From: Massilia eurypsychrophila
GTDB taxonomy: Bacteria > Pseudomonadota > Gammaproteobacteria > Burkholderiales > Burkholderiaceae_D
Length of the DNA stretch: 64,000 nt
Reading direction: 5' to 3'
NCBI RefSeq assembly: GCF_002760655.1
Contig: NZ_PDOC01000002.1
Location: 62,001-126,000 of the forward strand
Shown here: positions 1 to 64,000 of the stretch, piece after piece
Position numbering within the stretch: position 1 is the stretch's first letter
Layout: each line of letters begins with the position of its first letter
Made by a program: the position numbers and the translations under genes
Notes under the pieces: model-generated
Told to the model about the DNA's origin: nothing
Database searches by the model: none
The model's input: only the letters and a program-made list of their open reading frames with translations

Positions 1-1272
1 GCGGATGGGTTGCGCCAGTTCTACGTCGACCAGCGCCTCAAGCAGGTTCCAACTACGCCCGGCGGCGCGCCACAGGCAGCATCCGCCATGCCGGGCGGCC
101 CGATGTCGCCGAAGGTCGGCGGCCCTGATTGGATGCAGGCATTCCAAGCTGACCAGCCAGCGCCGGCCGCTCGCGCGCCGCAACAGGCCGCGCTGGGCGA
201 CCCGTACAGTCAGCGGATGGTGCTTGCCCAAGAGCTGCGCGGCGCCGGCCACCATGCCGAAGCTGACGCACAGGAAGCAGCGGCGCTTAAGTTCAAGCCG
301 AAGTACGAAACTAAGCCGCAGGTCGTGCGCGGGCCAGACGGTAGCCCGATGTTGGTGCAGACGGCCGATGACGGCACCGTGCGCCCGATCAGCGGCGGCT
401 ACGGGGTGGCTGAGAAACTCGACTTCCGCGACATGGGTGGCACGGTGGATGGCCTCGATCCTTACAGCGGCAAGAGACTGCAGAGCTTCACCAAGACAAA
501 GAGCTTTGCAGATCGCAACGCAGGCGCCCGCCTGCAATTCGACAAAGAGCAGGCGGTTGGCACCGGCCCCGACGCATCCGAGGCGATGATCGACGCCATC
601 GGCATGGGCAAGATGGCGCCACCATCCGGCTACGCGCTGCGCAACCCGAAGATGCTGCAGATGATGGAGCGCGTCGCGCAGAAATACCCTGAGTTCGACG
701 CGACCGAATACGACGGCAAGAAGCGAGCCATGCGGGATTTCACCACCGGCAGGCAGGGCGATTCGATCCGATCCTTCGCAGTGGCAACCGACCACCTCAC
801 GCAGTTGAAGGGGCTGATTGGCGCGCTCGACAACAAGGATATCCCGCTGGTCAATAAGTACGCCAACATCATTGCGCAGCAAACAGGCAGCACTGCGCCG
901 ACCAACTTCGACGCCGCGAAGGGCATCGTTGCCAAGGAGGTGCTGAAGTCGATCGTGGCCGGCGGCGGCGGCGTGGAGGAGCGGCAAGAGCTGGCGCACC
1001 TGCTCGACAACGCAAAGACCACAAAGCAGCTCAACGGTGTGGTCGACACCTATCTGCATTTGATGGGCGCGCAGAAGCAAGGCTTGGAGCGGCAATATGA
1101 ATTGTCGACCGGGCGGAAGGATGCGGCAACGCGGTTTAACTACAAATCCGACGCCGATCCTCATCCGCCTACTGCAGCCCAGCACTCCATCGTCGCACCG
1201 AATGGGAAAACGTACAGCTTCCCCGACGCCAAGGCGCTGGCCAACTTCAAACTCTCCGCGGGGCTTAAATAA
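1..1272 (+). CDS. Phage virion-type protein, 5' end outside window
   Basis: The frame is open at the left edge (codons GCG GAT GGG precede the first possible start, a TTG at 10), so this is probably the C-terminal part of a longer protein. About 420 residues are visible, beginning with an Ala/Pro/Gln-rich, disordered-looking stretch (about residues 10-65), then a mostly helical body. I recognise no enzymatic motif. Its stop overlaps the start of the next gene as TAATG, the tight spacing of a phage structural operon, and the next gene has the low-complexity, helical look of internal virion or DNA-ejection proteins. Assignment as a phage structural protein rests on that context and composition, not on a catalytic signature. 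Confidence 0.6.
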   Translation, partial: ADGLRQFYVDQRLKQVPTTPGGAPQAASAMPGGPMSPKVGGPDWMQAFQADQPAPAARAPQQAALGDPYSQRMVLAQELRGAGHHAEADAQEAAALKFKPKYETKPQVVRGPDGSPMLVQTADDGTVRPISGGYGVAEKLDFRDMGGTVDGLDPYSGKRLQSFTKTKSFADRNAGARLQFDKEQAVGTGPDASEAMIDAIGMGKMAPPSGYALRNPKMLQMMERVAQKYPEFDATEYDGKKRAMRDFTTGRQGDSIRSFAVATDHLTQLKGLIGALDNKDIPLVNKYANIIAQQTGSTAPTNFDAAKGIVAKEVLKSIVAGGGGVEERQELAHLLDNAKTTKQLNGVVDTYLHLMGAQKQGLERQYELSTGRKDAATRFNYKSDADPHPPTAAQHSIVAPNGKTYSFPDAKALANFKLSAGLK

Positions 1273-3377
1273 TGCCTGATTACGACAAACTGGCTGCGCA
1301 ATACGGGGCGTCCGACGACGACAAATACGACCGCCTGGCTGCGAAGTTTAGCGCCGCGCCGAAGACCAAGCCGTTCGGCCAGCAGCTCAACGACTCGATC
1401 GCCGACGTCCCGCGCCAGCTCGGCCTGACCGCACGCTACGGCCTGGAGGGCCTGGGCGACACGTTCGACGCCTTCGTCGGCAACCCGCTGCGCACGCTGG
1501 CCAGCCCGGTGCTGGGCAACAAACCGACCGCACGGACCGGCGCCGCGCTCGCCGACATAGCGGGCCTGCCGCAGCCGAGAACCGCCGGTGAGCGCGTCGT
1601 TGGTGACGCTGCCCGCATGGTGGCCGGTGGCGGCGGCATGCTGGGCGCCGCGTCGAAGGTGGCCGGCGCTACCACTGGCATGGCGCAAGGTGTCGGCCGC
1701 ATGCTGGCATCGAACCCGGCGCAGCAGCTGACATCGGCCGGCGCCGCGGGCGCGGCCGGCGGCTACACGCGCGAGACTGGCGGCAACGACACTTCGCAGA
1801 TGGTGGCGTCGCTGGCCGCTGGCGTGGCTACCCCGTTTGCCGTCAACGGTGCGATGCGCGCCGGGCAGTCGGCCGCCGGCGCCGCCCGCAACATGGTATC
1901 GCCGCGCGCGCCCTCCCCGGTGCAGATCGACATCACCATCAACAACGCGATCGAGCGCAGCGGCATGAACCTGTCGCAACTGCCGGCCGAAGTGGCGCAG
2001 GGCATCCGCGCCGACGTGTCCAAGGCTATGCAGATCGGCGACGACATTTCGCCTGCCGCCGTGAGCCGGCTGGTCGACTACCGGCTGACGGGCGCCACGC
2101 CGAACCGGGCAGGCCTGACGCTAGATCCGGCAGTCGTCACGCAGCAGCGCAACCTGGCCAAGCTGGGCATCAATAGCAAGGATGTCGCCGCGCAGCAGCT
2201 GGGCCAGATGCAGAACGCGAACGATCGCCAGCTGACGGCCGGCCTGAACACGTTGGGCGCCAATACCGCTGACCACGCGATCGCCGGCGGCGGTAAGGTG
2301 ATGGACGCGCTCGGCCAGCGCAACGACCGCGCAAAGGACATCATCGGCAACCTGTACCAGCGCGCGCGCGACACTGGCGGCCGGAGTGCGGCACTCGATC
2401 CGCACGCATTCACCAACCGCGCCAACAACCTGCTCGACGACGCGCTGCTGGGCGGGAAGTTGCCGGCCGACGTGCGCAACCTGCTCAACAAGGCCGCCGC
2501 CGGCGAGATGCCGCTGACGGTCGACGTCGCCGAGCAGTTCAAGACGCGCATCGGCGACCTGCAGCGCTCGACCTTCGATATGGCTGAGCGCAAGGCGCTG
2601 GGCATGGTGCGCAGCGCGCTGGACGACGCCCCGCTGCTGCCAGGACAGGAGATGGGCCGCGAGTCGATCGCCGCCTTCAACAAGGCGCGCGGCATGAACC
2701 GGGCATGGATGGGCATCGTCGACAAGACGCCGGCCCTGCAGGCTGTCCGCGACGGCATCGAGCCAGACAAGTTCGTGCAGCAATTCATCGTCGGCGCCGG
2801 CGCCAAGTCCAACGTGATGGACGTCGCCATGCTGAAGAACTCCGTGAAGGGCAATCCGGAGGCAATGACCGCCATCAAGGGGCAGATCACCAGCCACCTG
2901 AAGGCGCGGGCGCTCAATGGCGCCGAGGATGAGGTGGGCAACTTCAGCCAGTCGGCATACAACAAGGCGCTGAACGCGATCGGTGACCGCAAGCTGGCCC
3001 TGTTTTTCGACAAGCCGGCCATCGACCAGATGAGGGCAATCGGGCGGGTGGCCAGCTACGAGCAGTTCCAGCCAGCTGGCAGCGCGGTCAACAACTCCAA
3101 CACGGCCGGCACCGGCATGGCCGCCCTGCTCGACCGGATCGGCTCGAGCGCATTCCTGTCGAAGATTCCAGCCGGCAAGCTGCTGGCCGACCCGCTGCAG
3201 AACATCGCCATCGGCATGCAGGCCAAGCAATCGCTAAATGTGCCGCGCGCGCTGACCGATGGCACTCGGATGCCGCAGCCGGTGCCGCGTGGGCTGGCGA
3301 TGTCGCCGGCGGCGCTGATGGGAACTGAGGGCGAAGAGGAGCGCAAGCGGCGCGAGGCCGGCTTACTTTTTCCGTGA
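1272..3377 (+). CDS. Large phage internal virion / DNA-ejection-like protein
   Basis: 701 residues. The N-terminus contains a duplicated DKLAAQYG...YDRLAAKFS motif, a short repeat often seen at the start of podovirus-type internal virion proteins. A Gly/Ala-rich region (about residues 110-205) with hydrophobic stretches could insert in membrane. The remainder is predicted helical with many Asn/Ala/Leu heptads. No protease or lysozyme motif is visible. The start ATG overlaps the previous stop (TAATG), indicating translational coupling. Function as an ejection or internal head protein is inferred from size, composition and its place after another virion-type gene. Confidence 0.6.
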   Translation: MPDYDKLAAQYGASDDDKYDRLAAKFSAAPKTKPFGQQLNDSIADVPRQLGLTARYGLEGLGDTFDAFVGNPLRTLASPVLGNKPTARTGAALADIAGLPQPRTAGERVVGDAARMVAGGGGMLGAASKVAGATTGMAQGVGRMLASNPAQQLTSAGAAGAAGGYTRETGGNDTSQMVASLAAGVATPFAVNGAMRAGQSAAGAARNMVSPRAPSPVQIDITINNAIERSGMNLSQLPAEVAQGIRADVSKAMQIGDDISPAAVSRLVDYRLTGATPNRAGLTLDPAVVTQQRNLAKLGINSKDVAAQQLGQMQNANDRQLTAGLNTLGANTADHAIAGGGKVMDALGQRNDRAKDIIGNLYQRARDTGGRSAALDPHAFTNRANNLLDDALLGGKLPADVRNLLNKAAAGEMPLTVDVAEQFKTRIGDLQRSTFDMAERKALGMVRSALDDAPLLPGQEMGRESIAAFNKARGMNRAWMGIVDKTPALQAVRDGIEPDKFVQQFIVGAGAKSNVMDVAMLKNSVKGNPEAMTAIKGQITSHLKARALNGAEDEVGNFSQSAYNKALNAIGDRKLALFFDKPAIDQMRAIGRVASYEQFQPAGSAVNNSNTAGTGMAALLDRIGSSAFLSKIPAGKLLADPLQNIAIGMQAKQSLNVPRALTDGTRMPQPVPRGLAMSPAALMGTEGEEERKRREAGLLFP

Positions 3378-3440
3378 CCAGTACCAGGCGTTAAATATCC
3401 ATGCTAGGGCGGCGCCGAGTTGAATAGGGTCGTAGTGCAT
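3363..3440 (-). CDS. Possible 25-residue membrane peptide
   Basis: On the minus strand an ATG at 3440 opens 25 codons ending in TAA, with a well-placed GAGGA ribosome-binding sequence 4-5 bases upstream. The peptide starts MHYDPIQLGAAL and has a hydrophobic, Trp/Tyr-rich core and a basic SRKK tail, the pattern of a small membrane peptide. It runs convergently into the end of the large phage gene. There is no homology basis for it, so it may be fortuitous. Confidence 0.3.
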   Translation of the reverse strand: MHYDPIQLGAALAWIFNAWYWSRKK

Positions 3441-3480
3441 ACGTTCCTCGAAGTGGTTGCCAATTATATACCTCACCAAA

Positions 3481-3502
3481 GCCTGCAGGACGCAGGCGTT
3501 TT
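3481..3502 (+). terminator. Hairpin with short T run
   Basis: GCCTGC and GCAGGC form a 6-bp stem around a 5-base loop (AGGAC) and are followed by GTTTT. It lies between the end of the phage structural genes and the next ORF. The T run is short, so it is a weak intrinsic terminator candidate. Confidence 0.4.
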
Positions 3503-3514
3503 GAAGACTGGATC

Positions 3515-4183
3515 ATGACAAAAAAAGTTAAACCGGCCGCCCCACCAGTCGATAGCAGCACTGCACTCCAGGTGCGCGTCGCGCTCGGAGAGTCCGCGGT
3601 TGAAGCACACGCGCGCACAATGATGAGCCCCGTTTCCAATGCCGCGGTCAGCGCCTACAATTTCCACCCGATCAGAACGGGCTGCGACATCAACGGCTTA
3701 GTGGGCGAAATAGCCAAGCAAACGAAACGCGTTCAGGACGGGGACATGTCCGGGCCAGAGGCAATGCTCGTCTCGCAAGCGCACGCGCTGGACGTCCTCT
3801 TCAGCTCCCTGGCTCAGAAGGCAGCAAGCAACATGGGCGCCGGCTATCTGCAAGCGACCGAGGCTTATTTGCGCCTGGCGTTGAAAGCGCAGTCTCAATG
3901 CCGCACAACGATCGAGGCGCTGGGCGAACTTAAGCATCCCCGCACCGCTACCTTCATCAAGCAGGCGAACATCGCCAGCCAGCAGCAGGTGAACAACGCC
4001 GATACTCGGAACAGTACGCACACAGGCGCGCAGGCGGGCGCACGGGAAAAAGACATCACACCGACGAACGAACAATTAACCGAGGACCTAAATGCGCCAA
4101 TGGACACCCGAGCAGCGAGCGCGTCAATCTGCGCTCATCCGGACATGGAAACCGTGGGAACGGTCGACCGGGCCAAGCACTGA
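3515..4183 (+). CDS. Conserved hypothetical protein of prophage context
   Basis: 222 residues with no recognised catalytic motif. The middle (about residues 60-150) is Ala/Leu-rich and helical and contains a block around AEAYLRLALKAQSQCR. The C-terminal 60 residues are polar and probably disordered. I recall similar proteins in Burkholderiales genomes beside the TPEQRARQ-type small protein that follows here, but cannot name a domain. The next gene begins inside its 3' end in another frame. ATG at 3515 is used; the ribosome-binding site is weak. Confidence 0.55.
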   Translation: MTKKVKPAAPPVDSSTALQVRVALGESAVEAHARTMMSPVSNAAVSAYNFHPIRTGCDINGLVGEIAKQTKRVQDGDMSGPEAMLVSQAHALDVLFSSLAQKAASNMGAGYLQATEAYLRLALKAQSQCRTTIEALGELKHPRTATFIKQANIASQQQVNNADTRNSTHTGAQAGAREKDITPTNEQLTEDLNAPMDTRAASASICAHPDMETVGTVDRAKH

Positions 4184-4334
4184 GGCCGGCAAAGCAATCG
4201 CAGCGGGCAACTCGCTCAAGCACGGCATGCGCTCGTCCGCCTGGATCGCAGAGCGAAACGGCGTCAACGAGATTTTGCTACAGTTGGCGCACTGCCCGAG
4301 CGAAAGCAGCAGCGCTTCGTCGCTGAGTACCTGA
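4092..4334 (+). CDS. Small phage-associated protein (TPEQRARQ...KHG type)
   Basis: 80 residues starting MRQWTPEQRARQ and containing WKPWERSTGP...GKAIAAGNSLKHGMRS, a recurring signature of small basic proteins encoded immediately upstream of terminase small subunits in prophages. The last 20 residues (Ser-rich) overlap the terminase fragment in another frame and look non-native, so the original C-terminus may have been altered. It overlaps the end of the preceding gene by about 90 bases. Role unknown; DNA-packaging neighbourhood inferred. Confidence 0.6.
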   Translation: MRQWTPEQRARQSALIRTWKPWERSTGPSTEAGKAIAAGNSLKHGMRSSAWIAERNGVNEILLQLAHCPSESSSASSLST

Positions 4335-4585
4335 TCGACCTGAACGCGACCGCCGCATACAAGCGCGCTGGCTATGAGGGCAAGGGGAAGTCTGCCGAGA
4401 ACGCCGCATCGCGCATGTTGGGGAATGTTGGGGTGCAACTCGCCGTGACCGCAGCCATGCAACAGCGCGGCGAGCGGACTGGCATCACCGCCGATCAAGT
4501 CATCCGCGAGATCGAGCGCATGGCCGTCACGCGCGAGGCTATATGCATTGGAGTCTTGCTCTTTCGCTATTTTCCGAGCCCATAA
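4280..4585 (+). pseudogene. Terminase small subunit, truncated fragment
   Basis: In one frame the sequence reads LPERKQQRFVAEYLIDLN followed by ATAAYKRAGYEGK...ASRMLGNVGVQ...ITADQVIREIERMAV, a clear Terminase_2-type N-terminal DNA-binding domain (helix-turn-helix with the AAxRAGY motif). After about position 4540 the reading continues as ICIGVLLFRYFPSP and stops, unlike the family's C-terminal half. There is no ATG at the expected start near 4280. The gene is therefore broken at its 3' side, and no large terminase subunit follows. The break coincides with the start of a different element on the other strand. Confidence 0.75.
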
Positions 4586-4670
4586 AAGAAGCGTCAGACC
4601 GCAAGCGTTGTCTTTTTGGTATTTATCGTGTCCATAAAAAGGCGAGCCTGCGCGCCCAGCTTGCCGCAAA

Positions 4671-5177
4671 CTATCCCGCTTGCCGCTCGGCCCAGGCGAT
4701 CACCTCGCGCGCCTTGTACAGCGCTTGCGATCGCCCGGGCACCGGCAAGCGGATCGGCCGCGGGAAGGTCGGCAGACACACGATGTCGCTGCGTACGCGA
4801 TTGATGGAGCGCTTCAGGTATGTGCCGATGGCCGCTGTATCCCAAAGATCTACCGATATTGGCAAAACCGGTCTCGTAGAGGCAATCACAGCTGCGACGA
4901 TCTCTTTGACGAGGGCGGCCTCAACAGTGTCGATATTGGCCTTCGTGCCATGCTGGCCGCTGGAAGCGACGTCGGCACCGCTTGGCACTGGCGCAGCGCA
5001 GGAGGCGACCCAGTATTCGACCGCGACCAAGTTAATCCACAAGTCGCCGTCGATCTCCTTGCAGTGGAGACCATCAACCCAGTGACCGCCGAGTCGGCGA
5101 GCCTTTACCGCTTTCTCTGTGTCCGCCGTGAGCTCCACGTACTTCCCGACTGTGACCCAGGTAATTGGATATAACAT
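4671..5177 (-). CDS. Excisionase-like protein with C-terminal AlpA-like domain
   Basis: 168 residues from the ATG at 5177, which has a GAGG ribosome-binding site; a longer upstream reading lacks one. The N-terminal half (residues 5-55) reads WVTVGKYVELTADTEKAVKARR...LWINLVAVEYWV, the excisionase-like fold in which a helix-turn-helix is followed by a wing. The C-terminal 50 residues (IGTYLKRSINRVRSD...KAREVIAWAE) resemble a second small AlpA/Xis-type DNA-binding domain. It sits 50 bases downstream of an AlpA gene on the same strand, the usual order alpA-xis-int. The expected integrase is missing: the sequence beyond the stop runs into the truncated terminase. Likely role: recombination directionality factor of the second element. 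Confidence 0.65.
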   Translation of the reverse strand: MLYPITWVTVGKYVELTADTEKAVKARRLGGHWVDGLHCKEIDGDLWINLVAVEYWVASCAAPVPSGADVASSGQHGTKANIDTVEAALVKEIVAAVIASTRPVLPISVDLWDTAAIGTYLKRSINRVRSDIVCLPTFPRPIRLPVPGRSQALYKAREVIAWAERQAG

Positions 5178-5227
5178 CGCCGCCTCAATTTGGAAGTGCA
5201 CCTTTTTGCGTTCCCCCGATGTGGCTG

Positions 5228-5440
5228 CTACCCGACTGTCGCCATCCACGCACGCACATCCTCAACGCGCCAGGCGGTGACGTTCTCCGACAGCTTGACC
5301 GGCGCCGGGAACGTCTTGGCTGCCACCTTGCGCCACAGCGTGGCCGCCGAGAACGGGATGATAGTGATAAGTTGTCGCTGCCGAACATAGCCGACCTCTG
5401 GCAGGGTGTAGCGCGATCCGTCTTCATTCGAGGCGCCCAT
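5228..5440 (-). CDS. AlpA family phage regulator
   Basis: 70 residues. The pattern IIPFSAATLWRKVAAKTFPAP...AWRVEDVRAWM is the Phage_AlpA winged helix-turn-helix (helix-turn-helix, PxPVKL wing, then W-x-x-x-[ED]-[VI]-x-x-W-[LIM]). The start ATG at 5440 is preceded by a perfect AGGAGG at good spacing. AlpA proteins activate integrase and excisionase genes of P4-like elements; this one is immediately upstream of an excisionase-like gene. It is transcribed away from the C4-like leader and small-ORF cassette. Confidence 0.8.
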   Translation of the reverse strand: MGASNEDGSRYTLPEVGYVRQRQLITIIPFSAATLWRKVAAKTFPAPVKLSENVTAWRVEDVRAWMATVG

Positions 5441-5604
5441 TGATACCTCCTGAAACAGGATGAGAATGCCATGGGGGCGTCCAATGCAGCGCGCGGCAGC
5501 CCCAGATTTCTACAAATCAACTTGACGGCCGCCGTTCTCGTGGGCTATTCTGAACTGTCGCGAAAAAAGAAGCGACCGGGTTTGACAGCTCGAATTGCAT
5601 GCGG

Positions 5605-5760
5605 CGGACAACCGCCAACCGGCGGTATTTTTTCGTCCGTACCACTTGCGTCTCCTATGAGCGGCGGTGGTGGGGAGGCTTCGGCCTGCCGGTATCCGTA
5701 TGCACCGGTCTGTCAACCCTGCCATTCGCTGCTCTCCCCATTTGACAGTGGGGCGTGCAG
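5605..5760 (+). ncRNA. C4 antisense RNA-like / P4-type immunity leader
   Basis: After the terminator hairpin come TCGTCCGT, a GGTGGTGGGGAGGC stretch, a GGCTTCGGCC tetraloop hairpin, CCGGTAT...ATGCACCGG as a second stem, and the block GGTCTGTCAACCCTGC. This succession (GGGGAG, small UUCG-type hairpin, CCGGT...ACCGGTC, then a CAACCC block) matches what I know of C4 antisense RNAs and the Icd/Ash region of P1/P4-type phages, where a processed RNA pairs with the leader of the downstream operon. The downstream operon here is the four-gene cassette starting at 5786. A frame through this region (from 5471) looks like the Icd-like reading often mis-annotated here. Assigned from memory of the family's shape; a covariance-model search was not possible. 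Confidence 0.55.
5611..5633 (+). terminator. Intrinsic terminator in the C4-like leader
   Basis: ACCGCC, loop AACC, GGCGGT form a perfect 6-bp GC-rich stem followed by ATTTTTT. Its position at the head of the leader region is the same as the early terminator in P4-type immunity regions. Confidence 0.6.
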
Positions 5761-5785
5761 TTCACCACCTGCATACGGAGGCATC

Positions 5786-6118
5786 ATGCCAAACACCACC
5801 ACCCCAGATACTACTGCCGCCCCTTCAACGGTCGCACTCCATCGACCGTTCTCCTGGTTGCACAGCTCGCTCGACGACAATGCAAACGCCCAGCTAATTG
5901 CTCGTACCCTCGACGTTTGCAACGGCGTAGCGCTCTGCCTTGACCTGGTTCAGATGAGCGATGTCGATCGCGCTACCTGCGCTCAGCCTGTCCTCAGCGT
6001 CTGCGACTCTTCGTACCTCATGCTCTTGGCGACAGCGTCAGTAAAAATGTTGGCCGACAGCGCCGCGGGCGAAATCGAGTCCATGAACAGCCGCGCGCAG
6101 AAAGGCGGTGCAGCATGA
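5786..6118 (+). CDS. Small hypothetical protein, first of four-gene cassette
   Basis: 110 residues from the ATG at 5786, which has a perfect GGAGG six bases upstream; the longer frame upstream runs through the C4-like RNA and is not used. The N-terminal 20 residues are Thr/Pro/Ala-rich. The rest (PFSWLHSSLDDNANAQLIARTLDVCNG..., with VCDSSYLMLLATASVKML) is predicted helical. No domain recognised. It ends in ATGA overlap with the next gene. Position directly after the immunity-like leader suggests an early-operon gene of a P4-like element. Confidence 0.6.
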   Translation: MPNTTTPDTTAAPSTVALHRPFSWLHSSLDDNANAQLIARTLDVCNGVALCLDLVQMSDVDRATCAQPVLSVCDSSYLMLLATASVKMLADSAAGEIESMNSRAQKGGAA

Positions 6119-6507
6119 ACGCTCGCGCGCCGATCGAATGCCAGTCAATCGTACTGCGCACGCCGTACGGGTCAATGCACATCGATCCAGCGGAAGCCGA
6201 CGACCATGCCATCATGCGCGTCAGACAATTATCAGGATTGCTCGCATTGATGAGTGACTCCGATAGTACCGACGACATGCTTCGTTTGGCCGCGAAACTC
6301 AGTGCTGAGATGGGTAACGTGGTCAGCCAAATCCGTTCCATCGAGGGTTCGGTCGAACTCGGCCAGCTTGCGCGGCAGACCGCCCAGATTCTCTTGGCAT
6401 TCCAGCCAACCGAAGGCCCTTCTCACATGCTCTGGCTCGCCCAGCAACTTGCCGACGAGCTTGTCGGAACCATCGCCGGTGCGCCCGCATGTGGAGTTGC
6501 ATCATGA
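6115..6507 (+). CDS. Small hypothetical protein, second of cassette
   Basis: 130 residues, starting in ATGA overlap with the preceding stop. Mostly helical, with repeated RQL/ARQ patterns and no recognised motif (central part LRLAAKLSAEMGNVVSQIRS). Codon use is like the neighbouring cassette genes. Tight coupling indicates co-translation with 5786-6118 and the two genes after it. Function unknown. Confidence 0.55.
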   Translation: MNARAPIECQSIVLRTPYGSMHIDPAEADDHAIMRVRQLSGLLALMSDSDSTDDMLRLAAKLSAEMGNVVSQIRSIEGSVELGQLARQTAQILLAFQPTEGPSHMLWLAQQLADELVGTIAGAPACGVAS

Positions 6508-6767
6508 TCGCCGGGAAATTTGGCCTCGAGTGCGACAGCACAAGCATAATGCGCCGTAAGGGGCGGGCGCGGCCCACGTCGACCGCGTCGGTTGTTGAGG
6601 ATGCGCCGCCGCCGCTAACCCCGGCCGAACTGCGCCTGCTCAAGTCGTTCCGCGCCGTGGACGATCGCAGCCGCGATTTTATGGAGCGAGTTGCGGCAGC
6701 ACAGGCGGCGCGGCGCTCGCTTCATAAACAGCCAACCTTACACCTGGTGACGGGAGGCTTCCAATGA
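6504..6767 (+). CDS. Small hypothetical protein, third of cassette
   Basis: 87 residues from the ATG at 6504, chosen over an upstream ATG at 6489 because it overlaps the previous stop as ATGA like the other joints of this operon. The N-terminus is basic and variable. Residues 38-72 (LTPAELRLLKSFRAVDDRSR...) look like a helical DNA-binding or dimerisation segment such as occurs in phage regulators, but this is only an impression. It ends by overlapping the next gene. Confidence 0.5.
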   Translation: MIAGKFGLECDSTSIMRRKGRARPTSTASVVEDAPPPLTPAELRLLKSFRAVDDRSRDFMERVAAAQAARRSLHKQPTLHLVTGGFQ

Positions 6768-7000
6768 CCGACCTCGAACGATTGACCGCTGCTTTCCACG
6801 CCATGAACCCATGGGCGCAACGCCTCCTCAGCGACTTGGCGGAAAAGTATGCGGTAGGCTTTCCGGCTCCGAGGCCCAAAACGCATCTCCGACTAGTCGC
6901 CGTCGGGCGTCAGCGACCGCCGCGCGGCAAGAAGCAACCGGCTGAGTGCCAGGCCGCAGAGGTACGCGTCGCGGCGCTCTTGACTGACTTCAGCCCCTAA
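6764..7000 (+). CDS. Small hypothetical protein, last of cassette
   Basis: 78 residues, start in ATGA overlap. The N-terminal 35 residues (MTDLERLTAAFHAMNPWAQR...LLSDLAEKYA) form an amphipathic helical pair similar in style to residues 38-72 of the preceding protein, raising the possibility of a duplicated small domain. The C-terminal part is basic and proline-rich. Function unknown. Confidence 0.5.
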   Translation: MTDLERLTAAFHAMNPWAQRLLSDLAEKYAVGFPAPRPKTHLRLVAVGRQRPPRGKKQPAECQAAEVRVAALLTDFSP

Positions 7001-7043
7001 TTCACAACGGAGCAGTATCGCGTTCCGGAGTGCGACGCGGTTA

Positions 7044-7063
7044 TACTGGATGAATGTACAGTC
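7044..7063 (+). promoter_or_regulatory. LexA-type SOS box
   Basis: CTG, ten bases, CAG within TACTG...TACAGT matches the core of the LexA consensus used in enterobacteria and many betaproteobacteria (CTG-N10-CAG with AT-rich centre). A TATACT -10-like hexamer overlaps its left half and the start codon of the following ORF lies in its right half. One copy only; no LexA gene is visible in the window. Confidence 0.5.
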
Positions 7064-7398
7064 ATATCAAGCGCCTTCGAGTGAGGGGCGAGCGAAGGCC
7101 AGATCGGGAAATTTCCGCCGATCCGGGCGCCGTCGGAAACCTTACGGTATTCCGACAGGGCGCGGAGATCGTCGCCGCGTTCCACGCTGGCGGGGGCACT
7201 GGGCAGCCAGGGGAGCTGTTGCCTGCGTTGTTCCGCGCTCGGCTCGTCACAATGCATGGTCAAGGGATGTTGTTCCAAGGATGGGAGCGGCCGCTAGGTC
7301 ATGACCAAAAAGATACGGAGAGCAATAAGCAGGAATGGTCGGTTCGCCTGATGGCAGCCCCTCCTGAGGTCGCGCCGCCATCCCAGCGCTTGGGGTAA
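7054..7398 (+). CDS. Conserved hypothetical protein, probably SOS-controlled
   Basis: 114 residues. The order MYSHIKRLRVRGERRP, VGNLTVFRQGAEIVAAF, GELLPALFRARLVTMHGQGMLF is recognisable to me as a small family in Burkholderiales prophages and plasmids, without known function; it is predicted beta-rich. The ATG at 7054 lies inside a LexA-type box and no ribosome-binding site precedes it, so either translation is leaderless or the true start is slightly downstream. Context: between the small-ORF cassette and a convergent membrane-anchored protein. Confidence 0.55.
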   Translation: MYSHIKRLRVRGERRPDREISADPGAVGNLTVFRQGAEIVAAFHAGGGTGQPGELLPALFRARLVTMHGQGMLFQGWERPLGHDQKDTESNKQEWSVRLMAAPPEVAPPSQRLG

Positions 7399-7427
7399 CT
7401 GCCGGCGAAAATCTAGCTTCCCAGTCG

Positions 7428-7841
7428 CTAGGAGCCCGCTTTCAATCGATTGACAAAAGGCAAGCGCATTCGATACTTTGGGCAGTTCCCCGGCGTTATA
7501 TCGTCGATGTACCCGACCTCTTCCAGATACGCGATTGCGCCCATGATGTTGCTGTGGACGTCAGTGTGATATTCCAAGTGAGGCCTATCCGAATTGACTG
7601 TCGACCCACTACTTTTTACAAAGAAATCTCGCACTCCCGCAAGCCGCGGATTTCGAACGTCCGCTTGCATCTCTCTCATCACTTCCGGGAACATGTCGAA
7701 GGCCTCCCTCCACAGCGCATTGGCCGCTGCAGCCTCCGCTTGATCACGCCTCTGATCTGTGTATTTGTCGGCGAGATATGTGCCGGCCGCGCCCGTGAAT
7801 GATCCAACCACAAAGCCTACTGCTGTTGAGAACCAATCCAT
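7428..7841 (-). CDS. Membrane-anchored hypothetical protein
   Basis: 137 residues. The N-terminal FSTAVGFVVGSFTGAAGTYL forms one membrane segment, followed by a charged linker (DKYTDQRRDQAEAAAAN) and a soluble domain of about 100 residues ending in YRMRLPFVNRLKAG. The soluble part contains LEYHTDVHSNIMGAIAYLEEVGYID, suggestive of a winged-helix-like fold. No named family recognised. Small accessory proteins of this design (one membrane helix plus cytosolic domain) are frequent in prophage cargo. Convergent with the preceding gene. Confidence 0.5.
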   Translation of the reverse strand: MDWFSTAVGFVVGSFTGAAGTYLADKYTDQRRDQAEAAAANALWREAFDMFPEVMREMQADVRNPRLAGVRDFFVKSSGSTVNSDRPHLEYHTDVHSNIMGAIAYLEEVGYIDDITPGNCPKYRMRLPFVNRLKAGS

Positions 7842-7869
7842 ATTTGCCCTTTCGGCTTCGATAGTGTTA

Positions 7870-9203
7870 TGACATCGAAACGCAGTGTCGCAGTGAACAC
7901 TGCAATGCGCAAGGGCAAGGTTCGGCGGGCTCGTTGGACGTCGGCCGATCAGGAGAGCCGCATCATCACGCGAGCCAGGGATGACCTAAAGGTTCGCCCG
8001 TCGACATCCGTGCCCCGCTTAACCGCCCACTACAACAGCGACTGGCTGATCACCGCCGGCGATCGTCAACCACGCTCATATAAATTGAGGGCAGTTGAGC
8101 GCCCCCGCGAAGTTAAGCTAAACCTCTTCGGCGCCGGGCACCCGCTTTCACGGCTCCGGAACTACCGAGGAACACAGAGTGTTGAAGAAAGCCCGCCAAA
8201 TAAGGGCGTATGGCCGTTTAAGAACACAGATTTATCACAGATTCGAAGTTCCTCGCCTCGATCGCGCAGCGCAGCCCGCTTAAAAGTGCCACCGGCAAGC
8301 CCTGCAGAAGCCACCCGGACTACCATCGGGCGCCACAAATGATTTCGACATTGCTGCACTCACATCCGCGATTCAACCTGCAGAGTGGCCAACTCTTTAG
8401 TTGACACACGGCAACCAATTTAGTACTATCGGAGCGTCACCATGTGGCATAGTTTCAGAACCACTACTTTTCACTCCCCCTCGGAATCGAAAAGCACATT
8501 TTCAAAACCGCTCATGCGGCACGTATTCTGACCAGGTCATAAGGCTTGGCACCACCACTTCAATCCGGTCCTATCTGTAGCCTTCGGCCTAGCTGCGCCA
8601 TTTTTCTGGCGCCGCTCAGGAAGTCGAGAGGAACGCGGACGTCGACAAGATCCTGGCTACACCCACAGCCAGATGGCATTTAGAAACTCGCTTTTCATAC
8701 AGGCGCGCCCCTTTCCCCATCGTTGAGCGACGGGACTGAAGGGACTACGCCCTATCCAAAGCAGATCGACAGCAGCTGCGCCCATGGTCCAGGTCTGGGC
8801 CACATCAATCTCAAGAGACGAAGACAGGCGGATATCGGGATGCTCCCCGACGCAGGTATCGCTGGCCCCGTGGCCAGCGCCAATGCAGCCTCCGCGACAC
8901 CTAAGGGTGTGAGTAATACCAACTGGTGATAGCGCCACCAAAGACCTGCCCCTGAGGGCCGGAAGCGCTACGCGAGAAACCGCGTGAGAGTTCAGGGCCT
9001 GGCAGCAGCAAGTCAGGCGATCGGCAACCGAAAGGTGCCGGCGTATCGTCCCAAGCCAATGAAGGGCGGCGATGCGAAATCAGTTTTCTTAAGTTCGGGT
9101 CCTTCTCCCCGGCATCGTTTTTTTCGTTGGGCCGCGCGACGCTGCAGAAGCGTCGCGCGGCCGCGAGCGCCCATTGCCGCATTATCGATTTCACAGGTGA
9201 TAA
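7870..9203. other. Gene-poor stretch of about 1.3 kb
   Basis: No gene here can be supported. A plus-strand ORF at 7869-8342 and minus-strand ORFs near 8657-8941 and 8901-9251 have no ribosome-binding site, unusual composition and no recognisable motif. The stretch contains a 6-bp inverted repeat GCGCCA/TGGCGC around TTTTTC (8595-8612) and a much stronger hairpin at 9130-9162. It could be decayed prophage DNA or hold an unrecognised RNA. Confidence 0.5.
9130..9162. repeat. Strong 14-bp inverted repeat
   Basis: GGCCGCGCGACGCT (9130-9143) and its exact reverse complement (9149-9162) flank a 5-base loop GCAGA. A T-rich stretch precedes rather than follows it on the plus strand, and A-rich sequence follows on the minus strand, so it is not a conventional intrinsic terminator in either direction. 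It lies 42 bases upstream of an AlpA gene. Confidence 0.7.
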
Positions 9204-9503
9204 ATGAATGAGCAACAGAATTACCCCGGACAGCATGAACAAAAGACTCACCCGCTCGAGTGCAAGCGACGAACGCCGGCGGTGAGGGGGACCGAGAGAG
9301 ACCTAGCCTCTTCCCTGCCAACCGTAGGGATGTGCCGATGGGATACCCTGAGCCGCTTCGTGCCGATCAGCCGCGAGACCTGGCGCAAGCTCGTGAAGGC
9401 GGGGAAGGCTCCGAAGCCAGTGAAACTGTCCGAACGATGTACGATGTACTCAAATGCCGAGGTGCACAGGTGGATGAGCGATCCAACTGCATACCGTTCG
9501 TGA
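9204..9503 (+). CDS. Second AlpA family regulator
   Basis: 99 residues. The C-terminal half reads DTLSRFVPISRETWRKLVKAG, then KAPKPVKLSERCTMYSNAEVHRWM: helix-turn-helix, PxPVKL wing and W-x-x-x-[ED]-V-x-x-W-M ending, as in the Phage_AlpA family and clearly related to the AlpA at 5228-5440. The N-terminal 40 residues are polar and may not be part of the native protein: an in-frame ATG lies just before CRWDTL. AGGTGA precedes the ATG at 9204 with short spacing. No excisionase or integrase follows; the next genes are the HipA-like/DUF3037 pair. Confidence 0.7.
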   Translation: MNEQQNYPGQHEQKTHPLECKRRTPAVRGTERDLASSLPTVGMCRWDTLSRFVPISRETWRKLVKAGKAPKPVKLSERCTMYSNAEVHRWMSDPTAYRS

Positions 9504-9605
9504 GCAGGCTTTGGAAGCTACCGAACTAACATGGCAATCTTCGGAAAATTAGGTAAAGTGGATCAATGATAGAATGATTGCTCAGAAAATTTACTTTTGG
9601 GCAAT

Positions 9606-10400
9606 ATGCTGCGCACCGTCACCGCGACTCGGTTTATCAAGCGTATGGGCAACGGCCGAACCTGGCCATGCCTGATCGAGTGTGAAGACGAGGAAGGAAA
9701 TAAGTTTGAGCTAGTCGTAAAATACTCTGAAAAGTTATTCGAACGCGAGAAAAATTTAGCGTTCGAAGCAATTGCTGCAATGTTAGCTGCCGATCTTTGC
9801 CTCCCTGTCCCGGAGCCGTTCGTTGTTCAAATAGAAGAAGACTTCATCGAGATCGTGCCGGACCGCGAAGTAAAAGCTGCCCTGCAATCGAGTTGTCGCA
9901 CTGCTTTTGGGTCACGTCTAGTGACCGGTTTCTCAGCGTGGCAGAATGGGCAGACCATCCCAAGGTCCATGGTCACAGCGGCAACCGAAATCTGCGTCTT
10001 TGATCAAATTATTGAGAACAGCGACCGTATCCCGAAGAACCCGAACTGCCAGTTTTTGGCTAACGATTTTTTAATCTACGATCATGAGCTCGCATTTACG
10101 CGTGTGCTTTTTTGGCGTGAACCGTGGGCGGAAGGTGGGCTCGACTCAATTGCGCGTAGGGATGAGCACATTTTTTCGAAACCTCATCTTAGCGAGGCGC
10201 CAGGCAACTTAGACCGTTTCATAGGGTGCTGGGAGGATCTTCAAGAAGATCGATTTGAACAATATAGGAACGCCATCCCACCAGAATGGCTTCAGAAACG
10301 GGAACATGCTGAGCAAGTCGATCGAATCTTCGCCTACCTTTCAGAAGCAAAAGCGAACATTCGTAAAATTGCCGAAAACGCATTAGAGGTGCTGAAATGA
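9606..10400 (+). CDS. HipA-like kinase (HipA_2 type)
   Basis: 264 residues from the ATG at 9606 (a TTG at 9597 is the alternative). Features of the stand-alone HipA-like kinase family: a beta-rich N-lobe with ELVVKYSEK, supplying a candidate ATP-binding lysine; the catalytic segment EICVFDQIIENSDR, where the Asp of N-x-D-R is the expected base; and LIYDHELAF as metal-binding Asp, followed by a helical C-lobe. It is about 60% the length of HipA toxins and lacks their N-terminal subdomain. Its stop overlaps the start of the DUF3037 gene (ATGA), and these two families are commonly adjacent. The sequence is visibly AT-richer than the surrounding chromosome, with AAA/ATT-rich codons, suggesting transfer. 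Substrate unknown; a toxin or defence role is inference. Confidence 0.8.
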   Translation: MLRTVTATRFIKRMGNGRTWPCLIECEDEEGNKFELVVKYSEKLFEREKNLAFEAIAAMLAADLCLPVPEPFVVQIEEDFIEIVPDREVKAALQSSCRTAFGSRLVTGFSAWQNGQTIPRSMVTAATEICVFDQIIENSDRIPKNPNCQFLANDFLIYDHELAFTRVLFWREPWAEGGLDSIARRDEHIFSKPHLSEAPGNLDRFIGCWEDLQEDRFEQYRNAIPPEWLQKREHAEQVDRIFAYLSEAKANIRKIAENALEVLK

Positions 10401-11281
10401 AAAAGCGTAATCACTACTCGTATTCGATTTTGAAATACGTTCACGACACTGCAACGGCGGAGTTTGTAAATGTAGGAGTGGCTGTTTATTCGGCAAAAGA
10501 CAATTTTTTCCAAGTGTCTTGCAGATCGACTGTCGGCCGACTTTCGGAGATGTTTCCGGACATGCAAGCGAGCTCATTCCGCGCGCTCATGCGTGGCCTG
10601 TCGAAGCGGTTTAATGAGCTTAGCGATGCGGTTTCTTCGCCGCTCGATCTCGAGGCCCAAAGCACTAATATCGAGCGCCTATTGGCATCGGTACTGCCTA
10701 AAGATGACAGTGCGTTAGTTTGGTCCGAGCCGTCGTTTGGGATGACGCACGACCCGCGAAAAACTTTGACAGACTTATTTTCCCGTTATGTGACCAAATA
10801 CGACCACTCTTCGTCACCACACAAACGCACAGATGAAGATATGTGGAAAGACTTCAAGAAGGAACTGGAGAATAGGCACATCTCTGCATATTTCGAAGAA
10901 AAAATTATCGAAGGCAAAGACGACGAAATAACGTTCAAATCCGCATGGAAAAATGGTTACTGGCATTGTGTTGAGCCTGTGTCTTTCGACCTAAGTGTTG
11001 CTGAGACGATCAGGGAGAAGGCACACAGAGTACTGGGTCAGATCACCAGCGTCTCAGACACGCCAGAGCGGTTCAAAGTTTACCTTTTGGTTGGCAAGCC
11101 TGGACGCGGGGCGCTGACGCCGGCTCTGGAGAAAGCGCTGGGCATTTTAGATAAACTCCCAGTTGAAAAGGAAATTTTCATGGAGGATGAGCGCGATCTG
11201 CTACTGGATAGATTGGCTGCAGAGATAAGTACACATAACCAGGAGAACGAGCGCCCTTCAATACTCTTGGACGCGGGCTGA
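10397..11281 (+). CDS. DUF3037 protein, partner of HipA-like kinase
   Basis: 294 residues. The N-terminus YSYSILKYVHDTATAEFVNVGVAVYS is the diagnostic DUF3037 motif (YS-[IVL]-[LV]-[RK]-Y-x-P/H-D...GE/AEF-x-N-[VI]-GV). The remaining 200 residues are a helical and mixed region without catalytic signature, containing WKNGYWHCVEPVSFDL and FKVYLLVGKPGRG. It is translationally coupled to the kinase, so the two probably act together as substrate/regulator and kinase. AT-rich like its partner. Whether it is antitoxin, target or second effector cannot be told from sequence. Confidence 0.75.
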   Translation: MKKRNHYSYSILKYVHDTATAEFVNVGVAVYSAKDNFFQVSCRSTVGRLSEMFPDMQASSFRALMRGLSKRFNELSDAVSSPLDLEAQSTNIERLLASVLPKDDSALVWSEPSFGMTHDPRKTLTDLFSRYVTKYDHSSSPHKRTDEDMWKDFKKELENRHISAYFEEKIIEGKDDEITFKSAWKNGYWHCVEPVSFDLSVAETIREKAHRVLGQITSVSDTPERFKVYLLVGKPGRGALTPALEKALGILDKLPVEKEIFMEDERDLLLDRLAAEISTHNQENERPSILLDAG

Positions 11282-11582
11282 CATCTCTTCACGGGTAAGC
11301 TGAGCATTTGTTTTTGCATCCATGTTTGCATCCATGAGCTGGCAAGGAAAATGCTAAAGCCATGATTCATGCGGCTTTCAAGCCACAATTATGCTCCACC
11401 TATCACCACCAAGAATATGCTTCAAGAAGTCGATTTACGTACTCTGCCCCGCGCTTTCCCTGTGAGAGCTTCGGGGCATTGTTCGTTTACGTGATGTTGC
11501 AGGCATGCGCTGACTACATCGACACCGTGCGCAGCGGCTAAGTATCCCAGTGAACTTCGGCATCGCCGCCCAGGAACGCCTC
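11282..11582. other. 300-bp stretch without supported gene
   Basis: A direct repeat of TGCATCCATG occurs at about 11318-11340. Short minus-strand readings (for example one ending GKRGAEYVNRLLEAYSWW near 11400) look mildly coding but lack a start and family. Probably the decayed edge of the accessory region. Confidence 0.4.
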
Positions 11583-11981
11583 CTACCGGCCCACCACCAC
11601 TGCAGAAAGGCTGTTCTCCGGCGTTTTCGTCTTGGTCGTGATGGTGCAGCTGGTAGCCTTGTCATCCAGCCGCTTTGCCAGTTGCATCCCGCCGTAGCCA
11701 CACCACAGCCACCGCCGGCCGTCATCCTTAGCGAACACAAACATCTGCGTACCCTTCGCCTGTTTGTCTGGTATTCGGTAGCCTTCCCGCTCTGGTGGAC
11801 CTTCCAACATCCCCGCCCCCGCCAAATGCTGCTGACTCGGCATCGTCACCCATCCAGCCACCTGACGCCCCGGCTTAAGCACGTCCTCCGTGAGTACCAC
11901 CGGACACGATGCCGCCATATCCCCGGCAACCGCCGCAGAGGTACAAGCGACAGCCAGCAGAGCACAGGAAAGTAGACGCAT
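11583..11981 (-). CDS. STY0301-type secreted protein (putative immunity)
   Basis: 132 residues from the ATG at 11981, with AAAGG ribosome-binding site; it starts 5 bases after the stop of the broken gene upstream. Signal peptide MRLLSCALLAVACTSAAVA, cleaved before GD. The mature protein has CPVVL near the N-terminus, RRWLWCGYGG in the middle and a late Cys (ATSCTITT), a layout I associate with the STY0301 family of small periplasmic proteins. Members commonly sit directly downstream of BPSL0067-type amidase genes, consistent with an immunity protein for a secreted cell-wall toxin. The adjacent toxin-like gene here is frameshifted. Confidence 0.6.
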   Translation of the reverse strand: MRLLSCALLAVACTSAAVAGDMAASCPVVLTEDVLKPGRQVAGWVTMPSQQHLAGAGMLEGPPEREGYRIPDKQAKGTQMFVFAKDDGRRWLWCGYGGMQLAKRLDDKATSCTITTKTKTPENSLSAVVVGR

Positions 11982-11986
11982 CTCAA

Positions 11987-12290
11987 TCACCTTTCAATCA
12001 CAGAGAACGCCCATGGGTTCCGACTCCGATTCGGCCACGTCCCATCCTCGCTTTGGGCATGTTGACGCGGGACTTCCATCAGCCGGTACCGCACCACCAG
12101 CGAAGCTTTGTACTGCTCGACTACGTAGAACCCAGCCCCACCGTGGGCCACGAAGATGGCGGCATGTTGCCCGGTGTCCGCAGTCGGATACCTCCTTCAA
12201 GTTTCTGGGAGTCCCATCTTGATTGCGATGCCAATGTGCAACCTTGCGCCCAGACAAATTTGGGGGCCTGTGCTGCCTGCCATGCTTCGA
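11987..12290 (-). pseudogene. BPSL0067-type gene, frameshifted remnant
   Basis: On the minus strand the 3' part reads YPTADTGQHAAIFVAHGG, then AGFYVVEQYKAS...NPWAFSVIER and stops at 11987. GKYP...G-x-HAAI(F/Y)L...G(I/F)-x-V-(W/V)-(D/E)-Q is the core of the BPSL0067 family (NlpC/P60-like amidase fold; the His is the catalytic one). Upstream of the YP the frame hits TGA, while another frame reads GARLHIGIAIKMGLPET, matching the G-[TI]-AIATF segment, so at least one frameshift separates the two. The N-terminal part with the catalytic Cys region is not recognisable. Dead toxin-like gene. Confidence 0.55.
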
Positions 12291-12392
12291 GGACCGTCGC
12301 TGGGGAGTTAGGCGAGATCTCATGGCCATCAGCATGGCTTCACGGCGAGGGAGGTTGACATTCGTTATCCAGTCCGGCTAGCGTAGCTTATT

Positions 12393-12438
12393 AAAGAAAG
12401 CTTTAATAAAGGAAGGGATCATTGAAGAAAGCTTTAAT
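12393..12438. repeat. Two copies of a 15-bp palindromic motif
   Basis: AAAGAAAGCTTTAAT (12393-12407) and GAAGAAAGCTTTAAT (12424-12438), each centred on the palindrome AAAGCTTT, are 31 bp apart (about three helical turns). They lie in an AT-rich gap upstream of the secreted protein gene at 12626. Possible paired operator, or leftover of a mobile element. Confidence 0.5.
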
Positions 12439-12625
12439 TGACGCGCTTCCGACGCCGACAGCCATGTTCGATCAGTGCCCAACGTTACGGCTTACAGATT
12501 GAAACTATTCTTACGGTGCATCGACAGCTTTTGACAACTATTGCTGCCACAATGTGAACATGCGTACCGATCAGGCCGAGGCCGCGCGATAGCATCTAAT
12601 CACTAATCTAAATCTGGAGACATAT

Positions 12626-13039
12626 ATGAAACTCGCTACCCAACACATCATGCGCATCGCCACGGTTCTCGCCTTGACTGCCGCGTCTGCATCCGCGTTC
12701 GCCCAAAGCGATGAGTATCGCCGTGGATACGCCGAGGGTTATGCCGCTGGCCAGCGCGCCGGCAACGGCGGCGGCAATGGCGACGGCCCAGGCTGGGGAC
12801 GTGTCCGCGTGGAAGAAGCTGACTACGGCGTGCGCGGCGCTATGTGCGACGCACGCCGCGCCGTGCGTAATGAAGTCGAGCGCAATAATGGTAACGTCCG
12901 CGCCAGCAACGAGCTGTGCGGCGATCCGGCCCGTAACCAAGAGAAGCGCCTCCGCATCGTCTACCGTTGCGGGAATAGCGAGCCGGTACGGGTTTTCCTT
13001 CGTGAAAACGAATCGACGCGCTTGACCTGCCGCCGCTGA
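12626..13039 (+). CDS. Small secreted protein, function unknown
   Basis: 137 residues. Signal peptide of about 27 residues (MKLATQHIMRIATVLALTAA ... SAFAQ). The mature part begins with a Tyr/Gly/Arg repeat-like stretch (YRRGYAEGYAAGQRAG), a glycine-rich linker and a Cys-containing domain with four cysteines (MCDARRAV, ELCGDP, YRCGN, LTCRR) that could form two disulfides in the periplasm. An AT-rich gap with a TCTGGAGACAT ribosome-binding region precedes the ATG, and a hairpin-T terminator follows. No family recognised. Confidence 0.6.
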   Translation: MKLATQHIMRIATVLALTAASASAFAQSDEYRRGYAEGYAAGQRAGNGGGNGDGPGWGRVRVEEADYGVRGAMCDARRAVRNEVERNNGNVRASNELCGDPARNQEKRLRIVYRCGNSEPVRVFLRENESTRLTCRR

Positions 13040-13066
13040 TCGCAGCAGCGCGAGGTAAGAATAATG

Positions 13067-13096
13067 AGCCGCGCACTGTGAAGTGAGCGGCTTTTT
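13067..13096 (+). terminator. Intrinsic terminator after the secreted protein
   Basis: AGCCGC (13067-13072) pairs with GCGGCT (13086-13091) around a 13-base loop and is followed by TTTTC. It lies 27 bases after the stop codon of the gene at 12626. Confidence 0.65.
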
Positions 13097-13236
13097 CAAA
13101 GGTGTGGTCGTTCCTTGTTCGGCTTGGTTAATTCACAAGCGCTGGAAGTCCTCCCGCCGCCTATGGACGGGAATTGGCAGCACGCAAAGCTATAGTTGCG
13201 CGAAATTATTTGGTCACCGCAGTACTCCGATCACCG

Positions 13237-13944
13237 TTACGGAGCCAGGTCGACCGAAACTTTTATCGACTTGTAAAAGATTGCGCTTTTCGCTTCAAAG
13301 CCAGAGTCGATTCCGAAGAACGTCCAAATTTCACCATTCGCGTCGCTCTTGACGGACAGGGGTAGCGTGCTCTTGAGTACCTTCGTCTGATACACCTGAG
13401 GCCCGCAGTTCGTGACCGCGTTTGCGACGTTGCCGAGCACTTGGGATGCTGGACCTGGCGTGGCTTGATTGCCGCGGTCCAGGTTAAGTTTGTACTCACC
13501 GTCAGTCAAAACGGTTTTCGGTTCGGTCGGCGACGCGCCCGCAACCACATAGACGCCCTCGCCTGGCGCACCGCCGACACCGAAGCAGCCCGAGGATTGA
13601 TTGCTTGCAATCTCTATTTCAAAGCTCAGCTTGTACAACGTCGAAGGCGCGTACCCGCTGAATTTCTTCTTGCTGTAAATAAAAAGATCGTCGCTGCGGT
13701 TTGTGCCGCCAGTGTAGTAAGCGCTGCCCGACAGCGGGGACGGCAAGGCACGCGACGCCCAGACAACGTCAGTCGGTTCGGTTTCAGCGTGATAGTCCGA
13801 GTAACCACCTTGCCAGCCATCTGCGCTGGTCGTGAACGTGCTGGCTATCTGAGGCGGCAGCGGGGTCGTGTCGTCGCCGCCACATGCGGCCAGGATGCAG
13901 GCGGACGCAATAATGCCTGCGATTTTTAATTTTTGAATAGCCAT
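13237..13944 (-). CDS. Putative lipoprotein
   Basis: 235 residues. N-terminus MAIQKLKIAGIIASACILAACGG with lipobox LAAC (Cys at about residue 21), so probably lipid-anchored; residues after the Cys are GGDD, compatible with inner-membrane retention or later secretion. The mature part is beta-rich with WQGGYSDYHAE, FEIEIASNQSSGCFGVGG and WTFFGIDSGFE, a jelly-roll or carbohydrate-binding-like look. No named domain assigned. GGAAAT precedes the start. Convergent with the secreted-protein gene; downstream of it lies an unrelated regulator gene on the same strand. Confidence 0.6.
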   Translation of the reverse strand: MAIQKLKIAGIIASACILAACGGDDTTPLPPQIASTFTTSADGWQGGYSDYHAETEPTDVVWASRALPSPLSGSAYYTGGTNRSDDLFIYSKKKFSGYAPSTLYKLSFEIEIASNQSSGCFGVGGAPGEGVYVVAGASPTEPKTVLTDGEYKLNLDRGNQATPGPASQVLGNVANAVTNCGPQVYQTKVLKSTLPLSVKSDANGEIWTFFGIDSGFEAKSAIFYKSIKVSVDLAP

Positions 13945-14118
13945 CGGATTTCCTGTGTGGTAATGCGAAAACCTGAGGATATGTGGGCGATTAGACTACC
14001 GGTAGGCAAGATTTGTCAGGGAATTGTCGCGCAATTGTAGGTTGTCGACCGCGCCGGCTCTGCCGTCCGATGTGAGTTTGCTCGGCATCCCGACAAGAAA
14101 AGAATTCGCGCGCGGCAG

Positions 14119-15186
14119 CTACCCGAACGCCTCCTCCAGCGACAGGATCTTCCCCGTATCGGCCGCATCGTATCCGGTCAGCTCGTTGACCCGCAGGTGA
14201 TACTCGGGCAGCTGCAAGATGGTGATGAACTGGCGGATCAGCGGATCATCCACCGCATCCTGGCGCACCGCGAAAAAATACCGTTCGCGCACCAGCGGAA
14301 TGAAATCGAGGTTGAACCGCTGCGCCGCCGTGCGCACGCCGATGCCGACGTCGGCCATGCCGCTGGCGATGTACGCGGCCACTGCCGAATGGGTGAACTC
14401 GGCGCTGTTGACGCCATTGATGTCGTGCACGTTGATGTCGCCGTCGTCGAGCATCAGCTCGAGCAGCTTGCGCGTGCCCGACCCGATCTGCCGGTTGACG
14501 AAACGAATATCGGTGCGCACCAGGTCTTCCAGCCCGCGGATCTTCAAGGGATTGCCGGGCGCGACGAACAGCCCCTGGTGGCGCACCGCCAAATGGATCA
14601 GGCAATGCTCGGCAGGATCGAGCCAGCGCGTGTACCAGTCCATCGCCGCCGGCTGGAAGTGGCCGGTCGGCACGTGGAAGCCGGCCAGGTCGCATTCGCG
14701 CCGCGACAGCGCCGCCACCGCATCGGTACTGTTGCGATAACGCAACTCCACCGGCATCTCCACCTTGTTCAGATGGACCATCAGCGCCGCCACCGCGAAG
14801 CCGTGGCTGGCGTCCATGCGGATCATGCGCAGCCGGTCCGGCGCCATCTTGCCCAGTTCAACTTCCAGTTCCGACGCCAGGCTCTCGAGCGTGGGCGACA
14901 GCCGCGCGGCGATGCGGCGGTCGGCCCAGACCAGCTTTTGCGCCAGCGGCGTCAAGGTGGTGCCGCGCCCGCGGCCGGTCTGCAGCAGGCTGGCGCCGAA
15001 CAACTGTTCAGCATCGCGCAACAAGCCCCAGGCGTAGCGGTAGGACAGCTTGACCGACTTGGCCGCCTGCGCGATCGAGCCGGTGTCCTGGACCGCCAGC
15101 AGCAGTCCGAGCAGTGCGGCGGTGTCGAGCGGCGCCGAGGCGCCGAAGCGAATTTCCCAGTGCGGGCGGATTTGAACTTTGAACAT
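14119..15186 (-). CDS. One-component regulator: ModE-like HTH plus PBP-like domain
   Basis: 355 residues. Residues 15-80 (LGLLLAVQDTGSIAQAAKSVKLSYRYAWGLL...) form the winged helix-turn-helix of ModE/LysR type. Residues about 120-320 form a periplasmic-binding-protein-like sensor, with VRTDIRFVNRQIGSGTRKLLE and ASGMADVGIGVRTAAQRF as the ligand-site motifs of the PBP_like family. Regulators of this architecture sit beside molybdate/tungstate transport and formate dehydrogenase genes and are thought to sense the oxyanion. It is divergent from the OFA transporter with a 121-bp gap holding two matching palindromes, one over its own start codon, implying autoregulation. A tungstate or molybdate ligand is inferred from the TupBCA genes nearby; formate is an alternative. 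Confidence 0.75.
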   Translation of the reverse strand: MFKVQIRPHWEIRFGASAPLDTAALLGLLLAVQDTGSIAQAAKSVKLSYRYAWGLLRDAEQLFGASLLQTGRGRGTTLTPLAQKLVWADRRIAARLSPTLESLASELEVELGKMAPDRLRMIRMDASHGFAVAALMVHLNKVEMPVELRYRNSTDAVAALSRRECDLAGFHVPTGHFQPAAMDWYTRWLDPAEHCLIHLAVRHQGLFVAPGNPLKIRGLEDLVRTDIRFVNRQIGSGTRKLLELMLDDGDINVHDINGVNSAEFTHSAVAAYIASGMADVGIGVRTAAQRFNLDFIPLVRERYFFAVRQDAVDDPLIRQFITILQLPEYHLRVNELTGYDAADTGKILSLEEAFG

Positions 15187-15204
15187 ATGTTTAAAATAGC
15201 CTAT
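15185..15204. promoter_or_regulatory. Operator-like site over the regulator start codon
   Basis: ATATGTTTAAAATAGCCTAT matches the perfect palindrome at 15261-15280 at 17 of 20 positions and includes the regulator's ATG (15184-15186 on the plus strand). Binding here would block its own gene. Confidence 0.55.
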
Positions 15205-15258
15205 TTCGAACCAAATTGCATCGTGATACTCTGCAAAAATAATAAAAGTGGTCGGGAA

Positions 15259-15280
15259 AATATGCTTAAAAAAGCATATT
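15259..15280. promoter_or_regulatory. Perfect palindrome upstream of OFA transporter
   Basis: Arms AATATGCTT and AAGCATATT (9 bp each) around AAAA, 28 bases before the transporter ATG. Size and symmetry suit a dimeric winged-HTH regulator, presumably the divergent one; the sequence differs from the enterobacterial ModE box. Confidence 0.65.
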
Positions 15281-15307
15281 CATAAAACGTAAAAAATGGA
15301 GTGAGAC

Positions 15308-16957
15308 ATGGCTTTATTGGATGTACTAGACAAGGAACGCACCATTGCGGCTCCGAGTTTTAACCGTTGGCTGGTGCCGCCCGCGGCGCTGGCCATTCAC
15401 CTGTGCATCGGTATGGCGTATGGCTTCTCCGTGTTCTGGCTGCCGCTGTCGCGCGCGATCGGCATCAAGGATCCGGTCGTTTGCGCCAAGGAAATGAGCC
15501 TGCTGGCCGAACTGTTCACCACCACCTGCGACTGGAAAATCTCGTCGCTCGGCTGGATGTACACGCTGTTCTTCGTCTTCCTCGGCTCGTCCGCTGCACT
15601 GTTCGGCGGCTGGCTCGAACGCGCCGGCCCACGCAAGGCCGGTGTCGTGTCGGCGCTGTGCTGGTGCGGCGGCCTGATCATCTCGGCGATCGGCATCTAC
15701 AAGCACCAGATGTGGATGATGTGGCTCGGCTCCGGCGTGATCGGCGGCATTGGCCTCGGCCTCGGCTACATCTCGCCCGTCTCGACCCTGATCAAATGGT
15801 TCCCGGACCGCCGCGGCATGGCGACCGGCATGGCCATCATGGGCTTCGGCGGCGGCGCCGTCATCGGCGCGCCGATGGCTGCCGAACTGATGAAACACTT
15901 CGCCACCCCGACCTCCGTCGGCGTGTGGGAAACCTTCGTCGTCATGGCCGTCATCTACTTCGTCTTCATGATGGCCGGCGCCCTGTCGTACCGCGTGCCG
16001 GCCTCGGGCTGGAAGCCGGCCGGCTGGACGCCGCCGGTCAACGCCAAGACCAACACCATGATTACGCAGCGCCACGTGCACGTCAAACGCGTCTGGGGCA
16101 TTCCGCAGTTCTGGCTGATCTGGTGGGTACTGTGCCTGAACGTGACCGCCGGCATCGGCATCCTGGGCATGGCGTCGCCACTGCTGCAGGAAATCTTCGG
16201 CGGCAAGCTGATCGGCGTCGACCTGGCGTTCAACGACCTGTCGGTCGCGCAGAAAGCGTCGATCGCGGCGGTCGGCGCCAGTTTCGCCGGCCTGCTGTCG
16301 CTGTTTAACATCGGTGGTCGCTTCGTCTGGGCATCGTGTTCGGATTACCTCGGCCGCAAGCCGACCTACTCGATCTTCCTGGTGCTCGGCTTCATCCTGT
16401 ACATGTCGATTCCAAGTTCGGCCCACGCCAACAACCTGTTCCTGTTCGTCGCCGCGTTCTGCATCATCCTGTCGATGTACGGCGGCGGTTTCGCCACCGT
16501 GCCGGCCTACCTGGCCGACCTGTTCGGCACCCAGATGGTGGGGGCGATCCACGGCCGCCTGCTGACGGCATGGTCGGCGGCCGGCGTGTTCGGTCCGGTG
16601 CTGGTCAACTACATCCGCGAATACCAGATCGCCAATGGTGTGCCGAAGGCGCAGGCGTATGATGTAACGATGTATGTGCTGGCCGGGATGATTGCGCTGG
16701 GCCTGCTGTGCAACCTGATGGTGCGTCCGATCGCCGACAAGTACTTCATGACCGACGACGAACTCGCTGTCGAGAAGAAGCTGGCGCACGACCGCGATGT
16801 CAGCGTCAACGCCGGCATGGCCGGCAAGGGCGGCGGCGGCGTGGTGGCAATCAACCGCAACCCGGCTGTCACGGCCTTTGCCTGGGCCGCAGTGGGCATC
16901 CCGCTGTCGATCGGCATCTGGCTGACCTTGCAAAAAGCAGCCGTGTTCTTTAAGTAA
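15308..16957 (+). CDS. OFA family oxalate/formate transporter (MFS)
   Basis: 549 residues, inner-membrane major facilitator with about 12-14 hydrophobic segments. The start region LVPPAALAIHLCIGMAYGFSVFWLPLSR and later SPVSTLIKWFPDRRGMATGMAIMGFGGGA are characteristic of the OFA (oxalate:formate antiporter) family. The cytosolic loop near residue 240 (NAKTNTMITQRHVHVKRVW) and SCSDYLGRKPTY (MFS loop motif) are also typical. It is longer than OxlT (about 420) because of an N-terminal extension and a C-terminal pair of segments around AVTAFAWAAVGIPLSIGIWL. GGAGTGA precedes the ATG. Being followed directly by formate dehydrogenase genes, formate (or oxalate/formate) uptake is the likely role. Confidence 0.85.
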   Translation: MALLDVLDKERTIAAPSFNRWLVPPAALAIHLCIGMAYGFSVFWLPLSRAIGIKDPVVCAKEMSLLAELFTTTCDWKISSLGWMYTLFFVFLGSSAALFGGWLERAGPRKAGVVSALCWCGGLIISAIGIYKHQMWMMWLGSGVIGGIGLGLGYISPVSTLIKWFPDRRGMATGMAIMGFGGGAVIGAPMAAELMKHFATPTSVGVWETFVVMAVIYFVFMMAGALSYRVPASGWKPAGWTPPVNAKTNTMITQRHVHVKRVWGIPQFWLIWWVLCLNVTAGIGILGMASPLLQEIFGGKLIGVDLAFNDLSVAQKASIAAVGASFAGLLSLFNIGGRFVWASCSDYLGRKPTYSIFLVLGFILYMSIPSSAHANNLFLFVAAFCIILSMYGGGFATVPAYLADLFGTQMVGAIHGRLLTAWSAAGVFGPVLVNYIREYQIANGVPKAQAYDVTMYVLAGMIALGLLCNLMVRPIADKYFMTDDELAVEKKLAHDRDVSVNAGMAGKGGGGVVAINRNPAVTAFAWAAVGIPLSIGIWLTLQKAAVFFK

Positions 16958-16970
16958 GCTCACATCGAGC

Positions 16971-17034
16971 GTCAATGAGTCATTGACACTGCAACAAACC
17001 TTCGCCAGGGCGAGCCGTCGCGCCTGCCCTGGCG
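16971..17034. promoter_or_regulatory. Two inverted repeats before the formate dehydrogenase genes
   Basis: GTCAATGA-G-TCATTGAC (16971-16987) is a perfect 8-bp-arm palindrome 14 bases after the transporter stop. CGCCAGGGC (17003-17011) and GCCCTGGCG (17026-17034) form a 9-bp stem with a 14-base loop 30 bases before the next ATG. No T run follows, so these look like an mRNA-processing, attenuation or operator feature rather than a simple terminator. Confidence 0.45.
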
Positions 17035-17064
17035 CTCGTTCCTCTCGTTCTACCGGACAAAGCA

Positions 17065-18764
<1,700 letters not shown>

Positions 18765-18768
<4 letters not shown>

Positions 18769-21584
18769 ATGCGATATCCAGATTGAACCGCGTGGCCCTG
18801 CAAGGCGTGGCCGTCACTTTCGACATCAACGGCCGCACGGTCGAAGCGCTGTCGACCGAAACGCTGATCGAAGTGGCCGACCGCGAGGGGATCGAGATCC
18901 CGCGCCTGTGCTACCGCGAAGGCATGGAAGTGGTCGGCAACTGCCGCTCCTGCATGGTCGAGATCAACGGCGAACGCGTGCTCGCGCCCTCGTGCTGCCG
19001 CTACCCGACCGAAGGCATGAAGGTCGTCACCGACAGCCCGCGGGCGGTGGCGTCGCAAAAGATGGTGCTCGAGCTGCTGCTGTCGGACATGCCGGAAACC
19101 GAATACACGCGCCACAACGAAGTGGACTTCTGGGCGCGCAAGCTCGCCGTCGGCAAGCCGCGCTTTGCCGCGCGCCGCCAGCCGCGGCAAGACGCGTCGC
19201 ACGCGGCCATCACCGTCAACCTCGACGCCTGCATCCAGTGCACCCGCTGCGTGCGCGCCTGCCGCGACGAACAGGTCAACGACGTCATCGGCCTGGCGTT
19301 TCGCGGCGACCACGCCAAGATCGTGTTCGACATGGACGACCCGATGGGCAACTCCACCTGCGTGGCCTGCGGCGAATGCGTGCAGGCCTGCCCGACCGGC
19401 GCCCTGATGCCGGCGCGCGAAGTGGCGCTGACGGTGCCCGACAAGAAGGTCGATTCGGTCTGCCCTTACTGCGGCGTTGGCTGCCAGCTGACCTACAACG
19501 TCAAGGACAACAAGATCCTGTTCGTCGAGGGCCGCGACGGCCCGGCCAACCACGAGCGCCTGTGCGTCAAGGGCCGCTACGGCTTCGACTACGCGCACCA
19601 TCCGCACCGCCTGACGGTGCCGCTGATCCGCCGCGCCGACGCGCCGAAGTCGGGCGACTTCGTGATGGACCCCGACCGCGTGATGGACGTGTTCCGCGAA
19701 GCGACCTGGGAAGAAGCGCTGGCGCTGGCCGGCGGCACCCTGTCGAACATCCGCGACACCCACGGCAAGAAATCGCTGGCCGGCTTCGGTTCGGCCAAGG
19801 GCAGCAACGAGGAAGCCTACCTGTTCCAGAAGCTGGTGCGCACCGGATTTGGCAGCAACAACGTCGACCACTGCACCCGCCTGTGCCACGCCTCGTCGGT
19901 GGCGGCGCTGCTGGAAGGCATCGGATCGGGCGCGGTGTCGAACCCGGTGATGGACGTGACGAAAGCCGAAGTGGTGATCGTCATCGGCGCCAACCCGACC
20001 GTCAACCACCCGGTGGCCGCCACCTGGATCAAGAACGCCGTCAAGAACGGCACCAAGCTGGTGGTGTGCGATCCGCGCCGCTCGGACCTGGCGCGCATGT
20101 CGCACCGCTACCTGCAGTTCAAGCCCGACACCGACGTCGCCATGCTCAACGCGATGATGCACGTGATCGTCCACGAGAACCTGGTCGACGCCGACTTCAT
20201 CGCCAGCCGCACCATCGGCTACGATGAACTGAAGCAGAATGTCGAAGGCTACAGCCCCGAGCTGATGGCGCCGATCTGCGGCATCGACGCCGACACGCTG
20301 CGCTACGTGGCGCGCCTGTACGCCACCTCGAAGGGCTCGATGATCCTGTGGGGGATGGGCATTTCGCAGCACATCCACGGCACCGACAACGCGCGCTGCC
20401 TGATCGCGCTGGCCTTGATGACGGGCCAGATCGGCCGTCCCGGCACCGGCCTGCATCCACTGCGCGGCCAGAACAACGTGCAGGGCGCCTCCGACGCCGG
20501 CCTGATCCCGATGATGTTCCCGGACTACCAGCGGGTCGACAATCCGGCCGTGCGCGCCAAGTTCGAAGCGGCCTGGAACACGCCGCTCGACGGCACGCCT
20601 GGCCTGACCGTCGTCGAGATCATGCACGCCATCAAGGCGGGACAGATCCGCGGCATGTACATCATGGGCGAGAACCCGGCCATGTCGGACCCCGACGCCA
20701 ACCACGCGCGCGAGTCGCTCGCCGCGCTCGAGCACCTGGTGGTGCAGGACATCTTCCTGACCGAGACCTGCTACCTGGCCGACGTCATCCTGCCAGCTTC
20801 CGCGTTCCCGGAAAAGACCGGCAGCTTCACCAACACCGATCGCACGGTGCAGATGGGCCGCCAGGCGATCGACCCGCCGGGCCAGGCCAAGCAGGACCTG
20901 TGGATCTTGCAGGAGTTGGCCAGGCGCCTCGGCCTGGACTGGAACTACCAGCACGTGTCGGAAGTGTTCGACGAGATGCGCCACACCATGCCCAGCATCG
21001 GCGGCATCACGTGGGATCGCCTCGAGCGCGAACACTCCGTCACCTACCCGTGCGTGGCCGAAGGCGACCCGGGCGACCCGGTGGTGTTTATCGAGACGTT
21101 CCCGCGCGACTCCGGCCGCGCGCGCTTCGTCCCGGCCGACATCATCCCGGCCGACGAGCGGCCCGACACGGCCTACCCGCTGGTCCTGATCACCGGGCGC
21201 CAGCTGGAGCACTGGCACACCGGCAGCATGACGCGCCGCACCGCGGTGCTCGACGCCCTCGAGCCCGATCCGGTGGCGCTGGTGCACCCGCTCGACCTGG
21301 CCGGCATGGGCGGCAAGCCGGGCGACGTCATCACCATCGAGTCGCGCCGCGGCAAGGTAACGCTGTACGCGCGGGCCGACGACAGTTCGCCGCGCGGCGC
21401 CATCTTCGTGCCGTTCTGCTACTACGAGGCAGCCATCAACAAGCTGACCAACGCCGCGCTCGACCCGTTCGGCAAGATCCCCGAGTTCAAGTACTGCGCG
21501 ATCCGCGTGGCGCTGGGCGGCGAGGTCGAAGCGCAGAGCAGCTACGGCGGCGGCCAGGTATTGCGGAGGTTGACACCGGCGTGA
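18765..21584 (+). CDS. NAD-dependent formate dehydrogenase alpha (catalytic) subunit
   Basis: 939 residues from the ATG at 18765, coupled to the beta gene. Order of domains: [2Fe-2S] ferredoxin-like (CYREGMEVVGNCRSCMVEI...SCCR, residues 46-90); NuoG-type His/Cys region; two [4Fe-4S] sites (CIQCTRCVRACRDEQ and CVACGECVQACPTG); an Fe4S4 site CPYCGVGCQLTYN; then the molybdopterin oxidoreductase body with metal-ligand Cys in CTRLCHASSV followed by the conserved His, and a C-terminal molydopterin-binding domain (TGRQLEHWHTGSMTRR). It oxidises formate to CO2. Cys rather than Sec is the ligand. The neighbouring tungstate transporter suggests W as the metal. No FdhD/FdsC-type chaperone gene is in the cluster. 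Confidence 0.92.
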
Positions 21585-21606
21585 CGATCGATCCACAGGG
21601 CGCCTG

Positions 21607-22314
21607 ATGCCCATCCTCGACGCCATCCGCGCGGCCTTCGCCCTGCTGCTGTCGGGCGACGCCGCCCTGTGGACCATCGTCTGGATTTCGCTCAAGACGA
21701 GCGTCGTCGGCCTGCTGCTGGCCGCGCCGGTCGCCATCGTGCTCGGCTACGCGATCGCCAGCTTCCGCTTTGGCGGGCGGCGCCTGGTGATCTGGCTGGT
21801 GCAGGCGTCGCTGTCGATGCCGACCGTGCTCATTGGCCTGCTGCTGTACCTGATGCTGTCGCGCCAGGGGCCGATGGGCGGCCTGCAATGGCTGTTTTCG
21901 CAAAGCGGCATCATCGCCGGCCAGTGCCTGATCGCGCTGCCGGTGCTGCTGGCGTATACGCTGGCGGCGGTGCAGGCGGCCGATCCGCGCTACGCCGAAA
22001 CGGCGATCACCCTCGGCGCCGGCCGCTGGCGCGTGATGGCGACGGTGCTGTTCGAGGCGCGCTTTGGCGTCATGGCCGCCGTCATCAGCGGCTTTGGGCG
22101 AGTGATTTCGGAAGTCGGCTGCGCCCTCATGGTGGGCGGGAACATCGCCGGCGAAACGCGCACCATCACCACCGCCATCGCGCTCGAAACGAGCAAGGGC
22201 GAGTTCGCCCAGGGCATTGCGCTGGGCATTGTGCTGATCGTCGTCGCGCTGGCGATGAACGGCGCGCTGATGCTGGCGCAGGGTGACGCCCACGCCGCGC
22301 GGGGGCGGCTATGA
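21607..22314 (+). CDS. tupB: Tungstate ABC transporter permease
   Basis: 235 residues, inner membrane, about five to six helices. The EAA loop (TAITLGAGRWRVMATVLFEARFGV) is typical of ABC oxyanion permeases of the Tup/Mod type; SEVGCALMVGGNIAGETRTITTAIALE matches the conserved C-terminal segment of TupB. It starts 22 bases after the formate dehydrogenase alpha stop, so it is co-transcribed with it, and overlaps the ATPase gene by four bases. Assignment to tungstate rather than molybdate rests mainly on the TupA-type binding protein encoded two genes later. Confidence 0.85.
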   Translation: MPILDAIRAAFALLLSGDAALWTIVWISLKTSVVGLLLAAPVAIVLGYAIASFRFGGRRLVIWLVQASLSMPTVLIGLLLYLMLSRQGPMGGLQWLFSQSGIIAGQCLIALPVLLAYTLAAVQAADPRYAETAITLGAGRWRVMATVLFEARFGVMAAVISGFGRVISEVGCALMVGGNIAGETRTITTAIALETSKGEFAQGIALGIVLIVVALAMNGALMLAQGDAHAARGRL

Positions 22315-22970
22315 GCAGCCTGATGATGGTCGGCCGGCTGCGCCGCCAGCACGGCGAACGGGTCGTCTTCGACATCGCCGACTTCTCGCTCGATGTGGCC
22401 ACCGCCTACGTCCTGACCGGCATCAACGGCGCCGGCAAGACCACCTTGCTGCGCATGCTCGGCGGGCTCGACAAGAGTGAGCCGTCGTCGCTGCTGTGGT
22501 GCGGCCAGCTGCTGCAGCTTGCGCCCTACCCGCCCGAGCTGCGCGCCGGCGTCGTCTACGTGCACCAGGACCCGATCATGTTCTCCACCAGCGTCGCCCA
22601 CAACATCGGCTACGGCCTGGCCGCGCGAGGCGTGGTCGGCGCACGCCTGGCGCAAACGGTGGAAGCGGCGATGGTGTGGGCAGGGGTCACGCACCTGCGC
22701 GACGCCAACCCGGCCAGCCTGTCGGGCGGCGAGAAGCAGCGCATCGCGCTGGCGCGCGCCAAGGTGCTCGCGCCGAAGCTGCTGCTGCTCGACGAGCCGA
22801 CCGCCAACCTCGATGGCGCCGCGCGCGAGCAGGTCATCGCGCTGATTCCGGCGCTGCTCGAAGCCGGCACCACCGTCGTCATCGCCTGCCACGACCGCGA
22901 CCTGATCGGCCTGCCCGGCGTGCGCCGCCTGAAGCTGCGCGACGGCGACCTGATTTATCGATTCAGCTAA
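22311..22970 (+). CDS. tupC: Tungstate ABC transporter ATP-binding protein
   Basis: 219 residues, a compact ABC ATPase. Walker A GINGAGKTTLL (residues 38-48), Q-loop VHQDPIMF, signature LSGGEKQRIALARA, Walker B LLLLDEPTANLD and H-loop IACHDRDLIG are all present. It lacks the C-terminal regulatory (MOP) domain of ModC, as expected for TupC. ATGA overlap with the permease and 10 bases to the binding-protein gene. Confidence 0.85.
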   Translation: MSSLMMVGRLRRQHGERVVFDIADFSLDVATAYVLTGINGAGKTTLLRMLGGLDKSEPSSLLWCGQLLQLAPYPPELRAGVVYVHQDPIMFSTSVAHNIGYGLAARGVVGARLAQTVEAAMVWAGVTHLRDANPASLSGGEKQRIALARAKVLAPKLLLLDEPTANLDGAAREQVIALIPALLEAGTTVVIACHDRDLIGLPGVRRLKLRDGDLIYRFS

Positions 22971-22980
22971 AAGGACCACC

Positions 22981-23790
22981 ATGAAAGCCGTTCAGCTCAT
23001 CGCCGCCATCGCCCTCGCCTGCAGCCCGCTCCTGGTTCAGGCGCAGGCGCAGGTGCTGCGCATGTCCACCACCACGAGCACCGAAAACTCCGGCCTGCTG
23101 GCGTGGCTGCTGCCGGCCTTCGAGGCGCGCGCCGGCATCAAGGTGCAGGTCATCTCGGTCGGCACCGGCAAGGCGCTGGAGCTGGCGAAGAACGGCGACG
23201 TCGACGTCACCCTGGTGCACGCGCGCGCGGCCGAAGACAAGTTCGTCGCCGACGGCTACGGCATCGACCGGCGCGATGTGATGTACAACGACTTCGTCAT
23301 CGCCGGGCCGGTATCCGACCCGGCCGGCATCAAGGGCAGCAAGGATGTCACTGGCGCGATGGGCAGGATCGCCGCCGGCGGCGCCAAGTTCATCTCGCGC
23401 GGCGACGCCTCCGGCACCGACGTGATGGAAAAGAGCTACTGGAAACTGGCCGGCACGCTGCCGGCCGGCAGCCGCTACATCTCGGCGGGACTGGGCATGG
23501 GCGAAGTGCTGACGATGGCGGCCGAACTGCAGGCCTACACGCTGACCGACCGCGCCACCTACAGCACCTACAAGGCCAAGACCGGCCTGGATATCATGGT
23601 CGAAGGCGACCCGAAGATGTACAACCCGTACGGCATCATCACCGTCAACCCGGCGCGCCATCCGGGTGTCAATGCCAAGGGCGCGCGCGCGCTGACCGAC
23701 TGGATCACGTCCAGCGAAGGCCAGCAGAAGATCGCAACGTTCCGCCCGGCCGGCCAGCAGCTGTTCTTCCCGTCGGCCAAGGCGCGCTGA
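22981..23790 (+). CDS. tupA: Tungstate-binding periplasmic protein
   Basis: 269 residues. Signal peptide MKAVQLIAAIALACSPLLVQ-AQA. The mature N-terminus RMSTTTSTENSGLLAWLLP carries the TTTST-x-[ND]-SGLL oxyanion-binding motif that distinguishes TupA from ModA, followed by ISVGTGKALELAKNGDVDVTLVHA and MYNDFVIAGPVSDPAGI. This is a strong signature for high-affinity tungstate (less often molybdate) binding. Last gene of the formate module; it converges on a PNPOx-type gene with a 12-base gap. Confidence 0.88.
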   Translation: MKAVQLIAAIALACSPLLVQAQAQVLRMSTTTSTENSGLLAWLLPAFEARAGIKVQVISVGTGKALELAKNGDVDVTLVHARAAEDKFVADGYGIDRRDVMYNDFVIAGPVSDPAGIKGSKDVTGAMGRIAAGGAKFISRGDASGTDVMEKSYWKLAGTLPAGSRYISAGLGMGEVLTMAAELQAYTLTDRATYSTYKAKTGLDIMVEGDPKMYNPYGIITVNPARHPGVNAKGARALTDWITSSEGQQKIATFRPAGQQLFFPSAKAR

Positions 23791-23802
23791 CCTGAGGCAG
23801 CT

Positions 23803-24291
23803 TTAGACGGCGTGCACCGCTTCGTGCAGGTCGAACGTGTCGGTGTGGCCGAAGCCGCGCGTGTAGTCGAGCAGCGCCAGCCGCTGCGGTGTGATGCGGA
23901 TGAACAGCATCCCCGGCCACGGCAAGACTTGTGGCTCGGTGATGATGCGCGCGTAGTCGGGCAGCTTGTGCAGCAGCAGCGCGCCGGCAAAACTGAGCTC
24001 GGCCGGCTCGGTGATGAAGGCGGCGCGGCCGTCGATCGACATGCCCTGGATCTCGCTCCAGGTGTCGTAGGGCGCGTTGACGGTCAGCGCCACCCGCGCA
24101 TCGCGGCCCAGGTCGTGCGCCTTGCCGCCGTCGATCGAGATGGCCGCGTAGATGATCAGATCCTCGCAGGCGAAATTGACCGTCGACGCGTGCGGCGAGC
24201 CGTCGGCGCGCACGGTGGCCAGCGTCAGCTCGCGGGCGGCGCCGAGAATCTTCGCTGCCAGTTCAAGGGTAGTGGAATCGAGTTGCTGCAT
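23803..24291 (-). CDS. Pyridoxamine 5'-phosphate oxidase-like (FMN split-barrel) protein
   Basis: 162 residues. ELTLATVRADGSPHASTVNF and the following Asp/Gly-rich strand pattern (AHDLGRDARVALTVNAPYD) are typical of the PNPOx-like split barrel that binds FMN or F420/haem. WSEIQGMSIDGRAAFIT is the conserved second-half motif. Too short for true PdxH and without its C-terminal substrate residues, so a general stress/oxidoreductase role is more likely. On the same strand as, and 21 bases downstream of, the phosphoketolase gene, hence probably in the xfp-ackA transcription unit. Confidence 0.75.
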   Translation of the reverse strand: MQQLDSTTLELAAKILGAARELTLATVRADGSPHASTVNFACEDLIIYAAISIDGGKAHDLGRDARVALTVNAPYDTWSEIQGMSIDGRAAFITEPAELSFAGALLLHKLPDYARIITEPQVLPWPGMLFIRITPQRLALLDYTRGFGHTDTFDLHEAVHAV

Positions 24292-24312
24292 GGTGTGCCT
24301 CCGATAAGTCGT

Positions 24313-26700
24313 TCAATGCGCGTTGTTGGGCGCGCCGGTGTTCCAGGTCCAGTCGAGAATGGACGGCATGTCGATGCCGTGTTCGCGGATATATGCGCTG
24401 TGCGCAGCAAGGCTGTCCTGGGCGAACTGCAGCGCCGCCTGGCGCACAGGCTGCAGCTTGGGCACGCGCTCGACGGCGGCGGCGAACAGGTGGAAGCGGT
24501 CGACCTGGTTGAGCACCACCATGTCGAACGGCGTCGTGGTGGTGCCCTCCTCGCGGAAACCGTGCACGTGGATGTTGGCGTGGTTGGCGCGCCGGTACGT
24601 GAGCCGGTGGATCAGCGACGGGTAGCCGTGGTAGGCGAAGATGACCGGCTTGTCGGTGGTAAACATGGTGTCGAACTGCGCCTCGTCCAGGCCGTGCGGG
24701 TGCACGTGGGCCGGCTGCAAGGTCATCAGGTCGACGACGTTGACGAGGCGCACGCTGAGCGTCGGAAAATGTTCGCGCAGCATCTGCACCGCAGCCAGCG
24801 CTTCCAGCGTCGGCACGTCGCCGGCGCACGCGAGCACGACGTCGACATCGTCGTCGCGGTCGTTGCTGGCCCATTCCCACACGCCGATGCCGGCGCGGCA
24901 ATGGGCGATGGCAGCGTCGATATCGAGCCACTGCGCTTCCGGATGCTTGCCGGCGACGATGACGTTGATCTTGTCGCGGCTGCGCAGGCAGTGATCGGTG
25001 ACGGCGAGCAGCGTGTTGGCGTCCGGCGGCAGATAGACGCGCACGATCTCGGCCTTCTTGTTGAGCACATGGTCGATGAAGCCCGGGTCCTGGTGGCTGG
25101 CGCCATTGTGGTCCTGGCGCCAGACGTGCGACGACAGCAGATAGTTGAGCGAGGCGATCGGCGCGCGCCAGGCGATGTCGTTGGCCGACTTGAGCCACTT
25201 GGCGTGCTGGTTGAACATCGAATCGACGATGTGGATGAACGCCTCGTAGCAGGAAAACATGCCGTGGCGGCCGGTCAGCAGATAGCCCTCGAGCCAGCCT
25301 TCGCATTGATGCTCGCTGAGCATTTCCATTACGCGGCCGTCGGCGGCGACATCTTCGTCGCCGGGCAGGATCTCGGCGGTCGAACAGCGAGCACTGGCCT
25401 CGAACACGGCGGCCCAGCGGTTCGACGCCGTTTCGTCCGGGCTGAAGATGCGGAAGTTGCTCATGTTTTGCTGCATCACGGCGCGCAGGTACTCGCCCTG
25501 CACGCGGGTCGATTCGGCCAGCGTGGCGCCAGGCGCCGCCACGTCGACGGCGAATTCATGCACGTCGGGCAGCACCAGGTCGCGCAGCAGCGCGCCGCCG
25601 TTGGCCACCGGATTGGCGCTCATGCGGCGCGCGCCGGCCGGCGCCAGTGCGCGCAGCGGCGCGATCAGCTTGCCGTCCGCATCGAACAGTTCATCGGGGG
25701 CATAGCTGTGCATCCATTGTTCCAGCAGCGCCAGGTGGCCTGGCTTGTGCATGTCGGCGATCGGCACCTGGTGCGCGCGGAAGGTGCCTTCGCTCGGCTT
25801 GCCGTCGACGGTCCGCGGACCGGTCCAGCCCTTGGGCGAGCGCAGCACGATCATCGGCCAGCGCGGCCGCTCGGTGAAACCGTTGGCGCGGGCGTCGCGC
25901 TGGATGGCGCCGATGCGCTGCACCACCAGGTCGAGCGTATCGGCCATCAGCCGGTGCATGGCGTCCGGATCGTCGCCTTCGACGAAGAACGGCTCGTAGC
26001 CGTAGCCGGTCATCAAGGCGGCCAGCTCGGCGCGCGGGATGCGCGCCAGCACAGTCGGCCCGGCAATCTTGTAGCCGTTCAGGTGCAGGATCGGCAGCAC
26101 GGCGCCGTCGTGGACCGGATTGAGGAACTTGTTCGAGTGCCAGCTCGTTGCCAGCGCGCCGGTCTCGGCTTCGCCGTCGCCGACCACGCAGGCGACGATC
26201 AGGTCGGGATTGTCGAAGGCGGCGCCGAAGGCGTGCGACAGGGAGTAGCCGAGTTCGCCGCCTTCGTGGATCGAGCCCGGCGTCTCGGCCGACACGTGGC
26301 TCGGGATCCCGCCGGGAAAGGAGAATTGCTTGAACAGGCGCCGCACGCCTTCCGCGTCTTGCGCGATGTCGGGATACACCTCGCTGTAGGTGTCTTCCAG
26401 GTAGGCATTGGCGACCAGGCCCGGGCCGCCATGGCCGGGACCGGTGACGTACAGCACCGACAGGTCATGCGCCAGGATGACCCGGTTCAGGTGCACGTAG
26501 ATGAAGTTGAGCCCGGGCGTCGTGCCCCAGTGGCCCAGCAGGCGCGGCTTGACGTGCGCCTGCGTCAGCGGCTGGCGCAGCATCGGGTTGTCGAGCAAAT
26601 AGATTTGCCCAACCGACAGGTAGTTGGCAGCGCGCCAGTACGCGTGCATGTTGCGCAGCGTTTCGGCGCTGGCGGCGGCCGGCACGGTCATGTCATCCAT
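24313..26700 (-). CDS. xfp: Xylulose-5-phosphate/fructose-6-phosphate phosphoketolase
   Basis: 795 residues from the ATG at 26700, chosen because GGAAGGGAAG precedes it; an in-frame ATG at 26718 has no ribosome-binding site. Thiamin diphosphate enzyme cleaving xylulose 5-P or fructose 6-P with phosphate to acetyl phosphate plus a shorter sugar phosphate. Motifs: [20 protein letters not shown] at the N-terminus, [27 protein letters not shown]-type ThDP site ([18 protein letters not shown]), [14 protein letters not shown], and [10 protein letters not shown] in the C-terminal half. The start overlaps the acetate kinase stop by eight bases, so acetyl phosphate is passed to AckA for ATP. Confidence 0.92.
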
Positions 26701-27922
26701 GGACTTCCCTTCCGGCATCGCTGCCGTTGTCTTGACGCAGCAGCATGCGCGCCTCTTCGGCGATCATCCATTGCTCGTCGGTGTCAATGATGCGCACGCT
26801 GACGAGGCTGTCGTCGGCCGAAATGAGCGCGGCATTGGCGGCGTTGCGCGCCGGATCGAGGCGCACGCCGATGTGGGCCAGGCCCTCGCAGATGCGCTCG
26901 CGCGCCTCGGCCGAGTTGGCGCCGACCCCGGCGGTAAACACCAGCGTGGTCACGCCCTTGATGGCGGCGGCCATCGCGCCGATCGCCTTGCGTGCCTGGT
27001 AGCAGAACAGCTCGACGGCCTGGGCGGCGCGCGGGTCGGTGTGCTGGCGCGCCATCAGCTCGCGCAGGTCGCCGCTGCTGCCGGACACGCCCAGCAGGCC
27101 CGATTCGTGGTTGAGCATGTGGTTGAAGCGGGCCGGCTCCATGGCCTCGTTGCGGAAGCAGTGCCAGGCCAGGCCGGGATCGATGTCGCCGGAGCGGTTG
27201 CCCATGGCGATGCCGCCGGCGGGCGAGAAACCCATCGTGGTGTCGCGGCTTTGGCCGCCCTGTACGGCAGTGACGCTGGCGCCGCCGCCGAGGTGGGCGA
27301 GGATGACCTTGCCGGCGGCGGCGTCCGGCCCGATGATGCTGCCCAGCTGGCGCATCAGGTAGGCGCACGACAGGCCGTGGTAGCCGAAGCGCCTGACGCC
27401 GGCGTCGTAATAGCGGTGCGGAATGGCCATCATGCTGGCCACCGCCGGCATGCCGGCGTGGAAGGCGCTGTCGAAGCAGGCGATGTGGGTGACGTCCGGA
27501 TAGCGGCGGCGCAGCATTTCGATCAGGTGCAATTCTTGCGGCAAATGCTCGGGGTCGGCGGTGGCGCAGTCGTACAGCGCGCCGAGCAAGGCGCCGTCGA
27601 TTTTTTCGCATGCGGCGACATGCACGCCGCCATGGACGACGCGGTGCGCAATGGCCGCCAGCGACGCCGGCTCGAGCCGCGCGGCCAGCCAGTCGACCAG
27701 TACATTGACGGCGGTGACGCGGTCCGGAACGGCAAACGTGCGCTGCAGCGTATCGCCGCTGTCGGCGCCACGCACACTAAAGCAGCTACCGGAATGGCCG
27801 ATGCCGCTGATTTCGCCCTCGAATATCGCGGTCACGATCGGCGCGGTACTGAACAGGGCAAACTTGATGCTCGACGATCCGGCGTTGATCACCAATAGTT
27901 GTGGCTTGGCGGGAATGTTCAT
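26693..27922 (-). CDS. ackA: Acetate kinase
   Basis: 409 residues from the ATG at 27922 with GAGGAAA ribosome-binding site; a longer frame to 28015 has an unrelated N-terminus. Converts acetyl phosphate and ADP to acetate and ATP (reversible). Signature [16 protein letters not shown] at the N-terminus, [58 protein letters not shown] and [16 protein letters not shown] near the C-terminus, all canonical ASKHA kinase motifs. First gene of the unit ackA-xfp-(PNPOx-like). Confidence 0.93.
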
Positions 27923-28089
27923 GAGTTTCCTCGTGGATGAATTGCAGCGCCTATGGGATGGGACGGAATATCGACCAGGCGATGGGCAAGCAGCGAAGAG
28001 CGCGCCCGTGGACACTCTGAGTGACGAGGTGATCAGTTAACAGTAACACACTAGTTCGCGCCGGCCGGTTCGCCATGCCGGCCGCGCCA

Positions 28090-28458
28090 TCACACGTGGA
28101 TTTCGCCGAAAAAGCCCAGCTGCAGGCTGCCGGCGATCCGCTCGGCGACCTGGATCGCCGCGGCGGACTGCTCGATGCCGAACACCTCGATCGCCGTCAT
28201 CCTGAACAGCGCCAGCCAGCGGACGAAGTGCTGCTTGCCGATGCCGTTGAGCGCCATGTGCTTGGCGAAGACATTGCCCTCGAACTCGCCGGTGCCCAGC
28301 AGCACCTTGGTCCAGAACGCATACATGCGCGGCATGTGCTGGTCCCACTTGCCTTCGAGCTTGCTGGCAAACACCGGCCCCAGCACGGCGTCGTCGCGCA
28401 CGCGCGCGTAAAACGCGTCGACCATCACCGGTATCGATGCTGCCGTAATCGAGGTCAT
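28090..28458 (-). CDS. Group III truncated haemoglobin
   Basis: 122 residues from the ATG at 28458. VDAFYARVRDDAVLGPVFASKL, the FWTKVLL segment and HMALNGIGKQHFVRWLALF (distal-to-proximal helices with the conserved HF-x-x-W-L) identify the TrHb3/YjbI-like group III globin. It probably binds O2 or NO with haem in the cytoplasm. It begins 14 bases after the flavohaemoglobin stop on the same strand, making a two-globin operon for NO handling or microaerobic life. A longer frame upstream overlaps hmp and is not used. Confidence 0.82.
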   Translation of the reverse strand: MTSITAASIPVMVDAFYARVRDDAVLGPVFASKLEGKWDQHMPRMYAFWTKVLLGTGEFEGNVFAKHMALNGIGKQHFVRWLALFRMTAIEVFGIEQSAAAIQVAERIAGSLQLGFFGEIHV

Positions 28459-28472
28459 TGCTTGCCTTTCAT

Positions 28473-29672
28473 TTAGTCGACGTAATTGAGCAGCTCGGGG
28501 CCGAACACTTCGCGGTGCAGGCGGCTTGCCGGCACGCCGGCTTCGATCAGCGAGCGCCACTGCGCCTGCATGAAGGCGACCGGGCCGCACAGGTAGACGT
28601 CGGCATCCCGGTAGGCCCATGCCGGCACCTTGCTCACGTCCATCATACCCGCGCAGATCGACGCGTCGTCCTCGGGCGAGCACGTTTCGTAAAAGGTGGC
28701 CACCGCCAGGTTCGGCATCGACTGCTTCGCCACGGCGACGTCGGCGCGGTGCGCGTGATGGCGCCCGGCGCGGGCGGCGTGGGCGAACGTGACGTGCCGC
28801 TGCGGATTGGTGCGGGCGATGCGGTTCAGTACCGAGATCATCGGCGTGATGCCGACCCCGGCCGACATCAGCACGATTGGCGCCGCGCCTTCGGTGTCGG
28901 CGGTGAAGTCACCGAACGGATGGGTCACTTTCAGGATGCTGCCCGTGACCACATGCTGGTGCAGCCAGTTCGATACGCGGCCGGCCGGCGTGGCGTCGCC
29001 CTCGCGCTCGCGCTTGACCGAGATGCGCAGCGACTGGCCGTTCGGCGCGTCCGACAGGCTGTACTGGCGCAGCTGCGTGGCGCCGTCGTCGAACGTCACG
29101 GACACGCTCAGGTACTGGCCCGGCTTGAAGGCGGGCGCCGCTTCCGCACCGGCCGGTGCGAGCACGAACGCGGTGATGTCGTCGCTTTCATTGATGACGT
29201 CGATGACCCGCATGTCGCTCAGCTGGCCGGGCGCTATGCCGGCTTGCGCGTACAGCGCGTTCTCGGCGGCGATCAGCGCGGCGGCCAGTTCGGAATAGGC
29301 TTCATCCCAGGCGGCGATCAGCGCCGGCGTGGCGGCCTCGCCGAGCACTTCCTGGATGGCGCCGAGCAGGTAGCGGCCGACGATCGGATAGTGCTGCGCG
29401 GTGATGCCGAGCGAGGCGTGCTTGTGCACGATGCGGCTGACGACCGGCGCCAGCACGGCGGCGTTGTCGATGTTGGCCGCGTAGGCAAATACGGCGGAGG
29501 CGAGCGACTGCTGCTGGCTGCCATTGGCCTGGTTGCCCATGTTGAACAGGTTGGTCAGCTCAGGGTGGGCGGCAAACATGTTGCGATAGAAAATCGTGGT
29601 GATGGCGAGGCCATGTTCGCGCAACACGGGAACACTGGCGTCGATGTAGGGGCGGGCAACTGCGGAAACCAT
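28473..29672 (-). CDS. hmp: Flavohaemoglobin, nitric oxide dioxygenase
   Basis: 399 residues from the ATG at 29672, preceded by GGAGAATCAA; the frame extends to 29705 without a better start. Domains: globin (residues 1-135, proximal His in SRIVHKHASLGI), FAD-binding ferredoxin-reductase domain with RQYSLSDAPNG (RxYS), and NAD-binding domain with SAGVGITPMISVL and YLCGPVAFMQ, C-terminal EVFGPELL. Oxidises NO to nitrate with NADPH and O2. An NsrR-type box lies about 90 bases upstream. Followed by a TrHb3 gene. Confidence 0.95.
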   Translation of the reverse strand: MVSAVARPYIDASVPVLREHGLAITTIFYRNMFAAHPELTNLFNMGNQANGSQQQSLASAVFAYAANIDNAAVLAPVVSRIVHKHASLGITAQHYPIVGRYLLGAIQEVLGEAATPALIAAWDEAYSELAAALIAAENALYAQAGIAPGQLSDMRVIDVINESDDITAFVLAPAGAEAAPAFKPGQYLSVSVTFDDGATQLRQYSLSDAPNGQSLRISVKREREGDATPAGRVSNWLHQHVVTGSILKVTHPFGDFTADTEGAAPIVLMSAGVGITPMISVLNRIARTNPQRHVTFAHAARAGRHHAHRADVAVAKQSMPNLAVATFYETCSPEDDASICAGMMDVSKVPAWAYRDADVYLCGPVAFMQAQWRSLIEAGVPASRLHREVFGPELLNYVD

Positions 29673-29761
29673 TTGATTCTCCAAAATGCATGAGTGCATC
29701 AACAACTACAAAAAATGCTCACGTTGTGTGAGTCGTGCTCGTCAGCGGCACCATTCTATCA

Positions 29762-29784
29762 AAGATGCATTTCATTTGCATCTT
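29762..29784. promoter_or_regulatory. NsrR-type binding site upstream of hmp
   Basis: A 23-bp imperfect palindrome: AAGATGCAT on the left and TTGCATCTT on the right, separated by TTCAT. This fits the NO-sensing repressor NsrR consensus (AAGATGC-[CT]-TTT... symmetric) and hmp is its classic target. A TAGAAT -10-like hexamer lies just downstream on the minus strand. Half-site-like GATGCA...TGCATT recurs near the ribosome-binding site (29686-29701). Confidence 0.65.
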
Positions 29785-29870
29785 ATCGCTCATTTTCGCG
29801 CTTTTACCCGCGGCGCCCGCTCGGCTTATGATGTGCATTGGTCACGCCGCTGAACTGCGCGAAAGAGGAA

Positions 29871-31106
29871 ATGAAGAGTACGTTGAAAGCACCTGTCGAT
29901 TCACTGGCGAGCGCGCCGTCCCTGGCGGCGCGGCGGCCGTTCCTGACCGCGCTTGCCTTGTCGCTGGGCGCTGCCGTGTCGCTTGGCCTGACGCGCTTTT
30001 CCTACGCGCTGTTGCTGCCGCCGATGCGCGACGACCTGGGCTGGAGCTACCTGTTGTCCGGCTCGATGAATACCGGCAATGCGCTCGGCTACTTGATCGG
30101 CGCGCTGATCACGCCGGCCATCATGCGGCGCTTCGGCGCCCAGGCCGCGCTGGTCGGCGGCGCCGTGCTGGCCGGCATCTTCATGATGCTGTCCGGCCTG
30201 GTGGTAAACGCCGAACTGCTGATCCTGCAGCGCGTGCTGGCCGGCATTGCCAGCGCCGCCATCTTCATCGCCGGCGGCGTGCTGGCGGCGCGGCTGAGTT
30301 TGCTGCATCCGGACCGCGCCGGCCTGCTGATCGGCATCTACTACGGCGGCACCGGCATCGGCATCGTGATCTCGGCGCTGCTGGTGCCGCTCGCGCTGGC
30401 GGCGGCAGGCGCGCACGGCGCCGCGCACGCGTGGCAGTGGGCGTGGGTGGCGCTGGGCGCCGTCTGCCTGCTGGCGACGGTGGCGATGGCGCTGCCGGCG
30501 CGCCACATCGACGGCGCCGCCTCGCCGGCCAGCGCGCACGGCAACTTCCGCCTGCGGCCGTTTGCGTTCGGGCTGCTCGGCTACCTGATGTTCGGCGTCG
30601 GCTACATCGGCTACATGACCTTCGTCATCGCCGTGCTCAAGGAGCAAGGCATGGGCGCCGGCACCATCACGCTGTTCTATTCGATGCTCGGGGTGGCGGT
30701 GATCGCCTCGTCGCGCATCTGGGCGCGCATGCTCGACCGCTTCAAGGGCGGCCAGTCGATGGCGGTACTCAATGGACTGCTCGGCGTGGCGACCATCATG
30801 CCGGCGTTGACGGCGGCGCCGGTGCTGGTGTTTGTCCCGGGTCTGATGTTCGGCGCGATTTTCCTGTCGGTGGTGGCCTCCACGACCGCGCTGGTACGCC
30901 ATAATTTGCCGCAGCACGCCTGGTCGTCGGGCATCAGCGCGTTCACGACGGTGTTCGCTCTTGGGCAGATCGTCGGGCCGTCGATGATCGGCTGGATCGC
31001 CGACGGGCCGGGCGGCTTGCAGCGCGGGCTGATATATTCCGCCGTGGCGCTGTTTGCCGGCGCCGTGCTGGCGTCGCGCCAGCGCGCACTCGAAGGAAGC
31101 AAATGA
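29871..31106 (+). CDS. YbfB/YjiJ-type MFS transporter
   Basis: 411 residues from the ATG at 29871 (AGAGGAA just upstream; an in-frame GTG at 29838 is the alternative). Inner-membrane transporter with 12 predicted helices. SLGLTRFSYALLLPPMRDDLGWSY and GNALGYLIGALITP are typical of the YbfB/YjiJ MFS group (RFxY...LLPxM...GW motif), whose substrates are unknown. The stop overlaps the start of the next gene (ATGA), which suggests that the two work together. It is divergent from the hmp-globin unit, so the NsrR-type box could influence it. Confidence 0.8.
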   Translation: MKSTLKAPVDSLASAPSLAARRPFLTALALSLGAAVSLGLTRFSYALLLPPMRDDLGWSYLLSGSMNTGNALGYLIGALITPAIMRRFGAQAALVGGAVLAGIFMMLSGLVVNAELLILQRVLAGIASAAIFIAGGVLAARLSLLHPDRAGLLIGIYYGGTGIGIVISALLVPLALAAAGAHGAAHAWQWAWVALGAVCLLATVAMALPARHIDGAASPASAHGNFRLRPFAFGLLGYLMFGVGYIGYMTFVIAVLKEQGMGAGTITLFYSMLGVAVIASSRIWARMLDRFKGGQSMAVLNGLLGVATIMPALTAAPVLVFVPGLMFGAIFLSVVASTTALVRHNLPQHAWSSGISAFTTVFALGQIVGPSMIGWIADGPGGLQRGLIYSAVALFAGAVLASRQRALEGSK

Positions 31107-31828
31107 ATAAATTGATCGCCGAATTGACCAGGTTATACCTGTCGCCTGGCGCCATGTCGGCGCCGGCGCTCGAACAGCAGCTGCGCGGCCAGGCGACGCA
31201 TGCCATCAGCCTGACCGACGGCGAGGGACTGGCGCGCGCCATGGTCATCGCGTTCAACAAGACCGACACCGAGGGCGAACATTGGGCCTTGCTGTGCGAG
31301 GTGGCCAACGCCTTGCAGGCGGAGCTTGGCCTGCCGGCGCCGGCGGTCAGCATTTCGGGCGCGGATGGCTATGGGCTGTGGCTGTCGCTGGAAAACGCGG
31401 TGCCTGCCGCCATGGTCCAGCAGTTCCTTGGCCTGCTGCGCAAGGCGTATTTCCCGCGCATGGAACTGGGCGCGGACGCACTGGTCGAGCTGCCGCCGTG
31501 CCTGCACCAGCCCAGCGGGAAGTGGGCGGCGTTTATCAATCCGGGGCTGGGCGCGTCGTTCGCCGACGAAGCCGGGCTGGAGATGGCGCCGCCGTTCGCC
31601 GGTCAGGCGGCGCTGCTCGAGAGCGTGCAGAGCATCAGCGCGGCGCAGTTCCAGCGGGCGACGACGATGCTGCAGCAGGCGCATGGCGTGGCGGCGCCGG
31701 CCAGCGAGCCGGCGCCTTCAACTGCTCAGGGCTTGCTGCTGAAAGACGCGACGCTGGAAGACATCGTGCGCCATCTGCACGCGAACAATATCGAGCCGAC
31801 TTTCCGGCACCTGATGCCGCAGCGTTGA
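31103..31828 (+). CDS. Conserved hypothetical protein coupled to MFS transporter
   Basis: 241 residues, soluble, without signal peptide. The conserved-looking blocks are GADGYGLWLSLENAVP, FLGLLRKAYFPRMEL, ELPPCLHQPSGKWAAFINPGL and FADEAGLEMAPPFAGQAALL. The succession GYGLWLSL, LPP-x-LH-x-SGKWAAFI loosely recalls archaeo-eukaryotic primase-like folds, but the metal-binding acidic triad is not evident, so I do not assign it. The C-terminal 40 residues form a separate helix after a Pro/Ala linker. ATGA overlap with the transporter gene. Confidence 0.55.
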   Translation: MNKLIAELTRLYLSPGAMSAPALEQQLRGQATHAISLTDGEGLARAMVIAFNKTDTEGEHWALLCEVANALQAELGLPAPAVSISGADGYGLWLSLENAVPAAMVQQFLGLLRKAYFPRMELGADALVELPPCLHQPSGKWAAFINPGLGASFADEAGLEMAPPFAGQAALLESVQSISAAQFQRATTMLQQAHGVAAPASEPAPSTAQGLLLKDATLEDIVRHLHANNIEPTFRHLMPQR

Positions 31829-32227
31829 TTACTTCGCCGGTGTCGCCAGCGGCTTGCTCTTGTCGACGACATACACGCCGAGGAAGCGCAGCGGCGCGCT
31901 GCCCGGATTGTGGGCGCCGTGCACTTTTCCAGCCGGGACCACAAAGGCTTCGCCGGCCTTGACGAGGCGCGGTGGCTCGCCATCGATCAGCAGTTCGACT
32001 TCGCCTTCCAGCACGTAGCTGATCTCGTCGCCCGGATGGGTGTGGCGCGGCGCGGACACGCCGCCGTCGATTTCGCCGCGCACCACCACCGCGTGCTGGC
32101 CTGGCGCGGCGACGTCCGCGGTCAGCACCGGCGTGCGCTTGATCTGCGCCGAGGCGCCCGCCGTGGCCAGCAGGGCAACGACGAGCAAGGATGCGGCGAT
32201 TGCGGTGGAAGGCTTCTGTACGATCAT
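31829..32227 (-). CDS. Secreted cupin-domain protein
   Basis: 132 residues from the ATG at 32227 (AAAGGAAC upstream). Signal peptide MIVQKPSTAIAASLLVVALL...AGASAQ. The cupin core follows: RHTHPGDEISYVLEGEVELLIDGE (metal ligands His, His, Glu of motif 1) and AGKVHGAHNPGSAPLRFLGVYV (motif 2 with His). Exported single-domain cupins of this kind are often stress-induced; substrate unknown. The stop directly abuts the convergent gene's stop with no gap. Confidence 0.75.
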   Translation of the reverse strand: MIVQKPSTAIAASLLVVALLATAGASAQIKRTPVLTADVAAPGQHAVVVRGEIDGGVSAPRHTHPGDEISYVLEGEVELLIDGEPPRLVKAGEAFVVPAGKVHGAHNPGSAPLRFLGVYVVDKSKPLATPAK

Positions 32228-32273
32228 GACGTTCCTTTCGGGGGCAAATGGGCGCCGGATGCGCTGAGCCATA

Positions 32274-32696
32274 TTACGCCGGCTTGGCGATGACATGAGC
32301 TTTCTTTTCGCCCGTGACCGGCAAACTCTGGATCACCCCGAACACGATTTCGAACAAGGTGAAGCCGAGGATCAGCGCGCTGGCGCCGTGCGCGACCGCG
32401 TAAATCTGCCAGGCCGCAAACAGGAATCTCGCCATGGCGTCGTAGCGGCCGAACTGCAATTGCGGATCGCGTATGCGCAAGACCGCCCACACCACCACGA
32501 TCGAGCCGAGCAGGTTCGCCATCAGCATGTGCGCCGGCTCGAAAGGCGGGAGCGAGCCGGGCAGCCCCTGCGCTGCAATTGCCAGCATCGCATGCATCGC
32601 CGCGAACGTCCACGGTGTGGCAAAGCCTATCGTGGCCACCAGGTCGTACCAGGCGCTTACGCGGACGATGCGGCAATATTGGGCGGGATGAATCAT
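32274..32696 (-). CDS. Small integral membrane protein, MerR-linked
   Basis: 140 residues with about four hydrophobic helices (SAWYDLVATIGFATPWTFAAM; HMLMANLLGSIVVVWAVL; FLFAAWQIYAVAHGASALIL; LFEIVFGVIQSL). No named family recognised with confidence. It is divergent from a MerR-type regulator, and the gap holds an elongated-spacer promoter reading toward this gene, so MerR probably activates it. About 46 bases upstream of the cupin gene on the same strand, so both may be induced together. Confidence 0.6.
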   Translation of the reverse strand: MIHPAQYCRIVRVSAWYDLVATIGFATPWTFAAMHAMLAIAAQGLPGSLPPFEPAHMLMANLLGSIVVVWAVLRIRDPQLQFGRYDAMARFLFAAWQIYAVAHGASALILGFTLFEIVFGVIQSLPVTGEKKAHVIAKPA

Positions 32697-32733
32697 TGGC
32701 TGCTCCTTGATATTTCAAGTATTGAAGCGCCAA

Positions 32734-32764
32734 GCGTAAGGTATTGAGTACACTCCAGGGTCAA
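32734..32764 (-). promoter_or_regulatory. MerR-type promoter with long spacer
   Basis: On the minus strand: TTGACC, then CTGGAGTGTACTCAATACC (19 bases), then TTACGC. The dyad GGAGT-GT-ACTC in a 19-base spacer between -35 and -10 is the hallmark of MerR-activated promoters (compare ZntR/CueR sites). It reads toward the membrane protein gene, with a 5' leader of about 30 bases. Confidence 0.55.
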
Positions 32765-32786
32765 GCAGAATCGGCGGAAAGATCAT

Positions 32787-33137
32787 ATGCATATCGGGAC
32801 GTTGGCGGAAATGACTGGCCTCAGCCGGGATACCCTGCGCTTTTACGAGCAGCGCGGATTGATCAGGTCGAGCCGGTCCGCCAACGGCTACCGCCTGTAC
32901 GCGGTCGAAACGGTACACCTGCTCGGTTATATCCGCATCGCGCAGCGGCTCGGATTTACCCTGGGGCAGATCGGCGAGAGCCTGCCGGCGCTGTGGGATT
33001 CCGCCATGCCGCAGCTGGAGGTCAATGCGCTGCTGGCGGAGAAAGTGGCCGCGATCGACCGCAAGATCGACGAGCTGTCCGGCCTGAAAAAAGAGCTGCT
33101 TGAAATGATGGGGCAGGTTTGCCCGAATCAGAGCTAG
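32787..33137 (+). CDS. MerR family transcriptional regulator
   Basis: 116 residues. HIGTLAEMTGLSRDTLRFYEQRGLI is the MerR winged helix-turn-helix; GYRLYAVETVHLLGYIRIAQRLGFTLGQI the second half; the dimerisation helix spans about residues 80-108. The only cysteine is in the C-terminal tail (MGQVCPNQS), so classical Cys-rich metal coordination is unlikely. Divergent from the small membrane protein gene and overlooking a MerR-type promoter. Inducer unknown. Confidence 0.85.
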   Translation: MHIGTLAEMTGLSRDTLRFYEQRGLIRSSRSANGYRLYAVETVHLLGYIRIAQRLGFTLGQIGESLPALWDSAMPQLEVNALLAEKVAAIDRKIDELSGLKKELLEMMGQVCPNQS

Positions 33138-33160
33138 GGGTCAGACCTGGTCTGACCCCT
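33136..33160. repeat. GGGGTCAGA inverted repeat (intergenic repeat family)
   Basis: AGGGGTCAGA, CCTGG, TCTGACCCCT: perfect 10-bp arms overlapping the merR stop codon and lying between two convergent genes. Related copies occur at 39068-39142. Could act as a bidirectional transcript end or be a dispersed repeat. Confidence 0.7.
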
Positions 33161-33168
33161 GTATTCCC

Positions 33169-34467
33169 TTAGCGGGCGGCGATGCCAAGCAACGCCGGCA
33201 GGGTCGACACCAGGTACAGCACCACGCCGATCAAGCCGCCGACCACGGTGCCGTTGATGCGGATGTACTGCAGGTCCTTGCCGATATTGAGCTCGATCTG
33301 CTGCGACATCTCCTTGCTGTCCCAGTTCTTCACGGTGTCGGCGATGTGGCGGGTCAGGAACTGGGCGAACTCCGGCGCCGCGCTGCGCACCGCCGCCTCC
33401 AGATGGTCGTTGAGCGACTGGCGCAGCCGCACGTCTTCGGCCAGCGTGCGGCCGATCCAGCTGCCGGTGGCTACCACGCGCTGGTGCAGCACCGACTGCT
33501 CGCTGTGCAGGTCCTTTTTGAGCCACGCCTTCAGGTCGTCCCACAAGGACTTCAGATAGGTGTTGAGGGTGTCGTCGCCGAGCAGGTACTGCTTGATCTC
33601 CTCGCCCTTCTGATGGAACTCTGGATCGCTTTTCAGTCGCTCGACGAAGTCGTGGGTGAAGCGGTCGAAGTTGCGGCGCAGCTCGTGATCCGGGTCGCCA
33701 TTGACCTTGGCGAGGATGCCTGCCGCCAGCCGCACCGCGATGTCGGCGCCCTTGCGGCCGATCATCTCGGACGGCAGCACCTTTTCGAACACCGCGTACT
33801 CTTCCTTGAGCCAGTCGACGATGCCCTGCGCGATGAACGCCTGCGTCTCTTCGTTGTGCAGCAGCGTGGCAAGCTGGTTGATGCCTTCGTCGAGCAGCTG
33901 CTGGTGGCGCCCGTTCCTCGTCATCGATTCGATGATCACGCCGGCCGACTGCGACAGGTCGACGCTGTTGACCAGCGAGTGCACAGCCTTGCGGATGAAG
34001 TTCTGCACCGGCGCGTCCTCGATGAAATCGAGTACGCCGGCGGCCAGCTTGACCAGGTAGTCGCCCAGCACCTTGGCGTTGTCGGGCCGGACCAGCCAGT
34101 CGGCCACCTTCTGCGCCGGGTCGTGGCGCCGGATCAGGCTCACCACCGATTCGGTATCGAGGAATTTGTCGCGCACGAACACGGCCAGGTTGTCGGCGAT
34201 CTTCTCCTTGTTCTTGGGGATGATGGCGGTATGGCGCGACACGAACGGAATCGGCACGCGCTTGAACAGGGCGACGACGGCGAACCAGTCGGCCAGCGCG
34301 CCGATCATCGCCGCCTCGGCAAACGCTTTCAAAAGACCGACCCACCACGACGGCGGCAGGAACAGCGTCACGGCGAACAGGACGCCGGCGCCGACAAAGA
34401 ACATCAGCGCCAGCCGCTTGGAGGCGCGCAGTTCGCCTTCCTTATCCAGCGGTACGGCGGTGCTCAA
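33169..34467 (-). CDS. DUF445 membrane protein
   Basis: 432 residues if started at TTG 34467, which overlaps the stop of the preceding DUF2007 gene; an in-frame reading continues further upstream without DUF445 character. Two N-terminal segments (LALMFFVGAGVLFAVTLFLP and the GLLKAFAEAAMIGALADWFAVVALF motif) and a C-terminal membrane helix (TVVGGLIGVVLYLVSTLPALLG) bracket a long charged helical domain. GALADWFAVVALFKRVPIPFV...SRHTAIIPKNKEKIADNLA is the diagnostic DUF445 motif. Probably a membrane-anchored coiled-coil protein; role unknown. Confidence 0.8.
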   Translation of the reverse strand: MSTAVPLDKEGELRASKRLALMFFVGAGVLFAVTLFLPPSWWVGLLKAFAEAAMIGALADWFAVVALFKRVPIPFVSRHTAIIPKNKEKIADNLAVFVRDKFLDTESVVSLIRRHDPAQKVADWLVRPDNAKVLGDYLVKLAAGVLDFIEDAPVQNFIRKAVHSLVNSVDLSQSAGVIIESMTRNGRHQQLLDEGINQLATLLHNEETQAFIAQGIVDWLKEEYAVFEKVLPSEMIGRKGADIAVRLAAGILAKVNGDPDHELRRNFDRFTHDFVERLKSDPEFHQKGEEIKQYLLGDDTLNTYLKSLWDDLKAWLKKDLHSEQSVLHQRVVATGSWIGRTLAEDVRLRQSLNDHLEAAVRSAAPEFAQFLTRHIADTVKNWDSKEMSQQIELNIGKDLQYIRINGTVVGGLIGVVLYLVSTLPALLGIAAR

Positions 34468-34793
34468 TCGGGCTCGCCCACGTCGGTGTTTTCGTCGAGC
34501 TGGTAGTCGCCGCGCTCGTAGGCGGCGAGGATTTCTTCGGCCTGCTGCAGGTATTCGGCGGGCGCCAGGATGCGCACGCCGCCGAGCGCCGGCGCGATCA
34601 GCAGGTCGGCCTGCACGTGGTTGGCGTCGGCCACCACCGCCGGCACGCCGCCCGCCACCAGGCAGCCCTGCAGTACGTAGGCATCGGTCGGCACCAGGCA
34701 TTTGGCGACGACGAACAGGTCGCGGCCAGGCAGCGCTTCGGCTTCCATGCCGGCGCTGACAATGCGGCCCTGGTCACCCAGCGTGTTTTCCAT
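34464..34793 (-). CDS. DUF2007 domain protein
   Basis: 109 residues. VVAKCLVPTDAYVLQGCLVAGGVPAVVADAN and GGVRILAPAEYLQQAEEILAAYERG are characteristic of DUF2007, a small ferredoxin-like fold proposed to have a signal-transducing role. Translationally coupled (overlapping stop/start) to the DUF445 gene. GGAGTTGCG precedes the ATG. Confidence 0.75.
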   Translation of the reverse strand: MENTLGDQGRIVSAGMEAEALPGRDLFVVAKCLVPTDAYVLQGCLVAGGVPAVVADANHVQADLLIAPALGGVRILAPAEYLQQAEEILAAYERGDYQLDENTDVGEPD

Positions 34794-34849
34794 CGCAACT
34801 CCTCGGCGGTTTCAAGGTGCCATCTTACTACCGCGGCCGTTTGCACGCC

Positions 34850-36001
<1,152 letters not shown>

Positions 36002-36013
36002 GCGAACTTTCCC

Positions 36014-37156
36014 TTACAGTGAACGGGCGATGATTTCTTTCATGATCTCGTTGGCGCCGCCGTAGATGCGCTGCACCCGCGCGTCGACGTACATCTGGGC
36101 GATCGGGTATTCGAGCATGTAGCCGTAGCCGCCGAACAGCTGCACGCACTGGTCGATGACCTTGCACTGCAGGTCCGAGATCCAGTACTTCGCCATCGAC
36201 GCCTGCACCGCATCCATGCGCCCGGCGATCATGTCGTCGATGCAGCGGTCGATGAAGATGCGCGCGATGGTCGCTTCGGTCTTGATCTCGGCCAGCACGA
36301 AGCGGGTGTTCTGCATCTCGATCAGGGCCTGGCCGAATGCCTTGCGCTCGCGCGTGTGCTCGACCGTCAGCTTCAGGGCGCGCTCGATCGCCGCCACGCC
36401 GGATACGCCCAGGATGGTGCGCTCGTACGGCAGCTCGGTCATCAGCTGCGCGAAGCCGCGCCCTTCGACGCCGCCCAATACACCGTCACTCGCCACATGG
36501 GCGTCGTCGAAGAACAGCTCGCACGTGTCCTGGCCCTTCTGGCCGACTTTTTCGAGGATGCGGCCGACCCGGAAGCCCGGATTGTTCTTCGTCTCGAGCA
36601 GCAGCAGCGACACGCCGCGCGCGCCGGCTTCCGGATCGGTCTTGACGACGACCAGCACCAGGTCGGCCAGGAAGCCATTGGAGATGAAGGTCTTGGAGCC
36701 GTTGACGCGGTAGCCATCGGGGCCTGCCACTGCGGTGCTGCGGATGCCCTTCAGGTCGGAGCCGGCGCCCGGTTCCGACATGGCGATGGCGCCGACCATC
36801 TCGCCGCTGGCCAATAGCGGCAGGTACTTCTGCTTCTGTTCTTCGGTGCCCTGGTTGAGGATGTAGTGGGCGACGATGGCGTGCACGTGGATGCCGAACG
36901 CCATGTCGCCGGCGTAGCCGAGCTCCTCGAACACCACGCACTGGTGGGCGAAGCTGCCGCCCGAGCCGCCGTAATGTTCCGGGATATCGGCCAGCAGCAT
37001 GCCCATCTCGCCGCCCTTGTTCCACAGTGCGCGGTCGACGTGCTGCTGGTCCCTGAAGCGCTGCTGGTGCGGCGCTACTTCGCTGTCGACGAAGCGGCGC
37101 ACGGCGTCGCGAAAGCCTTCCAGCTCGGGATTCATCGACGGAGAAGTGAGGTCCAT
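36014..37156 (-). CDS. Acyl-CoA dehydrogenase
   Basis: 380 residues from the ATG at 37156 (TAGGAG upstream). FAD enzyme catalysing alpha,beta-desaturation of an acyl-CoA. Signature AIAMSEPGAGSDLKGIRSTA (family signature 1), NGSKTFISNG, FEELGYAGDM, and QLFGGYGYMLEYPIAQMYVDARVQRIYGGANEIMKEIIARSL at the C-terminus (signature 2; G-[G/T]-x-[N/E]-[E/I]). The expected catalytic Glu falls in the IYGGANEI loop. Middle gene of the thiolase-dehydrogenase-CoA transferase operon. Confidence 0.9.
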   Translation of the reverse strand: MDLTSPSMNPELEGFRDAVRRFVDSEVAPHQQRFRDQQHVDRALWNKGGEMGMLLADIPEHYGGSGGSFAHQCVVFEELGYAGDMAFGIHVHAIVAHYILNQGTEEQKQKYLPLLASGEMVGAIAMSEPGAGSDLKGIRSTAVAGPDGYRVNGSKTFISNGFLADLVLVVVKTDPEAGARGVSLLLLETKNNPGFRVGRILEKVGQKGQDTCELFFDDAHVASDGVLGGVEGRGFAQLMTELPYERTILGVSGVAAIERALKLTVEHTRERKAFGQALIEMQNTRFVLAEIKTEATIARIFIDRCIDDMIAGRMDAVQASMAKYWISDLQCKVIDQCVQLFGGYGYMLEYPIAQMYVDARVQRIYGGANEIMKEIIARSL

Positions 37157-37164
37157 GGCAGCTC

Positions 37165-38349
37165 CTACGACGCGCGGTACATGGTGACGACGCAGGCGCC
37201 GCCGAGACCGAGATTGTGCTGCAGCGCGACCTTTGCGCCCTTGACCTGGCGCGCGGCGGCGTCGCCGCGCAGCTGGTGGGTCAGCTCGTAGCACTGGGCC
37301 AGGCCGGTGGCGCCGAGCGGATGGCCTTTCGACAGCAGGCCGCCGGATGGATTGGTCACCACCTTGCCGCCGTAGGTGTTGTCGCCGTCGCTGATGAATT
37401 TGTCGGCGCCGCCTTCCGGGCACAGGCCGAGCGCCTCGTAGGTGATCAACTCGTTCTGTGCGAAGCAGTCGTGCAGCTCGACGACGTCGAGGTCTTCCGG
37501 GCCGATGCCGGCCTGCGCGTAGACCTTGGCGGCGGCCTCGCGGCTGATGTCGTAGCCGACCAGGCGCATCATGTCGTTCGAATCGAAGGTGCCGGGACGG
37601 TCGGTCGTCATGGCCTGGCCGGCGATGTAGACGTCGGTCTTGAGGCCGTGCTTGCGGGCGAATTCTTCCGATACCAGCACCGCGGCGGCGGCGCCGCAGG
37701 TTGGCGCGCACGCCATCAGGCGCGTCATCACGCCGGGCCAGATCATCGGCGCATCGAGCACGTCCTGGGTGCTCACTTCCTTGCGAAACAGCGCCAGCGG
37801 ATTGTTGACGGCGTGGCGGCTGGCCTTGGCGCGGATCTTGGCAAAAGCGTCGAACGGGGTGCCGTATTTTTCCATGTGCGCGAGACCGGCGCCGCCGAAG
37901 TAGCGCAGCGCCAGCGGAATCTCCGGCTTGCCGACCAGCCGGTCGGTGACGGCGTCGAACGGATCGAAGGGGCTGGGACGGTCGTTGAACACGTTGCCGA
38001 GCGCGCCCGGGCTCATTTGCTCGAAGCCGAGCACCAGCACGCACTCGGCGGCGCCGCTGGCCACCGCCTGGCGCGCCAGGAACAGCGCGGTCGAACCGGT
38101 CGAGCAGTTGTTGTTGACGTTGACGATCGGGATACCGGACAGGCCGACCTGGTACAGCGCCTTCTGGCCGCTGGTCGAGTCGCCGTAGACGTAGCCGGCA
38201 TAGGCCTGCTCGACGTCGTCGTAGCCGATGCCGGCGTCTTCCAGCGCCTGGCGGGTGGCCATCGCGCCCATCTGGTCGTACGGCGCGCTGGCGCCTGGCT
38301 TGGCGAACGGGATCATGCCCACGCCGGTGACGAATACTTTGCGGCTCAT
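37165..38349 (-). CDS. Thiolase-fold lipid-transfer protein / acetyl-CoA acetyltransferase
   Basis: 394 residues. SCP2-type thiolase: KVFVTGVGMIPFAKPG at the start, VNNNCSTGSTALFLARQAVASG with the nucleophilic Cys, ELHDCFAQNELITYEALGLCPEGG and NPSGGLLSKGHPLGATGLAQ with the catalytic His. No C-terminal SCP2 domain. First gene of a three-gene minus-strand unit; the 8-base gap to the dehydrogenase argues for co-transcription. Divergent from the TetR gene, the probable regulator. Confidence 0.87.
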   Translation of the reverse strand: MSRKVFVTGVGMIPFAKPGASAPYDQMGAMATRQALEDAGIGYDDVEQAYAGYVYGDSTSGQKALYQVGLSGIPIVNVNNNCSTGSTALFLARQAVASGAAECVLVLGFEQMSPGALGNVFNDRPSPFDPFDAVTDRLVGKPEIPLALRYFGGAGLAHMEKYGTPFDAFAKIRAKASRHAVNNPLALFRKEVSTQDVLDAPMIWPGVMTRLMACAPTCGAAAAVLVSEEFARKHGLKTDVYIAGQAMTTDRPGTFDSNDMMRLVGYDISREAAAKVYAQAGIGPEDLDVVELHDCFAQNELITYEALGLCPEGGADKFISDGDNTYGGKVVTNPSGGLLSKGHPLGATGLAQCYELTHQLRGDAAARQVKGAKVALQHNLGLGGACVVTMYRAS

Positions 38350-38371
38350 TGCGCGCTCCTGGAGGATTTGA

Positions 38372-38389
38372 TGACCCGATTATAGGTCA
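38372..38389. promoter_or_regulatory. Candidate TetR operator
   Basis: TGACC, eight bases, GGTCA between the divergent thiolase operon and tetR gene. The arms are short, so the evidence is weak. Confidence 0.35.
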
Positions 38390-38432
38390 ACCGTACTATT
38401 TAAGCATAGCTGCCTCGTGCGATAATTACATC

Positions 38433-39068
38433 ATGCCACCGTCCCTCGCCAGCGTCCCGAAAAACAAGTCCTCGGTCACAACCGAGAAGGGACTCGGCCG
38501 CGCCAAGGATATCCTGCAGGCGGCGCGCGAGCTGCTCGCCGCCGACGGCTATGCCGGGCTGTCGATGCGGCGCGTGGCGGCTGAAGTGGGGATGAGCCTG
38601 TCGAACGTGCAGCACTACTACCAGAGCAAGGATTCGCTGGTCGAAGCGCTGCTGCTGTACACGATGGACGTGTTCCAGGCGAAGATGGATTCGATCCGGG
38701 CGGAGATGAGCGGCGCCTCGCGCAGCGAGCAGTTCCTGTCGACGGTCGACATGTTCATGGACGAGATCACCGATCCGGTCACGCACGCGATTTTTTTCGA
38801 GATCTGGGCGCTGGCGTCGCGCAACGCGTTTGCGTCGTCGCTGATGGCCAGGATGCTGGGGCGCGAACGCAAGGCGATCTACCTGCTGATCCGCGGCCTC
38901 AATCCGGCGATACCGGACAGCGAGTACATGCAGCGAGCGATCCTGATGGTGGCGCAGATGGAAGGCCTGATGCTGTTCAGGCTCGACAAGCACAAGCGGC
39001 GGGAAGAATTTCTGGCGGTGCGCGATTCGGTGCGCAAGGCGCTGCTGATGCTGGCGACGGTGCCTTAA
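38433..39068 (+). CDS. TetR family regulator
   Basis: 211 residues from the ATG at 38433. Residues 22-68 (AKDILQAARELLAADGYAGLSMRRVAAEVGMSLSNVQHYYQSKDSLVEAL) form the TetR helix-turn-helix. The C-terminal ligand domain is helical (TVDMFMDEITDPVTHAIFFEIWALA). Longer frames upstream lack a sensible start. Divergent from the thiolase operon, which it probably represses until an acyl-CoA inducer is present. Confidence 0.85.
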   Translation: MPPSLASVPKNKSSVTTEKGLGRAKDILQAARELLAADGYAGLSMRRVAAEVGMSLSNVQHYYQSKDSLVEALLLYTMDVFQAKMDSIRAEMSGASRSEQFLSTVDMFMDEITDPVTHAIFFEIWALASRNAFASSLMARMLGRERKAIYLLIRGLNPAIPDSEYMQRAILMVAQMEGLMLFRLDKHKRREEFLAVRDSVRKALLMLATVP

Positions 39069-39142
39069 GGGTCTGACCTTGGTCGGCCGGCGCCAACACT
39101 ATCGGGGTCAGACCCCCTGAAAGCAAAGTCGGGTCTGCCCCC
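39068..39142. repeat. Cluster of GGGTCTGACC / GGGGTCAGACCCC repeats
   Basis: AGGGTCTGACC right after the tetR stop, GGGGTC-A-GACCCC at 39104-39116 and GGGTCTGCCCCC at 39131-39142, all between two convergent genes. Same family as the inverted repeat at 33136-33160. Confidence 0.65.
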
Positions 39143-39144
39143 TA

Positions 39145-41097
39145 TCAGACGGCGGCGCCTTCGCACAGCTTCAGGTGCGGACCGGAGATGTGCGCCATCA
39201 GCAGTTCGCGGCGCTCTTCCAGCAGCGCGAAGATCGCATCTTTCGACAGCACGTACTGGTCGAGCAGCGTGTCCTTGATCGACTCGATCATGGCTTTGTA
39301 GTCGTGGATCGCGCCCAGCGTGTAGCTGTAGAGTTCATCGGACTTCGCTTCGACCTGGCGGATCGACTGTTCGCCGCTGCTGTCCCGGCCAAGCTGGGTG
39401 TAGTCGATCTTCGAGCGCGAATACATCGACAGGCGGTTGACCATCAGGTTCAGCATCTTGGTGGCCTTTTCGATGTCGTTCTGGCTGCCGACCGAAATGC
39501 CGCGCGCGCCGTAGAACAGCTCCTCGGCGGCAACGCCGCCGTACAGCTGAATGACGTCCTGCTCGAGTTCTTCGAGCGTGCGCAGCGACACGTCGTCGCC
39601 CGAATTGAGCACGTAACCGAGGGCGCCGATCTTCGACACCGACTCGGTGCTGATCTTGAGCAGGTGCGACTTCTCCTTCACCTGTTCGAGCGACATCCCC
39701 TGGCGCAGGTACGGATCGATCTGCATGAAGAAGTGTCCCAGCTCGTGCAGCGCAACGCGCTCGCGCTGCTTGTGCTTTTCGGCCGTCGTCGCACGGTCGG
39801 TCAGGCCCAGCGTGGCGCGCTCGAAAGCGCGGAACATCAGGTCGGTGTTGATGATCGTCTTTTCCTGGATCGAGATCATGCTGGCGCGTTCGACCACGGT
39901 TTCGAGCAGCGCGGGACTGAGGTTGGCGGTCATCTCGGCGACCTGGCCGAGGTCGAGGTCATTCCAGTCGACCAGGCCTTCCTTCTTGTGCGACAGGAAG
40001 CTCTTGAGCAGTGCACCGCGCTCGGCCTTGTTCGGCAGGCGGAAATTGATCTTCACCGAGAAGCGGCGCAGCATCGCCTCGTCCATCTCGGACGAGGCAT
40101 CGTCGAAGTTCGACGCCACCACCCAGATCACGCCGGCGCCCTTGTCGCTCTTGACGCCGTCGAGCAGGCCAAGCAAGGTGTTGGCGGTGTCGTCCTCCCA
40201 CTTCTTTTCGCCGCGGCCGCGCGGCATGAACAGGGTCTGCGCTTCATCGAGGAAGATGATGCAGCTGCCCTTGGCGCAGGCCTTGCGGTACAGCGCATTG
40301 AGCGCCTTCGAACCGCCGCCGACGAAGCCCGATTCGAGCGCCGAGCCGGATGCCTGGATCAGCGGCACGTTGAGTTTCTTGGCGAGGTAGCCAACCAGCT
40401 TGGTCTTGCCGGTGCCGGCCGGGCCGGTCAGCATCACGTTGAACGGCTTGTCGATGTTGTGCGACTTGTATTCGGCGCGGTTGCGGATCATGTCTTCCAG
40501 ATGCAGCACTTCCTGCTTGATATCTTCCATGCCGATCAGGTCGTCCATGCTGCCTTTGAGCTTGTCGGGCGTGATGACGGAGGTGTTCATGCCCATCCCG
40601 GGAATGCCGAACTTGAGTGCGTAGATGATCAGGGCGATGAGCAGGATGTCGAACGCGTGGCGCTTCAGGAACGCGGTGGTCTGTGCGGCGGCGCTGTTTT
40701 CGCCTTCGTCGAGCAGGACCGCCTTGTGCGAAGCGAGGTAGTCGTCCTTGGCGATCGAATACGGAATGGCGTTCTTGAGCAGCACTTCGCGCTCCAGGCT
40801 CAGGTGCGAGGTGCTCGGCACCTTGACGACGTGCAGCTCGGACGCTCCCTTGAACTTGAAGATGTAGCGCGGCGACTCGGACAAGGGCTTGGCCACCATC
40901 AGGTAGTCGAGCTGGTCCTTCTTCGCGGCCAGCGCGGTGATCTCGGAGATGTTCTGCGACAGCACGATCGGGCTGGTGTCCTGGGCGACGTCGCCGCGGA
41001 AGAACGCCATCCACACGATCAGGGCCAGCAGCATTACGGCGCCGACGCGCACATAAGTATTCTTGAAGGCGATCTGAAGTTTGGCTAAGTTGGGCAT
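39145..41097 (-). CDS. FtsH-like membrane AAA+ zinc protease, second-type paralogue
   Basis: 650 residues from the ATG at 41097. Membrane helices near residues 18-35 and 147-165 enclose a periplasmic domain of about 110 residues. The AAA+ module follows: Walker [14 protein letters not shown], Walker B CIIFLDEAQTLF, sensor/SRH around SEMDEAMLRRFSVKINF. The protease domain has the zinc motif HELGHFF (catalytic Glu), GGVAAEELFYG, and SQNDIEKATKMLNLMV supplying the third ligand Asp. FtsH layout, but the pore loop and many FtsH-invariant segments differ, so this is a divergent paralogue rather than the housekeeping FtsH. No ftsJ or folP neighbours; it stands alone, divergent from a PEP-CTERM gene. 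Confidence 0.8.
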   Translation of the reverse strand: MPNLAKLQIAFKNTYVRVGAVMLLALIVWMAFFRGDVAQDTSPIVLSQNISEITALAAKKDQLDYLMVAKPLSESPRYIFKFKGASELHVVKVPSTSHLSLEREVLLKNAIPYSIAKDDYLASHKAVLLDEGENSAAAQTTAFLKRHAFDILLIALIIYALKFGIPGMGMNTSVITPDKLKGSMDDLIGMEDIKQEVLHLEDMIRNRAEYKSHNIDKPFNVMLTGPAGTGKTKLVGYLAKKLNVPLIQASGSALESGFVGGGSKALNALYRKACAKGSCIIFLDEAQTLFMPRGRGEKKWEDDTANTLLGLLDGVKSDKGAGVIWVVASNFDDASSEMDEAMLRRFSVKINFRLPNKAERGALLKSFLSHKKEGLVDWNDLDLGQVAEMTANLSPALLETVVERASMISIQEKTIINTDLMFRAFERATLGLTDRATTAEKHKQRERVALHELGHFFMQIDPYLRQGMSLEQVKEKSHLLKISTESVSKIGALGYVLNSGDDVSLRTLEELEQDVIQLYGGVAAEELFYGARGISVGSQNDIEKATKMLNLMVNRLSMYSRSKIDYTQLGRDSSGEQSIRQVEAKSDELYSYTLGAIHDYKAMIESIKDTLLDQYVLSKDAIFALLEERRELLMAHISGPHLKLCEGAAV

Positions 41098-41590
41098 AGG
41101 TACTCTTTGATTTGATTGGTGCGCGTGGTGCGGACTGCGAACAGCCGTGGTTGCCGCGAAGGTGGGGCGCGGCAGTCGAGAAGTCAGGATGGCCGGAGGG
41201 CCGCACAATGACCATTTGCCATCACTTTGATGCTCGGAGGCAATAAGGATATGGAGACTATACCGCCAATAAAAAGCCAGGTACAAACAAATTTATGTAA
41301 AACTTCGTGCAGCGCAACAGATGTGATCACAGCGGTAATTGAACCCGTTATCGTCCTGATAAACTTGCTTATCGAGTTGATAAAAACGTGCCGATTACCA
41401 CCTTCTTTGTTGGCTTTTTGAACATCTGTAAAATCGCACGCCGCCTTTAGTGGCGGGCTCTACAGTGCATCGATCTGTTTGTTGTTTGTCAGTCGAATCG
41501 GACGCCCCGTCAATACAAAACCCGGTATGCTGGGATTGTGGATCGAATCCGATTTTCCATTGGCGGCAGGGCCAAACAAAGGAAGATGCC
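41098..41590. other. Divergent intergenic region, 490 bp
   Basis: AT-rich in its central part (about 41220-41420). It must hold promoters for the FtsH-like protease (minus) and the PEP-CTERM gene (plus). A 64-codon ORF at 41227-41421 has no ribosome-binding site and is not accepted. No RNA gene recognised. Confidence 0.45.
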
Positions 41591-41875
41591 GTGAAAACAA
41601 TCGCACTTGCAGCAAGCCTGGCGCTGATCATGTTCGGCAGCGCGCAGGCCAGCGTGGCGCAGACCGTGGCCGGGCGCGAACCCGCCAGTTTGCCACCCAC
41701 TTTGCCGGTCGTCGTCGCGGCCGCCCTTCCCGCCACGGCAGGCGCGGGGGGCGTGGTTGTGCTGCAGTCGGCCACGTCGGAGCTGGCCGAACCGGAAATG
41801 TTCGCCATGATGCTGCTGGGGCTCGTGCTGATCGGCTACCGCGCAACGCGCGACAGCAGCGAAAAATTCAGCTAG
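41591..41875 (+). CDS. PEP-CTERM sorted exported protein
   Basis: 94 residues from a GTG at 41591 with GGAAGAT at good spacing. Signal peptide (M)KTIALAASLALIMFGSAQASVA. The C-terminus AEPEMFAMMLLGLVLIGYRATRD is a PEP-CTERM signal: P-E-x motif, hydrophobic helix, basic residues. Processing by exosortase (EpsH/XrtA type) is expected in exopolysaccharide-producing betaproteobacteria. The mature middle is only about 45 residues, Ala/Pro/Val-rich. No exosortase gene in the window. Confidence 0.7.
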   Translation: MKTIALAASLALIMFGSAQASVAQTVAGREPASLPPTLPVVVAAALPATAGAGGVVVLQSATSELAEPEMFAMMLLGLVLIGYRATRDSSEKFS

Positions 41876-41883
41876 CCGGAAAA

Positions 41884-41916
41884 GCAGGGCATGTGCAGGG
41901 CACGTGCAGGGCACGT
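41884..41916. repeat. Three tandem 11-bp repeats
   Basis: GCAGGGCATGT, GCAGGGCACGT, GCAGGGCACGT in tandem between the PEP-CTERM stop and the convergent DUF1697 stop. Confidence 0.75.
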
Positions 41917-42465
41917 TTACCCGCGCGCCGTACATAGCGCGTGCAGCTTGGTGACGGTGTTCCAGTTGCGCGCCGTGGTGGAGTCGCCCAGCACCTTGCT
42001 GACGGCCGCAGCCGCTTGGCTGTCGAGCACGCCGTCGGGACACCAGACATACACAGCATCCTTGCCCACGGCCAGCGCGCCAGGCGCCCAATCCTGCCCG
42101 GCCAGCGGCGCGACCAGTTGTGCGTGGCTGGCATCGGACAAAATAAAGGTGACGAGGCGCGCATGGTCGGTGGACTGCGGCACCAGCGGATTGGCGGCGA
42201 CGATGGCGCCGAGTTGTTCGCCGCTGAGCACCGTCACGCGCGCCGCGACGCCGAGCCGGCGCACCATCGCCTCCTCGATGGCGGCGGCGGCAGGCGCCGG
42301 CGCATGCACCGGACTGCCGAACACGACGTTGCCACTATTGAGGACGGTGCGCACGTCCGTGAAGCCGAGTTCTTCGAACAAGGTACGCAAGTCGGCCATG
42401 GCGACACGTTTGGCGCGGCCGACATTGATGCCGCGCAGGAGGGCAATTCCACAGTGGAAGGTCAT
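41917..42465 (-). CDS. DUF1697 family protein
   Basis: 182 residues from the ATG at 42465. IALLRGINVGRAKRVAMADLRTLFEELGFTDVRTVLNSGNVVF is the diagnostic DUF1697 N-terminus (LLRGINVGG...L...L...G...V.TYLQSGNVVF), and the C-terminus RNWNTVTKLHAL is the matching end motif. Function unknown; the fold is two ferredoxin-like repeats. Stop adjoins the 11-bp tandem repeats. GGAATTGCCC lies inside the gene; no strong ribosome-binding site upstream. Confidence 0.85.
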   Translation of the reverse strand: MTFHCGIALLRGINVGRAKRVAMADLRTLFEELGFTDVRTVLNSGNVVFGSPVHAPAPAAAAIEEAMVRRLGVAARVTVLSGEQLGAIVAANPLVPQSTDHARLVTFILSDASHAQLVAPLAGQDWAPGALAVGKDAVYVWCPDGVLDSQAAAAVSKVLGDSTTARNWNTVTKLHALCTARG

Positions 42466-42504
42466 GCCCTCGATTCTACTCCAGAGCGCCACCCTGGTCG
42501 CCGG

Positions 42505-43113
42505 TCAGCCCAGCAAGCCTTCGTCGCGCATCGCCTGCTGCACCGCAGGGCGGGCGGCGATGCGGGCGTGAAACGACTGCAGTACGGGGTATGGCGCCAA
42601 GTCGAACTGGACGACGGCAGCCCAGTTGAGGACGGTAAACAGATAAGCATCGGCCACCGAGAAGCGCTCGCCGATGAGGTAGTCGCGGCCTTCGAGGCGC
42701 TGGGCAACAAAGGCCAGGCGCCTGGTCAGCGCCGCGCGCGCGCCGGCCTTGACCTCGTCGCTGCTGGCGGGATTAAACAGCGGGCTGAAGTTCTTGTGGA
42801 TTTCGGTGCCGATGAAATGGAGCCACTCGAGCAGTTGGTAGTGCTCGGCGGTGCCGCGGGCCGGCGTCAGCTGTTTGTCGGGCGCCTGGTCGGCGATGTA
42901 TTGCGTGATCGCCACGCCTTCGGTGAGGATGGTGCCATTGTCCAGTTCCAGTGCGGGGACATATCCTTTCGGATTGATGGCCATGAAGTCGGCGCCGCTC
43001 TCGGTGAGCCGCTTGCGGATGTTGACCTTAACGGTGGTGAACGGCAGTCCTGCTTCGAGCAGGGCAATGTGGGGGGACAGCGAGCAGGCGCCGGGACTGA
43101 AGTACAGTTTCAT
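42505..43113 (-). CDS. Glutathione S-transferase
   Basis: 202 residues from the ATG at 43113 (AAAGGATT upstream). KLYFSPGACSLSPHIALLEAGLPF is the N-terminal thioredoxin-fold of beta-class bacterial GSTs, with the catalytic Cys in SPGACS; GYVPALELDNGTILTEGVAITQYIAD gives the cis-Pro and glutathione-binding Glu/Gly. The C-terminal helical domain holds SVADAYLFTVLNWA, the N-capping box. Cytosolic detoxification enzyme. Not evidently linked to its neighbours. Confidence 0.9.
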   Translation of the reverse strand: MKLYFSPGACSLSPHIALLEAGLPFTTVKVNIRKRLTESGADFMAINPKGYVPALELDNGTILTEGVAITQYIADQAPDKQLTPARGTAEHYQLLEWLHFIGTEIHKNFSPLFNPASSDEVKAGARAALTRRLAFVAQRLEGRDYLIGERFSVADAYLFTVLNWAAVVQFDLAPYPVLQSFHARIAARPAVQQAMRDEGLLG

Positions 43114-43247
43114 GAGAATCCTTTGCGTGGCGTTGGCGCGACAGTCGATCGCGCAGCGGGCCCGGCCGCCGTTGTTCCGGAGGCGCGCGGCATGGCGAGA
43201 ATACAACAAACCCAGCGGTCCAGCTTGGCCCGGCGCAAGCGCCGCAG

Positions 43248-44840
43248 CTAATGCGGCGGTGCGCCGGCGCTTTCCACCGCATCGATGTCGACGGCGCCGT
43301 CGCGCGGCGTCACGCGCGGGATACGCAAGGTAAATTCGGTGCCGACGCCGACCGTGCTGCGCGCCTTGATGGTGCCGCAAAACTGTTTGACGACGAGGTT
43401 GTAGACGATGTTCAGGCCCAGTCCGGTGCCGCCCTGCCCGCGCCGGGTCGTGAAGAAAGGATCGAAGATGCGGTCGAGCGCCTCCGGTGGGATGCCTTTG
43501 CCGTTATCGGTGAGCAGCAGTTCGACCATGTCGCCCACTACCCGCGCGTGAATGTCGATCGTGCCGGGATGGTCCGGCGAGAACGCATGCTCGGCGCAAT
43601 TGAGCATCAGGTTGGTGATGACCTGGGCAAACGCGCCGGGGTAACTGTCGAGCACGATGTCGTCGTCGCCCTCGAGCTTGAGCTCGATGGCGATGTTCTT
43701 CAGCTTCGGCCGCAGGCTGGTGACGATTTCGTCGATATACGCCATCAGCGCGAACCGGCGCCGCGCCTCGCTGGTCTGGTCGACCGCGATCTGCTTGAAA
43801 CTGTGGATCAGGTGGGCTGCGCGGTAGGCGTTGTTGATGATCAGGCGGGTGCTTTCGGCGGCCGTTTCAAGGTAGCGCAGCACCACCGATTTTTTCAGCC
43901 CGTCGGCGGCGACGGCTGCCTGCAGCTGGTCGGTGGCATCCTTCAGCACCGACGCGCTGGTCAGGGCGATGCCGACCGGCGTATTGATTTCGTGCGCCAC
44001 GCCGGCGACCAGGCTGCCCAGCGAGGCCAGCCGCTCGGCCTGCAGCAGCGACTCCTGGGTGCGGCGCAGATCCGTCATCGCCTGCTCGGTCTGCTGCGCC
44101 GAGCGCAGCGCGGCGTCCTCGGCCTCGCGGATGCGCAGGATGGTCGACTTCAGGCGGCGCTGGATCTGGTTGAAGCCGCGGATGACGTCGCCGAGCTCGT
44201 CGCGTCGGTTTTCCGGCAACTCCTCGACTTCGCCGGTGCTGCGCGTGGCCAGCTCGAACAGGCCGTCGCTGAGCCGGCGCAGCGGGCGGAACACGACGCG
44301 CAGCGACAACGACAGCGCCAGCACCAGGATGACGTCGAGCAGCAGCACCTCGACGACCTTGCGCATCAGTTCGGACGACAGCGCGGCGTCGATCTGCGCG
44401 CGGCTGAAATACACGACGACCTTGCCCACCGCTACCGGCTGCATGCTGGTGCTGGCCGAACCGGCGTCGCGGAACACGAGTTCGGCGGCGACCGGGGTGG
44501 CGCCGGCCGGCGGCTGGCGGCCGGCCGCGACGAGGCCGCCGTCGGCGCCGCGCGCCTTGCCTGCGAACAGGCCCACCGCGCTGTCATAGACGCGGATCGA
44601 GACCACTTCCGGCGGCAGCATTTCAGCTTCCAGGATCGTCTCGACCTTGGCCTTGTCGAGGTCCCACAGCGCCGACGGCAGGCTGATCCCGAGGCGGGTC
44701 AGGACGCCGTCGCGCAGGCGCTGGTTGCTGCTCTCGAGTTCCTTGCCGAGCGAGTACTGGGCATAGCTGCCGGAAATGGTCAGCACCAGCGTGACGATCA
44801 GCACGAACAGCAGTTGCAAGCGGCTTTGAATACTGAACAT
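43248..44840 (-). CDS. Orphan membrane sensor histidine kinase
   Basis: 530 residues. First membrane helix at residues 8-27, a periplasmic sensor region of about 130 residues (IRVYDSAVGLFAGKARG...), second helix near residues 165-185, then a HAMP-like linker (RPLRRLSDGLFELA), coiled coil, and H-box LASLGSLVAGVAHEINTPVGIAL. N-box LMLNCAEHAF, G1 LLLTDNGKGIPPEALDRIFDPFFTT and G2 GTGLGLNIVYNLV complete a functional ATPase core. No response regulator gene is adjacent, so the partner is elsewhere. Divergent from an HDOD gene pair. Confidence 0.88.
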   Translation of the reverse strand: MFSIQSRLQLLFVLIVTLVLTISGSYAQYSLGKELESSNQRLRDGVLTRLGISLPSALWDLDKAKVETILEAEMLPPEVVSIRVYDSAVGLFAGKARGADGGLVAAGRQPPAGATPVAAELVFRDAGSASTSMQPVAVGKVVVYFSRAQIDAALSSELMRKVVEVLLLDVILVLALSLSLRVVFRPLRRLSDGLFELATRSTGEVEELPENRRDELGDVIRGFNQIQRRLKSTILRIREAEDAALRSAQQTEQAMTDLRRTQESLLQAERLASLGSLVAGVAHEINTPVGIALTSASVLKDATDQLQAAVAADGLKKSVVLRYLETAAESTRLIINNAYRAAHLIHSFKQIAVDQTSEARRRFALMAYIDEIVTSLRPKLKNIAIELKLEGDDDIVLDSYPGAFAQVITNLMLNCAEHAFSPDHPGTIDIHARVVGDMVELLLTDNGKGIPPEALDRIFDPFFTTRRGQGGTGLGLNIVYNLVVKQFCGTIKARSTVGVGTEFTLRIPRVTPRDGAVDIDAVESAGAPPH

Positions 44841-44975
44841 TCGACCCTTTCAAGGACGCTGTCCCCCAATGTAAGGGAAGCCCTGCCGCTTGGCAAGCGA
44901 GCGACAGTCGGTCAGATTTACAGTCATCCGCGTCGCGCGCCGATGGTACTATAGAGAAATAAATTGGAGGATGGC

Positions 44976-45314
44976 ATGAGTTCAGCTTATCAGCACCTGG
45001 CGCTGGCCGATGTACGGCCCGGGATGGTGCTCTCGGATGTGTTGCTAGACCAGCAGGGGCAGGTGCTGTTGCCGCAAGGCGCCGTGCTGACCATGGCGAT
45101 CATCGCCCTGCTACCGCGCCATGGCATCGAGATGCTGGCGATCCTGTGCGGCGGCGCCGCCGCCGCCGCGCCGGCAGTCGACTGCGCCGCGGTGCAGGCG
45201 CGCCTGGCCCACCTGTTCCGCGGCCACGACGCCGGCGACGACAACGATGGCGCCACCGCCGCGCTGTACCGCTACATGACGGACTATCGGCTCGAGCGGG
45301 AGATCACGCAATGA
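44976..45314 (+). CDS. Small protein resembling the N-terminal domain of HD-GYP proteins
   Basis: 112 residues from the ATG at 44976 with GGAGG upstream. ALADVRPGMVLSDVLLDQQGQVLLPQGAVLT...ALLPRHGIEMLAI matches the small beta domain found in front of some HD-GYP and HDOD proteins (L-x-x-GMVL...D-x-x-G-x-LLPxGa-x-LT). It has no catalytic residues. The stop overlaps the HDOD gene start (ATGA), so the two may form one functional unit that is a single polypeptide in relatives. Confidence 0.65.
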   Translation: MSSAYQHLALADVRPGMVLSDVLLDQQGQVLLPQGAVLTMAIIALLPRHGIEMLAILCGGAAAAAPAVDCAAVQARLAHLFRGHDAGDDNDGATAALYRYMTDYRLEREITQ

Positions 45315-46153
45315 CCCCGCTCAGCCTCGACGACGTGGTCGGCAAACTGGAAGACCTGCCGTCGCTGCCTGCGGTAGTGATGGAACTGCTCACCAGCATC
45401 GACCAGGAAGACGTCGACATCTCCGTGCTGGCCAAGAAAGTCTCGCACGACCAGGCGCTGACGGCCAAGACGCTGCGGCTGGCCAACGCGTCGGTGTACG
45501 GCCTGCAGGTGAAGGTCACGACGATTCAGCAGGCGATCACGTTTCTCGGCTTTCAGACGACGCGCAACATCATCACCGCCGCCGCCGTCACCGGTTGCTT
45601 CGCGGCCGGCAAGTGCGCCGGCTTTGACGACAAGGCATTCTGGCGCCATTCGATCGGCACCGCCGCCTGTGCGCGCGTGTTGGCACGGCGCATGCGCTTC
45701 AACCAGGACTACGCTTTCACCGCCGGCCTGCTGCACGACATTGGCCGCCTGGTACTGGTGAGCTCCTACCCGGAGCGCTACGCCGAAGCGATCGCTTACC
45801 GCGCCGCGCACGACATCGACATGCTCGACGCGGAACGGGCGGTGCTTGGCGTCGACCATGTAATGGCGGGCGTCGCGCTGGCGGAACACTGGGGGTTTTC
45901 GGACACGATGCGCTTGGCGATTGCCAACCACCACAGCCCGGAGCACCCGGGCGCTGGATTCCTCGCCACCATCATTCATGTGGCCAATGCCATCGTTCAC
46001 GCGCTGGATCTCGCGCGTGAGTCCGACGAGCTGGTGCCCCGCGTTTCGCCGGTCGCCTGGACCGCGCTGGGCCTCACTGAGGAAAGCTACCTGCATGTCT
46101 TCCGTGAAACGGAACTGCAGTTTCAAGAAATTGCTACCGTCCTGATGGGCTGA
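45311..46153 (+). CDS. HDOD domain signalling protein
   Basis: 280 residues. KLEDLPSLPAVVMELLTSIDQEDVDISVLAKKVSHDQALTAKTLRLANASVYGL and TTIQQAITFLGFQTTRNII define the HDOD domain (a catalytically silent HD relative). TAGLLHDIGRLVL retains an HD-like dipeptide and HH in IANHHSPEHPG, so residual metal binding is possible. Such proteins usually transmit signals to chemotaxis, biofilm or c-di-GMP pathways. Coupled to the small protein before it; divergent from a histidine kinase. Confidence 0.85.
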   Translation: MTPLSLDDVVGKLEDLPSLPAVVMELLTSIDQEDVDISVLAKKVSHDQALTAKTLRLANASVYGLQVKVTTIQQAITFLGFQTTRNIITAAAVTGCFAAGKCAGFDDKAFWRHSIGTAACARVLARRMRFNQDYAFTAGLLHDIGRLVLVSSYPERYAEAIAYRAAHDIDMLDAERAVLGVDHVMAGVALAEHWGFSDTMRLAIANHHSPEHPGAGFLATIIHVANAIVHALDLARESDELVPRVSPVAWTALGLTEESYLHVFRETELQFQEIATVLMG

Positions 46154-46298
46154 CGCCCAGGCGCACGGCGTGCGGAGGAGACGGTGCCCGGCGCCGCGAT
46201 TCAACCGAATCGATGGCGCCGATCACGTCCTTCGCGTACTGCGTGTTGCTACTCTACCCGCCGCTGGCATGACAGCCGCTGCCGCCACGCCGGCCGAA

Positions 46299-46643
46299 TC
46301 AATGGGCATAGTTGCCGGTGGTGGTCGACGCTGCGGCCTCGGCGGCTGCCTTGTCTTCCGCCTTTGGACGGCCCTGGGCGTCGGACAGACGATACTTGGT
46401 GCGCCGATCGCCCATCAGGTCGCGCAGGTCGCGGATGCTCATGCCGGTCACTTCGTGCATGCGGATCAGCAGTGACGCGCCGACCGGCAGGCGATGGTGG
46501 CGAATCTTGCTGATCACCGGCGGGGCCACCTCGAGCATGCGCGACAAGGCAGCGTCGTTCTTGAGCTGCATTTTGCCGAGCAGGATGTCGAGCAGGTGGT
46601 TCGGGTTGTAACTTTCTTGTGATGCCAAAGCATGGTGTGCCAT
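46299..46643 (-). CDS. Small HTH DNA-binding protein
   Basis: 114 residues. Residues 15-80 (HLLDILLGKMQLKNDAALSRMLEVAPPVISKIRHHRLPVGASLLIRMHEVTG) have the shape of a lambda-repressor/XRE-like helix-turn-helix, with the recognition helix around PVISKIR. The C-terminal 35 residues are Ala/Lys-rich and disordered. I recall close relatives in Oxalobacteraceae. Downstream target unknown. It is separated by a 624-bp gap from miaB, in the opposite direction. Confidence 0.6.
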   Translation of the reverse strand: MAHHALASQESYNPNHLLDILLGKMQLKNDAALSRMLEVAPPVISKIRHHRLPVGASLLIRMHEVTGMSIRDLRDLMGDRRTKYRLSDAQGRPKAEDKAAAEAAASTTTGNYAH

Positions 46644-47267
46644 GATTTACCTCGTGTATGTGGTTGAAATAGTTCCGTTACGAACTTTGTTAAAGACTAT
46701 CTTTCGTCAAATAAGTTCCCGGAAAACGACGTGTGATGATCAAACTGTCAAACCACCGATCAATCACGTGCACCGTTGCCGGATCGTTTGCGCCTGCGCG
46801 CTACTCGCCTTCCCACCGCACTTGTTTATCAAACAAATTATCAGACTCATACGCCATCAGTACATCCGACCTTCGCTTCGCCTACATTGTTTGAAATCAA
46901 GCTATCGTGCGGAAAGCTTGTCACAACGGCATTTCAACACATGGGGATAATTTGTGGCGCACGCAAGAGTTTTCTTGAATTCAGTTTGTGCTTAACGATT
47001 CCAGCGGAAGCCCTTGATTTACAAGAGGAAATACTCCTGGGCAATTTAACGGATGTGAAAGTTATCGGCAGGAAACGGCCAGTATAATTTGCGCAAAGCA
47101 ATACCAATAGTCGTCGGCGCGGCGACGCGTTTAACATATTCGTTGACATTTTAATACTTTAGCCGGCGGCACGCGCTGCCGGACCGAATCCGCCCAAGTT
47201 ACCGATTTACGGTAAACTGCCACCTCGCATTGTCACAGCGTCAGCACACCACAAGTAAGAACATTCC
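46644..47267. other. AT-rich intergenic region, 624 bp
   Basis: Noticeably richer in A/T than its surroundings. It should contain divergent promoters for the HTH gene and for miaB. Short ORFs at 46642-46950 and 46776-47087 lack ribosome-binding sites and coding character and are not accepted. No hairpin-T element or RNA gene recognised. Confidence 0.45.
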
Positions 47268-48644
47268 ATGCAGAAAAAAGTATTTATCAAGACCTTCGGC
47301 TGCCAGATGAACGAGTACGATTCCGACAAGATGGCGGACGTGCTCGGCGCCTCGGACGGCATGGTGCGTACCGATACGCCGGAAGACGCCGACGTCATCC
47401 TGCTCAACACCTGCTCGGTGCGCGAAAAGGCGCAGGAGAAGGTGTTTTCGGACCTGGGCCGCCTGCGCGAGCTGAAGCTGGCCAGGCCCGACCTGCTGAT
47501 CGGCGTCGGCGGCTGCGTCGCCTCGCAGGAAGGCGACGCCATCGTCAAGCGCGCGCCGTATGTCGACATGGTGTTCGGCCCGCAGACCTTGCACCGGCTG
47601 CCGCAGATGATGCGCGAACGGCGCAGCAGCGGCGCCGCGCAGGTCGACATTAGCTTCCCCGAAATCGAAAAGTTCGACCACCTGCCGCCAGCGCGCACCG
47701 ACGGCGCCTCGGCGTTCGTGTCGATCATGGAAGGCTGCAGCAAGTACTGCAGCTACTGCGTGGTGCCGTACACCCGCGGCGAAGAAGTGTCGCGCCGGTT
47801 CGAGGACGTGCTCGCCGAAGTGGCCGGTCTGGCCGCGCAGGGCGTGCGCGAGATCACGCTGCTGGGGCAGAACGTCAACGCCTTCCGCGGCATCATGGAG
47901 GGCGGTGAAGGGAGTGCCGAAACCGCCGACTTCGCGCTGCTGCTCGAATACGTCGCCGCCATCCCCGGCGTCGAGCGCATTCGCTTCGTCACCAGCCACC
48001 CGAAGGAATTCACCCAGCGCCTGATCGACGCCTACGCCACCATCCCGCAGCTGGTCGACCACTTGTACCTGCCGGCCCAGCATGGCTCGGACCGCGTGCT
48101 CGGCGCCATGAAGCGCGGCTACACGGCGCTCGAGTACAAGTCGATCATCCGCCGCATCAAGGCGGTGCGCCCGAACATGTCGATTTCGTCGGACTTCATC
48201 GTCGGCTTCCCGGGCGAGACCGAGGCCGACTTCGAAGCGATGATGAAGCTGATCGCTGACGTCGGCTTCGACACCAGCTACAGCTTCATCTTCAGCAAGC
48301 GCCCCGGCACGCCGGCGGCCAACCTGGAAGACGACACGCCGCACGAGGTCAAGCTGGCGCGCTTGCAGCGCCTGCAGGCGGCGATCGACGCCAACACGCG
48401 CAAGTTCAGCGCGGCCATGGTCGGCACGGTGCAGCGCATCCTGGTCGAAGGCCCGTCCAAGAAAGACGCCGGCGAACTTGCCGGTCGCACCGAGAACAAC
48501 CGCGTCGTCAACTTTGCCGCCGGCGGCGCGCAGTTTGCCGCGCTGGTGGGCAGCATGGCCGACGTGAGGATCACCGAGAGTTTTAACTACACCTTGCGCG
48601 GCGAACTAGTCGCCAGCGCCGACCTGATAGCGAAAGCCAGTTGA
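47268..48644 (+). CDS. miaB: tRNA-2-methylthio-N6-dimethylallyladenosine synthase
   Basis: 458 residues. Radical SAM methylthiotransferase acting on A37 of tRNAs. N-terminal UPF0004 domain with [30 protein letters not shown] and [10 protein letters not shown] (three Cys binding the auxiliary cluster); radical SAM motif [25 protein letters not shown]-terminal TRAM domain ([31 protein letters not shown]). Full length. It starts a classic betaproteobacterial cluster with phoH and ybeY; its stop overlaps the phoH TTG. Confidence 0.95.
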
Positions 48645-49687
48645 AAACCAAGACCCCTACCCAGCCCTCGTACTTCGTCCCCGAGCCGCTCGACAACACC
48701 CGGCTGGCCCACCTGTGCGGCCCGCTCGACGAAAACCTGCGCCAGATTTCGGCCGCCCTCGACGTCACCATTTTCCGCCGCGGCGAAAAATTCATCGTCA
48801 GCGGCAGCAACGCCGATGTCGCCGTCGAGATCCTCGAGCGCTTCTATGCAGTCGCCAACAAGATCGTGCCGATCGAGGAAGTGCAGCTGGCGCTGGTCGA
48901 ACAGCGCTCGGGCCTCGCGCCGACCATCGCGCCGGAAGCGCCGGGCGAAGAGCATCCGGACATGTCCGAGATCACCACGCCGGTGCTCAAGACGCGCCGC
49001 GCCGACCTGCGCGGACGCACGCCGCACCAGATCCAGTACCTGCGCGCGATCCTCGAGCACGACATCGCCTTCGGCGTCGGCCCGGCCGGCACCGGCAAGA
49101 CCTACCTGGCGGTGGCGTGCGCGGTCGACGCGCTCGAACGCGACGCCGTCAAGCGCATCGTCCTCACGCGCCCGGCGGTGGAAGCGGGCGAGCGCCTCGG
49201 TTTCCTGCCCGGCGACATGGCCTCGAAGGTCGACCCGTACCTGCGGCCTTTGTACGACGCGCTGTACGACCTGCTCGGCTTCGACCGCACCCAGAAGATG
49301 TTCGAGAAACAGGTTATCGAGATCGCGCCGCTGGCCTACATGCGCGGGCGCACGCTGAACCACGCGTTCGTCATCCTCGACGAAGCGCAGAACACGACGG
49401 TCGAACAGATGAAGATGTTCCTGACCCGGATCGGCTTCGGCAGCAAGGCCGTGGTGACCGGCGACGTCACCCAGGTCGACCTGCACAAGACCCAGAAGAG
49501 CGGCTTGATCGACGCGGTGCACGTCCTCAAGGACGTGCGCGGCATCGCCTTCACCCAGTTCTCCAGCGCCGACGTGGTGCGCCATCCGCTGGTGGGCCGT
49601 ATCGTCGACGCCTACGAGTCGGCCGCATCGATCCAGGAGCTGATCGCCCTGCCCAAACCGGCTGCTAAAAATGTCCGCAAAAAATAA
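48641..49687 (+). CDS. ybeZ: PhoH family ATPase (YbeZ)
   Basis: 348 residues from TTG 48641, which overlaps the miaB stop. RNA-binding N-terminal KH-like part ([16 protein letters not shown]), then the PhoH P-loop ATPase: Walker [48 protein letters not shown], Walker [12 protein letters not shown], and [11 protein letters not shown]. Probably acts with YbeY in ribosome maturation and RNA quality control. Overlaps ybeY by 17 bases. Confidence 0.93.
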
Positions 49688-50144
49688 GCTCGCGCTGTCG
49701 GTGCAGTATCCCGATGCGCGCCTGCTGGCGACCGTGTCGCGCCAGAAGGTGCGGCGCTGGGTGCAGGCGGCCCTGCTCGGGCCGGCCGAGCTGGCCATCC
49801 GCTTCGTCGCCGAGGAAGAGGGGCGCGCGCTCAACCGTGATTACCGCGCCAAGGACTACGCCACCAACGTGCTCACGTTCGCCTACAACGAAGGCGAGGA
49901 ACTGGCCGCCGACGAGCCGACCCGCGCCGACATCATCCTCTGCACCGACGTGCTGGAACGCGAAGCGGCCGAACAGAAGAAGACGGTCGAAGAGCACACC
50001 GCCCACCTGGTGGTGCACGGCGTGCTGCACGCCCAGGGCTACGACCACGAACACGAGGAAGAAGCCGGCGAAATGGAGCAGCTCGAGCGCGACATCATCG
50101 AAGCGCTCGGCTATCCCGATCCGTACGCCGACGCGCACAGCTAG
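49671..50144 (+). CDS. ybeY: Endoribonuclease / rRNA maturation factor YbeY
   Basis: 157 residues. Zinc motif HLVVHGVLHAQGYDHE (H-x3-H-x5-H), preceded by NRDYRAKDYATNVLTFAYNEGE. Required for 16S rRNA 3' end processing. In most relatives corC follows directly; here two unrelated genes intervene before corC and lnt. Confidence 0.95.
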   Translation: MSAKNKLALSVQYPDARLLATVSRQKVRRWVQAALLGPAELAIRFVAEEEGRALNRDYRAKDYATNVLTFAYNEGEELAADEPTRADIILCTDVLEREAAEQKKTVEEHTAHLVVHGVLHAQGYDHEHEEEAGEMEQLERDIIEALGYPDPYADAHS

Positions 50145-50318
50145 CGAGCGCCGCGCAGATTTCCTAGTAGTATTTTGCCCACTGGAAAACGCGGCGCCCT
50201 CCTACAGCCTAAACTCCTCCGCTCCGCCCCGCTCTGTTAGCGATCGTACCGTTGTCGATTGAACAATCCTGTCTACTGGAACCTTACACAAAGGAACTAC
50301 AGACAGGAGAGCCTGCCT

Positions 50319-51554
50319 ATGCAAGCACCACAACATCCGAACACCTCAATCTGGCTCGATAGCGCCAGCATGCCTGCCTTTCCCGCCCTCGACGGCGACA
50401 CTACCGCCGACGTCTGCGTGATCGGCGCCGGCATCGCCGGCCTGACCACTGCCTACATGCTGCTGCGCGAAGGTAAAACGGTGCTCGTCATCGACAGCGC
50501 CGGCATCGGCGCCGGCGAAACCGGCCGCAGCACGGCCCACATGTTCCCGCCCGACGAGCGCTTCTCCGAACTCGAACGCGGCTTCGGCACCGTCAAGGCC
50601 GCGCTGGTGGCCGACAGCTACCGCCGCGCCACCGACTGCGTCGAATCGATCATCCGCGTCGAGCAGATCGACTGCGAATTCGAACGCCTCGACGGCTACC
50701 TGTTCAACCCGCACGGCCAGTGGAACGCGGTGCTCGAGAGCGAGTACGCGGTGACGAGCCGCTTCGGCCTCGACGTGCGCCGCTTAGAGCGCGTGCCCGG
50801 TCTGCAGTTCGACACCGGCCCGTGCCTGCGCTTTGCGCGCCAGGCCCAGTTCCATCCGCTCAAATACCTGGCCGGCCTGGCGCGCGCGATCATCACGCTC
50901 GGCGGGACGATCCACGACCACACCCGCGCGCTCGACGTCGGCGGCGACGCCGTCACGCAGACGGTGCGCTGCAAACAGGGCGCGATCACGGCAGGCGCCG
51001 TCGTCATCGCCACCAACGTGCCGTTCATCGACCGCTTCGTCAAGCACGGCATGCAGCAGTCGTACCGCAGCTACGTGCTTGGCCTGCGCGTGCCGAAAGA
51101 CGCGCTGCCGCGCGCGCTGCTGTGGGATACCGGTAAACCGTACTACTACGTGCGGCTGGCGTCGGCCAGGCCGGACGCCAACTACGAGCTGCTGGTCGTC
51201 GGCGGCCAGGACCACCAGGACCCGGCGAGTCCGCCGGCGCAGCAGCGCTACGACGAAATCGAAGCGTGGGCGCGGGCGCGCTTCCCGCTCGCCGGCCAGG
51301 TCGACTACGCCTGGTCGGGCCGGGTGATGGAACCGGGCGACGGCATCGCCCTGCTGGGCCGCAATCCGCTCGACGAAGGCAACGTCTTCATCATCACCGG
51401 CGACTCCGGCAACGGCATGACCCACTGCACCGCCGGCGCGATCCTCGTCACCGACCAGATCCTCGGGCGCACCAACCGCTGGAGCGAGCTGTATTCGCCC
51501 GATCGGGAGCCGTTCCACGGCGGCACGCAACTGCGGTTCGGTACAGGGCCCTGA
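50319..51554 (+). CDS. FAD-dependent oxidoreductase (DAO family), lacking Rieske domain
   Basis: 411 residues from the ATG at 50319 (AGGAGAG upstream). Dinucleotide-binding VCVIGAGIAGLTTAYMLLREGKTVLVIDS at residues 31-60, GETGRSTAHMFPPDERF, and a C-terminal FAD loop VMEPGDGIALLGRN...FIITGDSGNGMTHCTAGA. The DTRFGY-like ETGRSTAH and GMTH motifs are those of proteins that normally continue into a C-terminal Rieske [2Fe-2S] domain (CTHLGC...CPCHGS). Here it stops after the SPDREPFHG segment, so the Rieske part is absent. Substrate unknown. It is inserted between ybeY and corC. Confidence 0.8.
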   Translation: MQAPQHPNTSIWLDSASMPAFPALDGDTTADVCVIGAGIAGLTTAYMLLREGKTVLVIDSAGIGAGETGRSTAHMFPPDERFSELERGFGTVKAALVADSYRRATDCVESIIRVEQIDCEFERLDGYLFNPHGQWNAVLESEYAVTSRFGLDVRRLERVPGLQFDTGPCLRFARQAQFHPLKYLAGLARAIITLGGTIHDHTRALDVGGDAVTQTVRCKQGAITAGAVVIATNVPFIDRFVKHGMQQSYRSYVLGLRVPKDALPRALLWDTGKPYYYVRLASARPDANYELLVVGGQDHQDPASPPAQQRYDEIEAWARARFPLAGQVDYAWSGRVMEPGDGIALLGRNPLDEGNVFIITGDSGNGMTHCTAGAILVTDQILGRTNRWSELYSPDREPFHGGTQLRFGTGP

Positions 51555-51731
51555 CTACCTCCGCTAGCTACCGCTCGTCTGCCGCGCGGTGATCAAGACG
51601 CTTCCTCCTGCAGAGTCATTGCAAACGCATAAGATTGACGATTTAGCCTTAACGAGCAACGAAGCGTATGATTGAGAACAATGGCCAGCATCAATGCTGG
51701 CCGGTCTTCATAAGAACTCCGAAAGTGATCG

Positions 51732-52214
51732 ATGCGACTACCAGGCGCTTTGTTCCTAGCGATTTGTTTTCTTCCAGCCGGGCACGCTCACGCCGAGGAA
51801 TGCGGCATCAACCAAAACACCCTGGACCAGCGCGCTGTCGACCTGGCCAAGCGGCACCCCGGCGGCCGGCTTGACAACCGACATCGCCTGGTCAGCTGGC
51901 GCCTGCAAGGTGGCGACGTGCTGTCGGTTCAACACGCCGGCTGCATGGACCTGGTCACCGAGATCCGCGTGACTTTCGGCAGCGGCAAGGCACCGTCCGA
52001 ATCAGCCGCGATTGCCAGGCTGCTGTCGGCCGTCAAGTCGCGCTGGGATGGCGCCCACGCCGACGCAATCGCGCGGCAAATGTCCGAGGCGGCGCTGGTG
52101 CGCACGCAAGTCGGAGCGGGCGCGGTCGAGCTCACGTCCAGCCGGCCGGACGAATCGTCCTATAAGGTAAGGCTGACCGAGCAGTTCGCGGCGGTCAGCT
52201 GGCTCGATGGCTGA
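51732..52214 (+). CDS. Small periplasmic protein, function unknown
   Basis: 160 residues. Signal peptide MRLPGALFLAICFLPAGHAHA. Two cysteines follow (EECGIN, HAGCMD) that may pair. ILRVTFGSG-like and LLSAVKSRWDG segments suggest a mixed alpha/beta fold. No family recognised. Short ORF between the FAD oxidoreductase and corC. Confidence 0.55.
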   Translation: MRLPGALFLAICFLPAGHAHAEECGINQNTLDQRAVDLAKRHPGGRLDNRHRLVSWRLQGGDVLSVQHAGCMDLVTEIRVTFGSGKAPSESAAIARLLSAVKSRWDGAHADAIARQMSEAALVRTQVGAGAVELTSSRPDESSYKVRLTEQFAAVSWLDG

Positions 52215-52316
52215 GCCGATTTCTGCCGCCCTGTCGCGCACCCGCTCTGCTTAAAAAACGGGCAATCGCCGATTTAGTGTATCCTACGTCCATCGCAACA
52301 ACGGCTCACGCCAACT

Positions 52317-53195
52317 ATGCCAGAGCACCCTAATGACGTCCGCACGGACGCCAAGCAACACCGGTCACTGTTTGAACGCCTGACCGCACTGATCTCCCCA
52401 GAGCCCGAAAACCGCGCCGAGCTGCTCGAAGTGCTGCACGACGCCCACGAACGCAGCCTGATCGACGCCGACGCCTTGTCGATGATCGAAGGCGTGTTCC
52501 AGGTGTCGGACCTGTCCGCGCGCGACATCATGGTGCCGCGCTCGCAGATGGACGTCATCGACATCAGCAAGCCGATCGAAGAGTGGATGCCCGACGTGCT
52601 GCAAACGGCGCACTCGCGCTTTCCCGCCATCGAGGGCGAACGCGACAAGGTCATCGGCATCCTGCTGGCCAAGGACCTGCTGCGCTACTACGCCGAAGAA
52701 TCGTTCGACGTGCGCGACATGCTGCGCCCTGCCATCTTCATCCCCGAATCGAAGCGCCTCAATGTGCTGCTGCGCGACTTCCGCGCCAACCACAATCACA
52801 TGGCGATCGTCGTCGACGAATACAGCGGCGTGGCCGGCCTGATCACGATCGAAGATGTGCTCGAGCAGATCGTCGGCGACATCGAAGACGAATACGACTT
52901 CGACGAGGAAGAAGACAACGTCCTGTCGATCAAGGAAGGCCAGCTCGGCCCGCGCTGGCGCGTCAAGGCGCTGACCGAACTGGCCCAGTTCAACGAGGAG
53001 ATCGGCGCCGCGCTGGTCGACGACGACGTCGACACCATCGGCGGCCTGGTCGCCAATCACCTCGGCCGCATGCCGCACAAGGGCGAACTGTTCGACATCG
53101 ACAACCTGCGCTTCGAAGTGCTGCGCGCCGACGCCCGCCAGATCCACGTGCTGCTGGTCGAACGGCTGCCGCAGGCAGAGGACGAACGCGACTGA
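52317..53195 (+). CDS. corC: CorC/HlyC-type Mg/Co efflux or transporter-associated protein (YbeX)
   Basis: 292 residues, soluble. Tandem CBS domains: VSDLSARDIMVPRSQMDVIDISKPIEEW and KRLNVLLRDFRANHNHMAIVVDEYSGVAGLITIEDVLEQIVGDIEDEYD; then a CorC_HlyC FAD-like domain (VKALTELAQFNEEIGAAL...DTIGGLVANHLGRMPHKGELF). This is the cytosolic YbeX form lacking the DUF21 membrane domain. The stop overlaps the lnt start (TGATG), the conserved corC-lnt pairing. Confidence 0.92.
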   Translation: MPEHPNDVRTDAKQHRSLFERLTALISPEPENRAELLEVLHDAHERSLIDADALSMIEGVFQVSDLSARDIMVPRSQMDVIDISKPIEEWMPDVLQTAHSRFPAIEGERDKVIGILLAKDLLRYYAEESFDVRDMLRPAIFIPESKRLNVLLRDFRANHNHMAIVVDEYSGVAGLITIEDVLEQIVGDIEDEYDFDEEEDNVLSIKEGQLGPRWRVKALTELAQFNEEIGAALVDDDVDTIGGLVANHLGRMPHKGELFDIDNLRFEVLRADARQIHVLLVERLPQAEDERD

Positions 53196-54757
53196 TGCTG
53201 CGCCGGCCACGCGTCTCCGCCCCGAAATACGCCGGAGCGCCGCGCGGCACCGCGTGGCCGATGCTGTGGGCCGCCCTCGCCGGCCTGTGCAGCCTGTTTT
53301 CGTTCGCCCCGTTCGGCGCCTGGCCCATCCAGCTGCTGCTGCTCGCCTTCGTGTTCTACCAGGTCGGCATGGATACCTCGGTGCGCCGCGCCACCTGGAT
53401 CGGCTGGGCCTTCGGGCTCGGTTGGTCGGTCGCCGGCATGCACTGGCTGTACATCGCGATGAACCGCTTCGGCGGGCTGGCCGCGCCACTCGCCGCGCTG
53501 GCGATCCTGCTGCTGGCCTCCTACATGGGCCTGTTCGCCGCGTTTGCCACTGGCGCTGCCGCCTGGCTGCGGCGCCGCTGGTCGCTGCCGGTCACCTCGT
53601 TCCTGATGCTGGTCCTGCCCGTCACCTGGGCGCTGTCCGAATGGATGCGCGGCTGGGTGTTTACCGGTTTTCCGTGGGCCGCCTCCGGCTACGCCCACAA
53701 CACCGGTCCACTGTCGGGCTACGCGCCGCTGATCGGCGTGTACGGCATCGGCATGCTCGTCGCCCTGTGCGGCGCCTGCCTGGCGACGCTCACTCAGCGC
53801 GCGCGCTGGCCGGCAATGGGCCTGCTGGCAGCGATCATGGCGGCCGGCTTCGGCCTCACCTACATTGAATGGACGCGCCCTCACGGCCAGCCGATCTCGG
53901 TGCGCCTGTTGCAGGGTAACGTGGCGCAGGGCGAAAAATTCGAGCCGCAGTACATCAACCGCGCACTGGAGCTGTACCGCTCGATGATCGTCGCCGCGCC
54001 GGCCGACCTGATCGCCACGCCGGAAACGGCGATCGTGCTGCCGCCGCAGCAGCTGCCGCCCGGCTACCTCGAAAGCCTCAGGGCATTCGCCCGCGACACC
54101 AACAGCAGCCTGCTGTATGGCACGCCGATGGCCGACAGCCCGACCCAGTACGCCAACAGCGTCGCCGGCATCAGCCCGAACGGCCAGGCCTACCGCTTCG
54201 ACAAGCAGCACCTGGTGCCGTTCGGCGAATTCGTGCCGCCCGGCTTTCGCTGGTTCGTCGACCTGATGCGCATCCCGCTGGGCGACTTCACGCGCGGCGC
54301 CAAGATCCAGCCGGCGTTCGCCGTCAAGGACCAGCTGGTGCTGCCGAACGTCTGCTACGAGGACGCCTTTGGCGAAGAAATCGCCGACCAGCTGCGCGCC
54401 GCCGCGGCGCCGGCGACGATGCTGCTGAACGTGTCGAACCTGGCCTGGTATGGCGAGTCGGTGGCAATTCCGCAGCACCTGCAGATTTCGCGCATGCGCT
54501 CGCTAGAGACGGGACGGCCGATGCTGCGCTCGACCAGCAACGGCGCCACCGCCGTCATCGACGGGCGCGGCAACATCACCGCCGAACTGCCGCCGTTTAC
54601 CCGCGGCGTGCTCACGGCCAAGGTGCAGGGCATGGCAGGCATGACGCCGTACATTCGCTTCGGTAACCTGGGCTTTCTGTTGCTGGGCGCGCTCGCCCTG
54701 GCGGCGGCCTGGCTTTCCGGCCGAAAGTTCCGCAACAACGCTGCCAACGCCGCGTAG
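53195..54757 (+). CDS. lnt: Apolipoprotein N-acyltransferase
   Basis: 520 residues from the ATG at 53195. Inner-membrane enzyme adding the third acyl chain to lipoproteins. About six N-terminal helices (AALAGLCSLFSFAPFGAWPIQLLLL...) then a nitrilase domain: TPETAIVLPPQQLP (catalytic Glu), KQHLVPFGEFVPPGFRW (Lys region), LPNVCYEDAFGEEIA (nucleophilic Cys), SNLAWYGESVAIPQHLQISRMRSLETGRPMLRSTSNGATAVID. C-terminal helix FLLLGALALAAAWLSG. The stop codon lies in an 11-bp tandem repeat. Confidence 0.95.
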   Translation: MLRRPRVSAPKYAGAPRGTAWPMLWAALAGLCSLFSFAPFGAWPIQLLLLAFVFYQVGMDTSVRRATWIGWAFGLGWSVAGMHWLYIAMNRFGGLAAPLAALAILLLASYMGLFAAFATGAAAWLRRRWSLPVTSFLMLVLPVTWALSEWMRGWVFTGFPWAASGYAHNTGPLSGYAPLIGVYGIGMLVALCGACLATLTQRARWPAMGLLAAIMAAGFGLTYIEWTRPHGQPISVRLLQGNVAQGEKFEPQYINRALELYRSMIVAAPADLIATPETAIVLPPQQLPPGYLESLRAFARDTNSSLLYGTPMADSPTQYANSVAGISPNGQAYRFDKQHLVPFGEFVPPGFRWFVDLMRIPLGDFTRGAKIQPAFAVKDQLVLPNVCYEDAFGEEIADQLRAAAAPATMLLNVSNLAWYGESVAIPQHLQISRMRSLETGRPMLRSTSNGATAVIDGRGNITAELPPFTRGVLTAKVQGMAGMTPYIRFGNLGFLLLGALALAAAWLSGRKFRNNAANAA

Positions 54758-54798
54758 TTGCCGCTTAGTTGCCACTTAGTTGCCACTTAGTTGCCACT
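54755..54798. repeat. Four tandem 11-bp repeats at the lnt stop
   Basis: TAGTTGCCGCT then three copies of TAGTTGCCACT, uninterrupted (44 bp). The first copy supplies the lnt TAG stop, so the repeat unit also places in-frame-shifted stops downstream. Probably a slippage product. Confidence 0.85.
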
Positions 54799-54911
54799 AA
54801 ATGATGCCAGTTGTTCTACTTACGTTCCCAGCCGCAGCCCAAAACCGCTAAAATTGGGCGCTTAGCAAACTCACCTACCGTTCGCGCCTGTTGGCGCGGC
54901 TTCCAGATCCG

Positions 54912-55856
54912 ATGCTCACATTCCAACAAATTATTCTGACCTTGCAATCCTACTGGGACAAGCAAGGCTGCGCCCTGCTCCAGCCGTACGACCAGGAAGT
55001 CGGCGCCGGCACTTTCCACACCGGCACCTTCCTGCGCGCGATCGGCCCGGAGCCGTGGCGCGCCGCGTATGTGCAGCCGTCGCGCCGCCCGAAGGACGGC
55101 CGCTACGGCGAGAACCCGAACCGCCTGCAGCACTACTATCAGTACCAGGTGGTGCTCAAGCCGGCGCCGGAAAACATCCTCGACCTGTATCTCGGTTCGC
55201 TCGAGGCGCTCGGCCTGGACCTGAAGCAGAACGACGTGCGCTTCGTCGAGGACGACTGGGAAAGCCCGACCCTGGGCGCCTGGGGCCTCGGCTGGGAAGT
55301 CTGGCTGAACGGCATGGAGGTCACGCAGTTCACCTACTTCCAGCAGGTCGGCGGCCTCGATTGCAAGCCGGTGCTCGGCGAAATCACCTACGGCATCGAG
55401 CGTCTGGCGATGTACCTGCAGGGCGTCGAGAACGTGTATGACCTGGTGTGGACCGAGTGGGAAGAAAATGGCGCTGCCGGCGCTCCGGTGAAAAAGACGC
55501 TGTCGTACGGCGACGTCTTCCACCAGAACGAGGTCGAGCAGTCGACCTACAACTTCGAGCACGCCAACACCGAGCTGCTGTTCGCCGCCTTCGCCAACCA
55601 CGAAGCCGAAGCGAAGCGCCTGGTCGAACTGGCGCTGACCTTGCCGGCCTACGAGCAGATCATGAAGGCGTCGCACAGCTTCAACATGCTCGACGCCCGC
55701 GGCGCCATCTCGGTGACCGAGCGCGCCGCCTACATCGGCCGCGTGCGCACCTTGTCGCGCCTGGTCGCGCAGGCCTACTACGATTCGCGCGAAAAGCTGG
55801 GATTCCCGATGGCGCAAAGCGCCGCCCGCGAAGCCGCTGAGACCCCGAACACATAA
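54912..55856 (+). CDS. glyQ: Glycyl-tRNA synthetase alpha subunit
   Basis: 314 residues from the ATG at 54912 ([15 protein letters not shown]). Class II synthetase catalytic subunit of the bacterial alpha2beta2 type: [65 protein letters not shown], and [25 protein letters not shown] (motif 3). Ten bases upstream of glyS. An in-frame TTG at 54891 gives a longer but unsupported N-terminus. Confidence 0.96.
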
Positions 55857-55866
55857 GAAAAGAACC

Positions 55867-57954
55867 ATGAACCAGACCTTACTCGTCGAACTGCTGACCG
55901 AAGAACTGCCGCCGAAGGCGCTCGTCAAACTCGGCGCCGCTTTTGCCGCCGGCATCAACGGCGGCCTCGCGTCGCGCGACTTCCTCGACGCCGACAGCGT
56001 CGTCACCACCTTCGCCACCCCGCGCCGGCTGGCCGTATCGATCACCGGCGTGCGCGCCACCTCGCCCGACAAGTCGATCCGCGAAAAAGTGCTGCCGGTG
56101 TCGGTCGCGCTTGACGCCGACGGCAACCCGACCGCGCCGCTGGCCAAGAAGCTCGCCGCGATGGGACGCGCCGACGTCACCGTTGCCCAGCTGGAGCGCG
56201 CCGCCGACGGCAAGGCCGAGAGCTTTTTCTACACCTACACCGCCGAAGGCAGCGCGCTGGCCGGCGGCCTGCAGGCCGCGCTCGATGAAGCGCTGGCCAA
56301 GCTGCCGATCCCGAAGCTGATGAGCTATCAGCGGCCCGACGGCGCCACCGTGCAGTTCGTGCGCCCGGCCCATTCGCTGATCGCGCTGCACGGCGAAGAG
56401 ATCGTTCCCTTGACCGCGCTCGGCCTGGTGGCCGGGCGCACCACGCTCGGCCACCGCTTCCTGTCCGAGGGCCAGCCGATCTCGATCTCGCATCCGGTCA
56501 ACTACGCCGGCATGCTCGAAAACGAGGGCAAGGTCATCGCCAGCGCCGCCCAGCGCAAGGACGCCATCCGCGCCGCGCTGCTGGAAAAAGCCGGCGCCGA
56601 CCAGGTGCTGATGCCCGAAGCGCTGCTCGATGAAGTGGCCGCCCTGGTCGAATGGCCAGTGGTGTACGAATGCCGTTTCGAGGACGAATTCCTGGCCGTG
56701 CCGCAGGAATGCCTGATCCTGACGATGCAGACCAACCAGAAGTATTTTGCGCTCACCGACAGCGCCGGCAAGCTGCGTTCGCGCTTCCTGATCGTGTCGA
56801 ACATCGAGACGAGCGACCCGCAGCACATCATCGGCGGCAACGAGCGCGTGGTGCGTCCGCGCCTGTCGGACGCCAAGTTCTTCTTCGAGCAAGACAAGAA
56901 GAAGACGCTCGAGTCGCGCCTGCCGATGCTGGCCAACGTGGTCTACCACAACAAGCTGGGCACCCAGGCCGAGCGCACCCAGCGCGTCACGCGCCTGGCC
57001 GGCGCGATTGCAAAACGACTCGGCTACGACGTGCTGCTGGCCGAGCGCGGCGCGATGCTGGCCAAGGCCGACCTGCTGACCGACATGGTCGGTGAATTCC
57101 CTGAACTGCAAGGCATCATGGGCGCCTACTACGCGCGCCACGACGGCGAGCACGAGGAAGTGGCGCTGGCCGCATCCGAACACTACCAGCCGCGCTTTGC
57201 CGGCGACGCGCTGCCGTCGACCGCTACCGGCACCGCCGTGGCGCTGGCCGACAAGCTCGAGACGCTGGTCGGCATCTGGTCGATCGGCCTGCAGCCAACC
57301 GGCGACAAGGATCCGTTCGCGCTGCGCCGCCACGCCCTTGGCGTGCTGCGCATGCTGCTCGAAAAGCGCCTGCCGCTGGCGATCAGCGACCTGCTGGCCG
57401 ACGCGGCTTCAGTGTTCGACTATCGCGCCGCCTTCAAGGATCCGTCCACCGACGTGGCCGCCTTCATCATCGAGCGCCTGCGCGGCATCCTGCGCGAGCG
57501 CGGTTTTTCGGCCAACGAAGTCGAAGCGGTGCTGGCGCAGAACCCGGACCGGCTGGACGACATCGTGCAGCGCCTCGATGCCGTCAAGGCCTTCGCCGCG
57601 CTGCCCGAGAGCGCGTCGCTGGCCGCGGCCAACAAGCGCATCACGAATATCCTGAAAAAGACCGACGTGGCGATGGGCGCCGTGTCGGCCGAGCTGCTGC
57701 AGGTAGAGGCCGAGCGCAAGCTGGCCGCCAGCGTGGCGCGGGTGCGCCCTGAAGTCGACGCGGCGTTCGCCGCCGGCGACTTCACCGGCACGCTCAAGAC
57801 GCTGGCGCAGCTGCGCGACGACGTCGACGGCTTCTTCAACGACGTCATGGTGATGGACGAGAATCTCGACCTGCGCAACAACCGCCTGGCGCTGCTGTCG
57901 CAGCTGCACGCGATGATGAACCGCGTCGCCGACATCTCGAAACTGGCGGCATGA
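55867..57954 (+). CDS. glyS: Glycyl-tRNA synthetase beta subunit
   Basis: 695 residues. N-terminal [88 protein letters not shown]-like region (YARHDGE), and a C-terminal DALR-type anticodon-binding domain ending [25 protein letters not shown]. Binds tRNA for GlyQ. Full length. Confidence 0.96.
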
Positions 57955-57967
57955 GGAGACTGGCGTG

Positions 57968-58531
57968 ATGAAGATGATCATCCTCGACCGCGATGGCGTC
58001 ATCAACCACGATTCGCCGGCGTTCATCAAGTCGCCGGCCGAGTGGGTGCCGATTCCGGGCTCGCTCGAAGCGATCGCGCGCCTGAATCAGGCCGGCTACC
58101 GGGTGGTGATCGCTTCTAACCAGTCCGGCATCGCGCGCGAGCTGTTCGACATGACCATCCTCAACGCGATCCACCAGAAGCTGCATGCCAATGCGCAGAC
58201 GGTGGGCGCGACGATCGACGCCATCTTTTTCTGCCCGCACGCGGCGATCGACAACTGCGATTGCAGAAAGCCGAAGGCCGGCATGTTCGAGGAAATCAGC
58301 AAGCGCTTCAAGGTCAGCCTGAAGGGCGTGCCGACCGTCGGCGACTCGCTGCGCGACCTGCAGGCAGGCTTCAAGACCGGCTGCGTGCCCTACCTGGTCC
58401 TGACCGGCAAAGGCCAGAAGACGTTCGAGACCGGCGGCCTGCCGCCCGGTACCCAGGTATTTGCCGACCTCGCCGCGATGGTCGGCGCGCTGCTCAAGAC
58501 ACCGCTGCCGCCTGCCGGCGGCACCCACTGA
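57968..58531 (+). CDS. gmhB: D-glycero-beta-D-manno-heptose 1,7-bisphosphate 7-phosphatase
   Basis: 187 residues. HAD phosphatase: IILDRDGVINHDS (nucleophile Asp), ASNQSGIAR, FFCPHAAIDNCDCRKPKAGMF (the zinc-binding Cys/His loop specific to GmhB/HisB-N), and VGDSLRDLQAG (motif IV). Makes heptose precursor for the LPS inner core; the heptosyltransferase waaC is encoded 4 kb away. A GTG at 57965 directly precedes the ATG. GAGGAG ribosome-binding site overlaps the glyS stop region. Confidence 0.93.
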   Translation: MKMIILDRDGVINHDSPAFIKSPAEWVPIPGSLEAIARLNQAGYRVVIASNQSGIARELFDMTILNAIHQKLHANAQTVGATIDAIFFCPHAAIDNCDCRKPKAGMFEEISKRFKVSLKGVPTVGDSLRDLQAGFKTGCVPYLVLTGKGQKTFETGGLPPGTQVFADLAAMVGALLKTPLPPAGGTH

Positions 58532-58552
58532 TTTACCCCCGGAGAAAAGATT

Positions 58553-59293
58553 TTGTATAAATTTGGCCTGTTCCTGCGTTCCCTGCTGTTTACCGTCGTC
58601 ATGGTGGTGGCCACCGTCGTCTGGGTCTGCGTGTGCCTGCTGGCCGCGCCGCTGCCCTACAACAAGCGGTTCTGGGTGACGTCGCGCTGGAACGTATTCG
58701 TGATCTGGGCCGCCAAGGTAATCTGCGGCATCCACTACCGCTTCAAGGGCCTGGAAAATCAGCCCGACGCCGCAGCCATCGTGCTGTCGAAGCACCAGTC
58801 GGCGTGGGAGACCATCTTCCTGCTGCCGAACCTGAAGCGCCCGCTGGTCTACGTCTTCAAGAAAGAAATCCTGTATATCCCGTTCTTCGGCTGGGGCATG
58901 GCGCTGCTGCGCATGATCCCGATCGACCGCAAGCAGGGCAAGAACGCCTTCAAGCACGTGGTTGAACAGGGCAAGCGACGTCTGGCCGACGGCCAGTGGA
59001 TTATCATGTTCCCTGAAGGGACGCGGATCCCGGTCGGCAAGGCAGGAAAATATAAAAGCGGCGGTACGCGCCTGGCCGTGGAAACCAACACGGTGGTGGT
59101 GCCGATCGCGCATAATTCAGGTGAGTGCTGGCCTAAAAACTCGTTCCTGAAACGTCCCGGTGTGATCACGGTCTCGATCGGCAAGCCGATATCGCCGCAA
59201 AATCATACTCCCGACAGCATGATGCAAGAGGTAGAAAATTGGATAGAATCAGAAATGCGCGTCATTTCGCCCCACGCCTACAGCGCTGGCTGA
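58553..59293 (+). CDS. plsC: 1-acyl-sn-glycerol-3-phosphate acyltransferase
   Basis: 246 residues from TTG 58553 (CGGAGAAAAG upstream). One N-terminal membrane helix (LLFTVVMVVATVVWVCVCLL). LSKHQSAWETIFLLP is motif I with Glu in place of the common Asp (H-x4-E), a variant typical of this betaproteobacterial branch; IPIDRKQGK motif II; MFPEGTRIPVG motif III; TVVVPIAHNSG motif IV. Makes phosphatidic acid. Follows gmhB by 21 bases, the usual order. Confidence 0.9.
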   Translation: MYKFGLFLRSLLFTVVMVVATVVWVCVCLLAAPLPYNKRFWVTSRWNVFVIWAAKVICGIHYRFKGLENQPDAAAIVLSKHQSAWETIFLLPNLKRPLVYVFKKEILYIPFFGWGMALLRMIPIDRKQGKNAFKHVVEQGKRRLADGQWIIMFPEGTRIPVGKAGKYKSGGTRLAVETNTVVVPIAHNSGECWPKNSFLKRPGVITVSIGKPISPQNHTPDSMMQEVENWIESEMRVISPHAYSAG

Positions 59294-59337
59294 GCGGGGT
59301 CGGCGCACTTATTCGGGCCAATGCGCCGCAACCGAAC

Positions 59338-60234
59338 ATGAAGTCACCGAAGATCGACGACCAGCAACTCGAATTATTTGCGCAGGATTTTTTCGCCGCG
59401 CTTGAACCGGCCGCGCCGGCACCGCCGCCCCAGGCACTGTTCAAGGCGCCGCCGGCGCCGCCGCGCGTCGTCTTCCCTACCCCGCCGACATCGATCGATA
59501 CGCCGCTGCGGCGCATCCAGCTCGGCTCCCACGCACTCGACTACCAGCTGCGGCGCTCGACGCGCCGCTCCATCGGTTTCACGATCGACGACGACGGCCT
59601 GCGCGTGACCGCGCCCAAACGCGTCACCTTGGCCGAAATAGACAATGCGATCCGCGCCAAGCAGCGCTGGATCCTGACCAAGCTGCATGAACGCGGCGAG
59701 CGGCGCGCGCTGCGCCAGCAAAAGCCGCCGGTGCAGTGGATCGACGGCGCACAGCTGCCCTTCATGGGCGGCGACATCACGCTGCGGCTGCAGCCGGCCG
59801 AGCGCAGTCACTGCGTGTTCGACGGCGAACTACGCGAGCTGGCCATCGGCGTGGTGCCCGGCTTGTCCGAGTGGCAGCTGCAGGAGCGCGTGCGCCTGTG
59901 GCTGCAGTCGGAAGCGACGCGTGTGTTCAGCGAGCGAATGGACCTGTATGCGCCGCGGCTGGGAGTGAGCTACAGCTCGATGACGCTGTCGTCGGCCGGC
60001 ACCCGCTGGGGCTCCTGCACGGTCGACGGCAGCATCCGGCTGAACTGGCGCCTGATCCACTTTCCGCTGGCGCTGATCGACTACGTGGTGGCGCACGAAC
60101 TGGCGCACCTGCGCGAGATGAACCACAGCGCGCGCTTCTGGGCGACGGTGGAATCGGTGTATCCGGATTACGACGGCGCCAAGGCGGCGCTGCGCAAGCG
60201 CTCGCAGGAACTGCCGGTGCTGTTCCCCGACTGA
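59338..60234 (+). CDS. YgjP/SprT-like zinc metallopeptidase (M48-like)
   Basis: 298 residues from the ATG at 59338; an upstream in-frame ATG (59239) would overlap plsC and add a non-homologous N-terminus. Residues about 70-290 carry the YgjP/DUF45 domain: RRSTRRSIGFTIDDDGLRVTAPKRV, SSAGTRWGSCTVDGSIRLNWRLIHFP, and the zinc site VVAHELAHLREMNHSARFW (HELxH-x5-H). A Pro-rich linker occupies residues 20-55. Conserved downstream of plsC in relatives; substrate unknown. Confidence 0.88.
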   Translation: MKSPKIDDQQLELFAQDFFAALEPAAPAPPPQALFKAPPAPPRVVFPTPPTSIDTPLRRIQLGSHALDYQLRRSTRRSIGFTIDDDGLRVTAPKRVTLAEIDNAIRAKQRWILTKLHERGERRALRQQKPPVQWIDGAQLPFMGGDITLRLQPAERSHCVFDGELRELAIGVVPGLSEWQLQERVRLWLQSEATRVFSERMDLYAPRLGVSYSSMTLSSAGTRWGSCTVDGSIRLNWRLIHFPLALIDYVVAHELAHLREMNHSARFWATVESVYPDYDGAKAALRKRSQELPVLFPD

Positions 60235-60246
60235 CCGCAGGGATGG

Positions 60247-60795
60247 TTAGTGCGCCGCTTCCCGCACCCACGCTGCATAGGCGGCCAGGCCGTCGGACTG
60301 CTCGCGCGTCAGGCAACGCGCCGGAATCGGCAAGGTGCCGCGCTTTAGCACCATCAGGCGCCCGCGCGCATAGCTGCGGATCGCGCTGACATCTTCCCAT
60401 CCGATCAAGGTCACGCCGCCAGGTCCGGTGCGCACGATGCCATGCCGGTCGATGGTGAACGCGTAGGTATGGCGCGAGCGCCCTTGGGTGACGAAATGGA
60501 AGGCCGACGCCCAGGTGCTTTTGACTAGCATGTACCAGCTGGCGGGCGCGTGGATGCGGCGCCGGCGGATCAGGTGATGCGCGTGCTGCCACATGAAGCT
60601 GACGTATTCGAACAAGGAGTAGCGCACCGAAAATTCGAGCGGCATCAGGGCCAGGTCACCGGTGTTATGCAAGGCGGGTATGTCGGCGTGCGGGGTGTCG
60701 AGCGTGATCGTATTGCGCTGGTCGTGGTGATGCTGGACCAAAACGGCGATCGGTTTCCGGCTGCCGACCGGCTTTGGATGGTTAAACCGCAGCAT
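60247..60795 (-). CDS. YcxB-like protein
   Basis: 182 residues from the ATG at 60795, preceded by GGGGAG; shorter and longer in-frame starts have no ribosome-binding site. LEFSVRYSLFEYVSFMWQHA (residues 52-71) and the C-terminal YAFTIDRHGIVRTGPGGVTLIGWEDVSAIRSYARGRLMVL...TRGTLPIPARCL follow the YcxB-like family, which contains a PH-like beta domain, but the membrane pair usually lying between these parts is not evident. Convergent with the metallopeptidase gene. Confidence 0.6.
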   Translation of the reverse strand: MLRFNHPKPVGSRKPIAVLVQHHHDQRNTITLDTPHADIPALHNTGDLALMPLEFSVRYSLFEYVSFMWQHAHHLIRRRRIHAPASWYMLVKSTWASAFHFVTQGRSRHTYAFTIDRHGIVRTGPGGVTLIGWEDVSAIRSYARGRLMVLKRGTLPIPARCLTREQSDGLAAYAAWVREAAH

Positions 60796-60842
60796 GTGAC
60801 TCCCCGTCAGCCTTCGATGAAGAAGACATGGTAACAAAAATG

Positions 60843-62111
60843 TTAATAAATCAGGCGCTGTAACAGTTCAAGCGTGCGCGCGGTGGCGCCGCGATGGCGG
60901 TTGGCGAAGGCCATGGCGCGCTCGCCCATCGCCTCCCGCACAGCGCCGTCGCGCAGCAGGCTGGCCGCGAGCTTGAGCATGTGATCGGCGTCGTGCACGC
61001 GCTGGGCGCCGCCGGCCGCCACCGCTTCGTCGCTGGCCTGTGCAAAGTTGAACGTATGCTCGCCAATGAGGACTGGTTTACCGACCGCGCAGGCTTCGAT
61101 CAGGTTCTGGCCGCCCAGCGGCAGCAGGCTGCCGCCGATGAAGGCGCAGTCGCTGGCGAAGTAATAGGCGAACATCTCGCCCATCGAGTCGCCCAGCAGG
61201 ACGTCGACGCCGGGCGCCACCGGTCCCACGTCCGAGCGGCGCGCCAGGGTCAGAGCGCGCGCCTGCGCCAGCCGCGCGACGTCGTCGAAGCGCTGCGGGT
61301 GGCGCGGCACGATCAGCAGCAGCATGCCGGGCGGGCGCACCGGCATGCGCTTGAAGGCGTCGAGGATCAGCGCCTCTTCGCCGTCGCGGGTGCTGGCACA
61401 CAGCAGCACCGGGCGGGCGCCGATGCGCGCGCGCAGCGCTTCGCCGATCGCGTGCGCGCTTGGCGGCACCACCACGTCGAACTTGATGCTGCCGGTGACT
61501 TCGACGTTGGCCACGCCGAGCGAGCGCACGCGTTCGGCGTCGGCCTCGGTCTGCGCCGCCACCAGGGAGATCGCGCGCGCGGCATCGGTGAGCAGGCTGC
61601 CGAAGCGGCCGGCGCGGCGCAGCGAGCGTTCGGACAAGCGCGCGTTGACCAGCGCCACGCCGACGCCGCGTTCGGCGCACACCGCGATCAGGTTCGGCCA
61701 CACCTCGGTCTCCATCAGGATGCACACGCGCGGCGTGAAATGGCGCCTGAAGCGGCGCACCATCGACGGCATGTCGTACGGCAGGTAGGACTGCACCAGG
61801 CGTTCGCCGTGCCTGGCAAACAGCTCCTTGCCGGTGGCGCGCCCGGTCGGCGTCATGTGGGTCATGACGATGCGGCTGTTCGGGTAGGCCGCCATCAGCG
61901 CGTCGACCAGCGGTTCGGCGGCGCGCGTTTCGCCCACCGATACGGCGTGGATCCAGATGGTGTGCCAGCCGGCGCCGAGGTCGCCGTAGTAGCCGAGCCG
62001 CTCGCCCCAGTGCTTGCGATAGCCAGGTTCGCGCAGGCCGCGCCACGACAGGCGCGCCAGCACCAGCGGCAGCGTCAGATACCAAAGGGCGGTGTAGGTC
62101 GAGCGCTTCAT
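60843..62111 (-). CDS. waaA: 3-deoxy-D-manno-octulosonic acid (Kdo) transferase
   Basis: 422 residues from the ATG at 62111, overlapping the waaC stop (ATGA). Inner-membrane anchored GT30: N-terminal helix then WIHAVSVGETRAAEPLVDAL (catalytic Glu), MTHMTPTGRATG, YLPYDMPSMVRRF, ILMETEVWPNLI and GGSLLPLGGQNLIEACAVGKPVLIGEHTFNF. Adds Kdo to lipid IVA. Confidence 0.95.
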   Translation of the reverse strand: MKRSTYTALWYLTLPLVLARLSWRGLREPGYRKHWGERLGYYGDLGAGWHTIWIHAVSVGETRAAEPLVDALMAAYPNSRIVMTHMTPTGRATGKELFARHGERLVQSYLPYDMPSMVRRFRRHFTPRVCILMETEVWPNLIAVCAERGVGVALVNARLSERSLRRAGRFGSLLTDAARAISLVAAQTEADAERVRSLGVANVEVTGSIKFDVVVPPSAHAIGEALRARIGARPVLLCASTRDGEEALILDAFKRMPVRPPGMLLLIVPRHPQRFDDVARLAQARALTLARRSDVGPVAPGVDVLLGDSMGEMFAYYFASDCAFIGGSLLPLGGQNLIEACAVGKPVLIGEHTFNFAQASDEAVAAGGAQRVHDADHMLKLAASLLRDGAVREAMGERAMAFANRHRGATARTLELLQRLIY

Positions 62112-63097
62112 GGCGCCGCCATCAGCCGCGCGGCGGCGGCAGTGACTTCCGGCACCGACGGCGGCGCGCCCTGCTCGCCGAGGTTGACGATGCGCGGCGA
62201 CCAGTTGCCCTCGGTCTTCCACTTCGGCGAGTCGCAATACAGTTCGATGGTCGGGCGCACGAAGGCGGCGGCGATGTGGGTCAGGCCGGTGTCGACGCCG
62301 ATTGCCAGCGCGGCGTTGCGCGCCAGCGTCACCGCCTCGTCCATCGACAGTTTCGGCAGCACCACCGCGTTCGGCACGCCGGCGGCGATCAGTTCGGCCT
62401 CGCGCTTCTCGCCTTCCGAGCCCCATGCCAGCAGCACCGGCATCGGCGCCAGTGCCAGGCCAGTGGCGATCCAGTTCGCCGCCGGCCACTTCTTGGCCTC
62501 GCGCGCGGTACCGTGGAAGAACACCGCGTATGGCGCGGCCGGCATCCATTGCGGGCGGTTCGACAGGTCCGGCGCCGGCAGGCCGAAGTCGGGCGCGCTG
62601 TCGACCGGATAGCCAAGCGCGGCGCCGGCCACCAGCCGGCCGCGCGCCACCGCGTGGGTACGCGGATCGAGCTTGATGCTGTCGGTGTGGAAGATGCGCG
62701 AGATGCCCTCGTAGCCGGAGCCTTCGCTGCCGTTTGCCAGGCCTACCTTGCGCCCGCCGGGGGCCAGGCGCGCCGCGCCCATGATGATGCCGGTCTTGAG
62801 CAGGCCCTGGGTGTCGAACACGTAGTCGTAGCGTTCGGCGCGCAGGGTACGGAAAAAAGCGGCGATTTCGGCGCGCGTGGCTTTGCTGGTGAGGCTCTTG
62901 CGCCAGCGCCGCAGCGCGAACGGGATGACCTTGCGCACGTGCGGGTTGAGCCGCACCAGGCTGACGTAGCCCTCTTCCACTACCCAGTCGATCGCCGCGC
63001 CCGGATGGCGGCGCAGGATGTCGGCCACCATCGGCAGGTTGTGCAGCACGTCGCCCAGCGACGACACCCGTACCAGCAGGATCTTCAACGGCGTCAA
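62108..63097 (-). CDS. waaC: Lipopolysaccharide heptosyltransferase I
   Basis: 329 residues. GT9 family: KILLVRVSSLGDVLHNLPMVADI at the start, AAIDWVVEEGYVSLVRLNPHV, FDTQGLLKTGIIMG, FFHGTAREAKKWPAANW (core phosphate/ADP-heptose site), and IGVDTGLTHIAAAFVRPTIELY. Transfers the first heptose to Kdo. Coupled to waaA and preceded closely by the phosphohexomutase gene, making an LPS synthesis operon. Confidence 0.95.
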   Translation of the reverse strand: MTPLKILLVRVSSLGDVLHNLPMVADILRRHPGAAIDWVVEEGYVSLVRLNPHVRKVIPFALRRWRKSLTSKATRAEIAAFFRTLRAERYDYVFDTQGLLKTGIIMGAARLAPGGRKVGLANGSEGSGYEGISRIFHTDSIKLDPRTHAVARGRLVAGAALGYPVDSAPDFGLPAPDLSNRPQWMPAAPYAVFFHGTAREAKKWPAANWIATGLALAPMPVLLAWGSEGEKREAELIAAGVPNAVVLPKLSMDEAVTLARNAALAIGVDTGLTHIAAAFVRPTIELYCDSPKWKTEGNWSPRIVNLGEQGAPPSVPEVTAAAARLMAAP

Positions 63098-63101
63098 ATC
63101 G

Positions 63102-64000
63102 TCAGAACGGCAGTTCGGCGTCGGGCCGCACGGCGACGATCGCGCGCTTGAATTCGGCCTGGATGCGAGCCAGCGATTCGTGCGTCTCGGCCTCGAACCG
63201 CATCACCACCACCGGCGTGGTGTTGGACGAACGCGCCAGGCCGAAGCCGTCGGCGTATTCGACGCGCAGGCCGTCGATCGTGATGATCCGCTCGTTGCCC
63301 GGGAACGGGTCGGCGCGCAGCTTGTCGATCAGGGCGACGTTCTCGCCTTCGGCCAGCTCCAGGTGCAGCTCAGGGGTGCTAACCGACTGCGGCAAGGCGT
63401 TCAGCACGGCCGACGGATCGGCCTCGCGCGTGAGCAGTTCGAGCAGGCGGGCGCCGGAATACAGGCCGTCGTCGAAACCGTACCAGCGGTCGGAGAAGAA
63501 GATATGCCCGCTCATTTCGCCGCCCAGCGGGGCGCCGGTCTCGCGCAGCTTGGCCTTGACCAGCGAGTGGCCGGTCTTCCACATCAGCGGCTGGCCGCCA
63601 TGCCTGGCGATCCATGGCGCCAGGTGGCGCGTGCACTTGACGTCGTACAGGATCTGCGCGCCCGGGTGGCGCGTCAGCACGTCGGCGGCGAACAGCATCA
63701 TCTGGCGGTCCGGATAGATGATCTGGCCGTCCTTGGTGACGACGCCGAGGCGGTCGCCGTCGCCGTCGAAGGCGATGCCGATTTCGGCGTCGGAATCGCG
63801 CAGGCAGCGGATCAGGTCCTGCAGGTTCTCGGGATGGGCCGGATCGGGGTGGTGATTCGGGAACGTGCCGTCGACTTCGCAGAACAGTTCGATGACGTCG
63901 CAGCCCATGCCGCGAAACAGGTCGCCGGCGAAGGCGCCGGCCACGCCGTTGCCGCAGTCGACCGCGATCTTGATCGGGCGCGCCAGCTTGACGTCGCCGA
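63102..64000 (-). CDS. Phosphomannomutase/phosphoglucomutase, 5' end outside window
   Basis: 299 residues visible from the right edge; the frame is open at 64000 and continues with KIAVDCGNGVAGAFAGDLF upstream of the first possible internal start, so the catalytic Ser domain lies beyond the window. Visible: metal-binding loop IAFDGDGDRLGVV (DGDGDR), sugar-binding GGEMSGHIFF (GEMSGH), and C-terminal phosphate-binding RSSNTTPVVVMRFEA. Type of AlgC/ManB alpha-D-phosphohexomutase, feeding LPS or exopolysaccharide precursors. Four bases upstream of waaC. Confidence 0.92.
   Translation of the reverse strand, partial: GDVKLARPIKIAVDCGNGVAGAFAGDLFRGMGCDVIELFCEVDGTFPNHHPDPAHPENLQDLIRCLRDSDAEIGIAFDGDGDRLGVVTKDGQIIYPDRQMMLFAADVLTRHPGAQILYDVKCTRHLAPWIARHGGQPLMWKTGHSLVKAKLRETGAPLGGEMSGHIFFSDRWYGFDDGLYSGARLLELLTREADPSAVLNALPQSVSTPELHLELAEGENVALIDKLRADPFPGNERIITIDGLRVEYADGFGLARSSNTTPVVVMRFEAETHESLARIQAEFKRAIVAVRPDAELPF

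Follow-up and report, generated by a model that had tools for sequence, protein, structure and literature searches.

A predicted HipAD-type kinase and DUF3037 gene pair at the end of a tRNA-Met-integrated prophage in Massilia eurypsychrophila

Introduction

What does a two-gene unit encoding a HipA-like kinase and a DUF3037 protein do at the very end of a prophage? The question is raised by a locus of Massilia eurypsychrophila (assembly GCF_002760655.1, contig NZ_PDOC01000002.1), which lies in a stretch of 64,000 nucleotides analyzed here as a whole and referred to as the window (contig positions 62,001 to 126,000). An earlier note on this DNA considered a toxin-antitoxin or anti-phage role attractive, but regarded the biology of the two families as not settled. 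The latter assessment is out of date, as defence and toxicity are described for relatives in sections of two reports, and the suggested role gains support from the same source, being in print for these relatives (PMC12548924, PMC13092281).

According to the sections of the first report used here, the pair of the Retron-Sda1 operon, called PDC-M66, defends against phage Bas51: deletion of the kinase gene abolishes defence, deletion of the DUF3037 gene is toxic, and the HTH, ncRNA and RT components are dispensable for Bas51 defence, the pair alone being sufficient (PMC12548924). The second report, again in the sections drawn upon, renames system DS-6 of DefensePredictor HipAD, states that its defence requires a catalytic kinase residue, presents AlphaFold3 predictions of a complex and of DNA binding, and proposes a toxin-antitoxin system (PMC13092281). 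Within these sections, neither PMC12548924 nor PMC13092281 names the phage trigger or the kinase target of HipAD.

Results

The window carries an intact kinase gene overlapping a DUF3037 gene

Coordinates of the pair and of its surroundings are compiled in Table 1. The earlier note had described two genes overlapping by ATGA and richer in AT than the surrounding chromosome. Indeed, the overlap is present, and the GC content of the pair is 0.490 compared to 0.655 for the chromosome at positions 14000-64000; windows of 1,676 bases within the latter region have a mean of 0.655 (sd 0.027) and a minimum of 0.572, i.e. the pair falls below the lowest of them. An in-frame TTG also exists at 9597, and the starts of relatives correspond to 9606.

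Table 1. Features of the locus and orphan partner genes of relatives. Plain positions refer to the window, C2 positions to the contig and the L numbers in the table to branch-A partner loci on genome or viral contigs.
Feature	Position	Strand	Remark
tRNA-Met	C2:52790-52866		left of window
Other 25-bp repeat copy	G000 C2:52850-52874		9.1 kb left of window
Tyrosine integrase	C2:52978-54303		adjoins tRNA-Met
701-aa prophage protein	1272..3377	+	relatives in Pseudomonas phage PAE2 (35%) and EBPR podovirus 1 (28%)
AlpA excisionase, first AlpA	5228..5440	-	PF05930, 30.3 bits, clearer match
AlpA-like excisionase/regulator, second AlpA	9204..9503	+	PF05930, 21.4 bits vs cut-off 21
hipA-like kinase (predicted toxin/effector)	9606..10400	+	ATG 9606, stop 10400, 264 aa, intact ORF
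ATGA stop/start overlap	10397..10400	+	couples kinase and partner genes
hipD-like DUF3037 protein (predicted antitoxin)	10397..11281	+	294 aa, intact ORF
attR	11395..11419 (C2:73395-73419)	+	25-bp exact copy of tRNA-Met 3' end and following bases
Orphan branch-A DUF3037 partners, first four	L083:7998-8843; L087:8001-8852; L088:2545-3405; L111:7998-8852		
Orphan branch-A DUF3037 partners, last three	L115:2788-3612; L116:7992-8816; L179:7971-8858		

The kinase was assigned to HipA_2 by Pfam (PF20613, E=6.8e-18, 65.2 bits at a cut-off of 27) and to PDC-M66A by PADLOC (1.5e-66; match over residues 4-263 in the 267-aa version of the ORF that begins at TTG 9597). Its AlphaFold2 model (pLDDT 96.1) resembles the folds of PI4K-IIalpha (Z 15.6), CtkA (3akk, Z 14.7) and Legionella HipT (8ezr, Z 12.0). 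Residues K39, E54, D133, N138, D140, R141, N147, D159 and H160 are all intact. D140 and D159 correspond to the Asp residues of the ENSDR and YDHELAF motifs, which had been predicted to serve catalysis and metal binding, respectively, and both are invariant in 31/31 kinases covering all branches of the family (see below). K39 (beta3 Lys), D140 (NxDR Asp), N147 and D159 (DH Asp) are also invariant in 54 aligned kinases of branch A, namely that of the window and 53 of the 89 whose starts could be assigned, after removal of short and near-duplicate sequences; the 89 stem from a set chosen by partner (best 80 of 127 genome-contig and 24 viral relatives). Across branches the catalytic set is kept in 30-31 of the 31 kinases, the single gap being a kinase whose called start removes that part. 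Degenerate kinase residues, named beforehand as a sign against the proposal, were looked for and not seen in either alignment.

Signals for expression were sparse. The promoter scan gave no match directly upstream of the kinase gene; the one promoter-like site of the region falls within that gene, compared to 1.8 sites in shuffles. No inverted-repeat operator beyond a 9-nt palindrome precedes the kinase gene, and a terminator scan at the pair gave little result.

The partner comprises a second domain with a possible restriction-endonuclease-like fold

The assignment of the partner to DUF3037, made earlier on the basis of its N-terminus, holds: Pfam detects DUF3037 at residues 9-132 (PF11236, E=2.7e-17, 63.5 bits) and PADLOC calls the protein PDC-M66B (2.3e-84, residues 5-282). 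The structural model (pLDDT 92.0, pTM 0.62) consists of two parts, with a separate C-terminal domain encompassing about residues 143-287. Searches of the PDB by sequence gave nothing significant for either kinase or partner. When the partner model was compared with the PDB by structure, the matches listed fell on residues 143-287 and left no entry for the N-terminal DUF3037 domain. Cdn1 and BstEII were the best among them (Z 8.6), and the list further included PspGI (Z 7.6), Ecl18kI (Z 7.2), Can2, XPF and NucC with other alpha/beta folds mixed in, Z being close to the level that the tool labels common. In the partner alignment, D176 is found in 53/60 and E193 in 52/60 sequences. The position +2 after E193 is occupied by V, L, I or M, never by Lys, and the (D/E)xK of PD-(D/E)XK nucleases was not seen at E193. 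Conserved in this domain are W184-K185-N186-G187-x-W189-H190 and S196-x-D198, whose placement on the fold is our own reading. Going by the model, the C-terminal domain is possibly a DNA-binding, non-cleaving domain with a restriction-endonuclease-like fold and no obvious catalytic triad.

Kinase and partner occur side by side and fall into three branches

Adjacency of the two families, mentioned in the earlier note, was assessed from both sides. A search with PDC-M66A (E up to 1e-10) in 399 genomes of the order and 398 of the phylum yielded matches at 18 places in 17 genomes and at 17 places in 17 genomes, respectively, corresponding to 31 different places including the window. A DUF3037-like ORF lies beside the kinase in 31/31 places, on the same strand and at -50 to +89 nt (starts chosen by script), and Pfam confirmed DUF3037 in all six of these partners tested as well as in HipD of Escherichia phage PhiR5_1. 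In the reverse search with PDC-M66B, 21 places were found in 20/399 genomes of the order; a kinase adjoins in 20 of them and the other is at a contig end. Finally, a search with an alignment of branch-A partners retrieved 127 relatives on genome contigs, of which the best 80 were kept, and 24 on viral contigs. These 104 loci comprise 94 with a kinase upstream, 3 at contig ends and 7 without a kinase; they are not independent, since both the viral and the genome records include near-duplicates and some of the genomes are probably represented among the 31 as well. Viral contigs found with the kinase (13) were all part of this set already, and none was devoid of a partner. The adjacency is thus borne out by 31/31 kinase places, 20/21 partner places of the order and 94/104 partner-chosen loci (best 80 of 127 plus 24 viral). 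The overlap of kinase and partner genes amounts to 4 nt in 87 of 89 branch-A pairs measured in the latter set (best 80 of 127 genome and 24 viral relatives), the 89 being those of the 94 pairs for which both starts were assignable, as opposed to 5 with no assignable start.

Trees of the 31 kinases, and of 33 upon addition of PhiR5_1 HipA and a copy on a Pseudorhodobacter plasmid, show three groups with ultrafast bootstrap values of 99-100 each; these branches had first been named A, B and C by eye and were tested by tree afterwards. Branch A contains 8/31 kinases including that of the window, with partners of about 280-295 aa except for L005 (truncated) and L009 (cut by the contig end). The 12 places of branch B have partners of about 130-142 aa lacking the second domain, and branch C comprises 11/31 kinases and the E. 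coli phage HipA, with partners of about 270-290 aa. Hence, the kinases of the window (branch A) and of PhiR5_1 (branch C) are in different clades, the same clade not being required for HipAD membership; identity is 24.5% between the kinases and 14.8% between the partners. With PDC-M66B, two full-length branch-A partners scored 1.4e-87 and 2.8e-64, a truncated branch-A partner 1.1e-35, those of branch C 3.8e-16 to 2.7e-23 and of branch B 7e-10. Because of these scores per branch, the PDC-M66 models seem to describe branch A.

Mobile elements were probed by tblastn. The window kinase had no relative among 50,697 phage records (E 1e-5) and matched 2 plasmid records, whereas 20 plasmid and 3 phage records contained relatives of a branch-C kinase used as query. 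The window partner gave one weak match in phage records. A scan of genome contigs with a single kinase sequence as query returned no relatives.

In the 20-kb loci of branch B (L066, L067, L069-L077), partners are short, some flanking genes are shared and defence neighbours are few. Shared flanking ORFs numbered 11 and 5 for species pairs within two different genera, 7 for two genera belonging to the same family, and 0-2 in most other comparisons; the branch-A loci L060 and L061, which are from one genus, share one ORF beyond the pair. Branch B may be a domesticated, non-defence relative of chromosomal-looking setting. Residence in conserved housekeeping loci, which had been named as a finding that would contradict a toxin-antitoxin or anti-phage role, may accordingly hold for branch B only, and not for the window pair, which is on branch A and in a prophage.

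The pair is located inside the right end of a prophage at tRNA-Met

Both marks of integration in a tRNA gene, an integrase beside tRNA-Met and a direct repeat at the far end, are present. Counted from the base following the left repeat copy to the end of the right copy, the element spans 20,545 bp (20.5 kb), and 113 bp separate the pair from attR. Between the repeats, genes for a helicase, a primase, three large proteins without Pfam or PHROG family and two AlpA proteins were found. Placement of the pair directly after a second AlpA gene was confirmed, but the AlpA match is weak (Table 1); this gene is the next one upstream of the kinase, at a distance of 102 bp. Among 17 prophage proteins scanned with PHROGs, no head, tail or terminase family was detected, which is weak evidence because several of the 17 matched no family. 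Together, integrase, helicase, primase, att repeat, the podovirus-related 701-aa protein and the absence of recognized head, tail and terminase genes speak for a decayed prophage, as had been proposed. Large prophage proteins without Pfam or PHROG family are encoded at L058:17634-19709 (691 aa), L079:1220-2773 (517 aa) and window 1272-3377 (701 aa); the 691-aa protein had no relative in phage records.

The left flank and the tRNA are present in 3/4 other genomes of the genus. Two of these relatives were followed past the tRNA; their sequence differs there, and agreement with the window resumes only at about 29.9 kb in G402 and 33.2 kb in G399. A clean empty site was not found in the genus relatives followed past the tRNA, the region to the right of it being variable. 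Chromosomal sequence right of attR (window 11420-29900) is also missing there in the two relatives, and therefore a larger variable region surrounds the prophage. At the tRNA-Met hotspot (G000 C2:52790-52866; L225), genome G400 of the genus has sequence resembling the start of the integrase gene described here after the same tRNA, with 83% identity over about 2 kb including the flank. No branch-A kinase was detected in the 4 other genomes of the genus searched, one of which is 82% complete. In Massilia polaris (L090), the pair is followed by an AlpA gene whose product is 59% identical over 66 residues to the first AlpA of the window, and an integrase is present as well.

Branch-A pairs often adjoin restriction-modification genes

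The earlier note had suggested tabulating defence neighbours. Restriction-modification (R-M) genes, defined as HsdM, HsdS or MmeI-like, were detected by phmmer (1e-8) with seeds from branch-A loci that were checked by Pfam, except for one HsdM seed (L083) outside this check, which PADLOC calls a type I methyltransferase. Branch A often adjoins such genes: in 23/101 loci, near-duplicates included (best 80 of 127 plus 24 viral), an R-M gene is located directly upstream of the kinase gene and on the same strand. In equal-size loci of 20 kb, R-M genes were present in 3/6 cases for branch A (L060, L063, L064), 0/11 for branch B and 0/1 for branch C, a comparison in which the branch-A seeds may favour branch A. 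The nearest ORFs of branch A (138 from 48 loci) matched 246 PADLOC families with up to 12 members each, type I subunits leading, and those of branch B (104 from 11 loci) matched 4 families with at most 2 members each; the samples were drawn differently (3 versus up to 10 ORFs per locus, crude ORF calling), making this a contrast rather than a test, and from the branch-A sample 6/144 ORFs of >900 aa were excluded, among them MmeI-like neighbours. Of 19 viral contigs measuring at least 20 kb, 12 have the branch-A pair no more than 3 kb from one end (3.0 expected, P 2.6e-6), a figure weakened by near-duplicates, metagenome contigs and predicted boundaries; 4 of the 12 (L180-L183) have R-M genes there. 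In L141 (4503-8864) and L147 (4497-8858) the gene order is hsdM-hsdS-hipA-hipD. The last 4-7 bases of hsdS are shared with the kinase gene as called, which points to a single operon.

A description of HipAD embedded in R-M loci was not found in the literature searched, which excluded bioRxiv and most subscription journals, and we do not claim that it is unpublished; Payne et al. 2024 may well describe it.

Kinase genes are broken or missing at some partner loci

Of the 104 partner loci (best 80 of 127 genome and 24 viral relatives), 14 have lost the kinase or carry a broken one and none has a broken partner, with 4 further loci starting too near a contig edge for judging the kinase. This asymmetric decay is what would be expected of a kinase that does harm once its partner is gone. 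However, the loci were selected and ordered by their partner score, a procedure biased towards intact partners. Also counting against it, L005, one of the 31 kinase-chosen places, has a truncated partner beside an intact kinase; in the same 31, the kinase genes of L003 and L016 contain a stop and that of L009 a frame change (by eye).

Two of the orphan partners, L088 and L111, keep a C-terminal kinase stub running into the partner start (tblastn E 0.04 and 0.045; 14.1 and 23.6 bits). The gene upstream of the orphan encodes a TIR protein in L088, an AlbA/Schlafen-type protein in L087, SIR2-like and HerA-like proteins in L111 (by eye), HigB/HigA-like proteins in L115 and L116 (by eye), and a short protein after a fused HsdM-HsdS in L083. 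On its own, the excess of orphan partners, 7/101 assessable loci (best 80 of 127 plus 24 viral) versus 0/31 and 0/13 viral contigs, is not convincing.

The window pair compared with known systems

Judged by sequence, the window pair is a member of the HipAD/PDC-M66/DS-6 type: a HipA_2 kinase with intact kinase residues is followed directly 3' and on the same strand by a DUF3037 partner. Both PADLOC PDC-M66 models cover the window proteins nearly full length (1.5e-66, 2.3e-84), and no difference was found. Phage PhiR5_1, which has an annotated HipA toxin and HipD antitoxin next to cI, shares the gene order of HipA_2 kinase and DUF3037 protein, the 4-nt overlap and the (pro)phage location; it differs by belonging to branch C, by the low identity given above, and by its position beside cI instead of AlpA and attR. 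In PhiR5_1 (L080:3962-5535), hipAD lies directly after cI on the same strand and could thus be expressed in the lysogen. The Retron-Sda1 pair, as far as described in the sections of PMC12548924 used, has the same two domains and the same PADLOC call, but stands beside a type III retron. A reading as retron effector was dropped, no reverse transcriptase family being found among the prophage proteins scanned (some short ORFs were outside the scan). DS-6 was compared by description: in the sections of PMC13092281 used, DS-6B is described with DUF3037 and DUF1829, and the latter is absent by Pfam from the window partner and from PhiR5_1 HipD. With HipBA and HipBST the window pair shares the kinase fold (Z 14.7 for CtkA, Z 12.0 for HipT), but its kinase gene comes first and the DUF3037 partner second. 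HipBA proper was also rejected: Pfam matches of the neighbours include no HipB-like antitoxin, and the upstream gene is AlpA-like.

Discussion

The HipAD kind has already been tested in E. coli by others, and the window pair is a new, well-preserved example of it. With a probability of roughly 0.78, we read the pair as a toxic kinase that its partner restrains, with a role in defence, carried as cargo of a partly deleted prophage integrated at tRNA-Met; we infer that it is active. The HipA-like kinase with its PI3/4-kinase-related fold would be the effector. Its DUF3037 partner, translated from a shared mRNA via start/stop coupling, would keep the kinase inactive, and the second domain of the partner may bind DNA. 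A signal of phage infection would then free the kinase, which would phosphorylate a host target and stop growth before the phage multiplies. By analogy with HipA and HipT, this target might be a translation factor or a tRNA synthetase. Against this reading count the distance from the HipAD of the E. coli phage (24.5% and 14.8% identity, other branch) and the lack of a kinase relative among the 50,697 phage records (E 1e-5); moreover, the pair resides in a degraded prophage without a promoter match directly upstream and could be unexpressed.

A place so close to attR (113 bp), in a decayed prophage whose head and terminase genes are not recognized while both genes of the pair are intact, would also suit a stabilizing (addiction) toxin-antitoxin module that keeps the prophage in the chromosome, with defence incidental or absent in the window pair. 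The toxin/antitoxin logic of relatives, as given in the sections used, points the same way (PMC12548924), but relatives protect against phage (PMC12548924, PMC13092281, in the sections used), and the R-M and other defence neighbourhoods of branch A are not needed for pure addiction. We regard addiction as a possible, though not a probable, explanation of the window pair. A dead or silent HipAD remnant in a decaying prophage, which the lack of a promoter match directly upstream and of head or terminase families among the prophage proteins scanned might suggest, is improbable: both frames are full length and retain all catalytic residues, whereas kinases elsewhere are sometimes broken or gone (14/104; best 80 of 127 genome and 24 viral relatives). 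Least of all do we expect a conserved chromosomal regulator that serves housekeeping signalling and not conflict, a role that branch B may have. The shared flanking genes of some branch-B loci (11, 7 and 5 ORFs in the closest comparisons) and their few defence neighbours (4 PADLOC families for 104 ORFs) are in line with such a function. Yet the window pair belongs to branch A (bootstrap 99-100) and resides in a prophage, no branch-A kinase was found in the 4 other genus genomes searched, and branch-A neighbours match 246 PADLOC families for 138 ORFs, which makes this reading highly improbable.

A more far-reaching idea, which we put forward tentatively and consider unlikely as it stands, is that HipD acts as sensor. 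It would be a DNA-binding pseudo-nuclease that watches the DNA or the state of the neighbouring R-M system and releases the kinase when R-M fails. Branch-A HipAD would then serve type I and MmeI-like R-M operons as a fail-safe, comparable to PrrC in EcoprrI, which acts when R-M as first line fails. HipD could persist after loss of the kinase, next to effectors of other kinds (TIR; by eye SIR2-HerA and HigB/A-like). The window copy would be a free-standing one that protects the lysogen.

Returning to a toxin-antitoxin pair with a role in defence, the window pair represents a well-preserved prophage HipAD on a branch apart from the named HipAD of the E. coli phage. In the sample seen, the family splits by surroundings into three branches: A with R-M genes and prophage ends, B with a chromosomal-looking setting and a short partner, and C with the E. 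coli phage HipAD. These three branches offer comparisons that bear on the signal sensed by HipD, the substrate of the kinase and the reason for the missing second domain in branch B.
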